Assembly (NCBI RefSeq): GCF_000022485.1
Contig: NC_012623.1
Span: 372,001 to 436,000 of the forward strand
Direction: 5' to 3'
DNA: 64,000 nucleotides
Source: Sulfolobus islandicus Y.N.15.51
GTDB lineage: Archaea; Thermoproteota; Thermoprotei_A; Sulfolobales; Sulfolobaceae
In this document: positions 1-64,000 of the stretch, one piece after another
Layout of the letters: each line of letters begins with the position of its first letter
Position numbering within the stretch: the stretch's first letter is position 1
Translations under genes and position numbers: made by a program
Notes under the pieces: model-generated
Database searches by the model: none
Told to the model about the DNA's origin: nothing
The model's input: only the letters and a program-made list of their open reading frames with translations

Positions 1-1103
1 TAATTCTAGAGGAGTTTGGATTTCCTACTTCATTGTACTCTGAGGAAAGTCACGCTAAGTTTATAGGATTAATACTGAGGGGAGCGTTAGTTTACGGTGC
101 TGATGGTGCATTGATATGGTGTTTTTCTGACTTCCCGAGGGAGGGTGATGAACCATATCTATGGGAACCTCACGAATTAACCTTTGGAGTGATAAGACAA
201 GATGGAAGTGAGAAGATTGCTGCAAAAGTGGTAAAGGATTTCAGTAGCAAAATAAAGGATATTGAGCTATCATCTTATAAAGTGCCTAAAAGGGATTCAG
301 CAATACTAGTACCCTCGTGGTTTTATAGGAACTTCCAATTCGTTTACGAGCAAAACAAGAGATGGGATTTCGCTAGGGTATTGAATCAAGCGTTTACGTT
401 CGCTAGACTATCCAACATTCAAGTTACATTTGCAAGAGAGGAGGATGAAAATTTATCAAGTTATAAATTATTAATAATACCCTCCGTTACTAGACTACTT
501 ACAACGACGTGGAGGAAATTATTAAAGGTAGTTGAAAATGGTAGTACTATCTACTTCTCAACCTATACTCTAACGCATCTGTCTGCAACACACTTATGGG
601 AGGAACTTTTTGGAGTAATCCCCAGCAATTACGCAGGGAGTAAGGGAGTTAAGGTCCCAGAAAGAATAAGATTAGATAATAATATATACGAGTTGGGACA
701 ATCTAATTTATACACCTATTCATTTAAAGAAAAAGATGCTAAAGTAATAGGAGTAGATGATAACAACAATGGTGTAATTTTCATTGCTAAAAGAGGAAAG
801 GGCAACGCTATCCTCTCCACAATACCTCTAGAGTTAATATCCTCAAACAACGAGATAATGGATAAACGCCACTTATCACTTTATAATTATATTGGGAGAG
901 TAGCCAATATAGAACAGAGCTTTCCAAAACAAGACTTTGGTGTTGAAATACAGTACCTTGAAGGAAAAGGAGAGAGCTTAATAGCGGTTTTAAACCACAC
1001 ATGGGAGGATAAGGAATATGAACTTAACGTGAAAGTTAAAGAGGATATGGACTCATGCCAAGGAGTAGTTAGAGCTAAGTCGGGCTGTCTAATGAGAGTT
1101 TAA
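1..1103 (+). CDS. Clan GH-A glycoside hydrolase (GH5-like endo-mannanase type), C-terminal part
   Basis: The reading frame is open from the left edge (codons from base 3), so the 5' end lies outside the window. The first residues contain LEEFGFPTS, the usual setting of the nucleophile Glu at the end of strand 7 in clan GH-A barrels, followed by a last barrel strand ending in LIWCFSDF. After about 80 residues comes a flavodoxin-like stretch (ILVPSWFY, then YKLLIIPS) and a small beta-rich tail, similar to the barrel, GATase-like and beta-domain layout of GH42-type enzymes. In S. solfataricus this position is occupied by a gene annotated as an endo-beta-mannanase. That identity is from memory of the locus and was not tested here. 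It probably hydrolyses a beta-linked polysaccharide or oligosaccharide. The stop is 37 bases before the next gene. Confidence 0.7.
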   Translation, partial: ILEEFGFPTSLYSEESHAKFIGLILRGALVYGADGALIWCFSDFPREGDEPYLWEPHELTFGVIRQDGSEKIAAKVVKDFSSKIKDIELSSYKVPKRDSAILVPSWFYRNFQFVYEQNKRWDFARVLNQAFTFARLSNIQVTFAREEDENLSSYKLLIIPSVTRLLTTTWRKLLKVVENGSTIYFSTYTLTHLSATHLWEELFGVIPSNYAGSKGVKVPERIRLDNNIYELGQSNLYTYSFKEKDAKVIGVDDNNNGVIFIAKRGKGNAILSTIPLELISSNNEIMDKRHLSLYNYIGRVANIEQSFPKQDFGVEIQYLEGKGESLIAVLNHTWEDKEYELNVKVKEDMDSCQGVVRAKSGCLMRV

Positions 1104-1140
1104 CCTATATATTTTTTAATTATTGTTACAAACTTATTTT

Positions 1141-2376
1141 ATGGCTTTAGGTATCGCGTTTTTAGGAAGCGGGTTTTCAGCTAGGTTTCATCTAAGGGGA
1201 TTAGTGGGAGTTAGAAATGTAGAAGTTAAGGGAGTTTATTCTAGAAATCTAAACTCTTCTAAAGAATTTGCTGGATTATCCGAACAACTGGGATTAGGGA
1301 AACCTAAAGTGTATGACGATATTAGTAAAATGCTATCAGATAAGGAGATTAATGCAGTATGGCTAACTGTCCCCAATGATGCACATTTAGAATACACGAA
1401 ATTAATTAGCGAAGAGGTCTCACAAGGGAGATCTAACGTAAATGGAATAGCCGTAGAAAAACCCTTAGCTAGAAATGTGAAGGAAGCTAAGGAGATGATC
1501 AGATTGGTGGAGAAGGCTGGTCTACTGCACGGATACTTGGAGAATCAGATCTTCATGCCTTCTGTGGTAAGGGCTAAGGAGGCTATCTGGGAGATGGGGG
1601 CGAGGAATTCCGGAAGACCATACTTGGCAAGAGCAGCTGAAGAGCACTCTGGCCCTCATAATAGCTGGTTTTGGAAACCAACTATTTCTGGTGGAGGGGC
1701 ATTAATAGATATGACTTGTCACAGTTTGGAGGCAACTAGATTTTTACTAACTGACCCTTCAAAGGATAAATCCTCACTTAAGCCGAAACACGTGTACGCT
1801 GTGATAGAAACGTTAAAGTGGAATAAGGAAGAGTATGCTAGGCATTTAAAAGAAAGGCATAACGTGGACTTCGTGAAGGAACCAGCTGAGGATTACGCAT
1901 TAACTGTTATAACTTATGAGGACGATATAGGGAATTTAATAATGGCTGAGACCAGGACTTCGTGGAACTTCGTTGGAGCTGGGCTTAGATTATCGGTTGA
2001 GGTGTTAGGGCCGGAATACAGTGTTAACATTAATACTCTACAATCGGAACTATCAACGTTCTTCAGTAGAAACATTAAACTTCCACCATCTGAAACTTTT
2101 GTCGAAAAGCAAAATGCAGACCAAGGATTAATGCCAATTATATCGGATGAGGCGGTAACTTACGGGTATCAAGGAGAGGATAGGCATATGGTTGAGTCTT
2201 TCCTATCCCGTAAAATGCCATTAGAAAATTGGTATGACGGATTATTAATAGTCCAACTTATGATGCACGCTTACCTTTCAGCTGAGAATGGGAGGAAGAT
2301 TAGTTTCGATCCACAGCAAGTAGAGGACTTCATACCCAAGGTAGCTAGAGAGAGTGTCCCAAGCGCAAATAATTGA
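1141..2376 (+). CDS. Gfo/Idh/MocA family oxidoreductase with IS-derived C-terminus
   Basis: A 411-residue NAD(P)-dependent sugar oxidoreductase of the Gfo/Idh/MocA family. The N-terminal Rossmann fold shows FLGSGFSARFH at residues 8-18, and the family EKP motif (AVEKPLA) is near residue 107. The second domain has IDMTCHSLE in place of the usual DxGxHxxD. I chose ATG 1141 rather than TTG 1123 because the Rossmann strand starts at once and 1123 would add six unrelated residues. The last codons (ESVPSANN plus stop) lie in the terminal inverted repeat of the adjoining IS. The host sequence beyond the IS would read VARGLYSTI and stop, so the native tail seems to have been swapped for IS-encoded residues. 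It probably remains functional. The substrate is unknown, likely a free sugar or glycoside. Confidence 0.85.
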   Translation: MALGIAFLGSGFSARFHLRGLVGVRNVEVKGVYSRNLNSSKEFAGLSEQLGLGKPKVYDDISKMLSDKEINAVWLTVPNDAHLEYTKLISEEVSQGRSNVNGIAVEKPLARNVKEAKEMIRLVEKAGLLHGYLENQIFMPSVVRAKEAIWEMGARNSGRPYLARAAEEHSGPHNSWFWKPTISGGGALIDMTCHSLEATRFLLTDPSKDKSSLKPKHVYAVIETLKWNKEEYARHLKERHNVDFVKEPAEDYALTVITYEDDIGNLIMAETRTSWNFVGAGLRLSVEVLGPEYSVNINTLQSELSTFFSRNIKLPPSETFVEKQNADQGLMPIISDEAVTYGYQGEDRHMVESFLSRKMPLENWYDGLLIVQLMMHAYLSAENGRKISFDPQQVEDFIPKVARESVPSANN

Positions 2377-2385
2377 ATAAATATA
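2349..2385 (+). repeat. Left terminal inverted repeat of the IS5-family element
   Basis: It begins AGAGAGTGTCCCAAG and pairs with 4937-4973 read on the minus strand, with one substitution and a 2-base length difference at the outer edge. It also encodes the last residues and the stop codon of the oxidoreductase at 1141. Confidence 0.8.
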
Positions 2386-2833
2386 GTATGATAGAAAAAC
2401 AATTTTATAATTAATTAAGAATAAAATATAATTATATCTTTCAGTATAACGAGAGATTAAGCTTATATTGTAATGGAAAATAATCAAGTATAGAGAAAAA
2501 CAGAATTTTCAACATAGTCCACACTACCTTGATCAACTCTCGCGGTACAAGTTAGTGGGCGAGTTGACTCTCCGGAACACGCGATAACACAGAAGTGTAG
2601 ATGTAGGAGTTGTAAATCAACGCGATAACGTAGACAAAGAGCTCGACCATACCCTTTTCAGTAGCGTAAGGCCTCCAATACCTCCTCAAGAAGATCCCAA
2701 AGAACTCCACATACCTCCTGAAACTAGAGAAACCTATCAACCAGGTCGAGGACTTCCCCACGAAGCCCCTATCCACTACCTTATAACCGCTGCGAGAGAA
2801 GCCAACCTTATTGTCCGGAAAATTGGCCAGCTC

Positions 2834-4165
2834 GGGGCTACCAGTTATAGTTGTGGTAGCAAAAGGTGAAAAATAATGACAAAAAGTAAAAATAACCCCG
2901 GAAGGGGTAATACCATAAGGGAGAGTAATACCATGAAGGTAATGGAAGAAATAAGAGAAAAGATAAGAAAGGCAATCAAAGAAGGAGTTAGCCTAAGGGA
3001 AATAGAGGAGATAATCTTGCAAGAGGCCATGATGGAAGAGAGGGAAGCCTACCTGGAAGTTGAGGACGACCACAAGAACGGGACCTACTTCAGATATCTG
3101 GGAACCGGAGACGGAGTATTAAGACTCAGAGTACCGAGAACCAGAAAGGGTGGCTTCAGACCTAAGATCCTTCCGGAGAAGTACGAGAGGACCAGCCCAG
3201 ATTACGAGGACTTCCTCCAGCAGCTCGTTCTATCAGGCATGACTCCAAGTCAAGTCAAGGCCGTGTTAGCAGCCAAGGGAATACCGTATAGTGAGATCGT
3301 AATGAATCGGGTTGCCGAGAGAATATCCAACAAACTCAAGGAATACAAGAGCCGCGAACTACCTCACGATCTCCTAGCCCTTTACATCGATGTGAAGATC
3401 GTAAAGGTCAGAATCAGCGAGTCGATCATGGAGAGAGCCATTTACATTGCCATAGGAGTTGACTTAGAAGGGAATAAGTTCGTCTTGGACTACGAAGTTA
3501 GGGATAGGGAGGACTTGGACGGTTGGAAGTCCTTCTTGAGCGGACTCGTAAGCAGGGGAGTCAGCAGGGTTGACGTAATCGTGAGCGATGACTTCTCTGG
3601 ACTCGATCGCGTCGTGTCCACGCTCTTTCCCTCCTCTCAACACCAGCTCTGTATAACACACATGGTTAGGAACCTCATGAGGGTCCTCCCAGACAAGGAG
3701 AAGGAGGAACTAATGATTAGAGTTAGGGATCTAAAGTCCTCCAGGAACGTGGAGGAGGGAAGGAAGGCTATATTGTCCCTCAGCCAACTTGTCCAACCCT
3801 TTTCTCCAGCCCGAGCCAAGAGGCTTCTTGACGCTGCTGACAAGTATTGTTCCTTTCTCAACTTCCCCAGGGAGATTAGACACTACCTCTACACTAATAA
3901 CACGTCGGAGAGTTTCAACTCGACCCTGGCTAGGTTCGAGGAGGAGCTCGGAGGTTACTTTCCCTCTCTTCGCTCCTTGGAGGTCTATCTCTACGTTTCG
4001 ATCCATGAAAGTAATTCGCGTTGGAAGTTCAGGCCCATGTCGGTGATAAGGCATTACTCATATCATCTCAAACAACTCCACGCTTCAAGGTTCCAGGTGA
4101 GTCTTGATGAAGACTTTTAACCTTCTGCTTACATATTTTCTCACACAACTATACCCAGTAGCCCC
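2834..4165 (+). mobile_element. Complete ISC1332 (IS256 family)
   Basis: The element spans exactly 1332 bp between 7-bp direct repeats CCAGCTC (2827-2833 and 4166-4172). Its ends are imperfect inverted repeats starting GGGGCTAC, followed by a shared TATAGTTGTG block. It carries one intact transposase gene. Length, ends and the IS256-type transposase together identify it as ISC1332. It sits inside the transposase gene of another IS. Confidence 0.93.
2876..4120 (+). CDS. IS256-family transposase of ISC1332
   Basis: A 414-residue DDE transposase of the IS256/Mutator type. The N-terminal third is charged and probably binds the element ends (EEIREKIRKAIKEG). The catalytic core shows LYIDVKIVKV (first Asp), VIVSDDFSGL (second Asp) and TNNTSESFNSTLARFEEE (third acid, Glu), with the family's QHQLCITHMVRNL between them. 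It catalyses excision and integration of ISC1332. ATG 2876 lies about 40 bases inside the element; an in-frame ATG at 2933 is the alternative start. No frameshift or stop is visible, so this copy should be active. Its GC content is clearly higher than that of the surrounding host genes. Confidence 0.93.
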   Translation: MTKSKNNPGRGNTIRESNTMKVMEEIREKIRKAIKEGVSLREIEEIILQEAMMEEREAYLEVEDDHKNGTYFRYLGTGDGVLRLRVPRTRKGGFRPKILPEKYERTSPDYEDFLQQLVLSGMTPSQVKAVLAAKGIPYSEIVMNRVAERISNKLKEYKSRELPHDLLALYIDVKIVKVRISESIMERAIYIAIGVDLEGNKFVLDYEVRDREDLDGWKSFLSGLVSRGVSRVDVIVSDDFSGLDRVVSTLFPSSQHQLCITHMVRNLMRVLPDKEKEELMIRVRDLKSSRNVEEGRKAILSLSQLVQPFSPARAKRLLDAADKYCSFLNFPREIRHYLYTNNTSESFNSTLARFEEELGGYFPSLRSLEVYLYVSIHESNSRWKFRPMSVIRHYSYHLKQLHASRFQVSLDEDF

Positions 4166-4936
4166 CCAGCTCCACTTGAATCTCGTGAACTATCATTGTT
4201 GGCGACATGAGGTTGAAGACCTTGAAGCCGAAGTAACTCCTGTTCCTCTTCTTTGTAAACTCTCCCTTGAACCTCCTCCTCACTTTGCACTTAATGTAAA
4301 AGAAGAGCGTGTTAGCCGCCTCCCTGTACTTCCTCTGCCTTAGGTCTAGCTCAAACTTCTTCTTCAATGTTTCCTTGTTCCTCTTCCCGAAGGGTACCTC
4401 GATTAGGAAGGAATCCACGATCCACAGCTTTCCAACCTTTCCGTATAACGCACTGCTAGGTAAGTAGTCAGCAAGTCTACTCATCTTCCCCTCCAACTCC
4501 TTGGCGTACTCCTTGAACAGAGTCTTTACCTCTCCCCTAAATTTCTTTGCCCTCCTATGGATCTCCGACTTAGACTTGTACTCGCCTAGGAACCACCTTA
4601 CCACCACGTCTGACTCGTAGTAGCTCCGCACGTCCCTGTAGGAGCACGTCCACACAATCATAACTATTAACGCTCTCAATATGAAGAGGTCAGAGAGACG
4701 CGACAGCACTTCAGACGTGATCAGCATGTAGTTCATTTTCACAAGTGTTTTATGCCTTGCTGATAAATGTTCATAGGGGACCGGGCCGTTGTAGTATTCT
4801 ATCCAATGCTTCATGTGAATCGGTACTACATCGTCCCGGTTCCCTTTAAGTATTACGCGACTTTTTGCTTCAAGCGAAAATTCAAAATTTCTCAGTAATT
4901 CACGATATCTTTTGAATTATTATCTATAAACCTTTA

Positions 4937-4973
4937 CATAGATTTATTCAATTATTTGCACTTGGGACACTCT
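4937..4973 (-). repeat. Right terminal inverted repeat of the IS5-family element
   Basis: Read on the minus strand it matches 2349-2385 over about 36 bases. The host sequence resumes at CTAG (4974) and would complete the upstream oxidoreductase frame as ARGLYSTI plus stop. Confidence 0.8.
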
Positions 4974-5119
4974 CTAGAGGATTATATTCCACCATTTAAA
5001 AATAATACATTTAATAGTATAACTGATAAGTTTAGAGTTTCTATACTATAATTATAGAATATGTACTTTTTACTTAGTATGATGAAAGTAAAGTTTTTAA
5101 GCATAGATTTTCAATATAT
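4974..5119. other. Intergenic, IS flank and promoter of the candidate RNA
   Basis: Host sequence downstream of the IS. It starts with the duplicated CTAG and the stranded original 3' end of the oxidoreductase gene, then AT-rich DNA. A TATA-like GTTTTTAA at 5093-5100, preceded by purines, lies about 25 bases before the G-rich hairpin. I see no gene here. Confidence 0.5.
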
Positions 5120-5206
5120 AGCCATGGGATAGGGCCAGGGCAAATGGGGTAATAAAAGGGGGTTATGGGGATTTAATGGGGAGTTGCCCTGGCCTCCCTT
5201 TCAAGA
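5120..5206 (+). ncRNA. Candidate small RNA: hairpin with G-quadruplex-like loop
   Basis: An 11-bp perfect stem pairs 5133-5143 (GGCCAGGGCAA) with 5184-5194 (TTGCCCTGGCC). The 40-base loop holds four runs of at least four G (5146-5149, 5158-5162, 5167-5170, 5178-5181), spaced 8, 4 and 7 bases. A TATA-like box at 5093-5100 would place a start near 5120-5125, and a pyrimidine stretch (CCTCCCTTTC) follows the stem. GC content here is far above the flanks. No open frame of note crosses it. It could be a stable RNA, a structured leader or a DNA quadruplex site. I do not recognise a known RNA family. Confidence 0.4.
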
Positions 5207-5293
5207 GATAAGGTTTAAACTCTTTTGAATAGGTTAATATAGTTATCCTTTACTTGTTAAGTTTACCAAGAGATGTATTACGAAAAGACCGTC

Positions 5294-5312
5294 GTAATAA
5301 AGTTTTTATTAA
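5294..5312 (+). promoter_or_regulatory. TATA box of the aldehyde oxidoreductase gene
   Basis: AATAAAGTTTTTATTAAC precedes ATG 5333 by about 22-30 bases, with A-rich BRE-like bases before it. Spacing predicts a leaderless transcript. Confidence 0.6.
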
Positions 5313-5332
5313 CAAAGAACATATCTTAAACC

Positions 5333-7504
5333 ATGCCAAGAGAAATAGGAAGACCCGTTAGGAGGATAATAGAAGATCCCTCTTTAATTACAGGGAAAGG
5401 CAGATTTGTGTACGACATTGACTTTAAGGGTACACTTTACGCAGTATTTATAAGAAGCCAGTACGCGCATGCAAAGATAAAGAGTATAAGATGCCCAGAA
5501 GGTGCATTATGCTACACTGCTAAAGATTTACCAGATCTCATCGGATTAGCTAAAGAAGAGGCACTTTATCAAGGGCAACCATTAGCAGTTGTTTTAGCTG
5601 AAGATGAATACAAGGCTAGGGATTTGGCTGAACAAGTAGAAGTGGAATACGAACCATTACTTGCAGTTATTGACGTTGAGGAAGCGTTGAAAAACGTTAA
5701 TAAAGCTAAAAGCGACTTGAGCTCAAATATTGTTCTAGAGGATAATGTAGAGATAGGAGATGTAGATTCTGCATTTAAAAACGCTTATAAGGTAGTTGAA
5801 GCTGAGGTCATAAACCAAAGAGTGATTCCATCAGCAATGGAACCTAGAGGTGCTGTAGCCTACTTTGATGGAAGAAGGCTAACGGTATGGAGCAGTACAC
5901 AGAATGTATTTGGATTAAAGGATACTCTTATACAACTCTTATCAAAATATGGAGTAAATGACGTTAGGGTAGTTCAGCCATTTGTTGGAGGAGCATTTGG
6001 TAGTAAAATCTATATTTATCCCGAAGAAGCTCTAATATCCTATTTGGCAGTTCTTACTGGGAAGCCTATAAAGTGGTTTAATACTAGGACTGAAGAGTTT
6101 ATGTCGACAAATCATGGAAGGGACATGAGGTTAAAGTTTAAGGCTGCCTTTGATAAGGAGGGAAAATTGTTAGGAATAGAAGGAACTCTGATCATGGATT
6201 TAGGTGCTCCAATAAGGGAGATTTATGAAGATTCCTTTGGAATGGCCACTACGGCAGCTAGATTATTGGTAGGTAGATACAAGGTTAATGCCCTAAAGGT
6301 TAAGGTACTAGGTGTTGCTACTAATAAGACGTTTATAGGTCCATATAGGGGTGCTGGTAGACCTGAGGCTACATACTTCGTAGAGAGGATTCTGAACCTT
6401 GGAGCTAGGGCTTTAGGTGTTGATCAATTTGAAATTAGGGAAGTTAATATAATTGATGAGGTAAGTCACTATAATACTCCGACTGGAATGTACTATGACA
6501 GTGGAAAATACAGGGAGACATTAAAAATCGCTAAACCGTTTTATCATGAGCTATTAAGGAAACGTGACGAGTTAAGGGCTAAGGGTAAGTTAGCTGGAGT
6601 GGGAGTAGCTATTGTATCAGAGATAGCGTCCTTCGGGACTGGCACTGCTAGAGTACAACTTACACCCAATGGTAGGATTCAAGTCGTGAGTGGGTTTACT
6701 CCACATGGGCAAGGAGATGCCACTGCATTTGCACAAATAGCAGCTGAGATATTTGATGTTGATGTAAGCCAAATTGATGTATTATGGGGAGATACAGACT
6801 TGATATCCCATGGTAGTTTAACGGGTGGCAGTACAACTTTAACAGTTGGAGGTTCGGCAGTGTATGAAGCCTCAATAAGATTAAAAGAGAAGTTGCTTAG
6901 AGTTGTAGGTGAAAAGTTAGGTGTAAGGCCAGAGGAAATAGAGTATAGGAATGGAAAGTTCTACCATAAAAAGGGTGAAATGAGTTTAGCTGATACCGCT
7001 AGAGAAGCACTGCGTATGGGAGTATATCCAGAGGAGGAATACTCTTACACAATTAGACCTTATACCTCACCATATGGAATACACATAGCACTAGTAGAGG
7101 TAGATAGGGAGACTGGATTTGTGAAAGTGTTAGAGTACAAGGCAATTGACGATGTGGGAGTTGTTGTAAATCCGCTTTTAGCTGAGGGACAAGTTCATGG
7201 AGGTGCTCTTCAAGGTATTTCCCAAGCACTATATGAGGAAACTGTTTACTCGACAGAGGGCTCATTAATAACTTCCAACTTCTCCGATTACGTTATTCCC
7301 ACTGCTATGGAAGCTGTTAAAGTGGAGTGGAAGTCTCTAGCACTGGCTAAATCAGACACCCCATTAGGGTCTAAGGGGATTGGAGAGCTGCCAGCCATTG
7401 CTGCAACTCCAACAATTCTACATGCCGTAGAAGACGCCATAGGTAAAAACATCTATATAATGCCAACTAAACCGGAATTAATTTTAAAACTTTTAAATAG
7501 CTAA
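5333..7504 (+). CDS. Aldehyde oxidoreductase, molybdopterin-binding large subunit
   Basis: A 723-residue protein of the xanthine dehydrogenase/CO dehydrogenase large-subunit family, which oxidises aldehydes to acids with a molybdenum cofactor. Family signatures are FVGGAFGSKIYIYPEE (residues about 218-233), GPYRGAGRPEA and the C-terminal LGSKGIGELPAIAATP, whose Glu (near residue 685) is the catalytic base. The N-terminal a/b-hammerhead domain is complete. The FAD and 2Fe-2S subunits normally encoded beside it are absent, so it must share subunits from elsewhere or be an orphan. In Sulfolobus such enzymes act as glyceraldehyde or sugar-aldehyde oxidoreductases; the substrate here is inferred from the sugar-catabolic context only. 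It has its own TATA box and starts at ATG 5333. Confidence 0.9.
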   Translation: MPREIGRPVRRIIEDPSLITGKGRFVYDIDFKGTLYAVFIRSQYAHAKIKSIRCPEGALCYTAKDLPDLIGLAKEEALYQGQPLAVVLAEDEYKARDLAEQVEVEYEPLLAVIDVEEALKNVNKAKSDLSSNIVLEDNVEIGDVDSAFKNAYKVVEAEVINQRVIPSAMEPRGAVAYFDGRRLTVWSSTQNVFGLKDTLIQLLSKYGVNDVRVVQPFVGGAFGSKIYIYPEEALISYLAVLTGKPIKWFNTRTEEFMSTNHGRDMRLKFKAAFDKEGKLLGIEGTLIMDLGAPIREIYEDSFGMATTAARLLVGRYKVNALKVKVLGVATNKTFIGPYRGAGRPEATYFVERILNLGARALGVDQFEIREVNIIDEVSHYNTPTGMYYDSGKYRETLKIAKPFYHELLRKRDELRAKGKLAGVGVAIVSEIASFGTGTARVQLTPNGRIQVVSGFTPHGQGDATAFAQIAAEIFDVDVSQIDVLWGDTDLISHGSLTGGSTTLTVGGSAVYEASIRLKEKLLRVVGEKLGVRPEEIEYRNGKFYHKKGEMSLADTAREALRMGVYPEEEYSYTIRPYTSPYGIHIALVEVDRETGFVKVLEYKAIDDVGVVVNPLLAEGQVHGGALQGISQALYEETVYSTEGSLITSNFSDYVIPTAMEAVKVEWKSLALAKSDTPLGSKGIGELPAIAATPTILHAVEDAIGKNIYIMPTKPELILKLLNS

Positions 7505-7582
7505 TCATTATATGTTTTTTCAAAAAATTTTAAAGGGAATAACTTTAAAAGATTAAACTATTAATCTCCATTATGACCTCTA

Positions 7583-8716
7583 TTGAAGCCATTGAGACTC
7601 TATTCACTTCTTAACAATTTGGCTATTAGTCTCGTAAATCCCTTCGTATCGTTCTTTACTGCATCGTATGGAATAACGGGTGCTTTATTGGCAATAGTAT
7701 CCTCTGCCAATACTGCATTCCCTGGAATAATCCAATATGTATTAGCAAATTTGTACATAAAAGCCAAAAAGTTAATTGCAATTGGAAGTTTATTTGGGGG
7801 TTTACTGTGGATATTAATAGGAGTTTACGCAATATACAATGAGTATTTCGTATTGGTTTACTCGATTATAAGTGCTTGTCTGGGTGCTGCGAACTTCGGT
7901 TGGTTACTGATTTTGGATAAAATAAGTACAACCCATAGAGGAAGAACACTAGCATATTATAACTTTTACGCCTCAATAGGTGGTTTAATAGCTACATTAA
8001 TAACTGGATTTATCGTAGGTAATAATTTAGACTTAATGCGGTACTTTTTTATCATTTCTGGTTTAATATATGCTTTTAACGCTTACGTAATCTATAATTC
8101 AGATGTTGATGCGGAGTTTGCAAGAGGTAATGGTATAAAACTGTTTTCATCAAATCTTGAAGTAAGAAAATTCATCTTGACAAACTTTATCTTTACATTT
8201 GTATGGTCAATGGCATGGCCGATTTTTCCATTGGCACAAGTGTATAAGTTCCATATGAACGAATTTCAAGTAGCTGTAATTAACGTTACAGGAGGAACAT
8301 CCACCCTAGCATTACAGAGGCTCGTGGGTAGATTAGTTGATAGGCATAGAAAATTCGTTATGTTCTTTGGAAGATTTGCCTTAGCAACTTTCCCACTAGC
8401 TTATGCATTTTCCACCACACCTTATGAGATATATATTGCTAATCTAGTTTCTGGATTTACGAACTCCGCCTCAATCTCTTATACTGCGTTCCTATTTGAC
8501 CACTCTGACTATTACGAAAAGAGGATTAATATAGCTCTATACAACATGTTTAACGGAATTGCCGCACTTTTAGGTTCAACAATTTCAAGTTTAATGTTCA
8601 ATCTTATTTCAGAATGGTTCAGTTTAGCAGTTGGCATAAATATCATGCTAATTGGAATAGGAATAATGAGAATGTTAATGTCACTATTGTATCTGAAAAT
8701 AAAAGAGGTTTTCTAA
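7583..8716 (+). CDS. MFS transporter (paralogue of lacTr)
   Basis: A 377-residue hydrophobic protein with about 11-12 predicted membrane segments, in the major facilitator superfamily. It begins at TTG 7583 (MKPLRLYSLLNNLAISLVNP), the same start type and N-terminal pattern as the transporter at 18402. The two share long stretches such as [15 protein letters not shown] and the loop ILDKIS..RG in place of the usual first-loop MFS motif. It probably carries a sugar, sugar acid or glycoside across the cytoplasmic membrane. It follows the aldehyde oxidoreductase by 78 bases on the same strand. Substrate and direction of transport cannot be read from the sequence. Confidence 0.82.
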   Translation: MKPLRLYSLLNNLAISLVNPFVSFFTASYGITGALLAIVSSANTAFPGIIQYVLANLYIKAKKLIAIGSLFGGLLWILIGVYAIYNEYFVLVYSIISACLGAANFGWLLILDKISTTHRGRTLAYYNFYASIGGLIATLITGFIVGNNLDLMRYFFIISGLIYAFNAYVIYNSDVDAEFARGNGIKLFSSNLEVRKFILTNFIFTFVWSMAWPIFPLAQVYKFHMNEFQVAVINVTGGTSTLALQRLVGRLVDRHRKFVMFFGRFALATFPLAYAFSTTPYEIYIANLVSGFTNSASISYTAFLFDHSDYYEKRINIALYNMFNGIAALLGSTISSLMFNLISEWFSLAVGINIMLIGIGIMRMLMSLLYLKIKEVF

Positions 8717-8973
8717 ACATAACCAGTCTCTCATTATAGAAAATACCGATTTCTCTTTATTCTATTTACCAAATTACGGGTTTATTTAAGTACTGACTCT
8801 CATCAGCTCTGAGGGATGAAGTTCATCTCACTCTTTCATCATACTAATTAAGGATCTCAGCTTTCATAGAACTAGAGGAGCTTTAATTCTCCAAGCTCAA
8901 TCAAGTGTATTTTCAGGTGAGTTGAGATAGCAAGATATGAAAGCAGTCCTTTTTATTTTACATAACGCTCGTC

Positions 8974-8992
8974 AAATAAAGTTTTTAAATCT
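8974..8992 (+). promoter_or_regulatory. TATA box of the oxidoreductase gene at 9002
   Basis: CAAATAAAGTTTTTAAATC gives a TATA element (GTTTTTAAA) 12-28 bases before the candidate starts at 9002 and 9011. The same AAAGTTTTTA block precedes the gene at 5333. Spacing slightly favours the inner ATG 9011. Confidence 0.55.
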
Positions 8993-9001
8993 AATAATTA
9001 A

Positions 9002-10096
9002 ATGTTAGATATGAAATTAGGAATTGTAGGGCTAGGAGGATGGGTAACTACTGGCCATCTTCCAGCACTAACTGACTTGGGGATAAAAGTGGACTACTGC
9101 GCGGACATAGATGAAAAAAGAGTGAAAGATTTCTCTCAAAAAACAGGGTGTAAAGGTTATTTAGATTACAAGGAAATGCTAAGAAATGAAAATCCAGACC
9201 TCGTTTTAGTAGCAGTACCCCACAGCCTTCACGCAACCATAGCATTAGATGCCATAAATAGTGACGCAAATGTTTACGTGGAAAAGCCAATGGCTACTTC
9301 ATTTCAAGAGGCTTTAACACTAGTGGAGGCTTCGAGAAAAAGAAATAAGGTATTAGTTGTAGGCCATGAAAATAGGTTTAACCCAGCGATGTTAATTGCT
9401 AAGAAATTGATAAGAAGTGGTGAAGTAGGTAAAATATACCATATGAGAGGATTTTATATAAGGCAAAGAGGAATACCTACCTCACCGACATTCATTAAGA
9501 AGGACTTAGCTAAAGGTGGTGCAGTATTTGACATAGGTACACATATCGTAGATTTATTACTTTTCCTCTCAGACTTCCCAATGCCTAAAAGTGTTACGGG
9601 TAAAACATATAGCGCTTTCTCTAATGACAAGACTAAGTTCTCAGTTTATCCCTCACCTAATCTGCCTAACTTTAAGGTTGAGGTTGAGGATTTTGGTTCA
9701 GCCTTTTTAAATTTAGGGGACGAAATATCAGCCTACATGGAGGTGAGTTGGGCTTCATATATAAAGGAGAATAAAATGGAAGTAGTAGTTTTAGGAAATA
9801 AGGGTGGAATACATATAGATAATGGAATGTTAAATTTTATGAGGAATATTGCGGATGAACTCTTCCTCAGTACACCTTCAACTCAACAACAAAGAGGAAG
9901 CGTATATAGAGAGGTGTGGAGAACCGTCATGGATTCCATTTCAAAGGGAATCCCGGAGTACCCATTATGTTCAGCGGAACAAGGTGCTATAGGAGTAGCC
10001 ATACTAGAAAGTATATACAAATCGGCTTTAGAAGGGAGAGAGGTGAAAATAGATATCCCTCAATGGCTTCTTAAACAGTCTCAACCAGTATCTTAA
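9002..10096 (+). CDS. Gfo/Idh/MocA family oxidoreductase
   Basis: A 364-residue NAD(P)-dependent oxidoreductase. Rossmann motif GIVGLGGWVTTGH at residues 7-19; VYVEKPMA with EKP at 94-96; FDIGTHIVD with Asp177, His181 and Asp184 as the catalytic-site motif of the second domain. It is closest within the window to the gene at 16273: both share a RGIP...TFI segment near residue 157 and the same length. ATG 9002 is taken as start; ATG 9011 (residue 4) is equally good. It would oxidise a sugar or glycoside hydroxyl, or reduce the corresponding ketone. Its last 26 bases overlap the convergent ABC transporter gene. Confidence 0.88.
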   Translation: MLDMKLGIVGLGGWVTTGHLPALTDLGIKVDYCADIDEKRVKDFSQKTGCKGYLDYKEMLRNENPDLVLVAVPHSLHATIALDAINSDANVYVEKPMATSFQEALTLVEASRKRNKVLVVGHENRFNPAMLIAKKLIRSGEVGKIYHMRGFYIRQRGIPTSPTFIKKDLAKGGAVFDIGTHIVDLLLFLSDFPMPKSVTGKTYSAFSNDKTKFSVYPSPNLPNFKVEVEDFGSAFLNLGDEISAYMEVSWASYIKENKMEVVVLGNKGGIHIDNGMLNFMRNIADELFLSTPSTQQQRGSVYREVWRTVMDSISKGIPEYPLCSAEQGAIGVAILESIYKSALEGREVKIDIPQWLLKQSQPVS

Positions 10097-12662
10097 AGCT
10101 CTTCCTATCTATCTTATCCAGATCAATTTCGTAAAGATTATCGTTTTTATCAATCAAAACTACTTTAGAATCTAGGACAACTACGTTCCTCCTTCCAATC
10201 GTGTAGACCTTTATTGGACCTTTATTAGTTTCCACGTCCCATTCCAATTGATCACCCTTTATGTTAATCTCGTTTATTTTCCTCACTTGGAATATTAAAT
10301 TATTATAAGCTAATGCGTTCTCTAATACTTTACGAGATTTTTCGTCCAATTTAGTATAATCATCTATCAAGAATATCTCCTTACCACTCTCGTCATAAAG
10401 ACCTATAAACGTTGGTTTAGTTATTGGAAATAACATTTTTGGCACTAAAACCCGGTACACCTTCCCTTGATAAATAACATCTACGGTACTTCTCCTAACA
10501 GATTGATCTATCTTCACATTATGAATATCAATAAGGTTTACAATAATTTTCTCCTCTTTGCTATTTTGTTTCATTCTGGCGAAGACATTTTCCTCGTTAA
10601 TCTGTTCCTTAAACATTTTATAGAATTCCCCTTTCTTATTTAGTAACTCAATTGGCTTTCCTTCCTCCACTACTTTACCATTACTTAAGACTATAACCTT
10701 ATCTGAGTTCATAACCTCATGCACATTATGCGTTATCATTATTACCGTCTTACCTTTAGAGACATCCATCATTGTTTCGTAAACCTCTCTTTCACTTGTA
10801 ACGTCCAAATTAGAAGTTGCTTCATCAAATATCAACACATCTGGATTCTTTATAATTGCCCTCGCAATACTTAACCTCTGTCTCTGTCCTCCTGATAAAT
10901 ACGTTCCCCTTTCCCCTAAAATTGTATCATAAGCGAACGGTAACTTAACTATCTCATCGTGGATTTTGGCAATCTTACATGCTCTAATTACGTCAACCTC
11001 ACTTAGATTATCTGTACCATATACAACGTTATATCCTACCGTGGTATCAAATAATACGACGTCTTGAGGTACATACGCCACTTTCCTTCTTAGATAATTT
11101 AAATCTATTTCTCTAATATCTATGCCATCAATGAGAATTCTACCCTCATTAACGTCATAGAATCTCAGAAGCAGTTTAGCTATCGTACTCTTCCCTGAAC
11201 CGCTTTTGCCAACAATTGCTACTTTTTCCCCAGGCTTTATTTCAATATTAATATCCTTAACTACGGGGAAGTGCGGATCATAACCGAAGTAAACATGTTC
11301 GAAACGTATCTCAGCAGGCATATTAGGTCTCTTAGGGTTTTCCGGATTTGTTATTTGAGGTTTAACTTCTAACACTTCCCTAATCCTCTCTGCAGATGTT
11401 AAAGACTGTTGTATAAATGGCAAAACGTTACTTAAGTTATTGATTGGTCCGTAAAACTGGGAAACGTAAGCTATAAACGCTGTTATCACACCTATTTCTA
11501 TAATACCAGAGATTACCTCATGTCCTCCTACCCACCATATTAATACAGTTGAGAGATTAACTACGAATCCCATTAAAGGCCAGTATACTGAGTTCATCTT
11601 ATTAATCGCAATACTGGATTCATAAAGCTTATTTAACATTTCCCTTAGCCTTTTGGACTCATATTCCTCTTTGGAAAAGGATCTAACTACGAGGAAGTTA
11701 GGTATTGTATCATTTATCCTAGAGGTAATATCTGCACTTCTCCTCCAATTTCGATGGTAGAGCCTATGGGACTTTCTTCTATATGAGATGATCAGGTATA
11801 TTATTGCGGGTACTGGGATTAATATGAAAGCTGCTAACGTAGGATTTAATGTAAATAAAATCACTCCTATTCCAATTATTGTAAATAAGTTGGTAACAAG
11901 TGTCGGCAATCCCCAAACCAATAGCCAATTTGTATTTCCTGCATCAGTCGTAAGTCTAGAGAGTATCCTACTAGGAGATATTCTCTCTATGAATGAATAA
12001 TCGTGGTTAATCGCATGTTTGTACAGTATTTCCCTTAAATCGTTTATTATTCTGGAACCTAGATTGTTTAGTGTTCTATTCTGAATAGAAGATAATAAAG
12101 CAAGTGCCGAATATGATGCTATTAAATACACTATAATGTTGATGAAGAGCGTGGAAGGGTGAGAGGGCGATAATAATACGCTATCAATTAATATTTTAAG
12201 TAAGTATGGAGGAACTAGATTAAGGCCAGTTGTTATTAAGGAAAGAGTAGCGCCAAATATCATTGTCTTCCTATATCTAGAAGCAATGTTCCAAAGCCAC
12301 CTTAGTGTGCCTACACCAACTCTTACACCCTCCTCACTCTTCTCATCCTTTACTTCTATCTGCTCACCCTTATTAAACGCATCAATAACCTTCTTGAATA
12401 ATTCCTCTTTTCTCTTGGTGAAATAAGCAATCTCAATTTCCTTACCGTCTGAAGTAAAGCCTATTAGTTTATCCACGCTTATACCTGTCTCCAAGGAAAG
12501 TTTTATTACATTATCCACACTGAATACCTCCTTATCGCCATCAAAAACTGACACCCTATTACCATCAATTTTAACTAACTCTTCTCTCAAATTCAATTCC
12601 CTATCCAAATCGGTCTTAACTTCAGCCTTAAACTTCGAAGTCACTATAGATGCTCTCTTCAC
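10071..12662 (-). CDS. ABC exporter-type ATPase/permease with N- and C-terminal extensions
   Basis: An 863-residue half-transporter. Residues about 1-125 form a charged N-terminal domain seen before type-IV exporter cores. Six membrane helices follow (about 133-420), then an ATPase domain with Walker A GKSGSGKST (485-493), signature YLSGGQRQR (588-596) and Walker B VLIFDEATSNLD. The last 170 residues are a further beta-rich domain (probably the DUF1854 type found after such transporters). A homodimer would export a lipid-like, peptide or drug-like substrate; nothing here suggests sugar import. Start is GTG 12662. It overlaps the convergent oxidoreductase by 26 bases. The extensions make it about 280 residues longer than the usual 580. 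Confidence 0.88.
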   Translation of the reverse strand: MKRASIVTSKFKAEVKTDLDRELNLREELVKIDGNRVSVFDGDKEVFSVDNVIKLSLETGISVDKLIGFTSDGKEIEIAYFTKRKEELFKKVIDAFNKGEQIEVKDEKSEEGVRVGVGTLRWLWNIASRYRKTMIFGATLSLITTGLNLVPPYLLKILIDSVLLSPSHPSTLFINIIVYLIASYSALALLSSIQNRTLNNLGSRIINDLREILYKHAINHDYSFIERISPSRILSRLTTDAGNTNWLLVWGLPTLVTNLFTIIGIGVILFTLNPTLAAFILIPVPAIIYLIISYRRKSHRLYHRNWRRSADITSRINDTIPNFLVVRSFSKEEYESKRLREMLNKLYESSIAINKMNSVYWPLMGFVVNLSTVLIWWVGGHEVISGIIEIGVITAFIAYVSQFYGPINNLSNVLPFIQQSLTSAERIREVLEVKPQITNPENPKRPNMPAEIRFEHVYFGYDPHFPVVKDINIEIKPGEKVAIVGKSGSGKSTIAKLLLRFYDVNEGRILIDGIDIREIDLNYLRRKVAYVPQDVVLFDTTVGYNVVYGTDNLSEVDVIRACKIAKIHDEIVKLPFAYDTILGERGTYLSGGQRQRLSIARAIIKNPDVLIFDEATSNLDVTSEREVYETMMDVSKGKTVIMITHNVHEVMNSDKVIVLSNGKVVEEGKPIELLNKKGEFYKMFKEQINEENVFARMKQNSKEEKIIVNLIDIHNVKIDQSVRRSTVDVIYQGKVYRVLVPKMLFPITKPTFIGLYDESGKEIFLIDDYTKLDEKSRKVLENALAYNNLIFQVRKINEINIKGDQLEWDVETNKGPIKVYTIGRRNVVVLDSKVVLIDKNDNLYEIDLDKIDRKSFKILVETV

Positions 12663-12757
12663 GAATAGCCTTATTTTTTGATTTAACTTAAAAAGATTTC
12701 TATTACCGCACCATAAAAGGTAATGTTTAAATATTTAAAAAACTAATTTATTAGGCT

Positions 12758-13717
12758 GTGAAAATTGCTGTAGTGGGATGTGACGGTTTCGGAAAAGTAC
12801 ATTTAAGGGCTATGAAGAATATAAGCGGAATAGACTATTACGTATTTAGCAGAAATGACGAAAAGGCAAGGGAGTGTGCAAAGGAGTTTAACGCAAAGAG
12901 TTATTTTACAAATTACGAAGATGTTATAAAATCAGATGTTGACATCGTTGACTTATTAGTGAGTCATGACCAACACTACCCAATGGGCGCAATGGCCATG
13001 AAGGCTGGGAAACACTTAATGCTTGAGAAGCCAATAGCGAGGACAATAGAAGAGGCAATGGGATTGATAAATACTGCAAAAGAGACTAAAAGGAAATTCA
13101 TGGTTTTGGAACAATTCTATTTCGAATCATCAGTTAGAAAGGCGAGGGAGCTTTTATCGAGATTAGGGAACCTATCCCTAATAATTGTGAGATCAACTCA
13201 CTTATATCAGCCAAAGGGATGGAGAAGAGAAAAGGAGAAAATGGGAGGAGGAGCACTTATAGATGGGGGTGTTCATTTCATAGATACATTGCTTAATTTA
13301 GGTGGAGAATACGAAAGCGTCAAGGGAATTTGTGGGAGATACTTCTCGGGTATAGAAGGAGAAGATTTAACTTTAGCCACTTTTAAGTTTAGAAAAGGAC
13401 ATCTAGGGCTATTATTATATAGTTGGGCAACCCCAAATCCACCAAAAGTGCCAGCGTTTGAGGTTTATGGGGAGAAAGGGAGTTTAATAGAAGATCCGAA
13501 TACGAGAGTTATGGGAAAGCCTTACGGAGATCTGATATTAAACGTTGATGGTAAAGAGGAAAGAATAGAGGTTGAAAAGGTGAATCCGATAGAGGAAGAA
13601 ATAAGGGGATTTGTAAACGCTGTGAAAAACAATACTGAAGTACCTATGCCACCTGAAATTGCCTTGAGGGATTTAAGAGCAGCTCTTGACGTTTACAAGT
13701 CATGTGGATTTTCCTAA
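12758..13717 (+). CDS. Gfo/Idh/MocA family oxidoreductase
   Basis: A compact 319-residue NAD(P)-dependent oxidoreductase. The nucleotide-binding loop reads AVVGCDGFGKVH at residues 4-15. EKP lies at residues 90-92 (LMLEKPIART), and the second-domain site is LIDGGVHFID with Asp169, His173 and Asp176. All catalytic elements are present. The start is GTG 12758; an AT-rich TATA-like stretch (GTTTAAATATTTAAA) lies about 20-33 bases upstream, so a leaderless transcript is likely. The gene is divergent from the ABC exporter (95 bases) and overlaps the convergent aldo/keto reductase by 18 bases. The substrate is unknown; a sugar or cyclitol is typical of the family. Confidence 0.87.
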   Translation: MKIAVVGCDGFGKVHLRAMKNISGIDYYVFSRNDEKARECAKEFNAKSYFTNYEDVIKSDVDIVDLLVSHDQHYPMGAMAMKAGKHLMLEKPIARTIEEAMGLINTAKETKRKFMVLEQFYFESSVRKARELLSRLGNLSLIIVRSTHLYQPKGWRREKEKMGGGALIDGGVHFIDTLLNLGGEYESVKGICGRYFSGIEGEDLTLATFKFRKGHLGLLLYSWATPNPPKVPAFEVYGEKGSLIEDPNTRVMGKPYGDLILNVDGKEERIEVEKVNPIEEEIRGFVNAVKNNTEVPMPPEIALRDLRAALDVYKSCGFS

Positions 13718-14725
13718 TATTTCCTCTATTCTTTTCATATGCTCATCTCTCAAATTCACATTTAACGCAGATAGGTTGTCCTCTAAATGCTCAACTTTAC
13801 TGGCTCCAATAAGTGGGATTACTGTAACACCGAGCTGTTCACCTCTCTTGAGAAGCCACGCGATAGCCAATTGGGACAGGGTTATCCCCAGTTCTGATGC
13901 AATATCCTTAAGCCCCAATAATATCTTTAAATTAGCGTCGGTAAAGTATCTTTTCTTTAAGTCTTCACTTATAGTAGCTCTACTAAGTTCCTCAACCTTC
14001 CAACCATTTCTATCCGTATACTTTCCAGTGAGAAACCCTTGAGCTAACGGTGAATAAGCCATAACTGCTAATCCATACCTTCTTGCGATATCAACCTTAT
14101 CTTTCTCTATATCCCTTTCCAACATGTTGTATTTCTCTTGCATTACCACGAATTTCTCCAAGTTATACCTCTTACTTAAATGTAGGAATTCCATCACATC
14201 AATTGCAGAATGATTACTAACGCCCAAATAATAAACTAAGCCATTGTTCACTAAACTATTCAGCGTTCTTAGGGTTTCCAGCTTGGGAGTATCGGGATCT
14301 GGCCAATGGATGAAATAGAGATCTATGTATGATGTGCCTAACCTTTTCAAGCTTTCCTTAATTTGCCATTGTATATGTTTCCTGGACAAACCTTCTCCAT
14401 TAGCGAACTCACCCATCTTACCCCTAACCTTAGTCGAAATTACGACAGATTCCCTATTCACAGTTTTTAGAAATTCTCCAACAATGCGCTCGGCATTACC
14501 TACATGTGCCAAATCCACTGGTGCCATAGCGCCGTGATATCTATTTGCAGTATCTATGAAGTTAACTCCCTCATCATATGCTCTTTTAAGGATCTTTAAT
14601 GTAGTTTCTTTATCCACTTTATGTATACCTAGTTCGTCCTTCTCTTGTAATATAGGAAGAAACCACGTACCTATAGCAACTTGAGATACCTTAACTCCAG
14701 AATCACCTAATTTAATATACTTCAT
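13700..14725 (-). CDS. Aldo/keto reductase
   Basis: A 341-residue NADPH-dependent aldo/keto reductase of the AKR superfamily, in the group of bacterial YajO/tas-like enzymes. The catalytic tetrad is visible: Asp58 and Tyr63 in NFIDTANRYHG, Lys99 in VVISTKVRG and His140 in LYFIHWPDP. The cofactor end shows VIPLIGASK near residue 309. It reduces aldehydes or ketones, such as sugar aldehydes, to alcohols, or runs the reverse reaction. A TATA-like ATAAATAG lies 25-35 bases before ATG 14725. It is tail-to-tail with the oxidoreductase at 12758, with overlapping 3' ends. In this neighbourhood it could reduce keto-sugars formed by the Gfo-type enzymes. Confidence 0.9.
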   Translation of the reverse strand: MKYIKLGDSGVKVSQVAIGTWFLPILQEKDELGIHKVDKETTLKILKRAYDEGVNFIDTANRYHGAMAPVDLAHVGNAERIVGEFLKTVNRESVVISTKVRGKMGEFANGEGLSRKHIQWQIKESLKRLGTSYIDLYFIHWPDPDTPKLETLRTLNSLVNNGLVYYLGVSNHSAIDVMEFLHLSKRYNLEKFVVMQEKYNMLERDIEKDKVDIARRYGLAVMAYSPLAQGFLTGKYTDRNGWKVEELSRATISEDLKKRYFTDANLKILLGLKDIASELGITLSQLAIAWLLKRGEQLGVTVIPLIGASKVEHLEDNLSALNVNLRDEHMKRIEEILGKST

Positions 14726-14750
14726 ATATATAAAACGAGAATACAGCTAT

Positions 14751-14927
14751 TTATAGTTTCAAAAAACACCTATATCCTTTTACCTTTTGCAGATACTTCC
14801 AATCGTTTGGATATTCAAGTCTTAAATACTCTTCTGGTAGTTTATCAATTGATATTATTTCTTCTCTCTCTTTTTCATCTTCTTTCTTTGGTTGTTCTTC
14901 TTTCTTCCTCAACTGTAGTAAAGCCAT
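14751..14927 (-). CDS. Small charged protein, 58 residues, unknown
   Basis: An open frame from ATG 14927 to the stop at 14751. It starts MALLQLRKKEEQPKK and ends EYPNDWKYLQKVKGYRCFLKL; the middle is very rich in Lys and Glu. It lies only 25 bases upstream of the aldo/keto reductase on the same strand, which may place both in one transcript. A TATA-like CTTTAAAAAC is 33-43 bases before its start. Codon use looks native. I do not recognise the family. The aromatic C-terminal half suggests a folded mini-domain rather than noise. Confidence 0.5.
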   Translation of the reverse strand: MALLQLRKKEEQPKKEDEKEREEIISIDKLPEEYLRLEYPNDWKYLQKVKGYRCFLKL

Positions 14928-15164
14928 TTTGTTTCACTAATATATAAATGTATATTCAAGTTTTTAAAGCTTACTGCCATATACTTATATCAATATAGGA
15001 ATGTATAAATTACGTTTTCAAACGTTGAAAACTACGTTATCATTTAAAAGATTTTATTTAAAATACAAAGAATATAGTGATCTTTTATTAATACAAGTGA
15101 TACTATTAAGAATTTTTAACAAACTTAGGGGTAATATATTTCATCTTTTCAACTGTTATTTATA
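14928..15164. other. Intergenic with a short palindrome
   Basis: AT-rich and without a visible gene. An 8-bp inverted repeat with a 3-base loop (GTTTTCAAACGTTGAAAAC) lies near 15014-15032, a possible operator or cruciform. Its role is unknown. Confidence 0.3.
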
Positions 15165-16222
15165 CTTAGTCAGACCTTAAAGAGCAAGATTTATATTTGA
15201 TTAAGTAATACTAGCTTGTTATGCCGAAACCCAGCATGCATGGAATAAGGCTTAACAAGAAGCAAGAGGAAGAGAGAAGGATCAACGCAGTAAAAGACGT
15301 GAGGAACGGAATGAGCATTAAGGAAGTGGCGAAGAAGTACGATGTTTCCATCTTCACAAGTGGTTGAGGATGGAGGATTTGAGCGCTAAGCCTAGGAAGG
15401 GATCTACGAAGCTGAAGGACAAGGAAAAGCTCATCCAAATCTTGGATAAGAGCCCTAGAGATTTCGGGTTAAACTACGACTTCTAGACCTTGAAGCACAT
15501 AGCGTACATACTTGAGAAGGAATTTGGGATAAAATATAATCCGAGGAGTTTAAGCTCCATACTTAAGGAATTGGCCTCAAGTACAAGAAGGGTAAGAGGA
15601 CCTACGTTAGAGATGAAAAAGCCGTAGAAGGATGGATAAAGGAACAAGGGGAGAGGCTTTTAAAAAATAAGGGAAGGGTATAAGATACATGTCTTCGACG
15701 AGTCGTACGTATCCTACATAAACAAGGGTAAAGGTTGGATGAAGGTAGGAGGAGGAATAAAGGTTAATCCAAAGAGGAAGAGGTTTGCAGTAGTGTGAGG
15801 GATAACGATTAAGGGAATAGCTTTCTCCTATTCGACCTATAAGAAGTCTTCACTTAACTCAAAAGATATCATACTTTACTTGGGAAGGGTGGTAAAGGAC
15901 GAGAAAATCGTGATAATAATGGACAACGCTAGAATTCACGGTAACGAAGTGAGGGAATTCCTTGAGGAAAATAATTGGAGTTTATCTACCTACCGCCTTA
16001 CTCTCCAGACAAGAGCCCAACTGAGGGACCTTGGGCAGTCCTCGAGAAAAAGCTTTACTCAAAAATGTACACGGACTTCGAGACCTTAACATGGGACGCA
16101 AAGAGATTCTTGCGCTCCATATCTAAGAAAGTAAATGACCTCATATACAGTGTGAATAGATACGGTGAACCTTGGACGTTAATACTGAATGAAGTTACCT
16201 TGCCCTTTAAAGTCTGACTAAG
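15165..16222 (+). mobile_element. Degenerate IS630-family element (ISC1048-like)
   Basis: The ends are inverted repeats of about 24 bases: CTTAGTCAGAC...AAAGAGCAAG on the left and its near-complement at 16199-16222. TA flanks both ends, as expected for IS630/mariner-type insertion. The span is 1058 bp, slightly longer than ISC1048. The transposase inside is broken in several places, so the copy cannot move by itself. Confidence 0.75.
15221..16217 (+). pseudogene. IS630-family transposase, multiply broken
   Basis: ATG 15221 starts MPKPSMHGIRLNKKQEEE, then an HTH region (NGMSIKEVAKKYDVS). The frame is lost near 15360, an in-frame stop TAG follows at about 15484, another stop (TGA) near 15797, and a frameshift near 15975. 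The DDE core can still be followed across frames: VFDESYVSYIN, then VIIMDNARIHG, then YLPPYSPDKSPTEGPWAVLE. The motif order is that of IS630 family enzymes. The damage includes both stops and indels, pointing to an old insertion. Confidence 0.8.
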
Positions 16223-16272
16223 TATAAACTTTGCGTATGATAGTTTATAACCTTTTGTAGCATATAATACTT

Positions 16273-17340
16273 ATGAAAATTAGATACGGAGTCATAGGAG
16301 TAGGTGGTCACGGAAGAAATAGACATCTAATTCCATTGACTAAGCTGAACGATAAAGTAGAAACCATAGCTATAGCTGATGTAAACAAAGAAAGATGTGA
16401 GGAAGTGTCCTTACAGTACAAGATTAAATGCTACTTGGACTACATGGAGATGATAGAAAAGGAGTCCCTCGATGCCGTAAGCATTGTAACGCCAACTGGA
16501 TTACATTCCAAGATAGCCATTGACGTACTAAATAGGGGAGTTAACGTTTTAGTTGATAAACCATTAGGGGCTAACTTGGATGAAGTTAAGGAGGTAGTTA
16601 ATGCGGCTAGAAAGAAGGGATTAAAGTTAATGGTAGGATACTGGAGTAGATTCTCTCCAGCATTGCAATATGGCGAAGAGATCGTAGCCAAGGACTTATT
16701 GGGAGAGCCTTACGTAGCCTATGGGTATTTAGTTAGGAGGAGAGGCATACCGGGGATACCTACGTTCATTGATAAAACATTTTCTGGAGGAAGGGGTGTG
16801 CTATTAGATATTGGATGCTATTTAATAGATAATTTACTTACCTTGTTAAAGTTCAGGAAGCCAAAAAGCGTTGTAGGTAAGGTATATACGAAATTCGGAA
16901 ATAAAAAGGAAGAAGTTAAGTTCAATTGGGGATCTTGGGATCCAGAGAATTTCAGTTTGGATGACTACGCTGTTGGATTGGTAAAGCTTGAAGGTGATGT
17001 AAGTTTAATAATAGAAGTTGGTTGGGCAGCTAATGTGTCTCATATGGAGGAGAAGAGTTACATAAGGGTATTAGGGGATAGGGGAGGAATTGAGGCAACT
17101 GGGCATGAGGCGATCACGGATATTTCCTTCCACAGTAGAACTGAGAACTTCCTTACCGATACTAAACCCGCACTAAGAAAAGTTGACATATACTTCGAAA
17201 TGGTAAAGGCTTTTGTGGATAGCGTTTTACAAGATAAGGAACCTCCAGTAGCTGGTGAGGAGAGTGTAATCCTTCATTCTATTATTGATGGAATATATAG
17301 GTCATCAATTGAAGATAAGGAAGTAAAAATATCACTATAA
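16273..17340 (+). CDS. Gfo/Idh/MocA family oxidoreductase with Tyr in place of catalytic His
   Basis: A 355-residue NAD(P)-dependent oxidoreductase, sister to the protein at 9002. Nucleotide loop GVIGVGGHGRNRH at residues 6-18; the usual EKP reads DKP (95-97); the second-domain motif reads LLDIGCYLID, so Asp179 and Asp186 are kept but His181-equivalent is Tyr183. Tyr at this place is normal in the glucose-fructose oxidoreductase/dihydrodiol dehydrogenase branch, so it should still be active. ATG 16273 lies about 20 bases after a TATA-like TTTATAACC and 50 bases after the dead IS630 element. It overlaps the convergent amidohydrolase by 6 bases. A role in sugar oxidation is inferred from family and context. 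Confidence 0.88.
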   Translation: MKIRYGVIGVGGHGRNRHLIPLTKLNDKVETIAIADVNKERCEEVSLQYKIKCYLDYMEMIEKESLDAVSIVTPTGLHSKIAIDVLNRGVNVLVDKPLGANLDEVKEVVNAARKKGLKLMVGYWSRFSPALQYGEEIVAKDLLGEPYVAYGYLVRRRGIPGIPTFIDKTFSGGRGVLLDIGCYLIDNLLTLLKFRKPKSVVGKVYTKFGNKKEEVKFNWGSWDPENFSLDDYAVGLVKLEGDVSLIIEVGWAANVSHMEEKSYIRVLGDRGGIEATGHEAITDISFHSRTENFLTDTKPALRKVDIYFEMVKAFVDSVLQDKEPPVAGEESVILHSIIDGIYRSSIEDKEVKISL

Positions 17341-18177
17341 GGGCTTATATAAGGCTTTTGGATTATTGCTAGCCATATCGAACTTTGCTTTTTCGCTAAT
17401 GTTTATGGACAAAAACTCCTTTAGGTTATATGAGATACTTTTTATACCCGGCCCACCGTAATCACTGCCGTAAATCGTCTTATACCTTATTTCCTCAAGT
17501 CTAGGCAAATATTCCAATAGTTTCTTGGGAGGAATGGAAGAGATTTCACCGTAGATGTTCTTCCTTATCCTAACCAGTTGGAAAGCTGTTGGGACGTAAT
17601 TGGGCCTCCCCATATGGGCTAATACGATCTTTAGCCTTGGAAAATCCACAGCTATGTCATCAACGAATATTGGATCAGCATACTTATTCCTAGCCTTTAA
17701 GAACACACTAGTACCAGTGTGAATAATAACTGGTAAGTTGTGATCTTGCGCGAACTCGTAAAGTAACTCAAGTTGTTTCAGCCCACCTTCCTCCTCTCTA
17801 TAAGCATTTGGCTTTACATGAGAGTGGACTGGATGCAACTTAAAGCCGGAAACCCCGGCCTCATATTGCTTTTCTAACCACTCCTTAGCCTCATTGAGGT
17901 TCAACTTGTTTGGCTCGATCCCACCAACAATGGAAAACCTATTTGCGTACTCCTTCACAACTCTTATCATGTTGATTGGAAAGTCCTCCTTAGTACGCCA
18001 TATCTCTCTGCTGGGATATGCTATTATCACTATATAGTCGATATTAGCACTGTCCATTTCATTTGTAATATCTTGAACGCTAGGTGGTGTATACTCATAG
18101 CCCGAATCGTTAAAGAAGAAATCCTTGGGTAGAGCTTCCTTAAACCAAACGTGTGTATGAGCGTCTACATAACCCAT
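17335..18177 (-). CDS. Amidohydrolase family 2 metal-dependent hydrolase
   Basis: A 280-residue TIM-barrel hydrolase of the amidohydrolase_2 type. Metal-site motifs are in the normal order: VDAHTHVW (residues 4-11), GFKLHPVHSH, VIIHTGTS, IVLAHMGRPN and IYGSDYGGP with the last Asp. Members are lactonases, decarboxylases or hydratases of small carboxylates. Beside several sugar dehydrogenases, hydrolysis of a sugar lactone is a reasonable guess, but a decarboxylase is equally possible from sequence alone. ATG 18177 is preceded by an AT-rich promoter region shared with the divergent transporter. The gene is convergent with the oxidoreductase at 16273, overlapping by 6 bases. Confidence 0.83.
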   Translation of the reverse strand: MGYVDAHTHVWFKEALPKDFFFNDSGYEYTPPSVQDITNEMDSANIDYIVIIAYPSREIWRTKEDFPINMIRVVKEYANRFSIVGGIEPNKLNLNEAKEWLEKQYEAGVSGFKLHPVHSHVKPNAYREEEGGLKQLELLYEFAQDHNLPVIIHTGTSVFLKARNKYADPIFVDDIAVDFPRLKIVLAHMGRPNYVPTAFQLVRIRKNIYGEISSIPPKKLLEYLPRLEEIRYKTIYGSDYGGPGIKSISYNLKEFLSINISEKAKFDMASNNPKALYKPL

Positions 18178-18401
18178 AAATACATTTCAATTTGGTACCT
18201 TTTAAATTAATCCGTTTATAAATACAAAAATTAATCCTGACACATTAATAAAATGTAGGAATTATACTATACATTTTAAAGCTTTCTATTATGAATAACC
18301 TTGTAGTATTACGTTCAAATTTAGAATTTTTAGGTTTGGTATCCATTCACTATTGTAAGTTAACTTTTAATTTCCTAATGGAAAATTACTAGTGAACTTG
18401 A

Positions 18402-19535
18402 TTGAAATATCTAAAAATTTTTGCAATCTTATCAAATCTTGCAAATAATCTGGTAAATCCATTCATATCATTTGTATCCGCGTACTTCGGAATGAACTCA
18501 GAGGAATTAGCCTTAATCACATCAGCAACTAATGCAGTACCTAACATTTCGCAATATTTCCTAAACTTCATTAAATCCAAAGCTAAACTCCTAATATTTA
18601 TAGGTACATTAGTTAACGGGCTACTATGGGTTATAAGCGCGTTTATACCCTTTAACCTAACATTCCTTATTGTCTATTTTATTATCACGATAAGTATTGG
18701 TATTGCAAATTTTGGATGGAATTTGATAATGGATAAAATAAGTAAGAATAGTAGAGGATCCACATTATCCCTATATCTAGTTTACGGAACAATAGGGGCA
18801 TTGGCAGCCACTTTAATAACGGGTTTAATTACGGGAAGTAACACGGAGCTAATAAGAGAATTCTTCCTTATCTCTGGATTGATGCTTGTTGGTTCTGCTT
18901 ACTTGTCTAGAAAGATAGAGACAGATACGACATTAGAGGAAAGGGGAGTTAAAAGTACATCTTTGTTAAAAAGATTTTTAGCTACTGTATTCCTCTTTAA
19001 TCTAGTATTATCATTAGCGTGGCCAATTTTCCCGTTAGCACAAGTATATAAATTCCACATGAACGATGAAAATATAGCAATATTAAGTGTGGAAACTGGA
19101 GTTACCACAATCCTGTTTCAAAGGATTGTGGCTAAATTAACCGATACTAAGAGAAGATTAACGCTTTTCCTCGGTAGCGCACTTTTTACCATTTATCCAT
19201 TATCTTATGCACTATCTAATTCCATTTACATCATTTATATTACTAACCTAGCCAGTGGGTTTACTAACGCTGTGGGATCAGTGACTTACATTGCTTATAT
19301 ATTTGATAACTCAGATGATTTCACAATAAGGAAAAATTTGGCAGTTTATAATTTAACAGTAGGTTGCGGAGTAATGACTGGATCAATATTAGGGGGAGTA
19401 GCGTATAGTTACGTCTCACAGTTTTATAATCCAATGTACTCAATAAATCTCATGCTTATCATTTCATCCATACTAAGATTCTCTGTATCTCCCCTATTCT
19501 TGACGATAAAAGATACTCGCTCAAAGCTTAAATAA
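18402..19535 (+). CDS. lacTr: MFS transporter upstream of lacS (LacTr)
   Basis: A 377-residue membrane protein of the major facilitator superfamily with about 11-12 hydrophobic segments, starting at TTG 18402 ([20 protein letters not shown]). An MFS gene directly upstream of lacS has been described in this species as lacTr. It ends 20 bases before lacS on the same strand. It is paralogous to the protein at 7583, sharing [15 protein letters not shown] near residue 206. It probably moves a glycoside or sugar across the cytoplasmic membrane. The lacS TATA box lies inside its final codons, so co-transcription and separate initiation are both possible. Confidence 0.85.
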
Positions 19536-19550
19536 TACTGAGCTTAAATA
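19526..19550 (+). promoter_or_regulatory. lacS promoter with duplicated TATA-like block
   Basis: AGCTTAAATAA occurs twice, at 19525-19535 and 19541-19551. The first copy is 20-30 bases before the lacS ATG (19556) and fits a TATA box for a leaderless transcript. The second may be an alternative TATA box or a regulator site. The first copy overlaps the end of lacTr. Confidence 0.6.
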
Positions 19551-19555
19551 AAGTT

Positions 19556-21025
19556 ATGTATTCTTTTCCAAAAAACTTTAGGTTCGGTTGGTCTCAAGCC
19601 GGATTCCAATCTGAAATGGGCACACCAGGGTCAGAAGATCCAAATACGGACTGGTATAAATGGGTGCACGATCCAGAAAATATAGCAGCAGGATTAGTAA
19701 GCGGAGATCTCCCAGAAAACGGACCAGGCTATTGGGGAAACTACAAGACATTCCACGACAATGCACAAAAAATGGGATTAAAAATGGCTAGACTAAATGT
19801 TGAATGGTCCAGAATATTTCCAAACCCACTACCAAAACCACAAAACTTTGACGAATCAAAACAAGATGTTACAGAGGTTGAAATAAACCAAAACGAACTA
19901 AGAAGACTCGACGAACACGCAAATAAAGACGCATTAAACCACTATAGGGAAATATTCAAGGACTTGAAAAGTAGGGGGATTTATTTCATACTAAACATGT
20001 ACCATTGGCCCTTACCCTCGTGGCTACACGACCCAATTAGAGTAAGAAGAGGAGATTTAAGCGGACCAACGGGTTGGCTAAGCACTAGAACAGTTTACGA
20101 ATTCGCCAGATTCTCAGCCTACATAGCGTGGAAGTTTGACGACCTAGTAGACGAGTACTCGACAATGAACGAACCTAATGTAGTTGGAGGTTTAGGATAT
20201 GTTGGTGTTAAGTCTGGTTTCCCTCCAGGATATCTAAGCTTTGAACTTTCCAGAAAGGCTATGTACAACATTATTCAAGCTCACGTAAGGGCATATGATG
20301 GAATAAAGAGCGTTTCTAAGAAGCCAATAGGTATAATTTACGCAAATTCTTCATTCCAACCGTTGACGGAGAAAGATATGGAGGCCGTTGAAATGGCCGA
20401 ATACGATAACAGATGGGCGTTCTTTGATGCCATAATAAGGGGTGAGATTATGAAAGGGAGGGAGAAGGTTGTGAGAGATGATTTAAGGGGTAGGTTAGAC
20501 TGGATTGGTGTTAATTACTACACTAGGACTGTAGTTAAGAAGACCGAAAAGGGATACGTTAGCTTAGGAGGATATGGTCATGGATGTGAGAGGAATTCAG
20601 TAAGCTTAGCAGGATTACCAACAAGTGACTTCGGCTGGGAGTTCTTCCCAGAGGGGTTATATGACGTTTTAACGAAGTATTGGAATAGGTATCATCTCCA
20701 TATGTACGTTACAGAAAACGGTATTGCGGATGATGCAGATTATCAAAGACCTTATTATCTGGTGTCTCACGTTTATCAAGTTCATAGGGCAATAAATAGT
20801 AGTGCTGATGTTAGAGGATATTTGCACTGGTCCTTAGCTGATAATTACGAATGGGCTTCAGGTTTCTCCATGAGGTTTGGCCTGTTAAAGGTGGATTATG
20901 GTACTAAAAGACTGTACTGGAGACCTTCAGCCCTTGTATATAGGGAAATCGCTACAAATGGTGGAATAACTGACGAGATAGAGCACTTAAATAGTGTACC
21001 ACCTATAAGACCATTAAGGCACTAG
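19556..21025 (+). CDS. lacS: Beta-glycosidase LacS (GH1)
   Basis: The 489-residue GH1 enzyme that hydrolyses beta-linked galactosides, glucosides and fucosides in the cytoplasm and serves as reporter and selection marker in this organism. Starts [18 protein letters not shown]. The acid/base Glu206 is in [11 protein letters not shown] and the nucleophile Glu387 in [10 protein letters not shown]. The barrel is complete. In its metabolic role it cleaves cello-, gentio- and xyloglucan-type disaccharides, complementing the neighbouring alpha-xylosidase. ATG 19556 sits 20-30 bases after a TATA box. The stop overlaps the convergent gene at 21022 by four bases. It is a well-known gene and the identification is firm. 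Confidence 0.98.
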
Positions 21026-22800
21026 ACATTTTCAAGTCTCAGCACACCAAAAGAGTTTTCTTTTAACCTCACCCTGACCTCATTTTCATTAGATTGCAAT
21101 AATTTCATGTCTTCAACACTCTTTATTTTGTACTTTTTAGAATCAACACTTAACGTTAATCTAATTGGGAAGTCATTTAGATTTAAAACTGTCACAACTC
21201 CATCTCTTTTAACTATTAATGAAAACAAGAGGGGAGAAGCGGAAATAGCCTTTATACTGATATGCTCTCCAACGATATCCCTAATTATTTGTCTCGCAAT
21301 ACTAGGGTAAAACTCTGAAATCAGATATGGTAAATAGGAAGTAAGGGATATAACGTAAACTTTAGCATTGGAATAGGTATTCTGGAAGACTACTGGATAA
21401 AGTTCCGAATTGTCATAGGCGTAAAGAATTGGTGCAGCGCCGTTTAAGGAAAATATAGGCCCAATTGGAAAGTTTCCTTGCCTCTTATAGTATGCCCAAT
21501 AAAAAGTCTTTCCATCCTTAGTTAACGCATTTGCATTAACACTATCAAAAATTACGTTACTCACGCCAAGGATCTTTAATGCAGTATCTCCCAGAACTTC
21601 GATGAGTTTTTTAGCTGCACTGGCCGTGAACAGTAAGTTAACTCCTCTATTTAGTAAGTCGACAATGTCAATATGGTAAATATCTGACTCAGTAATGAGG
21701 ACTATATCGTTTGAATTTACAACGTTAGAAACTTCTAATGGAATTCCTATTATTCCCAAGTGATCTTCTACATATTTATCCACCCTTTGAGGTACAAAAT
21801 GCTGTACTGGTAACCTCTTCAAACCCATATTGCCATATTCCTTAATGTCTACTCTCCACTTCTGTACCTTTTCCTTATTTTCCTTAATACCCTCAAATAA
21901 GTGCCACCTCTCAAGGTCTAAAATATCCCCAGCCTCAAACAAAGTTAACTCTTCAGTAAGGCCAAATGCACTCAAAATGAATTGTTGTAAATACGTTTTA
22001 AGACTACCGTAATCCCCACCTTCTCCACCTATGAAGGTATCAAACCAAACTCCCTTTAACTTATCACCAACTATACCCCTTACGTAGTCCACTATGTAAA
22101 GTGAGCCATATCTCGCAGTGTATTCCCTAGCCTCAGTACCTACATAAATGTTATCAAAGATTTCAGACAACTTATCTAACTTAAGACCTTTATGATAGAA
22201 GTCTTCTCTCCACTCAGCAACCTTTAGAGTTATCTTAATTTTGCCGTTTATTCTCTTAGCCGGCTCTACAACGTAATCCCTTGAAACGTTATAGACCAGA
22301 GAAGAAGAGTAGTCACACCATAAACGTGATATGACTGGATCTCTCAACATTTTAACTAACGTATCTCTAGTGAAGTTTAATCCATACATCGAGTTAAACA
22401 GTTTAACGTCAATCTCAGAGTGGCACCAATTAGCCCAAAAATCGTCAATTATTATCTCGTCAAAAACACTTGCGTGCTCTTCAACAACTCTTTTGACTAA
22501 TTCCCTATTTCTCTCATCAGCTAAACAAGCTACTTTGAAACCAAAATTCTCCATTTCACCCCAACCTTCACCCCACGTGCCAATAGCAATCCCTCCAGCA
22601 ACTTCAAACTGTTTCCCAAAAACCTCTTTGAACTTAACCATTGTATTCGCATCCAGCGTTAGCCCATCCCTATAATTCTCCAAATAGACCTTAGATACTC
22701 CCAGCTCTTTAAGCTTTTCAATAAGATGATTGGTCCTTTCTTCATTTAGACTCTTTAGAGTTGGGGCTGTAACGTAAACGGCTAACTTGAATTCCTTCAT
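21022..22800 (-). CDS. Putative glycoside hydrolase of unassigned family
   Basis: A 592-residue cytoplasmic protein with no signal peptide that I cannot place in a named family. Residues 1 to about 330 look like a TIM barrel: alternating strands such as [51 protein letters not shown] and [12 protein letters not shown], several ending in acids and aromatics typical of sugar-binding barrels. About 345-470 resembles a GATase-like domain ([33 protein letters not shown]). About 490-592 is a beta domain ([16 protein letters not shown]). This three-part plan matches GH42-like enzymes. The gene lies between lacS and xylS, 32 bases upstream of the xylS stop on the same strand, so it may be read from the xylS transcript. 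Confidence 0.6.
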
Positions 22801-22832
22801 TGTTAAGACAAAAGAATAATAAAATAAAAATA

Positions 22833-25025
22833 CTAATGTCTTTTAACCGTAATACTTTCCTTACCATCATATTCTACCTCCACGTCTGGCTTCGAGTACT
22901 CAATACCCTTACCTTTTTCAACCCAAGTTATCATGATTCTCTTCCTCATCTCTAGGTCTCCTCTTTTCTTTCCTATGGTGAGCTCTTGTTTATTATCATC
23001 CCATCTGATAGGTACGATAAAGTACTTTCCCCTTTCGTAATCATACGTAACACCATCGTCATCGTATATTTCGAAGTAACCATCTTTACCTGGATATATC
23101 CTTAAGTGAAGTACATCCCAGTCCTCCATTGCATTACTCACATCTTTTCCCAATAATGGTAGAACGGCACCACCTCTCACAAATAGGGGTATTGTACCTA
23201 ATGAAACTTTAACGTCTGTTGTTCTTCCTCCTTCCAACTTCTCATCAGTCCAGAAGTCATACCAATACTCGTCAGAGGGTAAGTAAACATCTTTTTCTCT
23301 AATACTTGGCAATGTTACTGGAGATACCATTATATAAGGACCAAACATGTATTGTTCATCAAGATCGTAAACGTTTTTGTCGTTACGAAAATCCATAACT
23401 AGTGGTCTCATAATTGTGTATCCATTGCTATACGTCATCCATGCCAATGAGTAAATGTAAGGAAGTAATTCGTATCTAAGCCTTATATACTTAAGGATAA
23501 CGTCTTGATATTCCTTTGGAAATCTCCACGGCTCCTTAGGAAATATTGTACCGTGAACTCTAAGTATAGGGCAAAAAGTGCTCCACTGGAACCACCTAAC
23601 GAAAATCTCTGCATAAGCCTTAGTTTCCGGATTTCCAGAGAAGAATCCACCAGTATCAGTAGTCCAGTAGGGTATGCCAGAAATTGAAAAGTTAAGACCA
23701 GCGGGGATTTGAGACCTCAATGTAGCCCAATCCCCTAATACATCCCCAGACCAACTTATTGCTGAATACCTCTGTTGACCGGCAAATGCAGATCTAGTCA
23801 ATATTGCAACTCTTTTATCACTAATTCTCCTTTGCCCCTCATAAACAGCCTTAGTTTCCATTAATGGGTAAGCGTTCAAATGTTCATATCCTTTTCCAAT
23901 TCCTAAATCCACATCATGAATTGGGGAGAAGAAGACTAAGCCTAGTCCAGTTTCGGGCTCTGAGGCATCTAACCAATAGGCATCTATTCCTATATCGTAA
24001 AACCTCTTTACGTAACTCCAGAAAAGCTCTCTACATCCCTCCTTAAAGGGATTAACTGCTGTAGTCCCCGGAATTATACACCCTTTACTCTCCATATTCT
24101 TAAACACTTCAGTCTCCTTCCCAAAAGTGGGCCATATTGATATTGCCAACTTAGCTCCCATTTTATGAATTTCCTCGACCATATCTTTAGGTCTCGGAAA
24201 ATCTATCTCATCAAATTTGAAAGCGTTCCACCCATATTTTCCCCAATACCGCCAGTCTAGCACTATTACATCTAGGGGTATCTTCCTTTCTTTAAACTCC
24301 TTAACTACGCTTACTAACTCATCTTGTGACTTATACCTTTCCTTACTCTGCCAATACCCATAAGCCCATTTAGGTAAGAGAGGGGTATCTCCAGTCAACT
24401 TCCTATAACCCTTTATCACATCGTCTATGAAGTCATCGAAAATTACGTAGTAGTCTATCTTTTTACCAGCTTCAAACCAAACCCTCAATTCGTTCCCCTT
24501 AAGACTTATTGATCCTAGGGAATAGTTATCCCACAATATTCCATAACCTTTACTAGAAATCATGAATGGAATGCCGATATCAGTATTTCTCTGAGACAAC
24601 GTGATGGAAAGACCATTATAGTCTAACTTGTAGGCTGAGGATTGACCTAAACCATTTCCACCTGCATGTTGTCCCAAGCCATATAATCTTTCACCCTCAC
24701 TCAACCCAAACTCTTGCTCAACGTTGTAAGTTGATAACTCCTCGTTAAATTTCAAATCCCTTCTCTTCTCCTTAACAACAATTCCCCCCTTGTTGTCCTT
24801 TATTATTAACTCTCCGTTAGAAGTGTTTATATCTACACTGAGAGATTTACTGGACAAAGAGATTATAGATGGACTCGTACTTTCCCCTTTAATGCTTAGC
24901 TTCTCTAGGTTCGGTAATACAACTAGACTATTATCTATTACGGCTTCCCTTCCATAATAGTACAAAACTCTGAGAATATTATCTGCGATAAATTCTATTT
25001 CCACATTAAAATTCCCTATTCTCAT
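22833..25025 (-). CDS. xylS: Alpha-xylosidase XylS (GH31)
   Basis: The 730-residue GH31 alpha-xylosidase that releases xylose from isoprimeverose and xyloglucan fragments and acts together with LacS. The N-terminal beta-sandwich domain is followed by the barrel: PKWAYGYWQSKERY, then DVIVLDWRYWGKYGWN, then the nucleophile Asp in AYWLDASEPET, and the acid/base Asp in ISWSGDVLGDW. C-terminal beta domains complete it (GPYIMVSPVT onwards). ATG 25025 is 22-31 bases after a TATA box. It is transcribed away from the pseudogene at 25153 and towards lacS, with the 592-residue putative glycosidase between. The gene family, length and place beside lacS make the call firm. Confidence 0.97.
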   Translation of the reverse strand: MRIGNFNVEIEFIADNILRVLYYYGREAVIDNSLVVLPNLEKLSIKGESTSPSIISLSSKSLSVDINTSNGELIIKDNKGGIVVKEKRRDLKFNEELSTYNVEQEFGLSEGERLYGLGQHAGGNGLGQSSAYKLDYNGLSITLSQRNTDIGIPFMISSKGYGILWDNYSLGSISLKGNELRVWFEAGKKIDYYVIFDDFIDDVIKGYRKLTGDTPLLPKWAYGYWQSKERYKSQDELVSVVKEFKERKIPLDVIVLDWRYWGKYGWNAFKFDEIDFPRPKDMVEEIHKMGAKLAISIWPTFGKETEVFKNMESKGCIIPGTTAVNPFKEGCRELFWSYVKRFYDIGIDAYWLDASEPETGLGLVFFSPIHDVDLGIGKGYEHLNAYPLMETKAVYEGQRRISDKRVAILTRSAFAGQQRYSAISWSGDVLGDWATLRSQIPAGLNFSISGIPYWTTDTGGFFSGNPETKAYAEIFVRWFQWSTFCPILRVHGTIFPKEPWRFPKEYQDVILKYIRLRYELLPYIYSLAWMTYSNGYTIMRPLVMDFRNDKNVYDLDEQYMFGPYIMVSPVTLPSIREKDVYLPSDEYWYDFWTDEKLEGGRTTDVKVSLGTIPLFVRGGAVLPLLGKDVSNAMEDWDVLHLRIYPGKDGYFEIYDDDGVTYDYERGKYFIVPIRWDDNKQELTIGKKRGDLEMRKRIMITWVEKGKGIEYSKPDVEVEYDGKESITVKRH

Positions 25026-25045
25026 TATAGAGCTTCTTCATGAGC

Positions 25046-25060
25046 TATTATATAAGATTT
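25046..25060 (-). promoter_or_regulatory. xylS TATA box
   Basis: On the minus strand AAATCTTATATAATA lies 21-35 bases before the xylS ATG, predicting a leaderless transcript. Further upstream AACATATACTT resembles the arabinose-responsive box only weakly. Confidence 0.6.
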
Positions 25061-25152
25061 GTGGTATTTACCTTCCCCTTCTCTAATGAGAGAAGTATAT
25101 GTTATTATAATACTTAAGGAGATTTGATAGTATGGTCTTAAGATTTTGCACC

Positions 25153-26112
25153 CTTACTAAACGGGCATAAATTGAATGACGTTTTTATTGTTGGAGAAGA
25201 GTGAAGACTACTGTAAGGAGAACACTTTTGAGGGATTCAACCCCAATGACTACTGGGAATTTAGTTGGGATGAGTATGAATATCTAAAATTCAAGAATGC
25301 TAAATATGGCAAACCAAAGAGCTTATTAACTGACATCAAAAGAAACGTTTACTTATGGCCTATTATCAACTTATAGCCAAATTGGCCAGAAGGATTTTCG
25401 ATAAGGATTCCCTAATGCTGTGGGTTGGATTTGAGGCAGATGATCTGTTCGCTGGAGGAATATGCTATTTCTCCGTCATAAAGGGTATCCTAAAAGCCAA
25501 CGTTGGTAGATTTGGAAAAATGGTTGAGATTCCCCTTGATTTCGTTGATCTAAATAAATGCGTAGAGGAAAAACCTTGCGTACTCAGTATAAAATTATAT
25601 GAGAGTGGAGCTGCATGATAAGTGAATGATATGCCAGTTACATTTACCGTTATTCACGGATGAGGTAGATATTATTAGTTCTTCAAAGCCTTATGCCATA
25701 GCTTATTCACCTCAACCATCGATTAACTTACCAGTGCTACTAGATATCGATGGGGGAGATGTGGATAAGGAGTGGATTTGGGGATGGAGTACATCCACTG
25801 GGATTAAGAGTGGCAAGTGGTTAAAAAAGGAGTTATTGGCATTAATTTAAGCTATACTTGGGATGAGAAATCATCAATGGAAGTACACCTATACCGGTAC
25901 TCAATAAGACTTGCATGTTAATAGAACCAAAGGAAGACACAACTTTAGAATTATATTACTTGACAAAAGATCATTCAAGTTTAATAGACGAAGTTAAGCT
26001 GAGGGGAAATAAACTTAACGTTATTCCAATAAGCGTTAAGGGAACAATAATGAAACCAATCATAAGACGCTGTAAGGATGTAAATATCGCAAAAGCTAAG
26101 ATATTATTTTGA
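25153..26112 (+). pseudogene. Broken gene of unknown family
   Basis: A run of protein-like sequence that changes frame at least three times and contains in-frame stops. Pieces in order: DYCKENTFEGFNPNDYWEF (from about 25200), AYYQLIAKLARRIFDKDSLM (25355-25618), INLPVLLDIDGGDVDKEW (25626-25850), SYTWDEKSSMEVHLYRYS (about 25848-25912) and ELYYLTKDHSSLIDE to ILF (25915-26112). Composition and aromatic content suggest a former sugar-active or binding protein. I could not match it to a family. The last piece has a faint pattern likeness to the tail of the broken gene at 44018-46546. It stands between xylS and the rhamnosidase on the opposite strand to both. Confidence 0.55.
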
Positions 26113-26181
26113 TAAGTAAATCTATAAAAATATTTTATCTTTTAAATAACAATAGTTAAGATTTTTAACAAGATAAAAAGG

Positions 26182-28833
26182 CTATCTACCTTTAACACTT
26201 CTCACTTCGAAATCATAGTTTCCAGAGCTAGCCTCAACTATTATCCAATCAGATCCTTCCTTAATGGAGAGTATTCCGGGAGTTTTCTCACTGATAATAG
26301 ATCCGCTCTCTAGCACTTCAACCTTCTCACTAATTTTAGGTAAGTGAATTTCAGCAAATGAAGGTATCGTAGCTTTAAGTTTGAATACGCTATTCCTAAG
26401 CTCCCATTCAACGGAAACTAACCCTCTAATACTTCTCACAGATGCTGAAGCGTGACTAAGCCTCTTATAGAGCCAAGGCTTTATCAAAACTTTCTTAAAG
26501 CTTGGTTCTAAAACCTCTAAGCCGGCAACATACTTGTAAAGCCAATTATCCACACTTCCAAACATATGATGATTATGAGAATTCATACCACTTCTAGTAA
26601 GTTTTTCCCATCTCTCCCAAAGTGTCGTAGCTCCTTCTTTGATCATATAGCCGTAACTGGGATAACTTTCCTGTGTTAAAGTGTCATATGCAAGGTCAAC
26701 ATATCCATACCTTGCCAACGCCTCTGGAACGTATTTAGCCCCAATTATTCCTACGTTTAGATGCTTATCCCAATCTACCTCAACACTCTTAACAAGGGAT
26801 TTCACAACTTGTTCTAAGGCCTCTTTGGGAACCATATCCTCAACTAGAGGTAATGCGTTACACGCTTGAGACCCACCGAATTTCACCTTTGATCCATCTG
26901 GTGAAGTATATGTAGAGTAATAACCCATAGTAGAATAGTGACTCATAGAAACCTCACTCAAGAAATTCCTATTAAAAGCCTCAAGAATCTGCTTTGCTTT
27001 CTCCTCAAACAACTCAGCCTCAGTATCTTTCTTAAGTATCTTAGCTATCCTCGATAGAAGTTTTGTATCCCTATAAAGTATCCACGTTGAGATAATCTCT
27101 GGTGGACAATGTTCAACCGACCTAACTCTTCCAGGAGGAACCCAGTCACCATACTTATTGAAATATAAGATTCCGTCCTTAGTCATCGAATTTAAGTAAT
27201 TCCACCACTTCTTCATAGCGTCATAGCTGTTTTCCAGAATCCTCTTATCGTTATAATATACGTAAAGTGCCCAAGGTATGTATATGAGTGCAGTACCCCA
27301 GGCTGGATCAGCCGGGTAGATTTCCCAGTATGGAGGTGCAACATCTGATATCGACCCATCTCCCTTTTGGGATTCAATGATATCCTTTATGAACTTCTCG
27401 TAATACCTAATCATATTGAAGTTAAGTACTGCTGAATCTGAGGATAACCAAGCATCTCCAAGCCAACCCATTCTCTCATCCCTCTGTGGACAATCAGTTT
27501 CAACTCCATTCATCAAGTTCCCCTTAAGACTCCAAAGTGTTATTCTATGAATGCTATTGAGCAGATTGTTTGAAGAGACAAAGGAACCTATGGGCTCTAG
27601 ATCTGCGTGAATGACTTCTGCCTCAACATCATCCATTGACGGAGTACCCGGGTATCCAGTAATCTCCACATATCTAAAACCGTGAAATGTAAACCTAGGC
27701 TCCAAAATCTCAACCTCCTCACCCCTTAAAATAAATACATCTGTTGACTCAGCCCCTCTAAGGTCAAGGGTGTTTAGTGTACCATCAGGGTTCAAAAGCT
27801 CTGCATACCTAACTCTTATTTCACTACCCTCAATACCTCCTTTAACCTTAACCCTCACCCATCCCGTAATGTTCTGACCGAAGTCAAAGACGTGAATACC
27901 GGTAGCGGGATTTAAGTGGTCCCTAGGTTTCAAAATAGCCATTACTTTCGTTGCTGGTATTGTTGCCGATGATCTAAGTTTACCTATAGGAGGAAGTTTA
28001 GAGCAAGACATCCAAGAGGAATCATCGAAACCCGGCAAGTCCCATCCCTTTAGTTCAAGTCTAGCATCGTACCTAAAACCAAGATATATATCATCACTTA
28101 TTATTGGTCCACTCTGAAGGCACTTCCAGTTTTCATCAGTATTAATTTCCACTAAACTTCCATCAATAAGTTTAACCCTTAACATGACCGTGGCTCTAGG
28201 TTCACCGTAATACTTTACACTTCCAAATCTTTGACCAAACCTTCCCCTCCCCAATATTACGCCCGTGGCGTTAACTCCTTTCCTAATTAGCTTAGTAACG
28301 TCATAAACGCTATAATACACTGTCTTAGTGTACTCACTCCATGGTGGGTCTAACGCTTTATCCCCTACTCTATTTCCGTTAATCCTCAACTCGTAGTATC
28401 CCAACCCACTTATATATACTCTAGCCTCTTCCACCTCTTTGTCAATGACGAACTCTTTTCTCATTAATTGACCTCCTCCTATCCATGTCCAATCCTTTGG
28501 CTCAATTACTCCAGCCTCAAACCACGCTATATCACTTGAATATTCCTTACCTTCCTTGTCCCATACCTTGACTTTCCAGTAGTATCTAGTGTAGCTCTTT
28601 AATGGAAGTCCTTTATATTCCACGATATTATCGTCAGATTCGACAATTCCAGAATCCCAAACGTCACCGCTATCTTTAGTGATGTTATTTAAACTTCCTA
28701 CTACAATTCTATATGCCTTTTGTGAATTACCTCTGATTGCTGTCATGAAGATCCAAGAAAATCTAGGTTTTGGTTCGTCTAGCCCAAGGGGATTTATCGT
28801 GAACTCAACTCTAAGGTCTATTATTTTTGACAT
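26182..28833 (-). CDS. Alpha-L-rhamnosidase-like enzyme (GH78)
   Basis: An 883-residue protein that follows the whole GH78 plan. The N-terminal fibronectin-like domain opens LRVEFTINPLGLDEPKPRFS. Galactose-binding-like beta domains follow, with WTWIGGGQLMRKEF and FDFGQNITGWVRVKVKG (about 316-332). The (alpha/alpha)6 barrel starts near residue 420 and carries TDCPQRDERMGWLGD (446-460), the family's acidic active-site motif, and GATTLWERWE near residue 690 with the second catalytic acid. A C-terminal beta domain ends it. It should cleave terminal alpha-L-rhamnose from plant glycosides or pectic side chains. There is no signal peptide, so it acts on imported glycosides. A TATA-like ATTAAATTTAAG lies about 20-30 bases before ATG 28833. 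Confidence 0.9.
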   Translation of the reverse strand: MSKIIDLRVEFTINPLGLDEPKPRFSWIFMTAIRGNSQKAYRIVVGSLNNITKDSGDVWDSGIVESDDNIVEYKGLPLKSYTRYYWKVKVWDKEGKEYSSDIAWFEAGVIEPKDWTWIGGGQLMRKEFVIDKEVEEARVYISGLGYYELRINGNRVGDKALDPPWSEYTKTVYYSVYDVTKLIRKGVNATGVILGRGRFGQRFGSVKYYGEPRATVMLRVKLIDGSLVEINTDENWKCLQSGPIISDDIYLGFRYDARLELKGWDLPGFDDSSWMSCSKLPPIGKLRSSATIPATKVMAILKPRDHLNPATGIHVFDFGQNITGWVRVKVKGGIEGSEIRVRYAELLNPDGTLNTLDLRGAESTDVFILRGEEVEILEPRFTFHGFRYVEITGYPGTPSMDDVEAEVIHADLEPIGSFVSSNNLLNSIHRITLWSLKGNLMNGVETDCPQRDERMGWLGDAWLSSDSAVLNFNMIRYYEKFIKDIIESQKGDGSISDVAPPYWEIYPADPAWGTALIYIPWALYVYYNDKRILENSYDAMKKWWNYLNSMTKDGILYFNKYGDWVPPGRVRSVEHCPPEIISTWILYRDTKLLSRIAKILKKDTEAELFEEKAKQILEAFNRNFLSEVSMSHYSTMGYYSTYTSPDGSKVKFGGSQACNALPLVEDMVPKEALEQVVKSLVKSVEVDWDKHLNVGIIGAKYVPEALARYGYVDLAYDTLTQESYPSYGYMIKEGATTLWERWEKLTRSGMNSHNHHMFGSVDNWLYKYVAGLEVLEPSFKKVLIKPWLYKRLSHASASVRSIRGLVSVEWELRNSVFKLKATIPSFAEIHLPKISEKVEVLESGSIISEKTPGILSIKEGSDWIIVEASSGNYDFEVRSVKGR

Positions 28834-29142
28834 CTAGTAGCTATTCGTAATATTAAATTTAAGTATTATTACTAACTTGTACGTATTCATGGCTTATCTT
28901 CAAATGGATGGATATATTACCAGTTTAACGCCATTAACGTTTAATTGGAAGCTAATGCATAGGTTCAGTAATATCCTTAATACTAGTTGAAATCCTTAGG
29001 AGTTACGTAATCTCTTTGTAATAATCAGATCCCTATATATGGGCATATTAAAACTATTTTTCATCACAATTTTTCATCACAATAGAGATACTAGTTATAG
29101 GATATGTTTTAATACTTTAACGAAAAAGAAGGAAATCAGAGG
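28834..29142. other. Divergent promoter region
   Basis: Between two divergently transcribed genes. The rhamnosidase TATA box is near 28851-28864 (minus strand) and a TTTTAATACTTTAA block at 29107-29120 precedes the enolase-superfamily start. A tandem duplication of TTTTTCATCACAA lies at about 29057-29083. I see no gene. Confidence 0.4.
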
Positions 29143-29436
29143 GTGGTTAAAATTAGAATTAAGGACGTTAAGGTCAAGAGTATAGCTGTCCCAATAAGGG
29201 GAAAATTGTTAAGAGTTGCTGGTGAACACCCTGGAAGAAATGTATTCACTTTAGTGGAAATAATTACCGATAAGGGAGTCACTGGATATAGTGAAACTGG
29301 AGGTGGTGGATTCTCATTAGCTCCACTCATTGAAAAGTTGAAAGATCAATTAATAGGTGAGGACGCGTTTAATATAAGGAAGTTAAAGTGGAAAACTGCT
29401 TCTCCAATAACTGCAACCTATTATAATCAACTATTA
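29143..29436 (+). pseudogene. Enolase-superfamily sugar-acid dehydratase, N-terminal fragment
   Basis: From GTG 29143 the first 98 residues of a mandelate racemase/muconate lactonizing-type protein: VKIRIKDVKVKSIAVPIRGK, then FTLVEIITDKGVTGYSETGGG, the typical capping domain with its substrate-specificity loop. The frame is cut by ISC1913 at 29437, and the metal-binding barrel domain is found nowhere in the window. Relatives in this organism are gluconate/galactonate, arabinonate and xylonate dehydratases, so the intact gene probably dehydrated a sugar acid. What remains cannot be active. The sequence beyond the IS is a transposase relic, so the rest was deleted and not merely separated. Confidence 0.8.
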
Positions 29437-29447
29437 ACCGTTTGTCC

Positions 29448-30678
29448 CTACACTTTCATTTCAATCATTTTATATTCATTCATGATCGAGTGTAGAGACT
29501 TAGCCCTCAACCACCTACCAAACTTAACAGTAGATGGGTCATGGGACTCCTTCGACCCCAACGGCACGGGGCTCACATCTCCAACCCTTTTCATCAGATT
29601 GTACAGTGAAACAACATCCCTATGCCACCTTTCTTTTTCCTTCTCACAAACACCAACCCTTGGGGCATTGCCCCCATCGGGTTGATAAACAATCTTCAAC
29701 CCGTGAACTGGGCAAACAGTGGAAGTGCGAGACGGATTAACTAAGACTACGGGGACTCCAAACTCCTTAGCCTTCTCAATAATAGCATTCTTCATTGAGG
29801 AAAATGCCGAACGGTAAATCCTCAACCTAAGCTGTTTATCCTTAATATCCTTAACCATATGCTCTGGAGCCCTCTTGGGCAAGTCCTCTAAAACTATGAC
29901 ACTGTTGCTTTCAAAAGCCTCTTTAACGATTAGCTTAGCTAATTTCCTCCTAACATCAGCCTTTTTATCCCTCTCCCTCAGCTTCTTTAACTTCCTCTTC
30001 ACTTCTCTATCCTTAGCCAGTAGTTATCAACTTCCTCCTATACTCATAGCCCACCGTAATCCTCTTAGTGTTTGTTTCAAGCAACACGGGTTTACTGTTG
30101 ATGAGCACTGAGACCGAATTCTCGTTAAGGTCGACGGGAATAAACGCTTTAGGCTCGTAAGGTTTAGGCTCATCCCTCTTAAAAACTATGAAGAACTCTA
30201 CAACATTCCCCTCCAACAATTTAAACCTAGCCTCACTCGCAATCCTCCATCCCTTATTATAATACTCCCAGAAGATCTTAGGGAAGGTTGGTGAAATGAA
30301 AACCCTACCTTGCATTGTGGAAATTGAGATTTCATCAAGGTTGAACTTCCACAAGTGGTCGTCGAGGTGTACGGTAACTCTCTTCACAGACGGTGTATCA
30401 GTGTAACTTCTACCCCTCTTCTTCAACTTCTCAAAGCTGTCCAACCTCTCGCTTGCATCTTCACAAGCGGTGTAGACGTAGTGTGAGGGTAAGTCCTTGT
30501 GCTTCTCCCTCTCAGTCTTGTAAACTCCAGATTTAATTTTTGTGAAGGAGGTAGTCTTATTTACGAGTCCATAAATTATTGTGTCCTCTAGTATCTTTTT
30601 ATACTCTTCTTCAACTTCCTTCAACTTCTGGTAGGTCTTATTGCCCACTTCAACCCTTAACTTCATCGTCCTCTCCAC
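29448..30678 (-). pseudogene. TnpB of ISC1913 copy 1, frameshifted
   Basis: Two frames, 30678-30013 and 30002-29448, together match the intact 409-residue TnpB of the second copy. Between TTG (…KLITTG) and KRKLKKLRERDKK an 8-base deletion relative to the other copy brings a stop at about 30015. The RuvC pieces remain: FIPVDLNENSVS in the first half, VIVLEDLPKRAPE and HRDVVSLYNLMKR in the second, with the Cys/His zinc-binding stretch STVCPVHG between. TnpB proteins are RNA-guided nucleases that maintain their transposon; this one would be truncated and inactive. Confidence 0.88.
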
Positions 30679-31285
30679 TTAACTCACCTATCAATTTTTT
30701 TACACCTTGAACAAGCAGTGTTTTCTTATGGCTCCTCATACCGTTACCAGCGAATGAGGTAATGATGAAGATTAAGTCCTCAACCAGTTCTTGTGTGGCA
30801 TCTTTGGGCTCCTCGCCGAAAATCACCTCAATTTTAACTCCCATGGTTGAAAAGAACTCTTCAATGTACTCGAAGCCGAACCTCGTCAACCTATCCTTGT
30901 AGGTTATTAATACGACATCAATGCTCCTCTCTTCTACCAGTTTGAAGAGGTTCAGTAATCCTTTCCTTTGTGTGTTTAACCCGCTAGCTATATCTTTCAA
31001 AACTTCGACCACTTTATAACCTTTTGCTGTTGCGTAATTTGTTAGGTAGTTTATTTGTCTCTCCAAATCTTCTTTTTGGTCTGCTGATGAAACCCTTGCG
31101 TAAATTACTGCTCTTGTTTCTTCCCTCCTCTTTAAGTACTTCTTAATCTCGCTGTAAGGTATCCTGTACTTCCCTCCTTCAGTTGTTACTACCCTTATTT
31201 TCCCTTCTCTAATCCACCGTAGGAGTGTTGAGTATGAAATGCCGAGAAGTTGGCAAGCCTCCTTAGGTCTCAGTAGTCTTTCCAC
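30650..31285 (-). CDS. IS607-family serine recombinase TnpA, copy 1
   Basis: A 211-residue transposase. Residues 1-50 are a MerR-like DNA-binding domain (LRPKEACQLLGISYSTLLRW). The resolvase domain follows with the catalytic Ser in VIYARVSSADQKEDLERQ and the helix KDRLTRFGFEYIEEFF. It lacks two residues relative to copy 2 near the C-terminus (FAGNGMRS against FAGKIYGMRS) but is otherwise whole and probably functional. It overlaps tnpB by 29 bases. The start is ATG 31285, just inside the element end. Confidence 0.9.
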   Translation of the reverse strand: MERLLRPKEACQLLGISYSTLLRWIREGKIRVVTTEGGKYRIPYSEIKKYLKRREETRAVIYARVSSADQKEDLERQINYLTNYATAKGYKVVEVLKDIASGLNTQRKGLLNLFKLVEERSIDVVLITYKDRLTRFGFEYIEEFFSTMGVKIEVIFGEEPKDATQELVEDLIFIITSFAGNGMRSHKKTLLVQGVKKLIGELSGEDDEVKG

Positions 31286-31342
31286 AAAATTAGTTGATAA
31301 TAAATGAATATAAAAAGATTTCTATTAACGCGAAAAGGATTC

Positions 31343-31926
31343 GGCCCAACTACCCTTATACTTCCTAAAGGTAGGGAAGTACTTGAGTTTAGAAACAGTA
31401 TAACTCATAAGGAGAAAATCGTCATTGAATTTCCATCTCTTCAAGGTCAAGTGAGATCTTCTCGGTTTGAAAACTCTTCTTTCCGGAATAGGCCTCGCGG
31501 AAGAATGTATCAATCATGTTGTAGTTCCCGAATTTGTCGTTTTTTCTCTACCTACCTCAAGTTCAAAACCCTTCTCCCTATACTCGTTGATCGCCTTGTC
31601 TAGGGCCTTATTGAGATCATTCATTAAAGTTGTCCACATTGTCTCGCCCTCATCGACAACTGTTTCTTGTAATCTCTTGTAGAATACTGTGCTCTTTGGT
31701 GGGACTTTTCCGCTTAGGAAGGCATAAACATTTTGCTGTCCCTGATTTCTCCCTCTAACCAAGAGATGTCGTAGATGAACTTGATGATGAGAGTTTTGAA
31801 GAGTAAAATGACGTCCCTCTTGGGTTTCTTGGAGTAAAGTGACTCAAGTTTACCCCTAAACGTTTCCCAAGAGAAGAATTTATCTATCTTGAGTAGGAGG
31901 TCCTTTTCAGTTGAAAGTGCCTTCAT
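31343..31926 (-). pseudogene. IS5-type transposase relic, N-terminal half
   Basis: From ATG 31926 the protein reads KALSTEKDLLLKIDKFFSW and VILLFKTLIIKFIYDISWLE, the DUF772-like N-terminus of IS5-group transposases. A frameshift near 31745 leads to NVYAFLSGKVPPKSTVFYKR, further shifts near 31540 and 31425 give YNMIDTFFREAYSG and YTVSKLKYFPTF. The C-terminal half is missing where ISC1913 begins. No terminal repeats are evident. It is older than the ISC1913 copy beside it. Confidence 0.6.
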
Positions 31927-32274
31927 AATATTATCTCATCCCAATTTCTTATTAATATTACTCATGAATTGCCGTTTTAAACAACTTGGATAACGTCTCC
32001 TGCCTATAAGTAATACTCGTTATACAAATACAAATAGCTTAATGACGACATTATGTCCTATATAGAACGCCACACTGCTGAAGTTGAGGGAAAACCTTTA
32101 ACCATAATTTACAACCTCATTAAGGGGTGGGACTTATGTTGACTTTTGCAAGAGTTACTTAAGGAGTTTGATAATAAGTCTAGGGTTTTGATGAGTCTTG
32201 GAGTTATGTTAGCCTAAGTTTATAGTAAGTATACATATCGTAAACTTTTTAATAATAAAGATATAGTTTAAATT
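31927..32274. other. IS debris: inverted ISC796 end and a transposase tail; vapB promoter
   Basis: Bases 32007-32053 are an inverted copy (about 90 percent identical) of the left end of the ISC796-like element at 32967. Bases 32051-32215 encode MSYIERHTAEVEGKPLTIIY and, after an in-frame stop, LLKEFDNKSRVLMSLGVMLA, which looks like the C-terminal end of another transposase I cannot name. The last 40 bases hold CTTTTTAATAATAAAGATATAG, the likely vapB TATA region. Confidence 0.5.
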
Positions 32275-32505
32275 ATGGGAAAGACCGTAGTAATTTCCGT
32301 TCGAATTCCAGAGGAGTTAGAAAGGGAATTAAAAAAGTATGGTATAAATGAAGTTGAAGTAATTAGAAAGGCTTTAATAAATGAAGTTAAGAAGGCTAAG
32401 GCTAAGGAATTAGAGGAAAGAATAAATGAAGTTGCGGATATATTAAAGAAAATACCGTTTGAGAATGTAGTAAAGAGCATTAGAGAAGATAGGGAAAGTA
32501 GATGA
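32275..32505 (+). CDS. vapB: VapB-type antitoxin
   Basis: A 76-residue antitoxin. The first 30 residues (KTVVISVRIPEELERELKKY) form a ribbon-helix-helix DNA-binding domain and the helical C-terminus (EELEERINEVADILKKIP) would wrap the toxin. It would neutralise VapC and repress its own promoter. ATG 32275 follows a TATA-like stretch by about 20-30 bases. The last four bases (ATGA) overlap the toxin start, the common coupling in these pairs. The module stands among IS debris. Confidence 0.88.
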   Translation: MGKTVVISVRIPEELERELKKYGINEVEVIRKALINEVKKAKAKELEERINEVADILKKIPFENVVKSIREDRESR

Positions 32506-32891
32506 GTTACGTATTTGACTCCTCATCGATTTATAAAGCGTTTTCATTTAATAAGTTAAGTATTCTAGGAGGAAACTATACTGCAATTCTATCAAAATTC
32601 GAGTTAGGAAATGTTATATGGAAAGAGGTCACAATATTTAAAAGGATTACTGAAGATGAGGGTGAGAAATTATATCAGTTTTTACTTAAAGTCCTTGAAA
32701 CTATGAATTTAGAGGACTTAAAATATAATGAAGTTGAAAAGATTGGTATTAAGAATAGAATCTCATTCTACGATGCATCTTACGTTTGGCTTGCAAGGAA
32801 TTTAAGTTTACCGTTAATCACTGAAGATGAAAAATTGAGGAAAAAAGTTAGTGGATTTGTAAATGTAATGTCTTTGGAAGAAATTAAATGA
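32502..32891 (+). CDS. vapC: VapC-type PIN-domain ribonuclease toxin
   Basis: A 129-residue PIN-domain protein. The metal-binding acids are present: Asp6 (SYVFDSSSIY), Glu34 (KFELGN), Asp91 (SFYDASYVWLA) and Asp109 (LITEDEKLR). It should cleave RNA, often tRNA or rRNA, when free of VapB. The frame is intact and begins in an ATGA overlap with vapB. Codon use matches the neighbours. Sulfolobales carry many such pairs, some linked to heat stress. The pair is bracketed by inverted ISC796 end sequences. Confidence 0.9.
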   Translation: MSYVFDSSSIYKAFSFNKLSILGGNYTAILSKFELGNVIWKEVTIFKRITEDEGEKLYQFLLKVLETMNLEDLKYNEVEKIGIKNRISFYDASYVWLARNLSLPLITEDEKLRKKVSGFVNVMSLEEIK

Positions 32892-32966
32892 ATAGTACGT
32901 TATTGTCTCTTTAATTCTCTTCATATAATCTGATGTCAGATTTACATCTATTGCATTAATATTGTC

Positions 32967-33759
32967 CATAGTGTCATCATTAAGCTATTTATATTTGTAT
33001 AACGAGTATTATTCATGGGTAGGAAGGCTGATTTAGGGAAGACTTAGCATGTCCTTCTTGTGGTAGTCATCACGTGGTTAAGTGTGGTAAGCCTTTGGGT
33101 AGGCAGAGGTATTTGTGTAAGGATTCCGATAAGTATTTCCTTGCTGACGCTTTCTATCATCATCATTCCAAGAAGTTGAGGGAGGAGGCTTTGAGGTTGT
33201 ATGCTAATGGTATGAGTATAAGGGCCATATCCAGTGTGCTTAACGTGCATCGTGGTACTGTTTTCACTTGGATTAAGCGTTATGGTGGGCAAAAGCATGA
33301 GAAGCTTGTGGAATTGTGAAGTAAAGCTAAGGATTTGGTCAAGGATAAGGTTACTGCTAAGGTTGTTGATGAGATGTGGACTTATTTGTACAGAGATGCT
33401 AAGGCTTTCTACAAATGGATCTTTACTTGCTACGTTTACACAAGCCTTGGTTTTTACTTAATCTATTCAGTTGGTGATAGGGACGAAAGGGCTTTCAGCG
33501 AGGTTAAGAAGTACTTGCCGGATGAGGGTAGATGGGTGAACGATGATTACAACTTGTACTTCTGGTTGAAAGATCACACGGTTATCTCACCCGTTAATCC
33601 CAATGAATCCCTTCATTCCTCAGTGAGGGATAGGTTGGTTAGGTTCAAGAGGGCTACTAAGGCAGTAAATAGGAGCATTCGCACTATGATGTACTCCATA
33701 GCCCTAGTCTTATGGGAAAAAGCTAATACCAGAATTTGTAGCTTAATAACTACACTATG
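32967..33759 (+). mobile_element. Degenerate IS1-family element (ISC796-like)
   Basis: Terminal inverted repeats start CATAGTGT and continue to a shared ATTAAGCTA block (32967-32990 and 33738-33759 inverted). The span is 793 bp, near the 796 bp of the IS1-family ISC796. It holds one damaged transposase. No clear target duplication is visible. Confidence 0.75.
33015..33757 (+). pseudogene. IS1-family transposase, broken
   Basis: ATG 33015 opens GRKADLGKT, then a one-base shift leads to ACPSCGSHHVVKCGKPLG, the IS1 zinc finger. An HTH follows (MSIRAISSVLNVHRGTVFTW). A nonsense TGA at 33317-33319, probably from a Trp TGG codon, interrupts it before AKVVDEMWTYLY. The rest keeps the IS1 DDE-type features (DEMWTY, VGDRDERAF, DDYNLYFWL). 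It cannot make an active enzyme without suppression. Confidence 0.8.
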
Positions 33760-33815
33760 TCCACACTCTATACTTTATCATAAATCTTATATTACGTTTC
33801 AAAAGAAACATTTTT

Positions 33816-34727
33816 ATGACTGGAAGATATAAGGTGTTAATAGTTCTCATAATTCTATTGGTTGGTGTAATTGCTCTCCTATATTATAGGGTAGGGAACC
33901 AGCAAGAAACTTGCGAACAACAAAAGGTATATTTCAATTTTAATTTGGAGGAGGCTTTAAACTTTTATGAGTCTTTAAATACTAGCTTGTGGCTTTTAAG
34001 GGAATATCCAGGGTCCCACACAATATGGCTTGCAGATGATCAAGCATTAGATTATAACGCTTTAATGTTAATTTACAATATAACTCATAATGTTACTGCA
34101 AAAATGTTAGCCGAACAGATATTGATTGCGATAAAGCCTTATGGTGGTTTGTATAAATATTATAATTCAGTCTTCGAAATTTTCGGAATATATCCTAGTA
34201 CCACAACTCCTCAAAGCGGAGTAGATATTATTGTTGGTAATATTGATAATTACACATTGAAAGCAACGCTTTTCAATCACACTATCAGTAATTACTACGA
34301 CTATGCCGATCTTTTAGCTTACAGGGTATTATTATGGTTGCAGCTGGGAAACTATAGTGGGGCAGAGGAGAACTTCATTAGCCTAGTGAAAATGTGGAAC
34401 GGAATCGGGTTTAATGACTCAGCTTATTATAATGATACTTACCAGTCATATAAACTTGCACTTTTCTTGATAGTATGGAGAGCCTTAGAATTAAATCCTC
34501 ATACTTGCTTATTAGCAACTAAATACGTCAATATGACGAGAGAAGTTTCCAACATAATGTCCCTACTACAAAGTTCTCAAGGTGGAGTTTGGACCAACTA
34601 TAAGTATGTTAACGGAAAAATAGAATATGGCTATAACATTTCTTCAATGAATGGAGAAACTACTTCCCTTTTCGTAATAGCATATGCATTAATGTCTACT
34701 AATATAAGCATACCGATAACATCATGA
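33816..34727 (+). CDS. Membrane-anchored secreted protein of unknown function
   Basis: A 303-residue protein. Residues 1-27 form a signal anchor (YKVLIVLIILLVGVIALLYY). The outside part has 18 or so possible N-glycosylation sequons (for example NTSLWLL, NITHNVT, NHTISNYY), typical of crenarchaeal surface proteins. Repeated helix pairs with aromatic residues (LWLLREYPGSHTIWLADDQA, VLLWLQLGNYSGAEENF and YGYNISSMNGETTSLFVIAY) suggest an (alpha/alpha)-barrel like those of secreted polysaccharide-active enzymes. I do not recognise the family and cannot name catalytic residues. A TATA-like ATCTTATATTA is about 25 bases before ATG 33816, just outside the IS1 remnant. Confidence 0.7.
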   Translation: MTGRYKVLIVLIILLVGVIALLYYRVGNQQETCEQQKVYFNFNLEEALNFYESLNTSLWLLREYPGSHTIWLADDQALDYNALMLIYNITHNVTAKMLAEQILIAIKPYGGLYKYYNSVFEIFGIYPSTTTPQSGVDIIVGNIDNYTLKATLFNHTISNYYDYADLLAYRVLLWLQLGNYSGAEENFISLVKMWNGIGFNDSAYYNDTYQSYKLALFLIVWRALELNPHTCLLATKYVNMTREVSNIMSLLQSSQGGVWTNYKYVNGKIEYGYNISSMNGETTSLFVIAYALMSTNISIPITS

Positions 34728-35222
34728 AAGTTTTTACAAAAATTTCCTTTTAATAAAAATTGTTCTTTTACTAAATTTCTATTTATATAGTATAGCAAAA
34801 TGGAGCCATTCACGCATCCTTTGGAAATTCAGTTTATTTAAAGAATCGTAATGAATTTAATTAAATATCGCCGCTTTGACTGGGTGGAGATCCACGCTCA
34901 GCAGTTTACTTTGTTATCTCCATCTTATTCATGAATTACAATTCGCAAAAGAGACTTGAATCGCCTCAGCAAAACGTATAGATTGCTTCCTTATTTTGAG
35001 AGAAGAGTTTTATTCGGAAATATAGAAAGTATATTATCAAAAAGGTAAATTATCTCTGATATAGCGCTAACCACCATGTTGGTTAATATGGATCGTAGTT
35101 ATATCAGAAACAAGGCAAAAATACGTCTTATAAAAGTCATCAAATACAAGTAGTAATGTAAATACATTTATTACGTAAGCGTAAATCTTATAACTTATAA
35201 TATACGAATTTTACTTTTACAT
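34728..35222. other. Intergenic with a two-tier hairpin
   Basis: I see no gene in 495 bases. A palindromic stretch at 35056-35107 pairs CTGATATA with TATATCAG and, inside, TAACCA with TGGTTA. A smaller palindrome (GTGGAGATCCAC) is near 34885. The stretch ending at 35222 carries an AT-rich promoter for the antitoxin gene. Confidence 0.4.
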
Positions 35223-35474
35223 ATGCCAGTGATTAGCATAAGAATTGATGAGAAGTTAAAGAGGAAAATGGATGAATTAAGTTATATAAATTGGAGTGAA
35301 GTAATAAGGAGAAAGATAGAGGAAGTAATTGAAGAGAAAGAGAGGAAAAGGAAAAAAGAAAGAAAGGACTATAGGAGAATCTCTGTAGCCTCGGTCAAAT
35401 CCTTTGAATTCTTCTTAAATTACGGCGGTAAGAATTCCGAAGAAGTTATAAGGGAATGGCGTGAGAAAAATTAG
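35223..35474 (+). CDS. VapB/CopG-type antitoxin beside a dead toxin
   Basis: An 83-residue protein. The N-terminus (MPVISIRIDEKLKRKMDELS) is a ribbon-helix-helix DNA-binding domain with the variant INWSEVIRRKIEEVIEE; a very basic, charged linker and a toxin-binding tail (SVKSFEFFLNYGGKNSEE) follow. It is intact, from ATG 35223, with a TATA-like stretch about 25 bases upstream. Its stop overlaps the first codon of a VapC gene that has lost start and frame. It could persist as an autonomous repressor or cross-neutralise a related toxin. Confidence 0.82.
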   Translation: MPVISIRIDEKLKRKMDELSYINWSEVIRRKIEEVIEEKERKRKKERKDYRRISVASVKSFEFFLNYGGKNSEEVIREWREKN

Positions 35475-35880
35475 CAGTCATAGATGCATCAGTTGTAATA
35501 AAGTGGTTTGCCAATGAAACTTATAGCAGAGAATCACTAACTCTTAAGGAAGCATATGTAAAAGGTTTAGAGGATTTATCTGCACCTTGTATTCTTCCCT
35601 TTGAAGTTTTGAACGGATTAAAGTATACTTATAATCTAAGAGAAAGGAATTAGAAGAAGTAGGCAAAATTTTATCTGATTTCCAAATAACTCTTTACGGA
35701 TTTGAAGATATGCTTAGCGAGATTATTTCTCTTTCTTCTAAGTACGGCATAACGATATATGACGCTGCATATATAGTATTGGGTAAGGTTTTAGGGGACA
35801 AAGTATATACTGCTGATGAAAAACTACTCAGAAAAGTAAAAGAATTACATTTTGTAATTCACATAAAGGATTTTAAATAA
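35471..35880 (+). pseudogene. VapC PIN-domain toxin, inactivated
   Basis: Reads LAVIDASVVIKWFANET with the first catalytic Asp, but the initiation codon is TTA where TTG would be expected and a stop lies three codons upstream. A one-base deletion near 35648 shifts the frame; the remainder KELEEVGKILSDFQ to TIYDAAYIVLGKVLG and VYTADEKLLRKVKE keeps the C-terminal acids. Start loss and frameshift together make it non-functional. Confidence 0.85.
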
Positions 35881-35883
35881 TAA

Positions 35884-36076
35884 GGGCAATTCCGCTTGGC
35901 CATTTGGATCATTCCACGGGTTAAAATTATCTTGCCATGGTCCATTGGCAGCAACAATTACCATACTTCCTTCTGGTTGAACTGATGTTGACTGCGCTAA
36001 TATTGGCATAACAAAAACACCTATTGCTCATTAATATTAAAATAGAAAATATGGTTGAAATTATCTTTCTTAACAC
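35884..36076 (-). pseudogene. ABC substrate-binding protein, N-terminal fragment
   Basis: On the minus strand a signal peptide and mature N-terminus (KIISTIFSILIL, then PILAQSTSVQPEGSMV, then WQDNFNPWNDPNG) is close to residues 5-59 of the binding protein at 53175-55337. A one-base shift after the signal core breaks it, and the homology ends abruptly near 35890. It is a remnant of a paralogous dipeptide/oligosaccharide-binding protein. Confidence 0.8.
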
Positions 36077-36432
36077 TTGTTGCTTACTTCATTTCATAAT
36101 TAGTCGCTTAATTATTTAATATTTATAGGTAACAAGTTAAAAAATATACGATTGTACTGTATTATGTACCTAAGCTTTAATCCTTATTTTAATAAATTTA
36201 GGTATGTTAGGCTTATCTAAAGCATATATATGAGTTTATTTAGCCAATGCTTTGTGGACTAGTTCAATTTTTTAAATGTTAAACTTGTTAAATTTTCTTA
36301 AATTCAAAATCGGACGTTGATTTAAACGTAAGTTTCTACGTTAACTAAGATAAAAATTGAAGTAACCCACAAAGCATTTAGCCAAATTTTTTATTGTCAA
36401 AAAATTTAAGCTCAGAAAAGGTCTTATACTAC
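36077..36432. other. Intergenic, AT-rich
   Basis: No gene recognised. A TTTAAATGTTAAACTTGTTAAA run near 36270 and a TATA-like AAATTTAAGC at 36402-36411, about 22-31 bases before ATG 36433, probably belong to the promoter of the next gene. Confidence 0.4.
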
Positions 36433-37242
36433 ATGTATTGGAAAGTAGGAATCATATCAGACGAGATCTCTCTCGATTTCGAGCACGCAGTAAAAGTGAT
36501 AAAAGAGCTAGGTGCAATTCACGTTGAAGTAAGAAATTTATGGAATAAGAATATAACACAAGTATCAGACTCCGAATTTTCAGAAATAAGGAACATTGTT
36601 GAAAAATATGGGTTAACTATTTCGAATTTAGATTCTCCTACCTTTAAAATATATATTAATGACGAGAAGGGTTATAAAGAGCACTTACAAATCTTGAGGA
36701 AGGTAATAGAGTTAAGTAAGAAAATTGACATAAACTATACTAGAATATTCACCTTTTGGTACGAGGGGGAATTAAAATATTATATTGATAAGCTAGCTGA
36801 GAGGTTTAACAGTGCCATTGATATAGCTGAAAGTGAAGGGGTAACATTAGTGATAGAGAATGAGTACAGTTGTCTCGTGGGAATTGGTAAAGAACTTAGA
36901 ACGTTTTTGGACAAAATAAAGTCAAAATGGGTTAGGGTATTATGGGATCCTGGTAATGCATTTTTCGCTAGGGAAACGCCTTATCCAGACGGATACGAAT
37001 TAATAAAAGATGACATCATGCACTTGCACATCAAAGACGCTATGGTTAAAGATGGGCACTTCATTTGGATGCCAGTGGGAAAAGGGATGATAGACTATAA
37101 GGGGCAATTAAGAGTATTAAAGGGTAAGCCATATGTAATATCTTTAGAAACTCATTATAGAAATGCCGCAAATGACCCAGAGGCAAGTACTAAGGAGTCC
37201 TTCAATGGCTTAATGAAAATATTAAGGGAGATAACAAGTTGA
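36433..37242 (+). CDS. Sugar phosphate isomerase/epimerase-like TIM barrel (AP_endonuc_2 fold)
   Basis: A 269-residue protein of the xylose-isomerase-like TIM-barrel superfamily (AP_endonuc_2). Metal-site residues appear in GVTLVIENEYSCLVG (Glu), VRVLWDPGNAFF (Asp), DDIMHLHIKDA (His) and PYVISLETHY (Glu). It would isomerise or epimerise a sugar or keto-sugar, or act as a C-glycoside/keto-glycoside lyase-type enzyme. I chose ATG 36433 (MYWKVGIISDEISLD) over TTG 36394 because the first barrel strand starts there and a TATA box sits 22-31 bases upstream. It is isolated: dead genes lie on both sides. Confidence 0.83.
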   Translation: MYWKVGIISDEISLDFEHAVKVIKELGAIHVEVRNLWNKNITQVSDSEFSEIRNIVEKYGLTISNLDSPTFKIYINDEKGYKEHLQILRKVIELSKKIDINYTRIFTFWYEGELKYYIDKLAERFNSAIDIAESEGVTLVIENEYSCLVGIGKELRTFLDKIKSKWVRVLWDPGNAFFARETPYPDGYELIKDDIMHLHIKDAMVKDGHFIWMPVGKGMIDYKGQLRVLKGKPYVISLETHYRNAANDPEASTKESFNGLMKILREITS

Positions 37243-37267
37243 TATAATTGTTAGTTAAAAGAAAGTC

Positions 37268-37504
37268 TTATTTTAATCTCTTAATTAACCACTCAGTTAC
37301 TTCTTTATACAATCTCTGCCTAACTTCATAATCGTAAAATATATGTCCACCCTTGTCAAATAGTAATATTTGTTTATCAGTAAATTTTATTTGGTTGTAA
37401 AACTCCATTGAAAATCTGAAATCTAATACCTCATTACCTTTCGAATGAGCAATGAGTATTGGGACGTTAATTTCATCAGTTATATGCATTAGGTTAACTT
37501 TCAT
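37268..37504 (-). pseudogene. Alpha/beta hydrolase, C-terminal fragment
   Basis: Seventy-eight residues ending a serine-hydrolase fold: ITDEINVPILIAHSKGNEVL carries the strand and acid region, and LLFDKGGHIFYDYEVRQRL supplies the catalytic His near the C-terminus (GGH). The nucleophile elbow and N-terminal half are absent; the frame upstream runs into IS debris. It resembles the end of carboxylesterase/acyl-peptidase-like enzymes. It is truncated and almost certainly inactive. Confidence 0.7.
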
Positions 37505-37678
37505 TTCACTAGTATTTCCTATAGTATACCCATTCCGGGGTTATTTTTACTTTTTGCCGTTACTTTTCACCTTTAGCTACCACAACTATAACAGGTATCC
37601 CTTTAACCTAAACTTCTTGACCCACCTATGTATCTCCGACCTGGATTTGCATACCCCTAGGATCCATTTGACGCAATA
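37505..37678 (-). mobile_element. Mosaic of ISC1332 and IS5-type remnants
   Basis: Bases about 37527-37605 are an inverted, diverged copy of the left end of ISC1332 (compare 2834-2905). Bases about 37606-37675 are roughly 75 percent similar to 4535-4605, inside the IS5-type transposase. It looks like an ISC1332 relative inside an IS5 relative, both reduced to scraps. The left boundary is uncertain. Confidence 0.6.
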
Positions 37679-37750
37679 TACGCCATAATAGCTGTTGTAA
37701 TAATAATTATAATAATAGTGACAATAGTACTAGGCCTAAGAAGAAGATAA
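37679..37750 (+). pseudogene. ABC substrate-binding protein, C-terminal membrane anchor fragment
   Basis: Reads IIAVVIIIIIIIVTIVLGLRRR and stop, nearly identical to the C-terminal anchor of the binding protein at 53175. It is on the plus strand, opposite to the N-terminal fragment at 35884-36076, so the two pieces of one former gene or of two paralogues are now inverted around a 1.6-kb segment. Confidence 0.75.
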
Positions 37751-37783
37751 AAGTAAAAATAAAGCCAAAATTTTTCTATTTAT

Positions 37784-40048
37784 TTATTCAATTTGTACAT
37801 TCGATAGAAATATTCTTCTTTCTACAATAGGTTTTGTTTCTTTTATTCTAAATATATCCCTAAGAATTATGTTTTCAGAAGAATTTCCTATTAATAACTG
37901 ATATTCACCTTTCTCTACTACTAGTCGCATAAAGCTGTCATAAAACGCTAATGCCTCCGTGGGTAATATGAATTTCACTCTTCTCTTTTCACCGGGTTTA
38001 AGATGAATCTTAGCAAATCCTTTTAATTCCTTAACTGGTCTAGCAACACTAGAAAAGGTTTTTGAAACATATAGTTGAACTACATCATCACCTTCCATTT
38101 TCCCCACATTTTTAACATCTATTGAAATGGCAATATTACTGTTAGGTCCTATCTCTTTTGGCGTTACTTCAAGGTTAGAATATTCAAATTGAGTGTAACT
38201 TAATCCATATCCAAATGTAAATAATGGAGATGAACGGAGCATAACGTATGGTCTAAAGGAAGATGGTTTCCTATTATAATATAATGGTATTTGCCCAGTA
38301 TCCATTGGGAACGTTATAGGCAAGCGTCCACCTGGATTGTAGTCTCCAAATATTACATCAGCTATGGCATTTCCTCCTTCTTCTCCTGGAAACCATGCTT
38401 CAATTACTGCTTTAACGTAATTAATTATCGATGAAAGAACTAAGGGCCTACCATTAATTAAAACTAAGATTATTGGTTTTCCAGTCTTGTATAGTTCTTT
38501 GAGTAATTCCTCTTGAACTCCAGGTAATCTTAGACTACTCCTATCATTACCTTCTCCAGTGACTGCTTGATATTTCTTAAACTCTTCTTCTGAAGGAATA
38601 TCCATCCATGATAGCGGCAATCCTGATTTCTCACCCATGATTGCTATTATTACGTCGGCTTGCCTTGCTATCTCTATTGCCTCGGCAAATCCTTCTTTTG
38701 ATTCGCTTGCAATATCGCACCCCTTTGCGTAAAGCACTTTACTTTCCCCAACCTTCTTAACTATTCCTTGAAGCACTGTTACGATCTCTATCCCGCTATC
38801 TATATTTAGATGTCCAGTATAAGTATAATCTCCTAACATATTTCTTGGATCATTAGCATTTGGTCCTATTACTGCAATTTTATTAACATTCTTGCTTAGA
38901 GGTAGTATGTTATTTTCATTTTTAAGGAGAACTATTGACTCTCTAGCTGTCTTTAACGCTAATTCTCTCGATTTGTGATCATCTAACTTTTCTGGAACCG
39001 AATTTTCATTAACAAATGGATTGTCTAAAAGTCCAAGTCTATCTTTAATTCGTAAAACTCTCTCCACGGCCCTATCTATTAGAGACTCTGGGACCAAACC
39101 CTCCTTTAGAGCATTAACTAATGGTTCACCATAGCAATCTATAGTAGGAAACTCTATATCCACGCCAGATTCCAGAGCCAAAATAGCGGCCTCCATCTTA
39201 TTTGATGCAACCCTGTGTATTGTCTCTAATTGTCTAATACCATCGTAATCAGATACTACTATTCCATCAAATCCCCATTCTTGTCTTAAAATATTAGTTA
39301 ATAATTGGGGATTGCCATGGCATGGTATTCCATCAATCTCATGATATGCAGGCATAATCGACATTACTTTTCCTATCTTTACGGCAACCTCAAAGGGAAA
39401 GAGGAACGTTTCCCTCAATTCTCTATTTCCAACATGCACTTGTGCAATATTTCTTCCACCCTCTGGGAAACCATGAGCTGCGAAATGCTTTGCAGTCGCT
39501 ACCAATTGATTATCACCTTGTAACCCGGTAATATATGCTAATCCCATTGAAGCTACTAAGTATGGGTCTTCCCCATAAGTCTCTTCGCATCTTCCCCATC
39601 TTGGGTCTTTACAAACGTCTAACACGGGAGAAAGACATTGGTTAACTCCAACTAGTCTTCCTTGAGATCTTATGACTGATGCTATATCCATAACTAATTC
39701 AGGATTCCAGGTACTAGCCAACCCAATCGCTTGAGGAAATGCTGTAGAAGAGTATCCCATTAAACCAGATAGACATTCTTCGTGTATTATTGCTGGAATC
39801 TTCATCTTGGTATTTTCTACTAGAAATTTTTGAATTTTATTAACTAGTTTTGCGACTTCTTTCGGTTTTAGTCCTAATCTGCTACCAGCTACTCTAGTGA
39901 TCTGCCCTATTCCTAATTTTAGATATTTTTTTGCTTTTTCCTCAGAGAACTCCTTTTCCTCTATAAGAGCGTCTATTGGTATAGCTTGAAGTTGAGCTAT
40001 TTTTTCCTCCAAGTTCATCTGATTTAGAAGACTCCTTATAGAGTTCAC
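37784..40048 (-). CDS. xarS: GH3 beta-xylosidase/alpha-arabinosidase
   Basis: A 754-residue GH3 enzyme. The barrel domain has the conserved TAKHFAAHGFPEGGRN segment and the nucleophile Asp267 in GIVVSDYDGI. The second (alpha/beta) domain runs from about residue 370 (ESIVLLKNENNILPL) with the GANA-like IAVIGPNAND, and a fibronectin-type III domain ends it (DDVVQLYVSKTFSSVARPVKELKGF). A bifunctional beta-xylosidase/alpha-L-arabinosidase from this species (XarS) fits this gene in family and length; the symbol is from memory. It has no signal peptide and would act on imported xylo-oligosaccharides. The start is GTG 40048, downstream of a TATA box and an ara-box-like site. Confidence 0.9.
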   Translation of the reverse strand: MNSIRSLLNQMNLEEKIAQLQAIPIDALIEEKEFSEEKAKKYLKLGIGQITRVAGSRLGLKPKEVAKLVNKIQKFLVENTKMKIPAIIHEECLSGLMGYSSTAFPQAIGLASTWNPELVMDIASVIRSQGRLVGVNQCLSPVLDVCKDPRWGRCEETYGEDPYLVASMGLAYITGLQGDNQLVATAKHFAAHGFPEGGRNIAQVHVGNRELRETFLFPFEVAVKIGKVMSIMPAYHEIDGIPCHGNPQLLTNILRQEWGFDGIVVSDYDGIRQLETIHRVASNKMEAAILALESGVDIEFPTIDCYGEPLVNALKEGLVPESLIDRAVERVLRIKDRLGLLDNPFVNENSVPEKLDDHKSRELALKTARESIVLLKNENNILPLSKNVNKIAVIGPNANDPRNMLGDYTYTGHLNIDSGIEIVTVLQGIVKKVGESKVLYAKGCDIASESKEGFAEAIEIARQADVIIAIMGEKSGLPLSWMDIPSEEEFKKYQAVTGEGNDRSSLRLPGVQEELLKELYKTGKPIILVLINGRPLVLSSIINYVKAVIEAWFPGEEGGNAIADVIFGDYNPGGRLPITFPMDTGQIPLYYNRKPSSFRPYVMLRSSPLFTFGYGLSYTQFEYSNLEVTPKEIGPNSNIAISIDVKNVGKMEGDDVVQLYVSKTFSSVARPVKELKGFAKIHLKPGEKRRVKFILPTEALAFYDSFMRLVVEKGEYQLLIGNSSENIILRDIFRIKETKPIVERRIFLSNVQIE

Positions 40049-40065
40049 GATAATAAAATATCTCT

Positions 40066-40101
40066 ATTTAGATTTAAGAGTTTAGGTTTACATGTTATAT
40101 C
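40066..40101 (-). promoter_or_regulatory. Promoter of the GH3 gene with ara-box-like site
   Basis: On the minus strand TAACATGTAAAC (about 40088-40099) resembles the pentose-responsive archaeal ara box AACATGTTAAA, lacking one T. It lies directly upstream of a TATA-like CTCTTAAATCT (about 40069-40079), 22-31 bases before the GTG start. This is the right geometry for pentose activation. Confidence 0.45.
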
Positions 40102-40958
40102 TTGACTAGTTTAAATACTTCTCTACTATCCAGTGAATAAGTAAGCTCTTTAAATAAGAGAAATATTTTGATAATATAGCATCACTACTATCTAGTTCTA
40201 GATGCCACATTTTCTCGCACTCAACTGATAAGTAATATCTCTAGCCAATGCTCTTTAAGTCTTTAGTTATCTTCTATAAAAGGAACTATACCTTTACATT
40301 GTTTATCAAGTTCTTTACTTTTTATTCTGTATCGCAAAATCCTCAATATGAACTTGGAATATTCCTTCAGATATTAACCGGAAAACCCCATTATGAGAAT
40401 CATCTGAAAAAACACGTTAGTGGGATCATAGACGAATCCTAAATCCCCATTAAGTTCTCATAAAAGTTTAATCGTGCATCCTTCGCATGAAATTTCTATG
40501 AGAATTTTAACGTAATAGTCTTAGGTAATCTCATTAATCCTATCAATGATTAAGCTATTCCGTGAATTGGTCTTTTCTTCTGCGACTTCGCCCTCCATAT
40601 ACTCTCACTCCCAAAGCGTTTAGACTGCTGTACCCATTTTTATTAATGTTTCCAAAATGTTTTCTCTTCATTTTTGTCTCAGTTTTACCAGCGAAATAGA
40701 ACCTATCATATCTACCAAATCAGAAGTTGTTATGGAGGAAAGATTTCTGTCCTTCCTTATTTGTTGGGAGAAAAACTCTGATTTCGAATGTTTACCATTA
40801 TCTACTACTATCAACTCCTACATCAAGCCCAACCTTACTCCTTCTCTCTACAACATCCTCTAAGTTTAACTCTAGATAAATGTAAAGCTAGTAAACACAA
40901 TTTCCATTAGGAAAAAGGTTAGCAATATATTTTATAAATTTTCTACGAAGATTAAGAT
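40102..40958. other. Gene relics of unknown origin and aldolase promoter
   Basis: Short open stretches at 40248-40442 (SQNPQYELGIFLQILTGKPH) and 40657-40863 (EVVMEERFLSFLICWEKNSD) have protein-like composition but no continuous frame; they may be transposase or host-gene scraps. I could not identify them. ATATATTTTATAAATT at 40926-40941 is a likely TATA region for the gene at 40959. Confidence 0.4.
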
Positions 40959-41867
40959 ATGAATGGGGTTTTCCTAACTAACGTGACGCCTTTTACCAAA
41001 ACATTTGAGCTAGACTTAGAAGGGCTAAAAAGGATTGTAGAATTCGCAGAGAGTGTTGGGTATAAGTATATTGTACCTCTAGGTACTGCTGGTGAGTTCT
41101 CCTCACTTACCTTCGAAGAAAAAGTTAGAGTTATTGATCAAGTAAGAAAGGCATTAAGTAAGGGGGAGATCATAGCTGGTGCATCATCTACTTCCTTTTT
41201 AGAAACTGCTGAACTTTGCAAAAAATATAAGGAGATAGGTGTCGACAAAATTATGATCTTACCTCCTTACTACTTAAAGGGTAACGAAAAGGGAATAACG
41301 GATTATTTCATCAAAGTCTCTGAATTGTGTGATTTAACCATAATATTATATAACAATCCATCATCAGCAGGTATAGATCTTTCCCCTCAACTAATAAAGA
41401 GATTAAGCGATATAATACCCAGTTTTAAGGTGCTTAAAGAGGCTAGATATAATGTTGTAGAATTTAAGGAAGTATTGAGACTTGTAGGGGATAAGATAGA
41501 TATAATAGATGGTTTAGAAGAGAGAGCGTTATTGGGTCTAGTTTTAGGGGCTAAGGGATTTACTACCTCAATGGGCTCGTTTTCCTCATTGCCTTTTATG
41601 ATTTATGAGAGTTACGAGAAAAAGAGGGATATAGATACTACCATAAGACTATATGATTTACTCTTAGAGTATAGGACATTTATAAAATTCCCCTTGACAA
41701 TGTCCCATTTAGCTAAGCTAGGAGCTTGGTTACGTGGTTTAATCTCAAGCTATGTCACACGACCCCCACTACCGAATTTAGACGATGTGATAAGTGAAGA
41801 TGTTAAGAGAAAGATTATAGAGAAAATAAATCAGATATTAAACTTTGAGAAAAATGGTATAAAGTAA
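40959..41867 (+). CDS. Dihydrodipicolinate synthase/2-keto-3-deoxy sugar-acid aldolase family
   Basis: A 302-residue class I aldolase of the DapA/NanA superfamily. The Schiff-base Lys160 is in SFKVLKEARY and the catalytic Tyr131 in IILYNNPSSAG; the phosphate/carboxylate-binding turn is GTAGEFSSLT (42-51). In this organism relatives cleave 2-keto-3-deoxygluconate or similar sugar acids into pyruvate and an aldehyde, so a role in breakdown of a deoxy sugar acid is likely; a lyase or dehydratase reaction is also possible. ATG 40959 follows a TATA box by about 20-30 bases. It stands alone between xarS and the GH2 gene. Confidence 0.86.
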   Translation: MNGVFLTNVTPFTKTFELDLEGLKRIVEFAESVGYKYIVPLGTAGEFSSLTFEEKVRVIDQVRKALSKGEIIAGASSTSFLETAELCKKYKEIGVDKIMILPPYYLKGNEKGITDYFIKVSELCDLTIILYNNPSSAGIDLSPQLIKRLSDIIPSFKVLKEARYNVVEFKEVLRLVGDKIDIIDGLEERALLGLVLGAKGFTTSMGSFSSLPFMIYESYEKKRDIDTTIRLYDLLLEYRTFIKFPLTMSHLAKLGAWLRGLISSYVTRPPLPNLDDVISEDVKRKIIEKINQILNFEKNGIK

Positions 41868-42190
41868 GGCAGGTGATATGATGAGCTGGTCCGCTCTTAT
41901 AAAGGTTAATTTTCTTCTCCAAGTCACGTAGAGGTTAATTTTGAGCTAGTAAGTGAATTTAGACCATCCTACACAGGATAACGATGACGTAAATGTAAAG
42001 CTGTCTCTAAGCAAGAGAATAGTTAGATACCACGGTAAAGAATTTTAAACCTAATAGTGTTTATCAGAACAATATCCAGGTAGAGAATAAAATAAAAATG
42101 ATCGCTGTAACTTCCAGGGAAATCTTTTAAGACAACTAAGACGGATGCTAACGTTATTTGAAAAATAAAACATATGCACTTGCTATTACC
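41868..42190. other. Intergenic with a short C-terminal-like relic
   Basis: Bases 41953-42048 encode a 31-residue frame ending KLSLSKRIVRYHGKEF, which looks like the tail of a lost gene; a stop lies just upstream. GAGGTTAATTTT/AAGGTTAATTTT appears twice near 41899 and 41931. Nothing else is recognisable. Confidence 0.35.
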
Positions 42191-43900
42191 TTAAGAAGAC
42201 AATTTATTTTTGAATAATTCCTCAACTACTTTAGCTGCCGATTTAGGCTGTCTATCTCTAGTAAATATTCCTTTCCTATTAAGTATTGTTCTCCCTGGAT
42301 TTTGAGGGGTTCTAAAGTCAGCAAAGTTCCAAATGTGAAAGCCTACTATGTAATTGTTCTTCCTTAAGGCTTCTATATACTTTCTTATCATTTCACTTTG
42401 ATATTCCTCCGACCACATTTGGGGAGGATCGCTATGAAGGCCATATATTGCATCAGCACCAAATTCGGTAATGATTATTGGCTTCTCTGGAAACTTCTTA
42501 TGAATTTCCTCTAATTCCATTGCGACAGTCCTTACACCACTATCAATATCTCCCCACTCAGTATACCACCCATGATAATAGTTTAAGGAGATTATGTCAA
42601 CATATTCTAACGCTAGGTCTCGTACTGATCTATGAGAGGCGAAAGTTACTGGCCTAGAAGAATCCAAAGTCTTCAAGAATTTAACTTCTTTCTTTATAAA
42701 CTCTGCAACTTCATACATATCGCTAGGGGGTTCATTCATAACGCTATACATTATTACTGAAGGTCTATTTTTATGTTGCCTAATCATTTCCTTTATCGTA
42801 TGCTTTACCTTTTCGAAGTACTTTATATCACTGAACATCTTAGCAATCTCCTCTTGGCTCATCACCCTACTAATATTGGAATAACATAAAGGTGGCTCTA
42901 ATATGACCAAAAATCCCATTTCATCGGCTAAATCTAAATGTTCATTTGAATAAGGGTAGTGGGAAGTTCTAAACGAGTTAGCTCCAATTTTTCTCATAAG
43001 GTAAAAATCCCTAACTAATACTGCCCCGTACATAAATTTACCTAGTATTGGAAAATCCTCATGTCTTCCAAAGCCCTTTAAGAATATGGGCTTACCGTTC
43101 AAGTATATTCTGCCATTCTTCACCTCTACATCTCTAAAGCCTATACGTTCATAAATCGAGTCCTTCAGATTTTCATCAACGTATATTTCCACTATGAGAG
43201 TGTATAAGTAAGGATTATCTGGAGACCACGGCGTAACATTACCTACATCTTTTTCATATATTTCGTTACTACTCTCCTCATCTAATAGGGCTTTTCCCTC
43301 TTTATCAACTAATTTAAATCTTAGGCTGTGCTTTTGATTACATTCTGGCAAAATCTCTACCTTTAGATGTCCATTGGATTTAGTATATACTGTTATATCT
43401 TCTACGTGACATTCATCTACAAACTCTATGTAAACTGGTCTCTGGATCCCTCCATAGTTGAAGAAGTCAAATGCTGCAATGTTTAGATCTTTAGCTGGGG
43501 GTAAGTTGTAGGGTGATGGTGTGTTATCTATCTTTACTACTATTTTATTAAATTCATTAGTATTAAGTTTAATTGGAAATTTGAATTGTGTAAATGATCC
43601 CTCATGAGTTCCTACATATTCTCCATTAATCCAAAGTTTTGTGATGTATCCTGCCCCCTCAAATACTATCCAAGCCTTCTTACTCTCATAACTACTAACA
43701 AACAGATCCTTCTGATACCACGCTATACTAGAAAACTGATCCCATTGTGGGTTTTGCTCATTCCAAGAAGCCGGCACGTAAATAATATCTTCAGATTCTA
43801 AACCTTTACCCCACTCGTTCTTTTCCCCAACATTCTCACTATCTATCTTGAATTTCCAAAAGCCTTGAAGATCTATTTTTGGCCTATAAAACGATCTCAT
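42191..43900 (-). CDS. GH2 beta-glucuronidase/beta-galactosidase-type enzyme
   Basis: A 569-residue GH2 enzyme with the full three-domain core: sugar-binding jelly roll (QGFWKFKIDSENVGE at the N-terminus), immunoglobulin-like domain (about 165-260) and TIM barrel. Acid/base Glu390 is in YSVMNEPPSD and nucleophile Glu479 in IIITEFGADAIYG. NFADFRTPQNPGR near residue 530 is the loop seen in beta-glucuronidases, and the length fits these better than 1000-residue LacZ. It would hydrolyse beta-glucuronides or related glycosides inside the cell. ATG 43900 begins MRSFYRPKIDLQGFW. It is transcribed towards the aldolase gene. Confidence 0.88.
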   Translation of the reverse strand: MRSFYRPKIDLQGFWKFKIDSENVGEKNEWGKGLESEDIIYVPASWNEQNPQWDQFSSIAWYQKDLFVSSYESKKAWIVFEGAGYITKLWINGEYVGTHEGSFTQFKFPIKLNTNEFNKIVVKIDNTPSPYNLPPAKDLNIAAFDFFNYGGIQRPVYIEFVDECHVEDITVYTKSNGHLKVEILPECNQKHSLRFKLVDKEGKALLDEESSNEIYEKDVGNVTPWSPDNPYLYTLIVEIYVDENLKDSIYERIGFRDVEVKNGRIYLNGKPIFLKGFGRHEDFPILGKFMYGAVLVRDFYLMRKIGANSFRTSHYPYSNEHLDLADEMGFLVILEPPLCYSNISRVMSQEEIAKMFSDIKYFEKVKHTIKEMIRQHKNRPSVIMYSVMNEPPSDMYEVAEFIKKEVKFLKTLDSSRPVTFASHRSVRDLALEYVDIISLNYYHGWYTEWGDIDSGVRTVAMELEEIHKKFPEKPIIITEFGADAIYGLHSDPPQMWSEEYQSEMIRKYIEALRKNNYIVGFHIWNFADFRTPQNPGRTILNRKGIFTRDRQPKSAAKVVEELFKNKLSS

Positions 43901-44212
43901 ATAGTATCTACAAACAAGAGAGTGTAATTAAAGCTTTATTAAAATATTAGAAACTTCTAAATAGTAACGCTAAAGAATTAAATAGGCAATCTCATATACT
44001 TCTATTCGGGGTAAATATTGGATAAGCCAAAGCTAGTCTTAAAAGAGTTTGTTCAACATAATGAAATAGCATTAGGTCATCATCAGTTTAGATCTCTCTA
44101 TATAGGCTTTCATCCGATTTCCAGAAACATGATAGTTCATGATGGACATGCGGCTAAAGTTTATTCCAATGGTGCTTTGTGGGTTACTTCAGAATTATAC
44201 AAAAATTTATAA

Positions 44213-45205
44213 ATAATTATACCGAGTATTACTCATGGGAAAGAGTAAGTACAAGAGGGATTGGAGCAAGTACGACGAGAACGTTATAACTAGATACGAG
44301 CTAATGTTCCCCTTCTACGTCTTCCAACACTGGTGGGAATTACTAGCAGAAGAGAATAGGAATGCCAAGAAAACCTACAAGGCGCCAAAGGAGTTCAACG
44401 ACTTCCTAGCGTTCCTGCACTTGTTCCTACCTTATAGGGCCATAGAAGGAGTATTGAGAGCATTAGAAAGACTGAAAATCATCCCAACAAGCCTAGACTA
44501 CTCAACAATATGGGAAAGAGTAAGAAACATGAACATAAAATTCCCAGAGGCAAATGACCAACTTGAAGTAATAGCAGACGCAACGGGAATAAGCACAAAC
44601 AAGGGAGGACAATACATTATAGCAAAATGGGGAAAAACCAAGGACTCAAAATTCCTCAAGATCGAAATAGTAATGGATAAGGACCAATTCAACGTAATAA
44701 ACGCTGAAGTAACCAGCAACGAGGTTCAGACTGCAGTTAAGACGGTTAAGGATTTACAAGATAAGGGAAAGAAGGTCAAGAAGTTTTATGGAGATAAAGC
44801 TTATGATGCTAATGAGGTTTACAAGACTGGGGTTGAGGTTGTTGTTCCACCTAGGGAGAACGCCTCCACTAGACGCGGTCATCCTGCTAGGAGAAAGGCT
44901 GTAAGGGAGTTCAAGAGGTTGGGTTATAATCGTTGGAGGGAGGAGAGGGGTTACGGTGTTAGGTGGAGGATTGAGTCCTTATTCTCTGCTGTGAAGCGTA
45001 CTTTTGGGGAATCTGTTAGGGCTACAAGTTTTTTAGGACAAGTGGTTGAGGCTAAGCTCAAGTTCTGGGCTTATGCATGGATGGTCCACTTGGCTAATTC
45101 TTTAGTTGGTAGAGCTCCGGGTATTAGGGTGTGAGCTTGCGAATAACGTTGAAATAAATATTAATTACTGAAAAATTCTCAGTGCATCATATCATGCTTA
45201 TGAAA
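44213..45205 (+). mobile_element. IS5-family element (possibly ISC1058-like)
   Basis: Inserted in the DUF2139-like gene: host coding sequence stops at about 44212 and resumes at about 45206. It holds one intact transposase. I could not define inverted repeats or a target duplication, so both boundaries may be off by 10-20 bases. The bases before the transposase start (CGAGTATTACTCATGGG) resemble those before the IS1-family transposase at 33015. Confidence 0.65.
44235..45134 (+). CDS. IS5-family transposase
   Basis: A 299-residue DDE transposase without visible damage. The N-terminal DUF772-like helices (NDFLAFLHLFLPYRAIEGVL) are followed by the catalytic core: VIADATGIS (first Asp), KKFYGDKAYDANEVYK (second Asp) and RWRIESLFSAVKRTFGE with the R..E arrangement for the third acid. 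It moves the element that interrupts the DUF2139-like gene. The start is ATG 44235. Because the frame is intact, this insertion is probably more recent than the other decay in the host gene. Confidence 0.9.
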   Translation: MGKSKYKRDWSKYDENVITRYELMFPFYVFQHWWELLAEENRNAKKTYKAPKEFNDFLAFLHLFLPYRAIEGVLRALERLKIIPTSLDYSTIWERVRNMNIKFPEANDQLEVIADATGISTNKGGQYIIAKWGKTKDSKFLKIEIVMDKDQFNVINAEVTSNEVQTAVKTVKDLQDKGKKVKKFYGDKAYDANEVYKTGVEVVVPPRENASTRRGHPARRKAVREFKRLGYNRWREERGYGVRWRIESLFSAVKRTFGESVRATSFLGQVVEAKLKFWAYAWMVHLANSLVGRAPGIRV

Positions 45206-46554
45206 TAAATTGAAGAGATCAACAAAGCATTCCAATGGAGAAGTAATATATAGAAATGAAAAGTTAGGCAAGCCACCTAGAGCGGCAGGTAATACATATG
45301 CTGCATTAACTTGGTCTAAAGATTTATTATTCATAGGTGGATGGCTTAAGGCACCTCCAGGAATGATAGAGGTATCACAATATGAGAGAATTTTGAAATA
45401 TCAGGATATGCGGATGAAGTATAGTCATATACACATGATATATGACGATGATAAAGTAGAAATTCTATGGAGTAGGAAGTGAGATGATAAAATTCCTCCA
45501 AACAATTGGTATGGTTAGGTAACTGACTTACTTTACGACCAGCACGAGGATGCAGTCTACTTCAGTAGAGCCGATGGGCATGCTGAATTAGGCTTGTGGA
45601 AAGTAGGTGTATCTACTAGAGATGCAGAATTTCTGGTGAAGAATCGTACTGTATATAAGATTGAAATGAAGGATGATAAAATCTACGCCACGATATTTAA
45701 TCCTATACACTGATGTTTCATCGATAATGGTATATAATACACTTAATGGTGAATACAAGTTTGTAGAGTCATTTGACTTTCCATTAGAAAGCAATAAGAA
45801 GATACAGATAAGACGTGTTGGAGGACAAATAGTGCAAAATACAGAACAAACTAATTGCATTCTATGGTGGTACCCTCATACATATTGATCCACAAAAGGA
45901 TGTATATAGGTTATATCCATTTCTAGATATTCGCAACCCAGAATCGGAAAGACCCACCTATATTCCAGGATTTAGAGCTCAAAAAGCTTACATAATGGGT
46001 ATATTATATCAGTAAATCCTGCAGAGGACTTAAGGGATATGTCATCAAGGACCACATTTGGTCTACTCTTAAGGATTGACCCAGTAGTACCTCAGATAAT
46101 TACGGAAAGAGGAGCAACCTTTGGCATGGCACACGATGGTGAATATTTATATGTTGGCGCTTCATATGCCAATCACACGGGAGTACACTTATAGGGCTGG
46201 TGAAGGTGGAGTATTTGCAATTCCATTTAGTGAACTGTTTAAGAAACCGTGGAATCCGCTAAGGATATGGATTCATGATGGTCCGTATTCGCCAACCGCA
46301 GGAATAGATGGTTGGTTTGGTGGTATTCCACTGAAAGGGTTAAGCGAAAAGAAAGTAAGAGTTTACACTGCAAAGTCAACTAAGATGAGGATTGCCGAGT
46401 ACTCACTACTCTCAAAGGTTAGAGATGATACTGTTACACTGAATACTGGATGGAATATAATAGACTTGAACAGCTATTACGATATAATTGCGTTTAAATT
46501 AGATGAGAGTATAGACCTACTTCAAGCAGAAATAATTTTAGAGTAAAAAGCTTT

Positions 46555-48966
46555 TTATATTTCTATTTCTTCGTTCTCTTTTAAGGTAGTAACAACTCCA
46601 TTTATTTTACCTTTAAACTCTCCATGAGAAATCTTTATCCTTATCTTTCCATTATTAACTATTAGCAAGCCCCACGCTGTAGGAAGTAACAATATCCACT
46701 TCAAATTCTTACTTTTGCCTATAATGACCTCGTTGTTTAACATATTAACCTTCATACCTTCAATAGCGTAAATCATGCTTAAAGCCACTAATGGTCTCAT
46801 ATATCTCGCGCCCCACTCAATATGGTTCCAGAAATTACCTGCAATCTCATACCTCTCATAAACATTCCTCAAAATCTTCTTCGCATATTCGTCAAAACCG
46901 CTATAAAACATATGTAATGCTAGATAATACTCTACGCCACTCCAAGGAGCTTTTGATTGTATTGAAAGTTTAACTCCTAAAGGTGTAATATCATCATTTG
47001 ATGAGCCATTTCTAACTCCCTCCTCTCCACTGTAGTTATACTTCATTATTGAGGAGAACACGGATTTCCTTCTCTCGTAGTCTAAAAATTCTGGAAGATC
47101 CAACATTTGAACATACCAGTCACCCGTTATTTGGGATGCATTTGACGAGTCATCTCTTAAATTTGAAATGGGATCATACCAGTCCATATAATACTCCCCA
47201 TTCCATAAGTATTTATTAACTTTTTCTATTAGCTCTTTTACCTCGTAGTTTTGAGGGTTACTGAGTAGTTTTGACGCTTCATTTAGTGCTTCTAGTGCTG
47301 ATATCCATAGAAAGGATACGTATGGAGAAAAGCCTAACCATGACCAATCGTCTAGTGTTTGCATTGATAATGCCAAAGAGTGATAACCTAAAATCTTGTG
47401 AGCATCGTTAGCTCTTAGCATGCTATTTACATATCTTATCCACTCTATTCCAGATGGTAAAGTAAGGTATGGTAAACCATCCATGGTCTGTGTCCTCATA
47501 ATACTCTCGATCGCGTTTCTTGCTACTTCGTAAACGCTCTTTAGTAACTCCCTATCACCCGTATACTTTGCTATTAAATAATAGAGTAATACAAATTCTG
47601 GATTAATATCTATTCTCTCGTAAGTATCTACTGTTAATGAGTAGCGAATATAATGAGGCATCCTGCCCTTAGGATCCTTACCAGTCTCATTGACAATTCT
47701 CTTTATAGTTCCATATAATTTTTTGAGATCGGTACTTATAGTGGGATCTTTCATAATCTCTTCCTTATACTTCATTAAATTCTCTGGGAACGCTAATGAA
47801 AATATAACGTATTCTGGGGTATCCTCCTTTAATGCTCTATTGGAAAGGTCTTTTACAATATTCTTTGCTAAATCTGGAAATAGTAGCATTACCCCCGGTA
47901 GTGCATATAGCAGTACGTCTATGGTATTTAATGCAGTGTTTTCCGGACCATCTGTATAGGGATACTTCCCAACTTTCCTATGATCTGAGGCATCGAAATA
48001 TCCTTCCCATATTCCAAAGAATCCGTCCTTAGTTAGCCAAGTACTTTTCACAAGTGTAGCAATCTGTGCTCCAATTAAATCAGTAATCCACGATTCTATA
48101 CCTTCTGCATTATAAAATAAATCGTGAAATTGCATAGTCTTCTCCTCTAGGTAATTTAGATTTCTCATTACGTAATCCATTACTTCTACACAGTTATTGA
48201 AAAAGTTCTCGTAATAGTGCCCAACTCTCTTACCATCTTTAAGTACAAAATTAGGGAAGAACCAAGTAATTATGAAAGTTACGTTGCTTCCTTTACCACT
48301 TATAATTGCTAGATTATCCCCCTTCTTCTTGGCTAGAGTGTTAGATCTATAATCGTCCCAGAAGTCGAAAATTTGATTATAAGCTACAGAGAAAGGTTCA
48401 TCTCCAATTACCTTAACGCATAGGCTTCCTTGATATCTAGGATCATCTGGAGATGTTTCCCCTTTAAATATTATCATATCGTCTTTAACTTCTATTTGAC
48501 CTTTTTCAAAAGAATTGTTAATTCCGAAGAAGAATCTTGTATTCTTCTCACTATTAAATTTAAATATTAATACCGGTAGAGAAGAGTTCTTCACATCTAG
48601 GGGTATAAATGGTGAAAATGCCTTTAGTTTTATTTTATTATCGTAATTTAGGTAAGCAATTGGCATTTCTCCTATAAACTCAATTTCCCTTATTGGCCTT
48701 ATCCAAGGTCTTGTATATGGATTTGCTCCAAAATAATAGTCAAATGCTTGGAGAATTCTTATAGTCTTTCCATCTTCATACGCGAAGAAGGAGTCGAACT
48801 CTGTTAAGAAATATTTGTACCTATCCTCATTTTTTTCTGCTATTCCCCCGTTGTTAAATATGGTCCACGAGTATAATCTACCATCTGCCCTTATTTCCAC
48901 AGATCCAGTCCCTATCCCACCTAGAGGAATTCCAGAATCTAAGGCGTAGGAGTATTTGTATTTCAT
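46555..48966 (-). CDS. GH116 beta-glycosidase (GBA2-like)
   Basis: An 803-residue relative of bile-acid beta-glucosidase GBA2. The N-terminal beta-sandwich opens SGIPLGGIGTGSVEIRADGR, the family signature. The (alpha/alpha)6 barrel carries YTDGPENTALNTIDVLLYALPG (about 375-396), DDWSWLGFSPYVSFLW, ASQITGDWYVQML with the likely acid/base Asp, and APWSGVEYYLALHMF. The S. solfataricus GH116 at this locus has been described as active on beta-glucosides and N-acetylglucosaminides (from memory). I start at ATG 48966; the ORF extends to 49005, but a TATA-like CTTATTTACTA lies 24-34 bases before 48966 and the added 13 residues are unlike the family. No signal peptide. Confidence 0.9.
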   Translation of the reverse strand: MKYKYSYALDSGIPLGGIGTGSVEIRADGRLYSWTIFNNGGIAEKNEDRYKYFLTEFDSFFAYEDGKTIRILQAFDYYFGANPYTRPWIRPIREIEFIGEMPIAYLNYDNKIKLKAFSPFIPLDVKNSSLPVLIFKFNSEKNTRFFFGINNSFEKGQIEVKDDMIIFKGETSPDDPRYQGSLCVKVIGDEPFSVAYNQIFDFWDDYRSNTLAKKKGDNLAIISGKGSNVTFIITWFFPNFVLKDGKRVGHYYENFFNNCVEVMDYVMRNLNYLEEKTMQFHDLFYNAEGIESWITDLIGAQIATLVKSTWLTKDGFFGIWEGYFDASDHRKVGKYPYTDGPENTALNTIDVLLYALPGVMLLFPDLAKNIVKDLSNRALKEDTPEYVIFSLAFPENLMKYKEEIMKDPTISTDLKKLYGTIKRIVNETGKDPKGRMPHYIRYSLTVDTYERIDINPEFVLLYYLIAKYTGDRELLKSVYEVARNAIESIMRTQTMDGLPYLTLPSGIEWIRYVNSMLRANDAHKILGYHSLALSMQTLDDWSWLGFSPYVSFLWISALEALNEASKLLSNPQNYEVKELIEKVNKYLWNGEYYMDWYDPISNLRDDSSNASQITGDWYVQMLDLPEFLDYERRKSVFSSIMKYNYSGEEGVRNGSSNDDITPLGVKLSIQSKAPWSGVEYYLALHMFYSGFDEYAKKILRNVYERYEIAGNFWNHIEWGARYMRPLVALSMIYAIEGMKVNMLNNEVIIGKSKNLKWILLLPTAWGLLIVNNGKIRIKISHGEFKGKINGVVTTLKENEEIEI

Positions 48967-49201
48967 ACACTTTCGTTTATTTTGTCTAGTAAATAAGGCT
49001 TTCATAGCACATCAATCAAAGTGGTTTTCTTCATATTTCTGAACTAATTCGTGATGTAGTCGAAACTTAAGGACGAAGAATGTAGTGACAAAGTAATAAT
49101 TAAACGACTTCATTACTATAATTTGCTAGATACTTTATCATCTTATGATTCATTATGCAATAAAATGTTTAGTAATAAGCTTTAATTTTTGACTTGGACC
49201 A
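48967..49201. other. Divergent promoter region
   Basis: Lies between the GH116 gene and the dead SMP-30 gene. It holds the GH116 TATA box at about 48990-49000 (minus strand) and an AT-rich stretch before 49202. No further gene is seen. Confidence 0.4.
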
Positions 49202-49711
49202 ATGAGTGTAGAGATGGCAATAGAATTAAAAACTTTGGGAAACTACAAGGCGGTTTTAGGGGAAAGCCCAGTTTAAGATATGGAGAAAAACAAACTATTC
49301 TGGGTGGATATAGATGGAAAAAATAATAGTAAATAGTCTAGATACCAATGAGGAGAATTATTATAATACTCCGGATGTAGTAACTTCCCTATGCCTAATT
49401 GATAATATTAGGATTATAGTAACTTTACGTCATGGATTTCATATCCTAGACCTGACTACCGGAAAGATACTACCATTTTTAGAATTACAGAATGATAAAG
49501 AGAATAGATTTAATGATGGAAAATGCGATGTGATGAGTAGGTATTGGGCTGGTACAATGAATCTAGACATTGAGAACCCAAAACCCACTGCTAGTTTATA
49601 TAAATTAGAAGATAAGAAATTAACTAAGGTCTTGGAAAAACTTTACAGATCTAATGGACTCGGCTGGGATCCCGATAATGAATTATTTTACCTAATAGAT
49701 ACCGTTTGTCC

Positions 49712-50941
49712 CTACACTTTCATTTCAATCATTTTATGTTCATTCATGATCGAGTGTAGGGACTTAGCCCTCAACCACCCACTTACCGTAGGTGGGTCAT
49801 GGGACTCCTTCGAGCCCAACGGCACGGGGCTCACATCTCCAGCCCTTTTCATCAGATTGTACAGTGAAACAACATCCCTATGCCACCTTTCTTTTTCCTT
49901 CTCACAAACACCAACCCTTAGGGCATCGCCCCCATCGAGTTGGTAAACGATCTTCGCCCCATGAATTGGGCAAACAGTAGAAGTATAAGATGGGTTAATT
50001 AAGACCACGGGGACTCCAAACTCCCTAGCCTTCTCAATAATAGCATTCTTCATTGAGGAAAATGCAGATCTATAAATCCTCAACCTAAGTTGTTTATCCT
50101 TCACGTCCTTTATCATATGCTCCGGAGTTCTCCTAGGCAAGTCCTCTAAAACTATGACACTCCTACTTTCAAAAGCCTCTTTAACGATCAGCTTGGCTAA
50201 TTTCCTCCTAATGTCTACTTTCTTATCCCTCTCCCTCAGCCTCTTTAACTTCCTCCTCACTTCCCTATCCTTAGTTGACTTACCAGTAGTTATTGCCTTC
50301 CTCCTATACTCATAGCCCAGAGTAATCCTCTTAGTGTTAGTCTCTAAAAGCATCGGTTTTCCATCAACTAATACAGAGACTGAATTCTCATTTAGATCAA
50401 CTGGGATGAAACCCTTAGGTTCATAAGGTTTAACATCCTTCTTAAAAATGACGTAGAACTCTACAACATTTCCCTTCATCAGCCTAAACCTGGCCTCACT
50501 CGCAATCAACCAACCCTTATTATAATATCTCCAGAAGATCTTAGGGAAGGTTGGTGAAATGAAAACCCTACTCCTCTTTGTGGAAATTGAAATCCTATCA
50601 AGGTTGAACTTCCACAGATGATCGTCGAGGTGAATAGTAACTCTCCTCACAGACGGTTTCTCAGTGTAACTTTTACCTCTCTTCTTCAACTTCTCAAAAC
50701 TGTCTAATCTCTCGCTTGCATCCTCACAAGCTGTGTAGATGTAGTGTGAGGGTAAGTCCTTATGCTTCTCCCTCTCAGTCTTGTAAACTCCAGCTTTAAT
50801 CCTGGTGAAGGAGGTAGTTTTGTTTGACAGCCCATAATTTATTGCCTCCTCTAGAACCTCTCTGTACTCCTTCTCGACCTCCTTAAGTGCTGAGTAAGTT
50901 TTATAATCAACCTTAACCCTTAACTTCACTGTCCTCTCCAC
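49712..50941 (-). CDS. tnpB: TnpB RNA-guided nuclease of ISC1913
   Basis: A 409-residue TnpB, ancestor type of Cas12. RuvC motifs are complete: GFIPVDLNENSVSVLVD (first Asp, about residue 200), SVIVLEDLPRRTPEH (Glu) and RDVVSLYNLMKRAGD (last Asp), with a zinc-binding stretch TSTVCPIHGAKIVY before the third. The N-terminal part (LRVKVDYKTYSALKEVEKEY) is the helix-rich recognition region. With an omega RNA from the element's 3' end it would cut DNA next to a transposon-adjacent motif and help keep the element. The stop is 11 bases from the element end, so the guide would be read from flanking host DNA. It overlaps tnpA by 29 bases. Confidence 0.92.
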   Translation of the reverse strand: MERTVKLRVKVDYKTYSALKEVEKEYREVLEEAINYGLSNKTTSFTRIKAGVYKTEREKHKDLPSHYIYTACEDASERLDSFEKLKKRGKSYTEKPSVRRVTIHLDDHLWKFNLDRISISTKRSRVFISPTFPKIFWRYYNKGWLIASEARFRLMKGNVVEFYVIFKKDVKPYEPKGFIPVDLNENSVSVLVDGKPMLLETNTKRITLGYEYRRKAITTGKSTKDREVRRKLKRLRERDKKVDIRRKLAKLIVKEAFESRSVIVLEDLPRRTPEHMIKDVKDKQLRLRIYRSAFSSMKNAIIEKAREFGVPVVLINPSYTSTVCPIHGAKIVYQLDGGDALRVGVCEKEKERWHRDVVSLYNLMKRAGDVSPVPLGSKESHDPPTVSGWLRAKSLHSIMNEHKMIEMKV

Positions 50942-51554
50942 TTAACTCACCTATCAACTTTTTTACGCCTTGAACTAGGAGTGTTTTCTTGTGACTCCTC
51001 ATTCCGTAAATTTTCCCAGCGAATGAGGTAATGATTGAGATTAAGTCCTCAACTAGCTCTTGTGCGTCATCTTTGGGCTCCTCACCGAAAACTACTTCAA
51101 TCTTAACTCCCATGGTTGAGAAGAACTCTTCAATGTACTCGAAACAGAACCTTGTAAGTCTGTCTTTGTATGTTATTAATACGATGTCGACACTCCTCCC
51201 CTCAACAAGTTTGAATAATTTAAGCAATCCTTTCCTTTGTGTGTTCAACCCGCTAGCTATATCTTTCAGTACTTCAACTACCTTGTAACCTTTTGCTGTT
51301 GCGTAATTTGTTAGGTAGTTTATTTGTCTCTCCAAGTCTTCTCTCTGATCGGTAGAGGACACCCTAGCGTAAATTACAGCCCTCGTCTCTTCCCTCCTTT
51401 CTAAGTACTTCTTAATCTCGCTGTAAGGTATCCTATACTTCCCTCCTTCAGTTGTTACTACCCTTATTTTTCCTTCTCTAATCCACCGTAGGAGTGTTGA
51501 GTATGAAATGCTGAGTAGTTGGCAAGCCTCCTTAGGCCTCAGTAGTCTCTCCAC
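50913..51554 (-). CDS. tnpA: IS607-family serine recombinase TnpA, copy 2
   Basis: A 213-residue transposase. MerR-like HTH domain (PKEACQLLSISYSTLLRWIR) then the serine-recombinase core with the nucleophile Ser in VIYARVSSTDQREDLERQ and LITYKDRLTRFCFEYIEE. The C-terminal helix is short, as usual for IS607. It mediates excision and integration without target duplication. It is intact, starts at ATG 51554 about 58 bases inside the element, and overlaps tnpB by 29 bases. Confidence 0.92.
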   Translation of the reverse strand: MERLLRPKEACQLLSISYSTLLRWIREGKIRVVTTEGGKYRIPYSEIKKYLERREETRAVIYARVSSTDQREDLERQINYLTNYATAKGYKVVEVLKDIASGLNTQRKGLLKLFKLVEGRSVDIVLITYKDRLTRFCFEYIEEFFSTMGVKIEVVFGEEPKDDAQELVEDLISIITSFAGKIYGMRSHKKTLLVQGVKKLIGELSGEDSEVKG

Positions 51555-52005
51555 AAAATTAGTTGATAATAAATAAATATAAAAAGATTTCTATTAACGT
51601 GAGAAAGGATTCAGCCCACTTAGGAAAGTTTTTGAATTCGACTTCGATAAAAATAAGGGATATCTATAACAAAAGGGTTGTTATCGATTTTAAGGATGAA
51701 CCGGGCAGACCAGACGGGATGACAGTTGATGAGGAAGGCCATTTATGGATAGCTCATTCTGCAGGTGGTAAGGTTAGTAGGTGGAATCCGAAGAACGGAG
51801 AAAAAGTATTTGAAATAAAACTTCCAGTAGTATACGTTTCATCAGTTACTTTTGGCAGCCCGGAAATGAATCGAATATTTATAACTACTATGAGTAGAGG
51901 AGGTGAACCTCTTGCTGGAAGACTATTTACTACCAAGGTAAATATCAGAGGACTACAGAGTTACAAATTCTTAATTTGAACAATTTATCCAAAAAGGTTA
52001 TATAG

Positions 52006-53136
<1,131 letters not shown>

Positions 53137-53174
53137 AATAAATATAAAAAACTTTTTAATCTTTATTTATTTAT

Positions 53175-55337
53175 TTATCTTCTTCTTAGGCCTAGTACTA
53201 CAACAGCTATTATTATGACTATTATTACAACTGCTATTATGACATATAGTGCGGTATTGGATGATGAGCTTACAGTAGTAGTAACAGTAGCCGTAGTAGT
53301 GCTTACGGATGTAGAGACACTTGTGGTAGTTGAAACACTCGTAGTAGTAGTAGTACTTGTTGTTGTAGTAGTACTTGTTGTGGTGGATGTGGTTGTTGTA
53401 GTAGTTGTTGATGTACTTGTGGTAGTACTAGGTGTTGTAGTAGTTGTGGTTGTTTGATACACGAATGGGTCATTGGAAGTATACCAACTTGAAGGAACTT
53501 GTGAAGTATAATACCACCAAGGCTCAGGAACAGACTGATTAACCAAATGTAAGGCTAAAACAACAGGTAAAGGAGTTGAGGGAAGACTGGTCCATGGGGG
53601 AGCCGGCCAATAATAGTTTTGCTGAGTTGGCCAACCAGTAACAGTATTGTTAACATACTCATACCACTCTGCGCCGTATACTAGAGCAATGGAAGGCATA
53701 TATTTTATCCATAGAGCAGCTAGCTTATTTACTATACTATAATAGGCATTATCGTTTATGCTGAAGTTACCATTTGCCCAGTTCACAAGTTGTTCGAACG
53801 TTGGATGGATAATTGATAAATTAAACCTTTCTATGTTAAAATATGTGCTATTTCCTATCGGTGTTATGTTGCCGGGGGAATTCCAATAACCATACAAATA
53901 CCCAGAAAGTGGTTGTATAGGAGTAGGACCGCTAATTAAATCCCACATTAGTCCCATCCAGTAATTGCCAGTTTCCATGTAATTATACCATGTTGTAAAC
54001 GGTGGTGTTTGTACTTCCACAGTTATGCCTATTTGCTTCAAATCCTGCGCAATTATAGTTAAATCAGCATCCCAATCAGTCCATCCGGCTACCGTAATTA
54101 TGGCCATTGTTGGTACTGCAGTACCATTTGGTGCAATTAGTTGGCCATTAACTAATTTATAGCCATGGGATTCAAGTAACTGTAATGCAGCAGTAACATT
54201 ACCTTGAGATGGAGCAAACTGCTCAGCAAGCTGCAATACCGAAGAATTTAGATATTGTATCTGTTGTGGAGGTAATGGAAGAGGCGTAGTTGCTGGCGGT
54301 TCGTATCCATATTCGCCCAAATAGTATATTGCTGTTCTATTGATCGCAAGGCTTATTGCTTGTCTTAAAACTGGATCGGATAAAGGCCATTTTAGGTTAT
54401 TGAGTGTCAACATTGTTGGAAATCCAGGAGCAAAATAGTAATGATAGTGTAGAGGATCTTTTGCCACAAATTGCTGTTGTATATTTGGTTCGAATAGTCC
54501 AGCCCAAGTTATTTGCCCATTATTTAATGCAGTATCTGCTTGAACATTACTAGGATATGATGGATAGAGTAAGTATTTTATTCTGGGTTCTCCCGGCATC
54601 CAATAGTGTGGGTTGGCCACTAGTACTATTTCTTGCGGGCTGAAACTATATAGCATATAAGGTCCAGTACCTATTGGATTTGTATTAGGGTATGTGAATG
54701 GATTTCCAGTCTTGTTTAGTCCTACATATGTTCCATTTGGTAATTGCTCTACTGGGAATATTTTACCCCATTGTGCTGGGTCCACAGGCCATTGCTCCAA
54801 AATAGTATACAATACCATTGGAGTTACTCCAGGTTTAAATACCATTTCTAGCTCATATGGATTTATTATTGTCATGTTAGCTATTTGATTAGCCGAATAT
54901 GCCAGTTGTGGGTACGCTTGTTCTAACGCTAATGTGTACCATACTGCTGTAGCGTTAAATGGTGTACCATCAGTGAAGTATACATCATGCCTTAAGTATA
55001 ATATTAATGCCAATGTTTGTACCTTAGTACCATTTGGCAAGTAAACATAACCAGTAGTAAATGTCCAATTGGTGGCTAACCATGGAATAGTTTGACCACT
55101 TAGCGAATTAACTTGGGCGAGTGGTTCGTAAATAAGCCAAATTAGACCACCGGGTAAAGCTGGAGCGTTCCATGGATTAAAATTATCTTGCCATACTATG
55201 CCCGGAGAAGGCATAACTACCATACTTCCTTCTGGTTGTACTGATGTTGGCTGTGATAGTATTGGCATTGCAAATATTCCTATGCTTATTAACATCAATA
55301 CTGTGATTATTGTAGAAATTATCTTGTACCTTTTCAT
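53175..55337 (-). CDS. ABC transporter substrate-binding protein, Ser/Thr-stalked
   Basis: A 720-residue extracytoplasmic binding protein of the dipeptide/oligopeptide-oligosaccharide (SBP_bac_5) family. Residues 1-29 are a signal peptide (ISTIITVLMLISIGIFAMPI). The binding domain has WQDNFNPWNAPALPGGLIW and GPYMLYSFSPQEIVLVANPHYW. At about 627-690 there is a stalk almost wholly of Thr and Ser, probably glycosylated, then a membrane anchor ending LGLRRR (697-720). This is the usual Sulfolobales layout for sugar-binding proteins facing the S-layer. The ligand is likely a hemicellulose oligosaccharide, judged from context. It has its own promoter, 155 bases from the ATPase gene upstream. Confidence 0.9.
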   Translation of the reverse strand: MKRYKIISTIITVLMLISIGIFAMPILSQPTSVQPEGSMVVMPSPGIVWQDNFNPWNAPALPGGLIWLIYEPLAQVNSLSGQTIPWLATNWTFTTGYVYLPNGTKVQTLALILYLRHDVYFTDGTPFNATAVWYTLALEQAYPQLAYSANQIANMTIINPYELEMVFKPGVTPMVLYTILEQWPVDPAQWGKIFPVEQLPNGTYVGLNKTGNPFTYPNTNPIGTGPYMLYSFSPQEIVLVANPHYWMPGEPRIKYLLYPSYPSNVQADTALNNGQITWAGLFEPNIQQQFVAKDPLHYHYYFAPGFPTMLTLNNLKWPLSDPVLRQAISLAINRTAIYYLGEYGYEPPATTPLPLPPQQIQYLNSSVLQLAEQFAPSQGNVTAALQLLESHGYKLVNGQLIAPNGTAVPTMAIITVAGWTDWDADLTIIAQDLKQIGITVEVQTPPFTTWYNYMETGNYWMGLMWDLISGPTPIQPLSGYLYGYWNSPGNITPIGNSTYFNIERFNLSIIHPTFEQLVNWANGNFSINDNAYYSIVNKLAALWIKYMPSIALVYGAEWYEYVNNTVTGWPTQQNYYWPAPPWTSLPSTPLPVVLALHLVNQSVPEPWWYYTSQVPSSWYTSNDPFVYQTTTTTTTPSTTTSTSTTTTTTTSTTTSTTTTTSTTTTTSVSTTTSVSTSVSTTTATVTTTVSSSSNTALYVIIAVVIIVIIIAVVVLGLRRR

Positions 55338-55492
55338 ACCTATCTACCACTTATCGATTTATAATAGCATTTTAGCCATATTTAAACTTTTCTTCACTAC
55401 TCAAATCACAATTTCCTTGCAACCTAATTAGTGATACAATCTCTTAATAGTTTTTCAAACAAATTCAATAGAAATTAGGAATATAAAAAATG

Positions 55493-56296
55493 TTATTCAA
55501 TTCTTTTATATGGATCTGGTACCGCTTCTGCTAATAGTCTGGTATAATCGTGTTTTGGATGGGAAATAATAGTTTCCACATCGCCCTCCTCCACTATCCT
55601 ACCATTCTTCACGACATATACCCTATCAGCTACATATCCAATTGTAGCAATATCGTGAGTGATGTACATAATTGATATCCCTTTCTCATCTCTTAACCTC
55701 TTAAATAAGTCTAGTAGTGATGCCCTTATTGAGGCATCTACGTTTGATACAGGCTCATCAGCTATTAGCACCTTAGGATTTAGTGCCAATACCCTAGCTA
55801 AATAGACTCTTTGTCTTTGCCCTCCAGAAAGTTGGAACGGATACTTATTGAGAAAGTCTTCTGGAGGAGTTAATGCAACTTCTCTTAATAACTCTTTGAT
55901 TCTCTCTTCAATATCGCCCTTATATTTGTATATTTTTAGCGGTCTTTCTATATGCCATTTAACTGTATGAGCTGGGTCTAGAGAGGAATAGGGATCTTGG
56001 AAAACTAATTGAACATCAGCTCTATACTGTTTTAGTTGTTTTTTATCCGCCTTGGTAACATCTAAACCCATAGGGGTATAAATTATTGAACCTTTGGTCG
56101 GTTTCAATAACCCTACTATCATCCAAGCTATTACTGTCTTACCCCCACCGCTTCCTCCAACCATCCCCACAATCTCGTTCTTCCTTATATTCATATTCAC
56201 ATCCCATATCCCCGGTCTATGCTCTTTTCCAAAAACTCCTTTTCTAACTATGAAGTCTTTATACACATGTATTAGCTCAATGAGCCTATCACTCAT
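55493..56296 (-). CDS. ABC transporter ATPase, OppF/DppF type
   Basis: A 267-residue ATPase with Walker A GGSGGGKTV, Q-loop VQLVFQDPYSSLDPAH, signature FQLSGGQRQRVYLAR, Walker B VLIADEPVSN and the switch His in YITHDIATIGY. Walker A reads GGSGGGKT in place of GxSGSGKS, still a functional form. It pairs with the ATPase at 56289 to drive the importer. ATG 56296 overlaps that gene's 3' end by 8 bases, with a GAGGTG ribosome-binding sequence 9 bases upstream: this is the last gene of the four-gene operon 59282-55493. Confidence 0.92.
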   Translation of the reverse strand: MSDRLIELIHVYKDFIVRKGVFGKEHRPGIWDVNMNIRKNEIVGMVGGSGGGKTVIAWMIVGLLKPTKGSIIYTPMGLDVTKADKKQLKQYRADVQLVFQDPYSSLDPAHTVKWHIERPLKIYKYKGDIEERIKELLREVALTPPEDFLNKYPFQLSGGQRQRVYLARVLALNPKVLIADEPVSNVDASIRASLLDLFKRLRDEKGISIMYITHDIATIGYVADRVYVVKNGRIVEEGDVETIISHPKHDYTRLLAEAVPDPYKRIE

Positions 56297-57284
56297 AAGC
56301 TTTTTTCACCTCATTTCTCCATTCTGGATACCTAATACACTTATAAAATCCAAACTTATCATATGCTACGGTTTGAGGTGGAGCTTCTTTACATGTAATC
56401 GTGGCAAAGGGACATCTCGAAGAAAAGACACAGCCTTTAGGATATCTTATAAAACCTTCAAAATCCCCAGGAATTCTAGGTAGTTTCTTCCCTCTAGATC
56501 TAACAGTAGGTACACTACTAAGCAGAAGATAAGTGTAGGGATGATAAGCTTCCTCTAATAACGTATTATACTTCCCATACTCTACTATTTGCCCACCGTA
56601 CATTACAGCTATGTAATCTGATATTTGGAATAGCATTGCTATGTCATGACTTATAATTACCAATGTTAAATCCTTTTCCTTCTGTATTTTCTTTAATAAT
56701 TTGAGTATTTCATATTGAACTACTACGTCTAATCCCGTAGTGGGTTCGTCCATTATGAGTATTTTTGGATTTAATAGGAGTGAGATTGCAATTACAACCC
56801 TCTGTTTCATACCACCAGACAACTGGAAAGCGTACATATCTAGTACTTGCCTATCAGTAAACCCTACTTCTTCCAACGCGTTATATACAACGTTAATGTT
56901 GGCATAATAATCCATTCCTTTAGCCTTTAAGATATCTGTAAAAGTTTCCTTAACCTTTCTAATTGGGTTTAGGGAGTTTTGAGCAGCTTGAGGAACGTAA
57001 GATATTACACTTCCCCTTATTTTATTTAACTCATCTCTAGACATCGATAGAATATCGTACTTGCCATCTACAATTACACTACCCCTTTGTACATATAATG
57101 GGGGATTTATAAATCCCATTGTCGTTGTTGCCAGAGTAGATTTTCCAGAACCTGACTCTCCTGCGATACCTGTTATTTTACTTTCTGGAATGTCAATACT
57201 GACATCTCTTAGGACTTTTATTATACCATAGTCTGATAAGTAACCCACGTTTAGGTTTTTTACTGATATCGAGATTTCACTCAT
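56289..57284 (-). CDS. ABC transporter ATPase, OppD/DppD type
   Basis: A 331-residue ATPase with Walker A GESGSGKSTL, Q-loop YVPQAAQNSLNP, signature FQLSGGMKQRVVIA, Walker B ILIMDEPTTGLD and ISHDIAMLFQISD. The C-terminal 70 residues carry the oligopeptide-type extension with GCVFSSRCPFATITC and a later Cys, which in some members bind an iron-sulfur cluster. ATG 57284 overlaps the permease stop by four bases with GAGGTG upstream. It works with the adjoining ATPase and two permeases. Confidence 0.92.
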   Translation of the reverse strand: MSEISISVKNLNVGYLSDYGIIKVLRDVSIDIPESKITGIAGESGSGKSTLATTTMGFINPPLYVQRGSVIVDGKYDILSMSRDELNKIRGSVISYVPQAAQNSLNPIRKVKETFTDILKAKGMDYYANINVVYNALEEVGFTDRQVLDMYAFQLSGGMKQRVVIAISLLLNPKILIMDEPTTGLDVVVQYEILKLLKKIQKEKDLTLVIISHDIAMLFQISDYIAVMYGGQIVEYGKYNTLLEEAYHPYTYLLLSSVPTVRSRGKKLPRIPGDFEGFIRYPKGCVFSSRCPFATITCKEAPPQTVAYDKFGFYKCIRYPEWRNEVKKAYE

Positions 57285-58252
57285 CTAGTCAACACCTCCT
57301 CCTTCTCTTTTGCTTTTTCTATTTTTTTCATATATTTCTTTACGTCCCATATTCTTAGCCTTGGATTCGCAACTCTATCAATCCCTATGTTAATTAAAGC
57401 GAATGAAAAAGCCACTAAACCAATCATGAGTCCAGGGGGAATGTACCACCACCATAATCCTCTTAGATAAGCCTCTCCTCCTAAAGACCAATAGAGCATG
57501 GTTCCCCAATTGACTTGTGTTAGACTACCCAATCCAAAATAATAAATGAATGTAAAGCCAGCGATACCATAAATTGCAGTAAAGAAGAAGTTTGAAGCTA
57601 TGAACGGTAGGTTATTAGGTATTATTTGATTAAAAATTATACTTAATTTAGACTCGCCAATAAGATCAGAAGATAATATATACTCTCTCCTCCTTAACGA
57701 TAACACTAAAGATCTCAGCACTCTAGCACCCCATGCCCAGCCAGTTAATGAAAGGACGAATAAAATTGTTATATATCCTAATTTAAACTGTACTGCTCCT
57801 AGATATGCTCCTATTAATTCGATAATCAAAATACCGGGTATTATTAAGAAAATCTGAGTTATTGCACTTAATACTCTATCAATCATTGTCTCTGCATATA
57901 ATCCTGCAGTTACTCCTATGAGGATAGCTATTAGCGTACCTATTAATCCTACAGCAAAACCTACTCCAATTACTGGAAATCCACCTACTAAAAGTTGAGA
58001 AAAAATATCATGGCCATAATCATCCGTGCCTAATAAGTGTTGAGGTGAGGGTGGTAGATCCCTAGGAAAGTTAGTCGCGCTTGGATTATATGGAGTATAA
58101 AATATGCCTATTAAGGAAAATACTATTATCCCTAGTAGTATATAGAACCCAACTCTTGATACTCTTTGTTCCCACACACCTCTTATTAGATTATAAACCG
58201 GACCGTACTTGTCTATTTTTAAATTAAAAGTATATAACTTTCTGCTAGCCAT
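57281..58252 (-). CDS. ABC transporter permease, OppC/DppC type
   Basis: A 323-residue membrane protein with about six hydrophobic segments. The N-terminus (FYILLGIIVFSLIGIFYTPYNP) and HLLGTDDYGHDIFSQLLVGG are OppC/DppC signatures, and the cytoplasmic EAA-like loop is VLRSLVLSLRRREYILSSDL. It forms the transmembrane pore with the protein at 58254. ATG 58252 follows that gene by one base, with GGAGGG 9 bases upstream as ribosome-binding site, so the two are translated together. Confidence 0.92.
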   Translation of the reverse strand: MASRKLYTFNLKIDKYGPVYNLIRGVWEQRVSRVGFYILLGIIVFSLIGIFYTPYNPSATNFPRDLPPSPQHLLGTDDYGHDIFSQLLVGGFPVIGVGFAVGLIGTLIAILIGVTAGLYAETMIDRVLSAITQIFLIIPGILIIELIGAYLGAVQFKLGYITILFVLSLTGWAWGARVLRSLVLSLRRREYILSSDLIGESKLSIIFNQIIPNNLPFIASNFFFTAIYGIAGFTFIYYFGLGSLTQVNWGTMLYWSLGGEAYLRGLWWWYIPPGLMIGLVAFSFALINIGIDRVANPRLRIWDVKKYMKKIEKAKEKEEVLTR

Positions 58253-58253
58253 C

Positions 58254-59282
58254 TTATAAACCCTCCGTCTCCTCTTGACTTGCCCTAGGATCTATAATTG
58301 TGTAAATTATATCGGCGACGAAATTACTTAATACCATCGCAGTGACTAGCATGAAAAATATTCCGCTTAGTAACGGGTAATCCAAACCGGTAATGGCTTG
58401 ATTAAAAAAGTAGCCCAAACCTGCATAGTTAAATAAATACTCTATCGCAACAGCACCCAACACAGAGTATCCTAAGGAAATGGAGAAACTGGTAAAGTTA
58501 GGTAATAATGCTAACCTATAGGCCTTACTTGCAACCATTTTTTCTGATACCCCCATTAACCTATAATAATTCATATAATCCTCTTGTAAAATGGGTATCA
58601 TATTATTCCTCATTCCCATTATCCAACCAGCTAGGGAAAAGATAATTAGAGTTAATGTGGGTAATATTGCATGATATATTACGGACCACACAAAGGGCAA
58701 ACTCATAGTAGGTTTGAGAAATTGAAAGGTATTATACTGCCCACCTGTAGGGAATATGTGAAGATCAATTGCTAGTACTTCTATTAAAATCTCCCCAGTA
58801 ACAAAAACAGGAAACGTATATAAAAACATCATGAGTCCCAATATGGCGTAGTCACTTATTTTACCTCTTGACAAAGCAGCCACTCTGCCAAGCAAATTAC
58901 CTATGAAGAAAGAGGCTACAATAGCTGGTATTACTATACCAAAAGTCCAAGGAGCAGCTTCAGTTATTATTGTGCTTACAGATACTGGAAATTCGGTAAG
59001 AGAAACACCGAAATTCAGTGTAACTATTTCTTTTAAGTAATTAAAATACTGAATATAAAGAGGTTGTTGATACTGAGCTAAACCTAATTGCTGAACAAGA
59101 ATTTGAATCTCTTGTTGAACATTTTGCCCATAATTGGATCCAGCTCCACCAATTCTACTATAAATTATGCTTGCCAATGCACTACCAGGTATTAGCCTAG
59201 GAAGGATAAAATCTATTGTAATTCCAATAAACCAAACTATGATGTAATATATACCCCTTTTGATCAAGAAATCTCGTCTCAT
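58254..59282 (-). CDS. ABC transporter permease, OppB/DppB type
   Basis: A 342-residue permease: an N-terminal membrane segment (GIYYIIVWFIGITIDFILPR), LYIQYFNYLKEIVTLNFGVS, a loop with EAA-type sequence (MRNNMIPILQEDYMNYYRLM) and further membrane spans. The frame runs up to 59366, but I start at ATG 59282 (MRRDFLIKRG) since the first permease helix begins there, as in family members; the 28 extra residues would add an unusual hydrophobic leader. It is the first gene of the importer operon. TATA-like ATTTATATATCT lies 36-47 bases before 59282, giving a short leader. Confidence 0.87.
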   Translation of the reverse strand: MRRDFLIKRGIYYIIVWFIGITIDFILPRLIPGSALASIIYSRIGGAGSNYGQNVQQEIQILVQQLGLAQYQQPLYIQYFNYLKEIVTLNFGVSLTEFPVSVSTIITEAAPWTFGIVIPAIVASFFIGNLLGRVAALSRGKISDYAILGLMMFLYTFPVFVTGEILIEVLAIDLHIFPTGGQYNTFQFLKPTMSLPFVWSVIYHAILPTLTLIIFSLAGWIMGMRNNMIPILQEDYMNYYRLMGVSEKMVASKAYRLALLPNFTSFSISLGYSVLGAVAIEYLFNYAGLGYFFNQAITGLDYPLLSGIFFMLVTAMVLSNFVADIIYTIIDPRASQEETEGL

Positions 59283-59869
59283 TAGAGACCCACTATTAGA
59301 ATCTTTGAAATAGAGATATATAAATATGACTATGAACAACAATTTTGTTAATTTAGTATAAATCATATAAAGTATTCATTTATTTTCAATTCTACATATG
59401 ATTTGACTGTTGACGAAGAGAAGATGTCGCAATTTCTAAATCCTTTCTCAAAAAATTTTGTTGCACAATTAAAGGATTTAACAAAATTGGTATTAGAGAA
59501 ATTTAAACTAAGTTTCAAATAAATGAAATTGTTATCCACACTTCATAAATATTATATGTAAAAAACTTAAACTACTAAAACAGTTCTAGATCTTTAAATG
59601 AGTATCTGCACAAGGGTTGTGATAAAAGAAGTGTTAAATCGTATTAAAAATTGAAAATAGTCTTTAGACTTAATGAAGTTCTATCTCTTTTTTCTCAGCA
59701 TACCAAAAAAATAGCAACTTTTACTCGATAAGACTAATCTCCTCGTTATGTATCCCTCTTAAGTTTGTTGATTTTCGTTACTAGTTAGATCATTTTTACT
59801 GCATGAAGCAGTTCCTTCCTAAGCGTGAAGACTATATTATTTTTTATTTTAATATTTAACTCTCAATAC
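59283..59869. other. Intergenic with a possible short gene
   Basis: Between the divergent importer operon and the oxidoreductase. A plus-strand frame at 59403-59522 (TTG start, 39 residues: MSQFLNPFSKNFVAQLKDL and on to KFKLSFK) has protein-like amphipathic composition but no clear promoter; it may be the tail of a lost gene. TATTTTTTATTTTAATATTTAAC near 59837-59859 supplies a TATA box 20-30 bases before ATG 59870. Confidence 0.4.
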
Positions 59870-60940
59870 ATGTCAAAGAGAATTGGTGTAGCGGTTGTAG
59901 GTCTAGGCTCAATTGGTAAAACTCACGTAAAAGCATTAAAGGACTTAGAAAAGGAAACAGAATTCGTAAAACTAGTTGCGGTAGTGGATCAGATTAAGGC
60001 AATAGCAGAAAAAATAGGAAGTGAATACGGTACACCCTATTATACCACTATAGATGAAGTATTAAGAAACTCAGAGGTCGATGTCATAAGCATAGCAACC
60101 CCTTCCTATTTGCACGCACCCCAGGCTATTTTAGCAATTGAATATGGAAAACACGTAATAGTCGAAAAGCCAATGGCTACCACTCTAGCTGGAGCTAGAG
60201 AGATGGTAAGTAGGGCTGAGAGAAATGAGGTTAAACTAGGAGTAATATTCCAAGAGAGATATGCCCCTGACATAAGGAGGTTAAAGAACGATATCTTGAA
60301 AGAGCTTGGTAGAATATATTTGATAGAGTCAGAATTGAAATGGTACCGTGATATGAAGGGATATTATAAGAGGGATGAGATAGCTAGGAGTTGGAGGGGC
60401 ATGTGGAACACAGAAGGAGGTGGAGTTATGACAAATCAAGGTATACATACTATTGATTTAATGATATGGCTTAATGGTGAAGTGGAAGAGGTGTCTGGAT
60501 TTGTTGACAATTTAACTCATGATGGAATCGAAGTCGAGGACACAGCAGTCGCGATTATGAGATACAAGAACGGAGCATTAGGTACTATTTCTCAAACAGT
60601 CTCAATGAAGCCCACTACTTACCAATACAGGAAGATTAGGGTAAATGGAAGTAATGGGTTTGTGGAAATTACTGACGGTAGTCTTAGTACAGTCGCAATT
60701 GAGGGTAAAATAGAGGAGTCAAAATCCAGTGTTGAATATAAGAAAGAAACGATAGCTCAGCCAGGTAATTTGCATAAGGAGTTGCTCAGAGATTTCTTAA
60801 GGGCTCTATCAGAGGATAATGATTTTCCGATAAATGGAAAAGAGGGTATGAAAAGCTTAGAGGTGATAAAAGCCGTTTACCTTTCCTCAGTTAATAGACA
60901 AGTAGTGAAGTTACCTTTAGATGTTAGGATTGTAGTGTAA
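59870..60940 (+). CDS. Gfo/Idh/MocA family oxidoreductase
   Basis: A 356-residue NAD(P)-dependent oxidoreductase. VAVVGLGSIGKTHVKAL at residues 7-23 binds the cofactor; VIVEKPMATT holds EKP at 99-101; the second-domain site reads VMTNQGIHTIDLMIW, with Asn in place of the first Asp but His and Asp kept, the inositol dehydrogenase-like form. I start at ATG 59870, not TTG 59825, because a TATA box is 20-30 bases before it and the Rossmann strand begins at once. The AP_endonuc_2-fold gene follows on the same strand after 181 bases. The pair recalls oxidise-and-eliminate glycoside degradation in bacteria; that is inference. Confidence 0.9.
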   Translation: MSKRIGVAVVGLGSIGKTHVKALKDLEKETEFVKLVAVVDQIKAIAEKIGSEYGTPYYTTIDEVLRNSEVDVISIATPSYLHAPQAILAIEYGKHVIVEKPMATTLAGAREMVSRAERNEVKLGVIFQERYAPDIRRLKNDILKELGRIYLIESELKWYRDMKGYYKRDEIARSWRGMWNTEGGGVMTNQGIHTIDLMIWLNGEVEEVSGFVDNLTHDGIEVEDTAVAIMRYKNGALGTISQTVSMKPTTYQYRKIRVNGSNGFVEITDGSLSTVAIEGKIEESKSSVEYKKETIAQPGNLHKELLRDFLRALSEDNDFPINGKEGMKSLEVIKAVYLSSVNRQVVKLPLDVRIVV

Positions 60941-61121
60941 CCATTTTATTATTCATACTTCCTAGCTGATTACGATTAAGAACTTTTTTCGCATCTTTCC
61001 TTATTTTTTAAAAACTATTCTAGATCTCAAAAAAGTTGAACAGTGCTTACTACTCTTTAATAATTTTTTGGTTAACTAGTTAAAGCTAAATTTAAATATC
61101 AAATACGTGTTCCTCTCATCT

Positions 61122-61820
61122 ATGAAACTCGGAATACAAAGTTATTCGCTTAGGAAATTAACTTATGAGAATGCTTTAAAGGTAATGTCTGAGTTAGGAA
61201 TATCCTACGTTGAAGCGTTCCCAAGACACTTGCCTCCTTCTTCTAATAGTGTTAAGGATATAATCAATTTACATAAAGAAAACGGAGTCAAAGTTATCGC
61301 CCATGGGGTTAACCATCTTAAGAGCGATAAGAAAGAGTTGAGAAGTATCTTCGACTTCGCAAACAAGGTTGAAATTGAGGTAATAACTGCGGATCCAGAC
61401 GAGGATTGCCTTAACTTGATGAGTGACCTAGTAAAGGAATACGACATTAAAGTTGCCATACATAATCATGGTCCCTATCATAGATGGGGGTCTTATAAGA
61501 AGATTTACGAGTTCACGAAAAACTTAGATTATAGAGTTGGAATGTGTCTTGATCTAGCCCACTTATTTAGATATGGCGAGAATCCAATTGAGGCAGTAAA
61601 TACACTAAGGGATAGAATTCACGACATTCATGTAAAAGATGTAAATAATAAGGGAGAGGACGTAATAGTGGGTAGTGGAATTTTAGATGTGAAGGGAGTT
61701 ATAGACAAGGTAAAGGAGTTGAATCTAGACATACCGCTAATGATAGAATATGAGCCAGAACCAGAAAACCCTCTTCCGGGAATAGTTAAGTCCTTGGAGT
61801 ACGTGAAAAAACTACTCTAG
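61122..61820 (+). CDS. Sugar phosphate isomerase/epimerase-like TIM barrel (AP_endonuc_2 fold)
   Basis: A compact 232-residue TIM barrel. [20 protein letters not shown] opens the first strand, and metal-site residues appear in [28 protein letters not shown] (Asp, His), [11 protein letters not shown] (His) and [13 protein letters not shown] (Glu). It would isomerise or epimerise a keto-sugar or sugar phosphate; related folds cleave 3-keto-glycosides. ATG 61122 is preferred to GTG 61107 because the TATA-like AAATTTAAATAT is about 25-36 bases before it. It overlaps the convergent malA by 9 bases. Confidence 0.86.
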
Positions 61821-63893
61821 GTTAATCTTTCCCCTAATTTTTTGATTAATCTTAGCAACGTAAGTGTTTTGCATTGTCTTCTCTACTTGAATTTCCTTAC
61901 TATCGTCAACTATTATCTTGCTCACTGGTTTCTCTGATGTGATAGTTAGCTTAGATACATAAATCTCCCTTGAAAACTTAATTTCATTACTTGAGGAGGT
62001 AATTTCAGCATTATCGTAACGCTTGAACGAGGTCTCACCGTAAACTATTAACTCGTCACCCTCCAACGGGATTATTGATCCTTCTCTCAAGTAAATTGGC
62101 AACTCATGAGTAGACTTAACAACACTCTTACCGTTTATTATCTCGCCATTCCAGTAATTGTACCACTTACCTCTAGGTAATGTTACTAACCTACTCTCCT
62201 CTTTACTTACAATTGGAGCGTAAAGCAAATACTTACCAACCATATACTCGTCTTCTATTCTATACATGTCGTCATCATCTTGGAATTCGTAAAATAGAGG
62301 TCTAATTACCGGATGTCCCTTCTCACTAGCCTCTAAAGCTAAGGAATAAATATAGGGTAAGAACTTATACCTCAACTCCACGATTTCCTTTACTTTCTCC
62401 TTATAGTAATCTGGCAGGAAAACTGGTTCCGTATCTATACCATCAGTTGCCTTGTGTGACCTATAGAAGGGGAAGAACAAGGCTAAAGCATAATATTTGA
62501 CTAATAAATCCATAGAGTTGTCAATTTCCGCGAAGTTCCTGCCTTGAAATCCACCTATATCACAACCTACAAATGGTACACCAGAAATCGATAAGCCGAG
62601 AACCAATTGTAGTTGAAGCTTCAAATCATCCCATGAAGGGGTATTATCACCAGTCCAGATGAATGCGTATCTTTGTATTCCGGCATAACCGGCTCTACTC
62701 AAGATAAATATTTCATTCCTATGGCTTGTCCTAAACCCCTTAAACGTTGCCATAGCCTCATATAAAGGATAAGCATTTCTAACTTTTTCGTGTTTAACCC
62801 TCTTTCCCCTCAAGTAGTGAACTACGTTATCTGGAAAAGTGGTAACAAGTCTATCATCTCTGAACTGTACGGGTAACGAAGATAAAACGTCTCTGATCTC
62901 AATAGCCCTAGAGAAGTCAGTTGGTTCATTCATGTCTAGCCAAATACCATCAACTCCTTGTGAAAGCCATTCGGAGATTAACCCAGCCCACCATTCTCTA
63001 GTATCCTCCCTGAAGAAGTCTGGATAGACAGTAGTACCAGGCCACATTTTACCTACGAATAGTTCACCACTTTCAATCTCACAGAATTTTCCCATTCCGG
63101 AAAGAAATGGTGAATAATTCTGATCAACCCTTATTCCGTGGTCAACTATTGTAATTAGCTTAACGTTTCTCTTGTGTAATTCGTCAATTAGCTTTTTAGG
63201 TTCTGGGAACCTATAAGGATGCCATGTAAATAACTTATAAGAGTCCATGTAGTGTATATCTAAGAATACTCCAGCTACTCTAAAACCCTCCTTTTGCATT
63301 ATATCTACTAACTCAACAACCTTACCCTGGGGGTAGTAAGAGTAGCGTGATATCATGTAACCGAAAGCCCACATGGGAGGTAGGAAAGGTTTTCCGGTAA
63401 GCTCCGTGTATTTCTCTAGAACGTCCTCAATTCTTGGCCCTTCAATCACGTAAAACTCTACTGAGTCCTCTGGAATTGTAACAATTACTTTATCGTATTC
63501 CTCAAGTCCCACGTCGAAGATCACTTTAGAAGCTGAGTTGAAGAAGTAACCAGTTGCAACGCCGTCTTTCACTGATATAAATAAGGGTATACTAACGTAA
63601 AGTGGATCTTGATATTTCTTATAAGCCCCAGCGTCAACGTTATACATCACATACCTTTTCCTCTTTCTATCCAACTCAAACGCCTTCTCTCCCAATCCTA
63701 TAATGTGCTCTTTCAAATCCAATGATTTCTCGACAATAACCTTGTTACCTTGTTGAACTATTGTTAAACCCAACTCTGATAAAGATTTATTCGATGATAT
63801 CTTTTGCTCAAGTGGGAATTCTATGGGGGGAAATGGTTCTCCTATAACTACTTTGTAAACGCCTTTGTTCTCGTATATTTTTATTGTCTGCAT
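61812..63893 (-). CDS. malA: Alpha-glucosidase MalA (GH31)
   Basis: The 693-residue alpha-glucosidase that hydrolyses maltose and malto-oligosaccharides and works with the alpha-amylase in starch use. The nucleophile Asp320 is in [14 protein letters not shown] and the acid/base Asp416 in [33 protein letters not shown] and [20 protein letters not shown] are further barrel segments. The C-terminal beta domains are complete. It is homologous to XylS but lacks the N-terminal extension. ATG 63893 is preceded by GGTGAT about 12 bases upstream, a crenarchaeal ribosome-binding sequence, and a TATA box about 30-40 bases upstream. The length and sequence identify it firmly. Confidence 0.97.
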
Positions 63894-63921
63894 CCCTTAT
63901 CACCGTATACAATTCTCTTCA

Positions 63922-63936
63922 AAATATAAAGCTTTC
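63922..63936 (-). promoter_or_regulatory. malA TATA box
   Basis: On the minus strand AAAGCTTTATATTTT lies 29-43 bases before the malA ATG, giving a leader of about 8-10 bases that includes GGTGAT. Confidence 0.55.
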
Positions 63937-64000
63937 TTTATCTAGTTTATCTAACAACTAGATTGTTATCCTTTTTTCGGATTATGACAATAACTAACTA

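Follow-up and report, generated by a model that had tools for sequence, protein, structure and literature searches.

A dehydrogenase and metalloenzyme gene pair in a Sulfolobus islandicus glycosidase island: a possible oxidation-elimination route for O-glycosides

If a sugar dehydrogenase and a metal-dependent TIM-barrel enzyme are encoded side by side among glycosidase genes, their products could cleave glycosides without hydrolysis, by oxidising the sugar and then eliminating its partner. An earlier note on 64,000 nucleotides of Sulfolobus islandicus Y.N.15.51 (hereafter the window; NC_012623.1, positions 372,001 to 436,000) raised this question, and proposed an archaeal version of the bacterial DgpA/CarA and CarB/C systems. 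The oxidise-then-eliminate idea is sustained by AtOGE-type residues and a recurrent association with Gfo/Idh/MocA (Gfo) genes, but its placement with the DgpA/CarA and CarB/C systems is unsupported. We put at roughly 0.55 the probability that the pair provides two steps of an oxidation-elimination O-glycosidase pathway, in a form resembling the O-glycoside beta-eliminase AtOGE and not DgpB/CarB. The island is a classic source of the thermostable glycosidases LacS, XylS and MalA.

The gene pair and its island

59870..60940, +: Gfo/Idh/MocA dehydrogenase, SSO3049-like (Gfo-59870); PF01408 2.8e-31, PF02894, PF22725
61091-61098, +: TATA-like box TTTAAATA, about 27 nt 5' of the AP-61122 ATG
61122..61820, +: AP_endonuc_2 (xylose-isomerase-like TIM barrel) metalloenzyme, SSO3050-like (AP-61122); PF01261 1.2e-22
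53175..59366, -: Opp-type ABC importer (SBP5, OppF, OppD, OppC, OppB), divergent from the pair
1141..2376, +: Gfo-1141, by Pfam; its sister-genus homologue is gene 3 of a Gfo-AP-Gfo operon (L037, L038)
9002..10096, +: Gfo-9002, by Pfam; its sister-genus homologue opens that operon, whose AP gene is of the AP-61122 family (L037, L038)
13700..14725, -: aldo/keto reductase, PF00248 1.2e-73; candidate 3-keto-glucose reductase
36433..37242, +: second AP_endonuc_2 protein (AP-36433), strand-5 motif E-N-E; PF01261 4.6e-35
about 40139..40817, -: decayed, frame-shifted third AP_endonuc_2 gene; tblastn 8.8e-32, the match split over three frames and broken by stops

Both reading frames of the pair are intact, that of Gfo-59870 giving 356 aa from its ATG (the mechanical GTG start is at 59825) and that of AP-61122 giving 232 aa. 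Pfam bears out the earlier note's list of five Gfo genes (1141, 9002, 12758, 16273 and 59870) and two AP_endonuc_2 genes (36433 and 61122) among genes for GH1, GH2, GH3, GH31 (two), GH78, GH116, an aldo/keto reductase and two MFS transporters; its AP_endonuc_2 tally is right for intact copies but missed the decayed one. This concentration is more than chance: the window holds five of the genome's six PF01408 genes above cut-off and two of its three PF01261 genes; for 64 kb out of 2.85 Mb, the binomial probability is 3e-8 for the first count and 1.5e-3 for the second.

The decayed gene lies between GH3 and DHDPS genes. Its intact relatives have E-T-H at strand 5, and in the nearest relative (G136) the frame is open and encodes 263 aa. 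The region is about 74% identical between the two genomes; the 61122 protein, in contrast, is nearly identical.

The earlier note had the pair adjacent and co-directional, as it is, yet the two genes probably do not form one transcript, because the 181-bp gap between them contains the TATA-like TTTAAATA. Judged by the TATA-to-start spacing usual in archaeal promoters, AP-61122 probably has its own, leaderless transcript. A scan for the ARA box gave no match near the pair. The divergent Opp-type importer, whose position beside the pair is retained in most Saccharolobus genomes, may be the nearest clue to the pair's substrate.

The island is closed by a 693-aa GH31 gene; by this terminal gene, gene order and GH content, it appears to be the counterpart of Saccharolobus solfataricus SSO3004-SSO3051, hence the names SSO3049-like and SSO3050-like for the pair. 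The SSO3050 name is backed by an aIF5A pull-down (PMC6105217) that lists the protein as a xylose isomerase of 27 kDa. This was the only mention of SSO3050 that we found, and our search turned up no paper on the function of either SSO3049 or SSO3050. Our literature search likewise found no role for the island's five dehydrogenases and two metal enzymes.

Relatives and residues of the two proteins

Gfo-59870 combines a Rossmann domain with a C-terminal domain (PF01408, PF02894 and PF22725, all above cut-offs) and has the EKP lysine within EKPMATT. Its best solved relatives are 3q2i (3.3e-42) and 3q2k, the glucuronide-3-dehydrogenase 8tdi (2.5e-24), glucose-fructose oxidoreductase and DgpA (7xr9, 3.7e-19); 3q2i and 3q2k are presumably WlbA, a UDP-sugar C3 dehydrogenase. 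C3 oxidation is the activity of several of these relatives, and we propose from the sequence that Gfo-59870 is an NAD(P)-dependent glycoside 3-dehydrogenase. Because it falls under every NCBIfam equivalog cut-off (IolG nominally first, 135.8 bits vs 355; BT_2158 35.9 vs 750; BT_2159 36.1 vs 650; levoglucosan dehydrogenase 94.5 vs 650), the C3 regiochemistry is one that we infer.

By profile, the nearest characterised relative of AP-61122 is AtOGE (8BVK, 2e-12). The family profile ranks above it three uncharacterised Parabacteroides structures (3P6L, 3LMZ and 4KW2, the nearest solved structures, at about 30% identity and TM 0.78-0.94) and below it MJ1311, Art22, IolE, IolI and epimerases; further matches are AtHYD (8RO4) at 1.9e-5, YcjR at 0.019 and D-tagatose 3-epimerase at 0.08. 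In AtOGE, the metal-coordinating and base residues are His132, His134, Asp163, His189 and Glu233, and Glu39 is also named (PMC10628242). The alignment places all of them in AP-61122, as His114, His116, Asp144, His170, Glu209 and Glu31, respectively, and Lys191 as Lys172, giving His114-x-His116 and His170-x-Lys172. These metal and base positions and the lysine are invariant or nearly so in alignments of the target family (that of AP-61122), and His114-Asn115-His116 is invariant. The observations on which our reading draws, namely the families, the residues and the gene association, are established here, and on the residues we propose AP-61122 as a putative 3-keto-glycoside beta-eliminase. We found no demonstrated activity in the literature for any enzyme of its subfamily.

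The main reading has points against it at the level of the proteins themselves. AP-61122 is only about 18% identical to AtOGE, and the tree places OGE proteins in a separate clade outside the target family (support 100/99). The structure-based search that the earlier note had suggested did match DgpB-C, but it did not separate eliminases from epimerases: with an AlphaFold model of pLDDT 96.6, Foldseek against the PDB returned UlaE, IolI, Art22, epimerases, YcjR and DgpB-C all at about 1e-11 to 1e-12, AtOGE was absent from the first 50 matches, and because such different enzymes score alike the search is unspecific for function. The top Foldseek matches of AP-36433 are epimerases.

The C-glycoside deglycosidases can be set aside as a model for AP-61122. 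DgpA with DgpB/C and CarB/C (PMC8563793) share with the archaeal pair a common fold, a divalent metal, Asp/His/Lys/Glu ligands and keto-sugar logic. However, these enzymes have Glu-x-His at strand 5, with Glu as the ligand (PMC10628242, PMC8563793; e.g., Glu147/His149 of AgCGD2), where AP-61122 has His114-Asn115-His116; they also depend on a second subunit and often carry a lid domain, for which 232 aa is too short. The C-glycoside beta subunit PF19906 was not found in the genome, in a search that was also silent in control genomes, and nothing in the pair or its setting indicates C-glycosides.

Gene neighbourhoods in archaea and bacteria

An order-wide survey of 197 genomes found orthologues of AP-61122 in each of the seven Saccharolobus genomes, including the present one, and in two of a sister genus, and orthologues of Gfo-59870 in 16 genomes. 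The co-occurrence on which the earlier note had staked its proposal is thus seen in other Sulfolobales, both genes being present in six of six other Saccharolobus genomes sampled. Five of the seven Saccharolobus genomes have the two genes side by side in the same direction; in another they are neighbours but convergent, and in the last about 8 kb separates them. The pairing is not exclusive, and orthologues of either gene take other partners elsewhere. In the sister genus, the AP orthologue lies in a tight operon, flanked by homologues of Gfo-9002 and Gfo-1141 and adjoining an MFS gene in the one genome examined. The Gfo-59870 orthologue abuts an AP-36433 homologue in G125, and in five further genomes it lies between AP genes of the AP-36433 and E-T-H types; AP-36433 orthologues flank or abut it at loci L049-L053 and L056. 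No AP gene was seen beside it in G024, G044 and G127. Since the partner family is usually kept while the subfamily changes, shared chemistry is suggested, and the Gfo and AP modules look exchangeable.

Outside the order, the target family also occurs next to Gfo in a Thermoproteota MAG and in Halorubrum. Distant Thermoproteota MAGs with the family are represented by loci L152 (G436), L153 (G493) and L154 (G439); L152 has a second AP_endonuc_2 gene 3 kb off that is nearer AtOGE (27% identity).

Target-family genes beside Gfo are distributed over Saccharolobus, its sister genus, haloarchaea, Runella, Granulicella, Armatimonadia and Bacteroidota, and among the best plasmid matches those of Runella (two), Granulicella, Parabacteroides (one of two) and Halorubrum adjoin Gfo. 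In Parabacteroides, 6 bp separate the family gene from a preceding gene for a BT_2158-family glycoside 3-dehydrogenase (892.8 bits against a cut-off of 750), and the operon also encodes a DUF1080 protein; in Draconibacterium and Mariniphaga, the family gene has a PF06439 3-keto-disaccharide hydrolase gene immediately on one side and Gfo genes on the other. In an Armatimonadia MAG, the genes after the family gene encode a Gfo enzyme resembling levoglucosan dehydrogenase and a larger AP_endonuc_2 protein. The Granulicella operon (L161:5875-8288) reads Gfo, AP (H-N-H), cupin, AP (E-N-E). Both AP types of the window, the E-N-E one a homologue of AP-36433, coexist in one bacterial operon.

Against this pattern, many planctomycete family members have no Gfo gene within 6 kb, and none was present in 65 of 80 contig loci, mainly planctomycete, as judged within the retrieved stretch by a five-sequence Gfo model. 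The tree groups the Thermoproteota proteins with operon-borne Bacteroidota and Granulicella (95/80), apart from the main planctomycete group; its outliers are one Parabacteroides sequence, whose branch is very long, and the Halorubrum sequence, placed elsewhere. Because the patterns of the contig search included IHNH, its motif count is biased, and tblastn matches obtained without that pattern were used in its place. Neither a Shinella match nor the Arthrobacter levoglucosan-like loci, which fall short of the 650-bit cut-off, served as evidence.

A proposed pathway and its alternatives

In the reading that we favour, Gfo-59870 would use NAD(P)+ to oxidise an imported O-glycoside or oligosaccharide at its C3 hydroxyl. 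AP-61122 would then bind the 3-keto-glycoside on a divalent metal held by His114, Asp144, His170 and Glu209, and cleave it in a Mn2+-dependent reaction in which His116, acting as base, would take the C2 proton and the C1 bond would break by beta-elimination, releasing the free partner and 2-hydroxy-3-keto-glucal. The glycal may be hydrated by a second AP_endonuc_2 enzyme (36433, or one of the E-T-H type in relatives), which makes AP-36433 a candidate hydratase or isomerase within the same pathway. The resulting 3-keto-glucose could be returned to glucose by a Gfo enzyme or by an aldo/keto reductase; several such reductase genes turn up repeatedly near the pair in relatives, and the one at 13700..14725 is a possible, if weak, candidate. 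The substrate, the preference for elimination over hydration and the parts assigned to the other genes are, like these steps, proposals read from the sequence and its setting.

One close parallel is the Agrobacterium phlorizin pathway (GlycDH, AtOGE, AtHYD and a Gfo reductase; PMC10628242): the AtOGE metal and base residues are all kept here, and two AP_endonuc_2 types are likewise clustered with a Gfo enzyme, but its first step is taken by a flavoenzyme where we propose a Gfo dehydrogenase. The levoglucosan pathway LgdA-LgdB1-LgdB2-LgdC (PMC7676230) also joins a Gfo dehydrogenase, an AP_endonuc_2 eliminase and an importer; its LgdB1 candidate shares the H-x-H of AP-61122, whereas Gfo-59870 is far from levoglucosan dehydrogenase. 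Operons of the Bacteroides BT2156-BT2160 type resemble those in Parabacteroides where a target-family gene stands beside a BT_2158-family dehydrogenase. They encode a DUF1080 protein, and some of their proteins have TAT signals, whereas both archaeal proteins begin at the catalytic domain and DUF1080 is missing from the archaeal genome. The DUF1080 protein may be what cleaves the bond in Bacteroidota, which would leave the AP protein there with another role.

This last point bears on the strongest alternative, an improbable one, that AP-61122 is the 2-hydroxy-3-keto-glucal hydratase of the same pathway and another protein breaks the bond. Bacteroidota members do lie beside a PF06439 protein, a possible cleaver, and AtHYD is itself an AP_endonuc_2 enzyme, if a weak match. 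In the whole archaeal genome, however, no PF06439 or DUF1080 gene was found, and there is therefore no other obvious lyase. Moreover, H-x-H at strand 5 is common to AP-61122, the OGE orthologues and an AP gene, probably LgdB1 as judged by neighbourhood only, that adjoins a genuine levoglucosan dehydrogenase (723.8 bits against a cut-off of 650), whereas AtHYD orthologues have E-x-H (E-T-H and E-I-H) and relatives of AP-36433 have E-N-E; elimination is favoured over hydration on these grounds. The AtOGE orthologue also scores far better against AP-61122 than the AtHYD orthologue does, and an AtHYD-type assignment is disfavoured.

Epimerases of the AP_endonuc_2 fold normally have Glu at strand 5, and the His of AP-61122 speaks against a second, less probable alternative, that the pair interconverts glycoside epimers, with Gfo-59870 making the 3-keto-glycoside and AP-61122 epimerising C4 in the manner of E. 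coli YcjS/YcjR. YcjR is an AP_endonuc_2 enzyme likewise clustered with sugar dehydrogenases and an ABC importer (PMC11543891), and it is among the Foldseek matches, but its profile match is the marginal one given above.

About equally unlikely is an ordinary ketose 3-epimerase or hydroxypyruvate isomerase that happens to lie beside an unrelated sugar dehydrogenase. The shared fold, the Gfo-less planctomycete members and the probably separate promoters would suit it, and the last two, with the sub-threshold equivalog scores of Gfo-59870, also count against our own reading. Against incidental adjacency, the hydroxypyruvate isomerase profile did not match AP-61122 at 1e-3 and tagatose epimerase matched only weakly, so that the clustering with these enzymes that the earlier note had named as fatal to its proposal did not appear; Gfo neighbours of differing types also recur in archaea and several bacterial phyla. 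Least probable is inositol catabolism by an IolG-like 2-dehydrogenase and an IolE-like inosose dehydratase: these are nominally the top NCBIfam matches, but both are under cut-off (IolE at 33.3 bits vs 290, which leaves AP-61122 with no equivalog assignment), IolD above cut-off is absent from the genome, and the surroundings are glycosidases and oligosaccharide importers.

If oxidation-elimination is correct, the pair represents a variant, in archaea, of a pathway known from bacteria; the main texts of PMC8563793, PMC10628242 and PMC10066097 treat the 3-keto-glycoside route in bacteria, and the word archaea is absent from them. At about 80 C, a model archaeon would then have a second chemistry for degrading glycosides, and thermostable eliminases for glycoside cleavage would become available. 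At about this temperature, 3-keto-sugars are fragile. More speculatively, and with odds somewhat against it, thermoacidophilic archaea may possess, beside their hydrolases, a complete and modular glycoside pathway of oxidation, elimination, hydration and reduction, with a distinct H-N-H AP_endonuc_2 subfamily and exchangeable Gfo partners, cleaving bonds that ordinary glycosidases do not. Strain PBL2025, which is without SSO3004-SSO3050 (PMC8037382), makes the question directly testable.

Other genes of the island merit mention. A 592-aa protein (21022-22800, -) had no match in Pfam, NCBIfam or PDB; its homologues recur by Gfo, AP and Opp genes at loci L035, L036 and L056, and it is possibly a further member of the pathway. 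Transposase genes lie at 2876-4120 and 44235-45134 (IS256/Mutator and DDE_Tnp_1). The GH78 gene (26182-28833, -) encodes an 883-aa rhamnosidase; the first characterised archaeal GH78 dates from 2026 and comes from the Pisciarelli site (PMC12921842).
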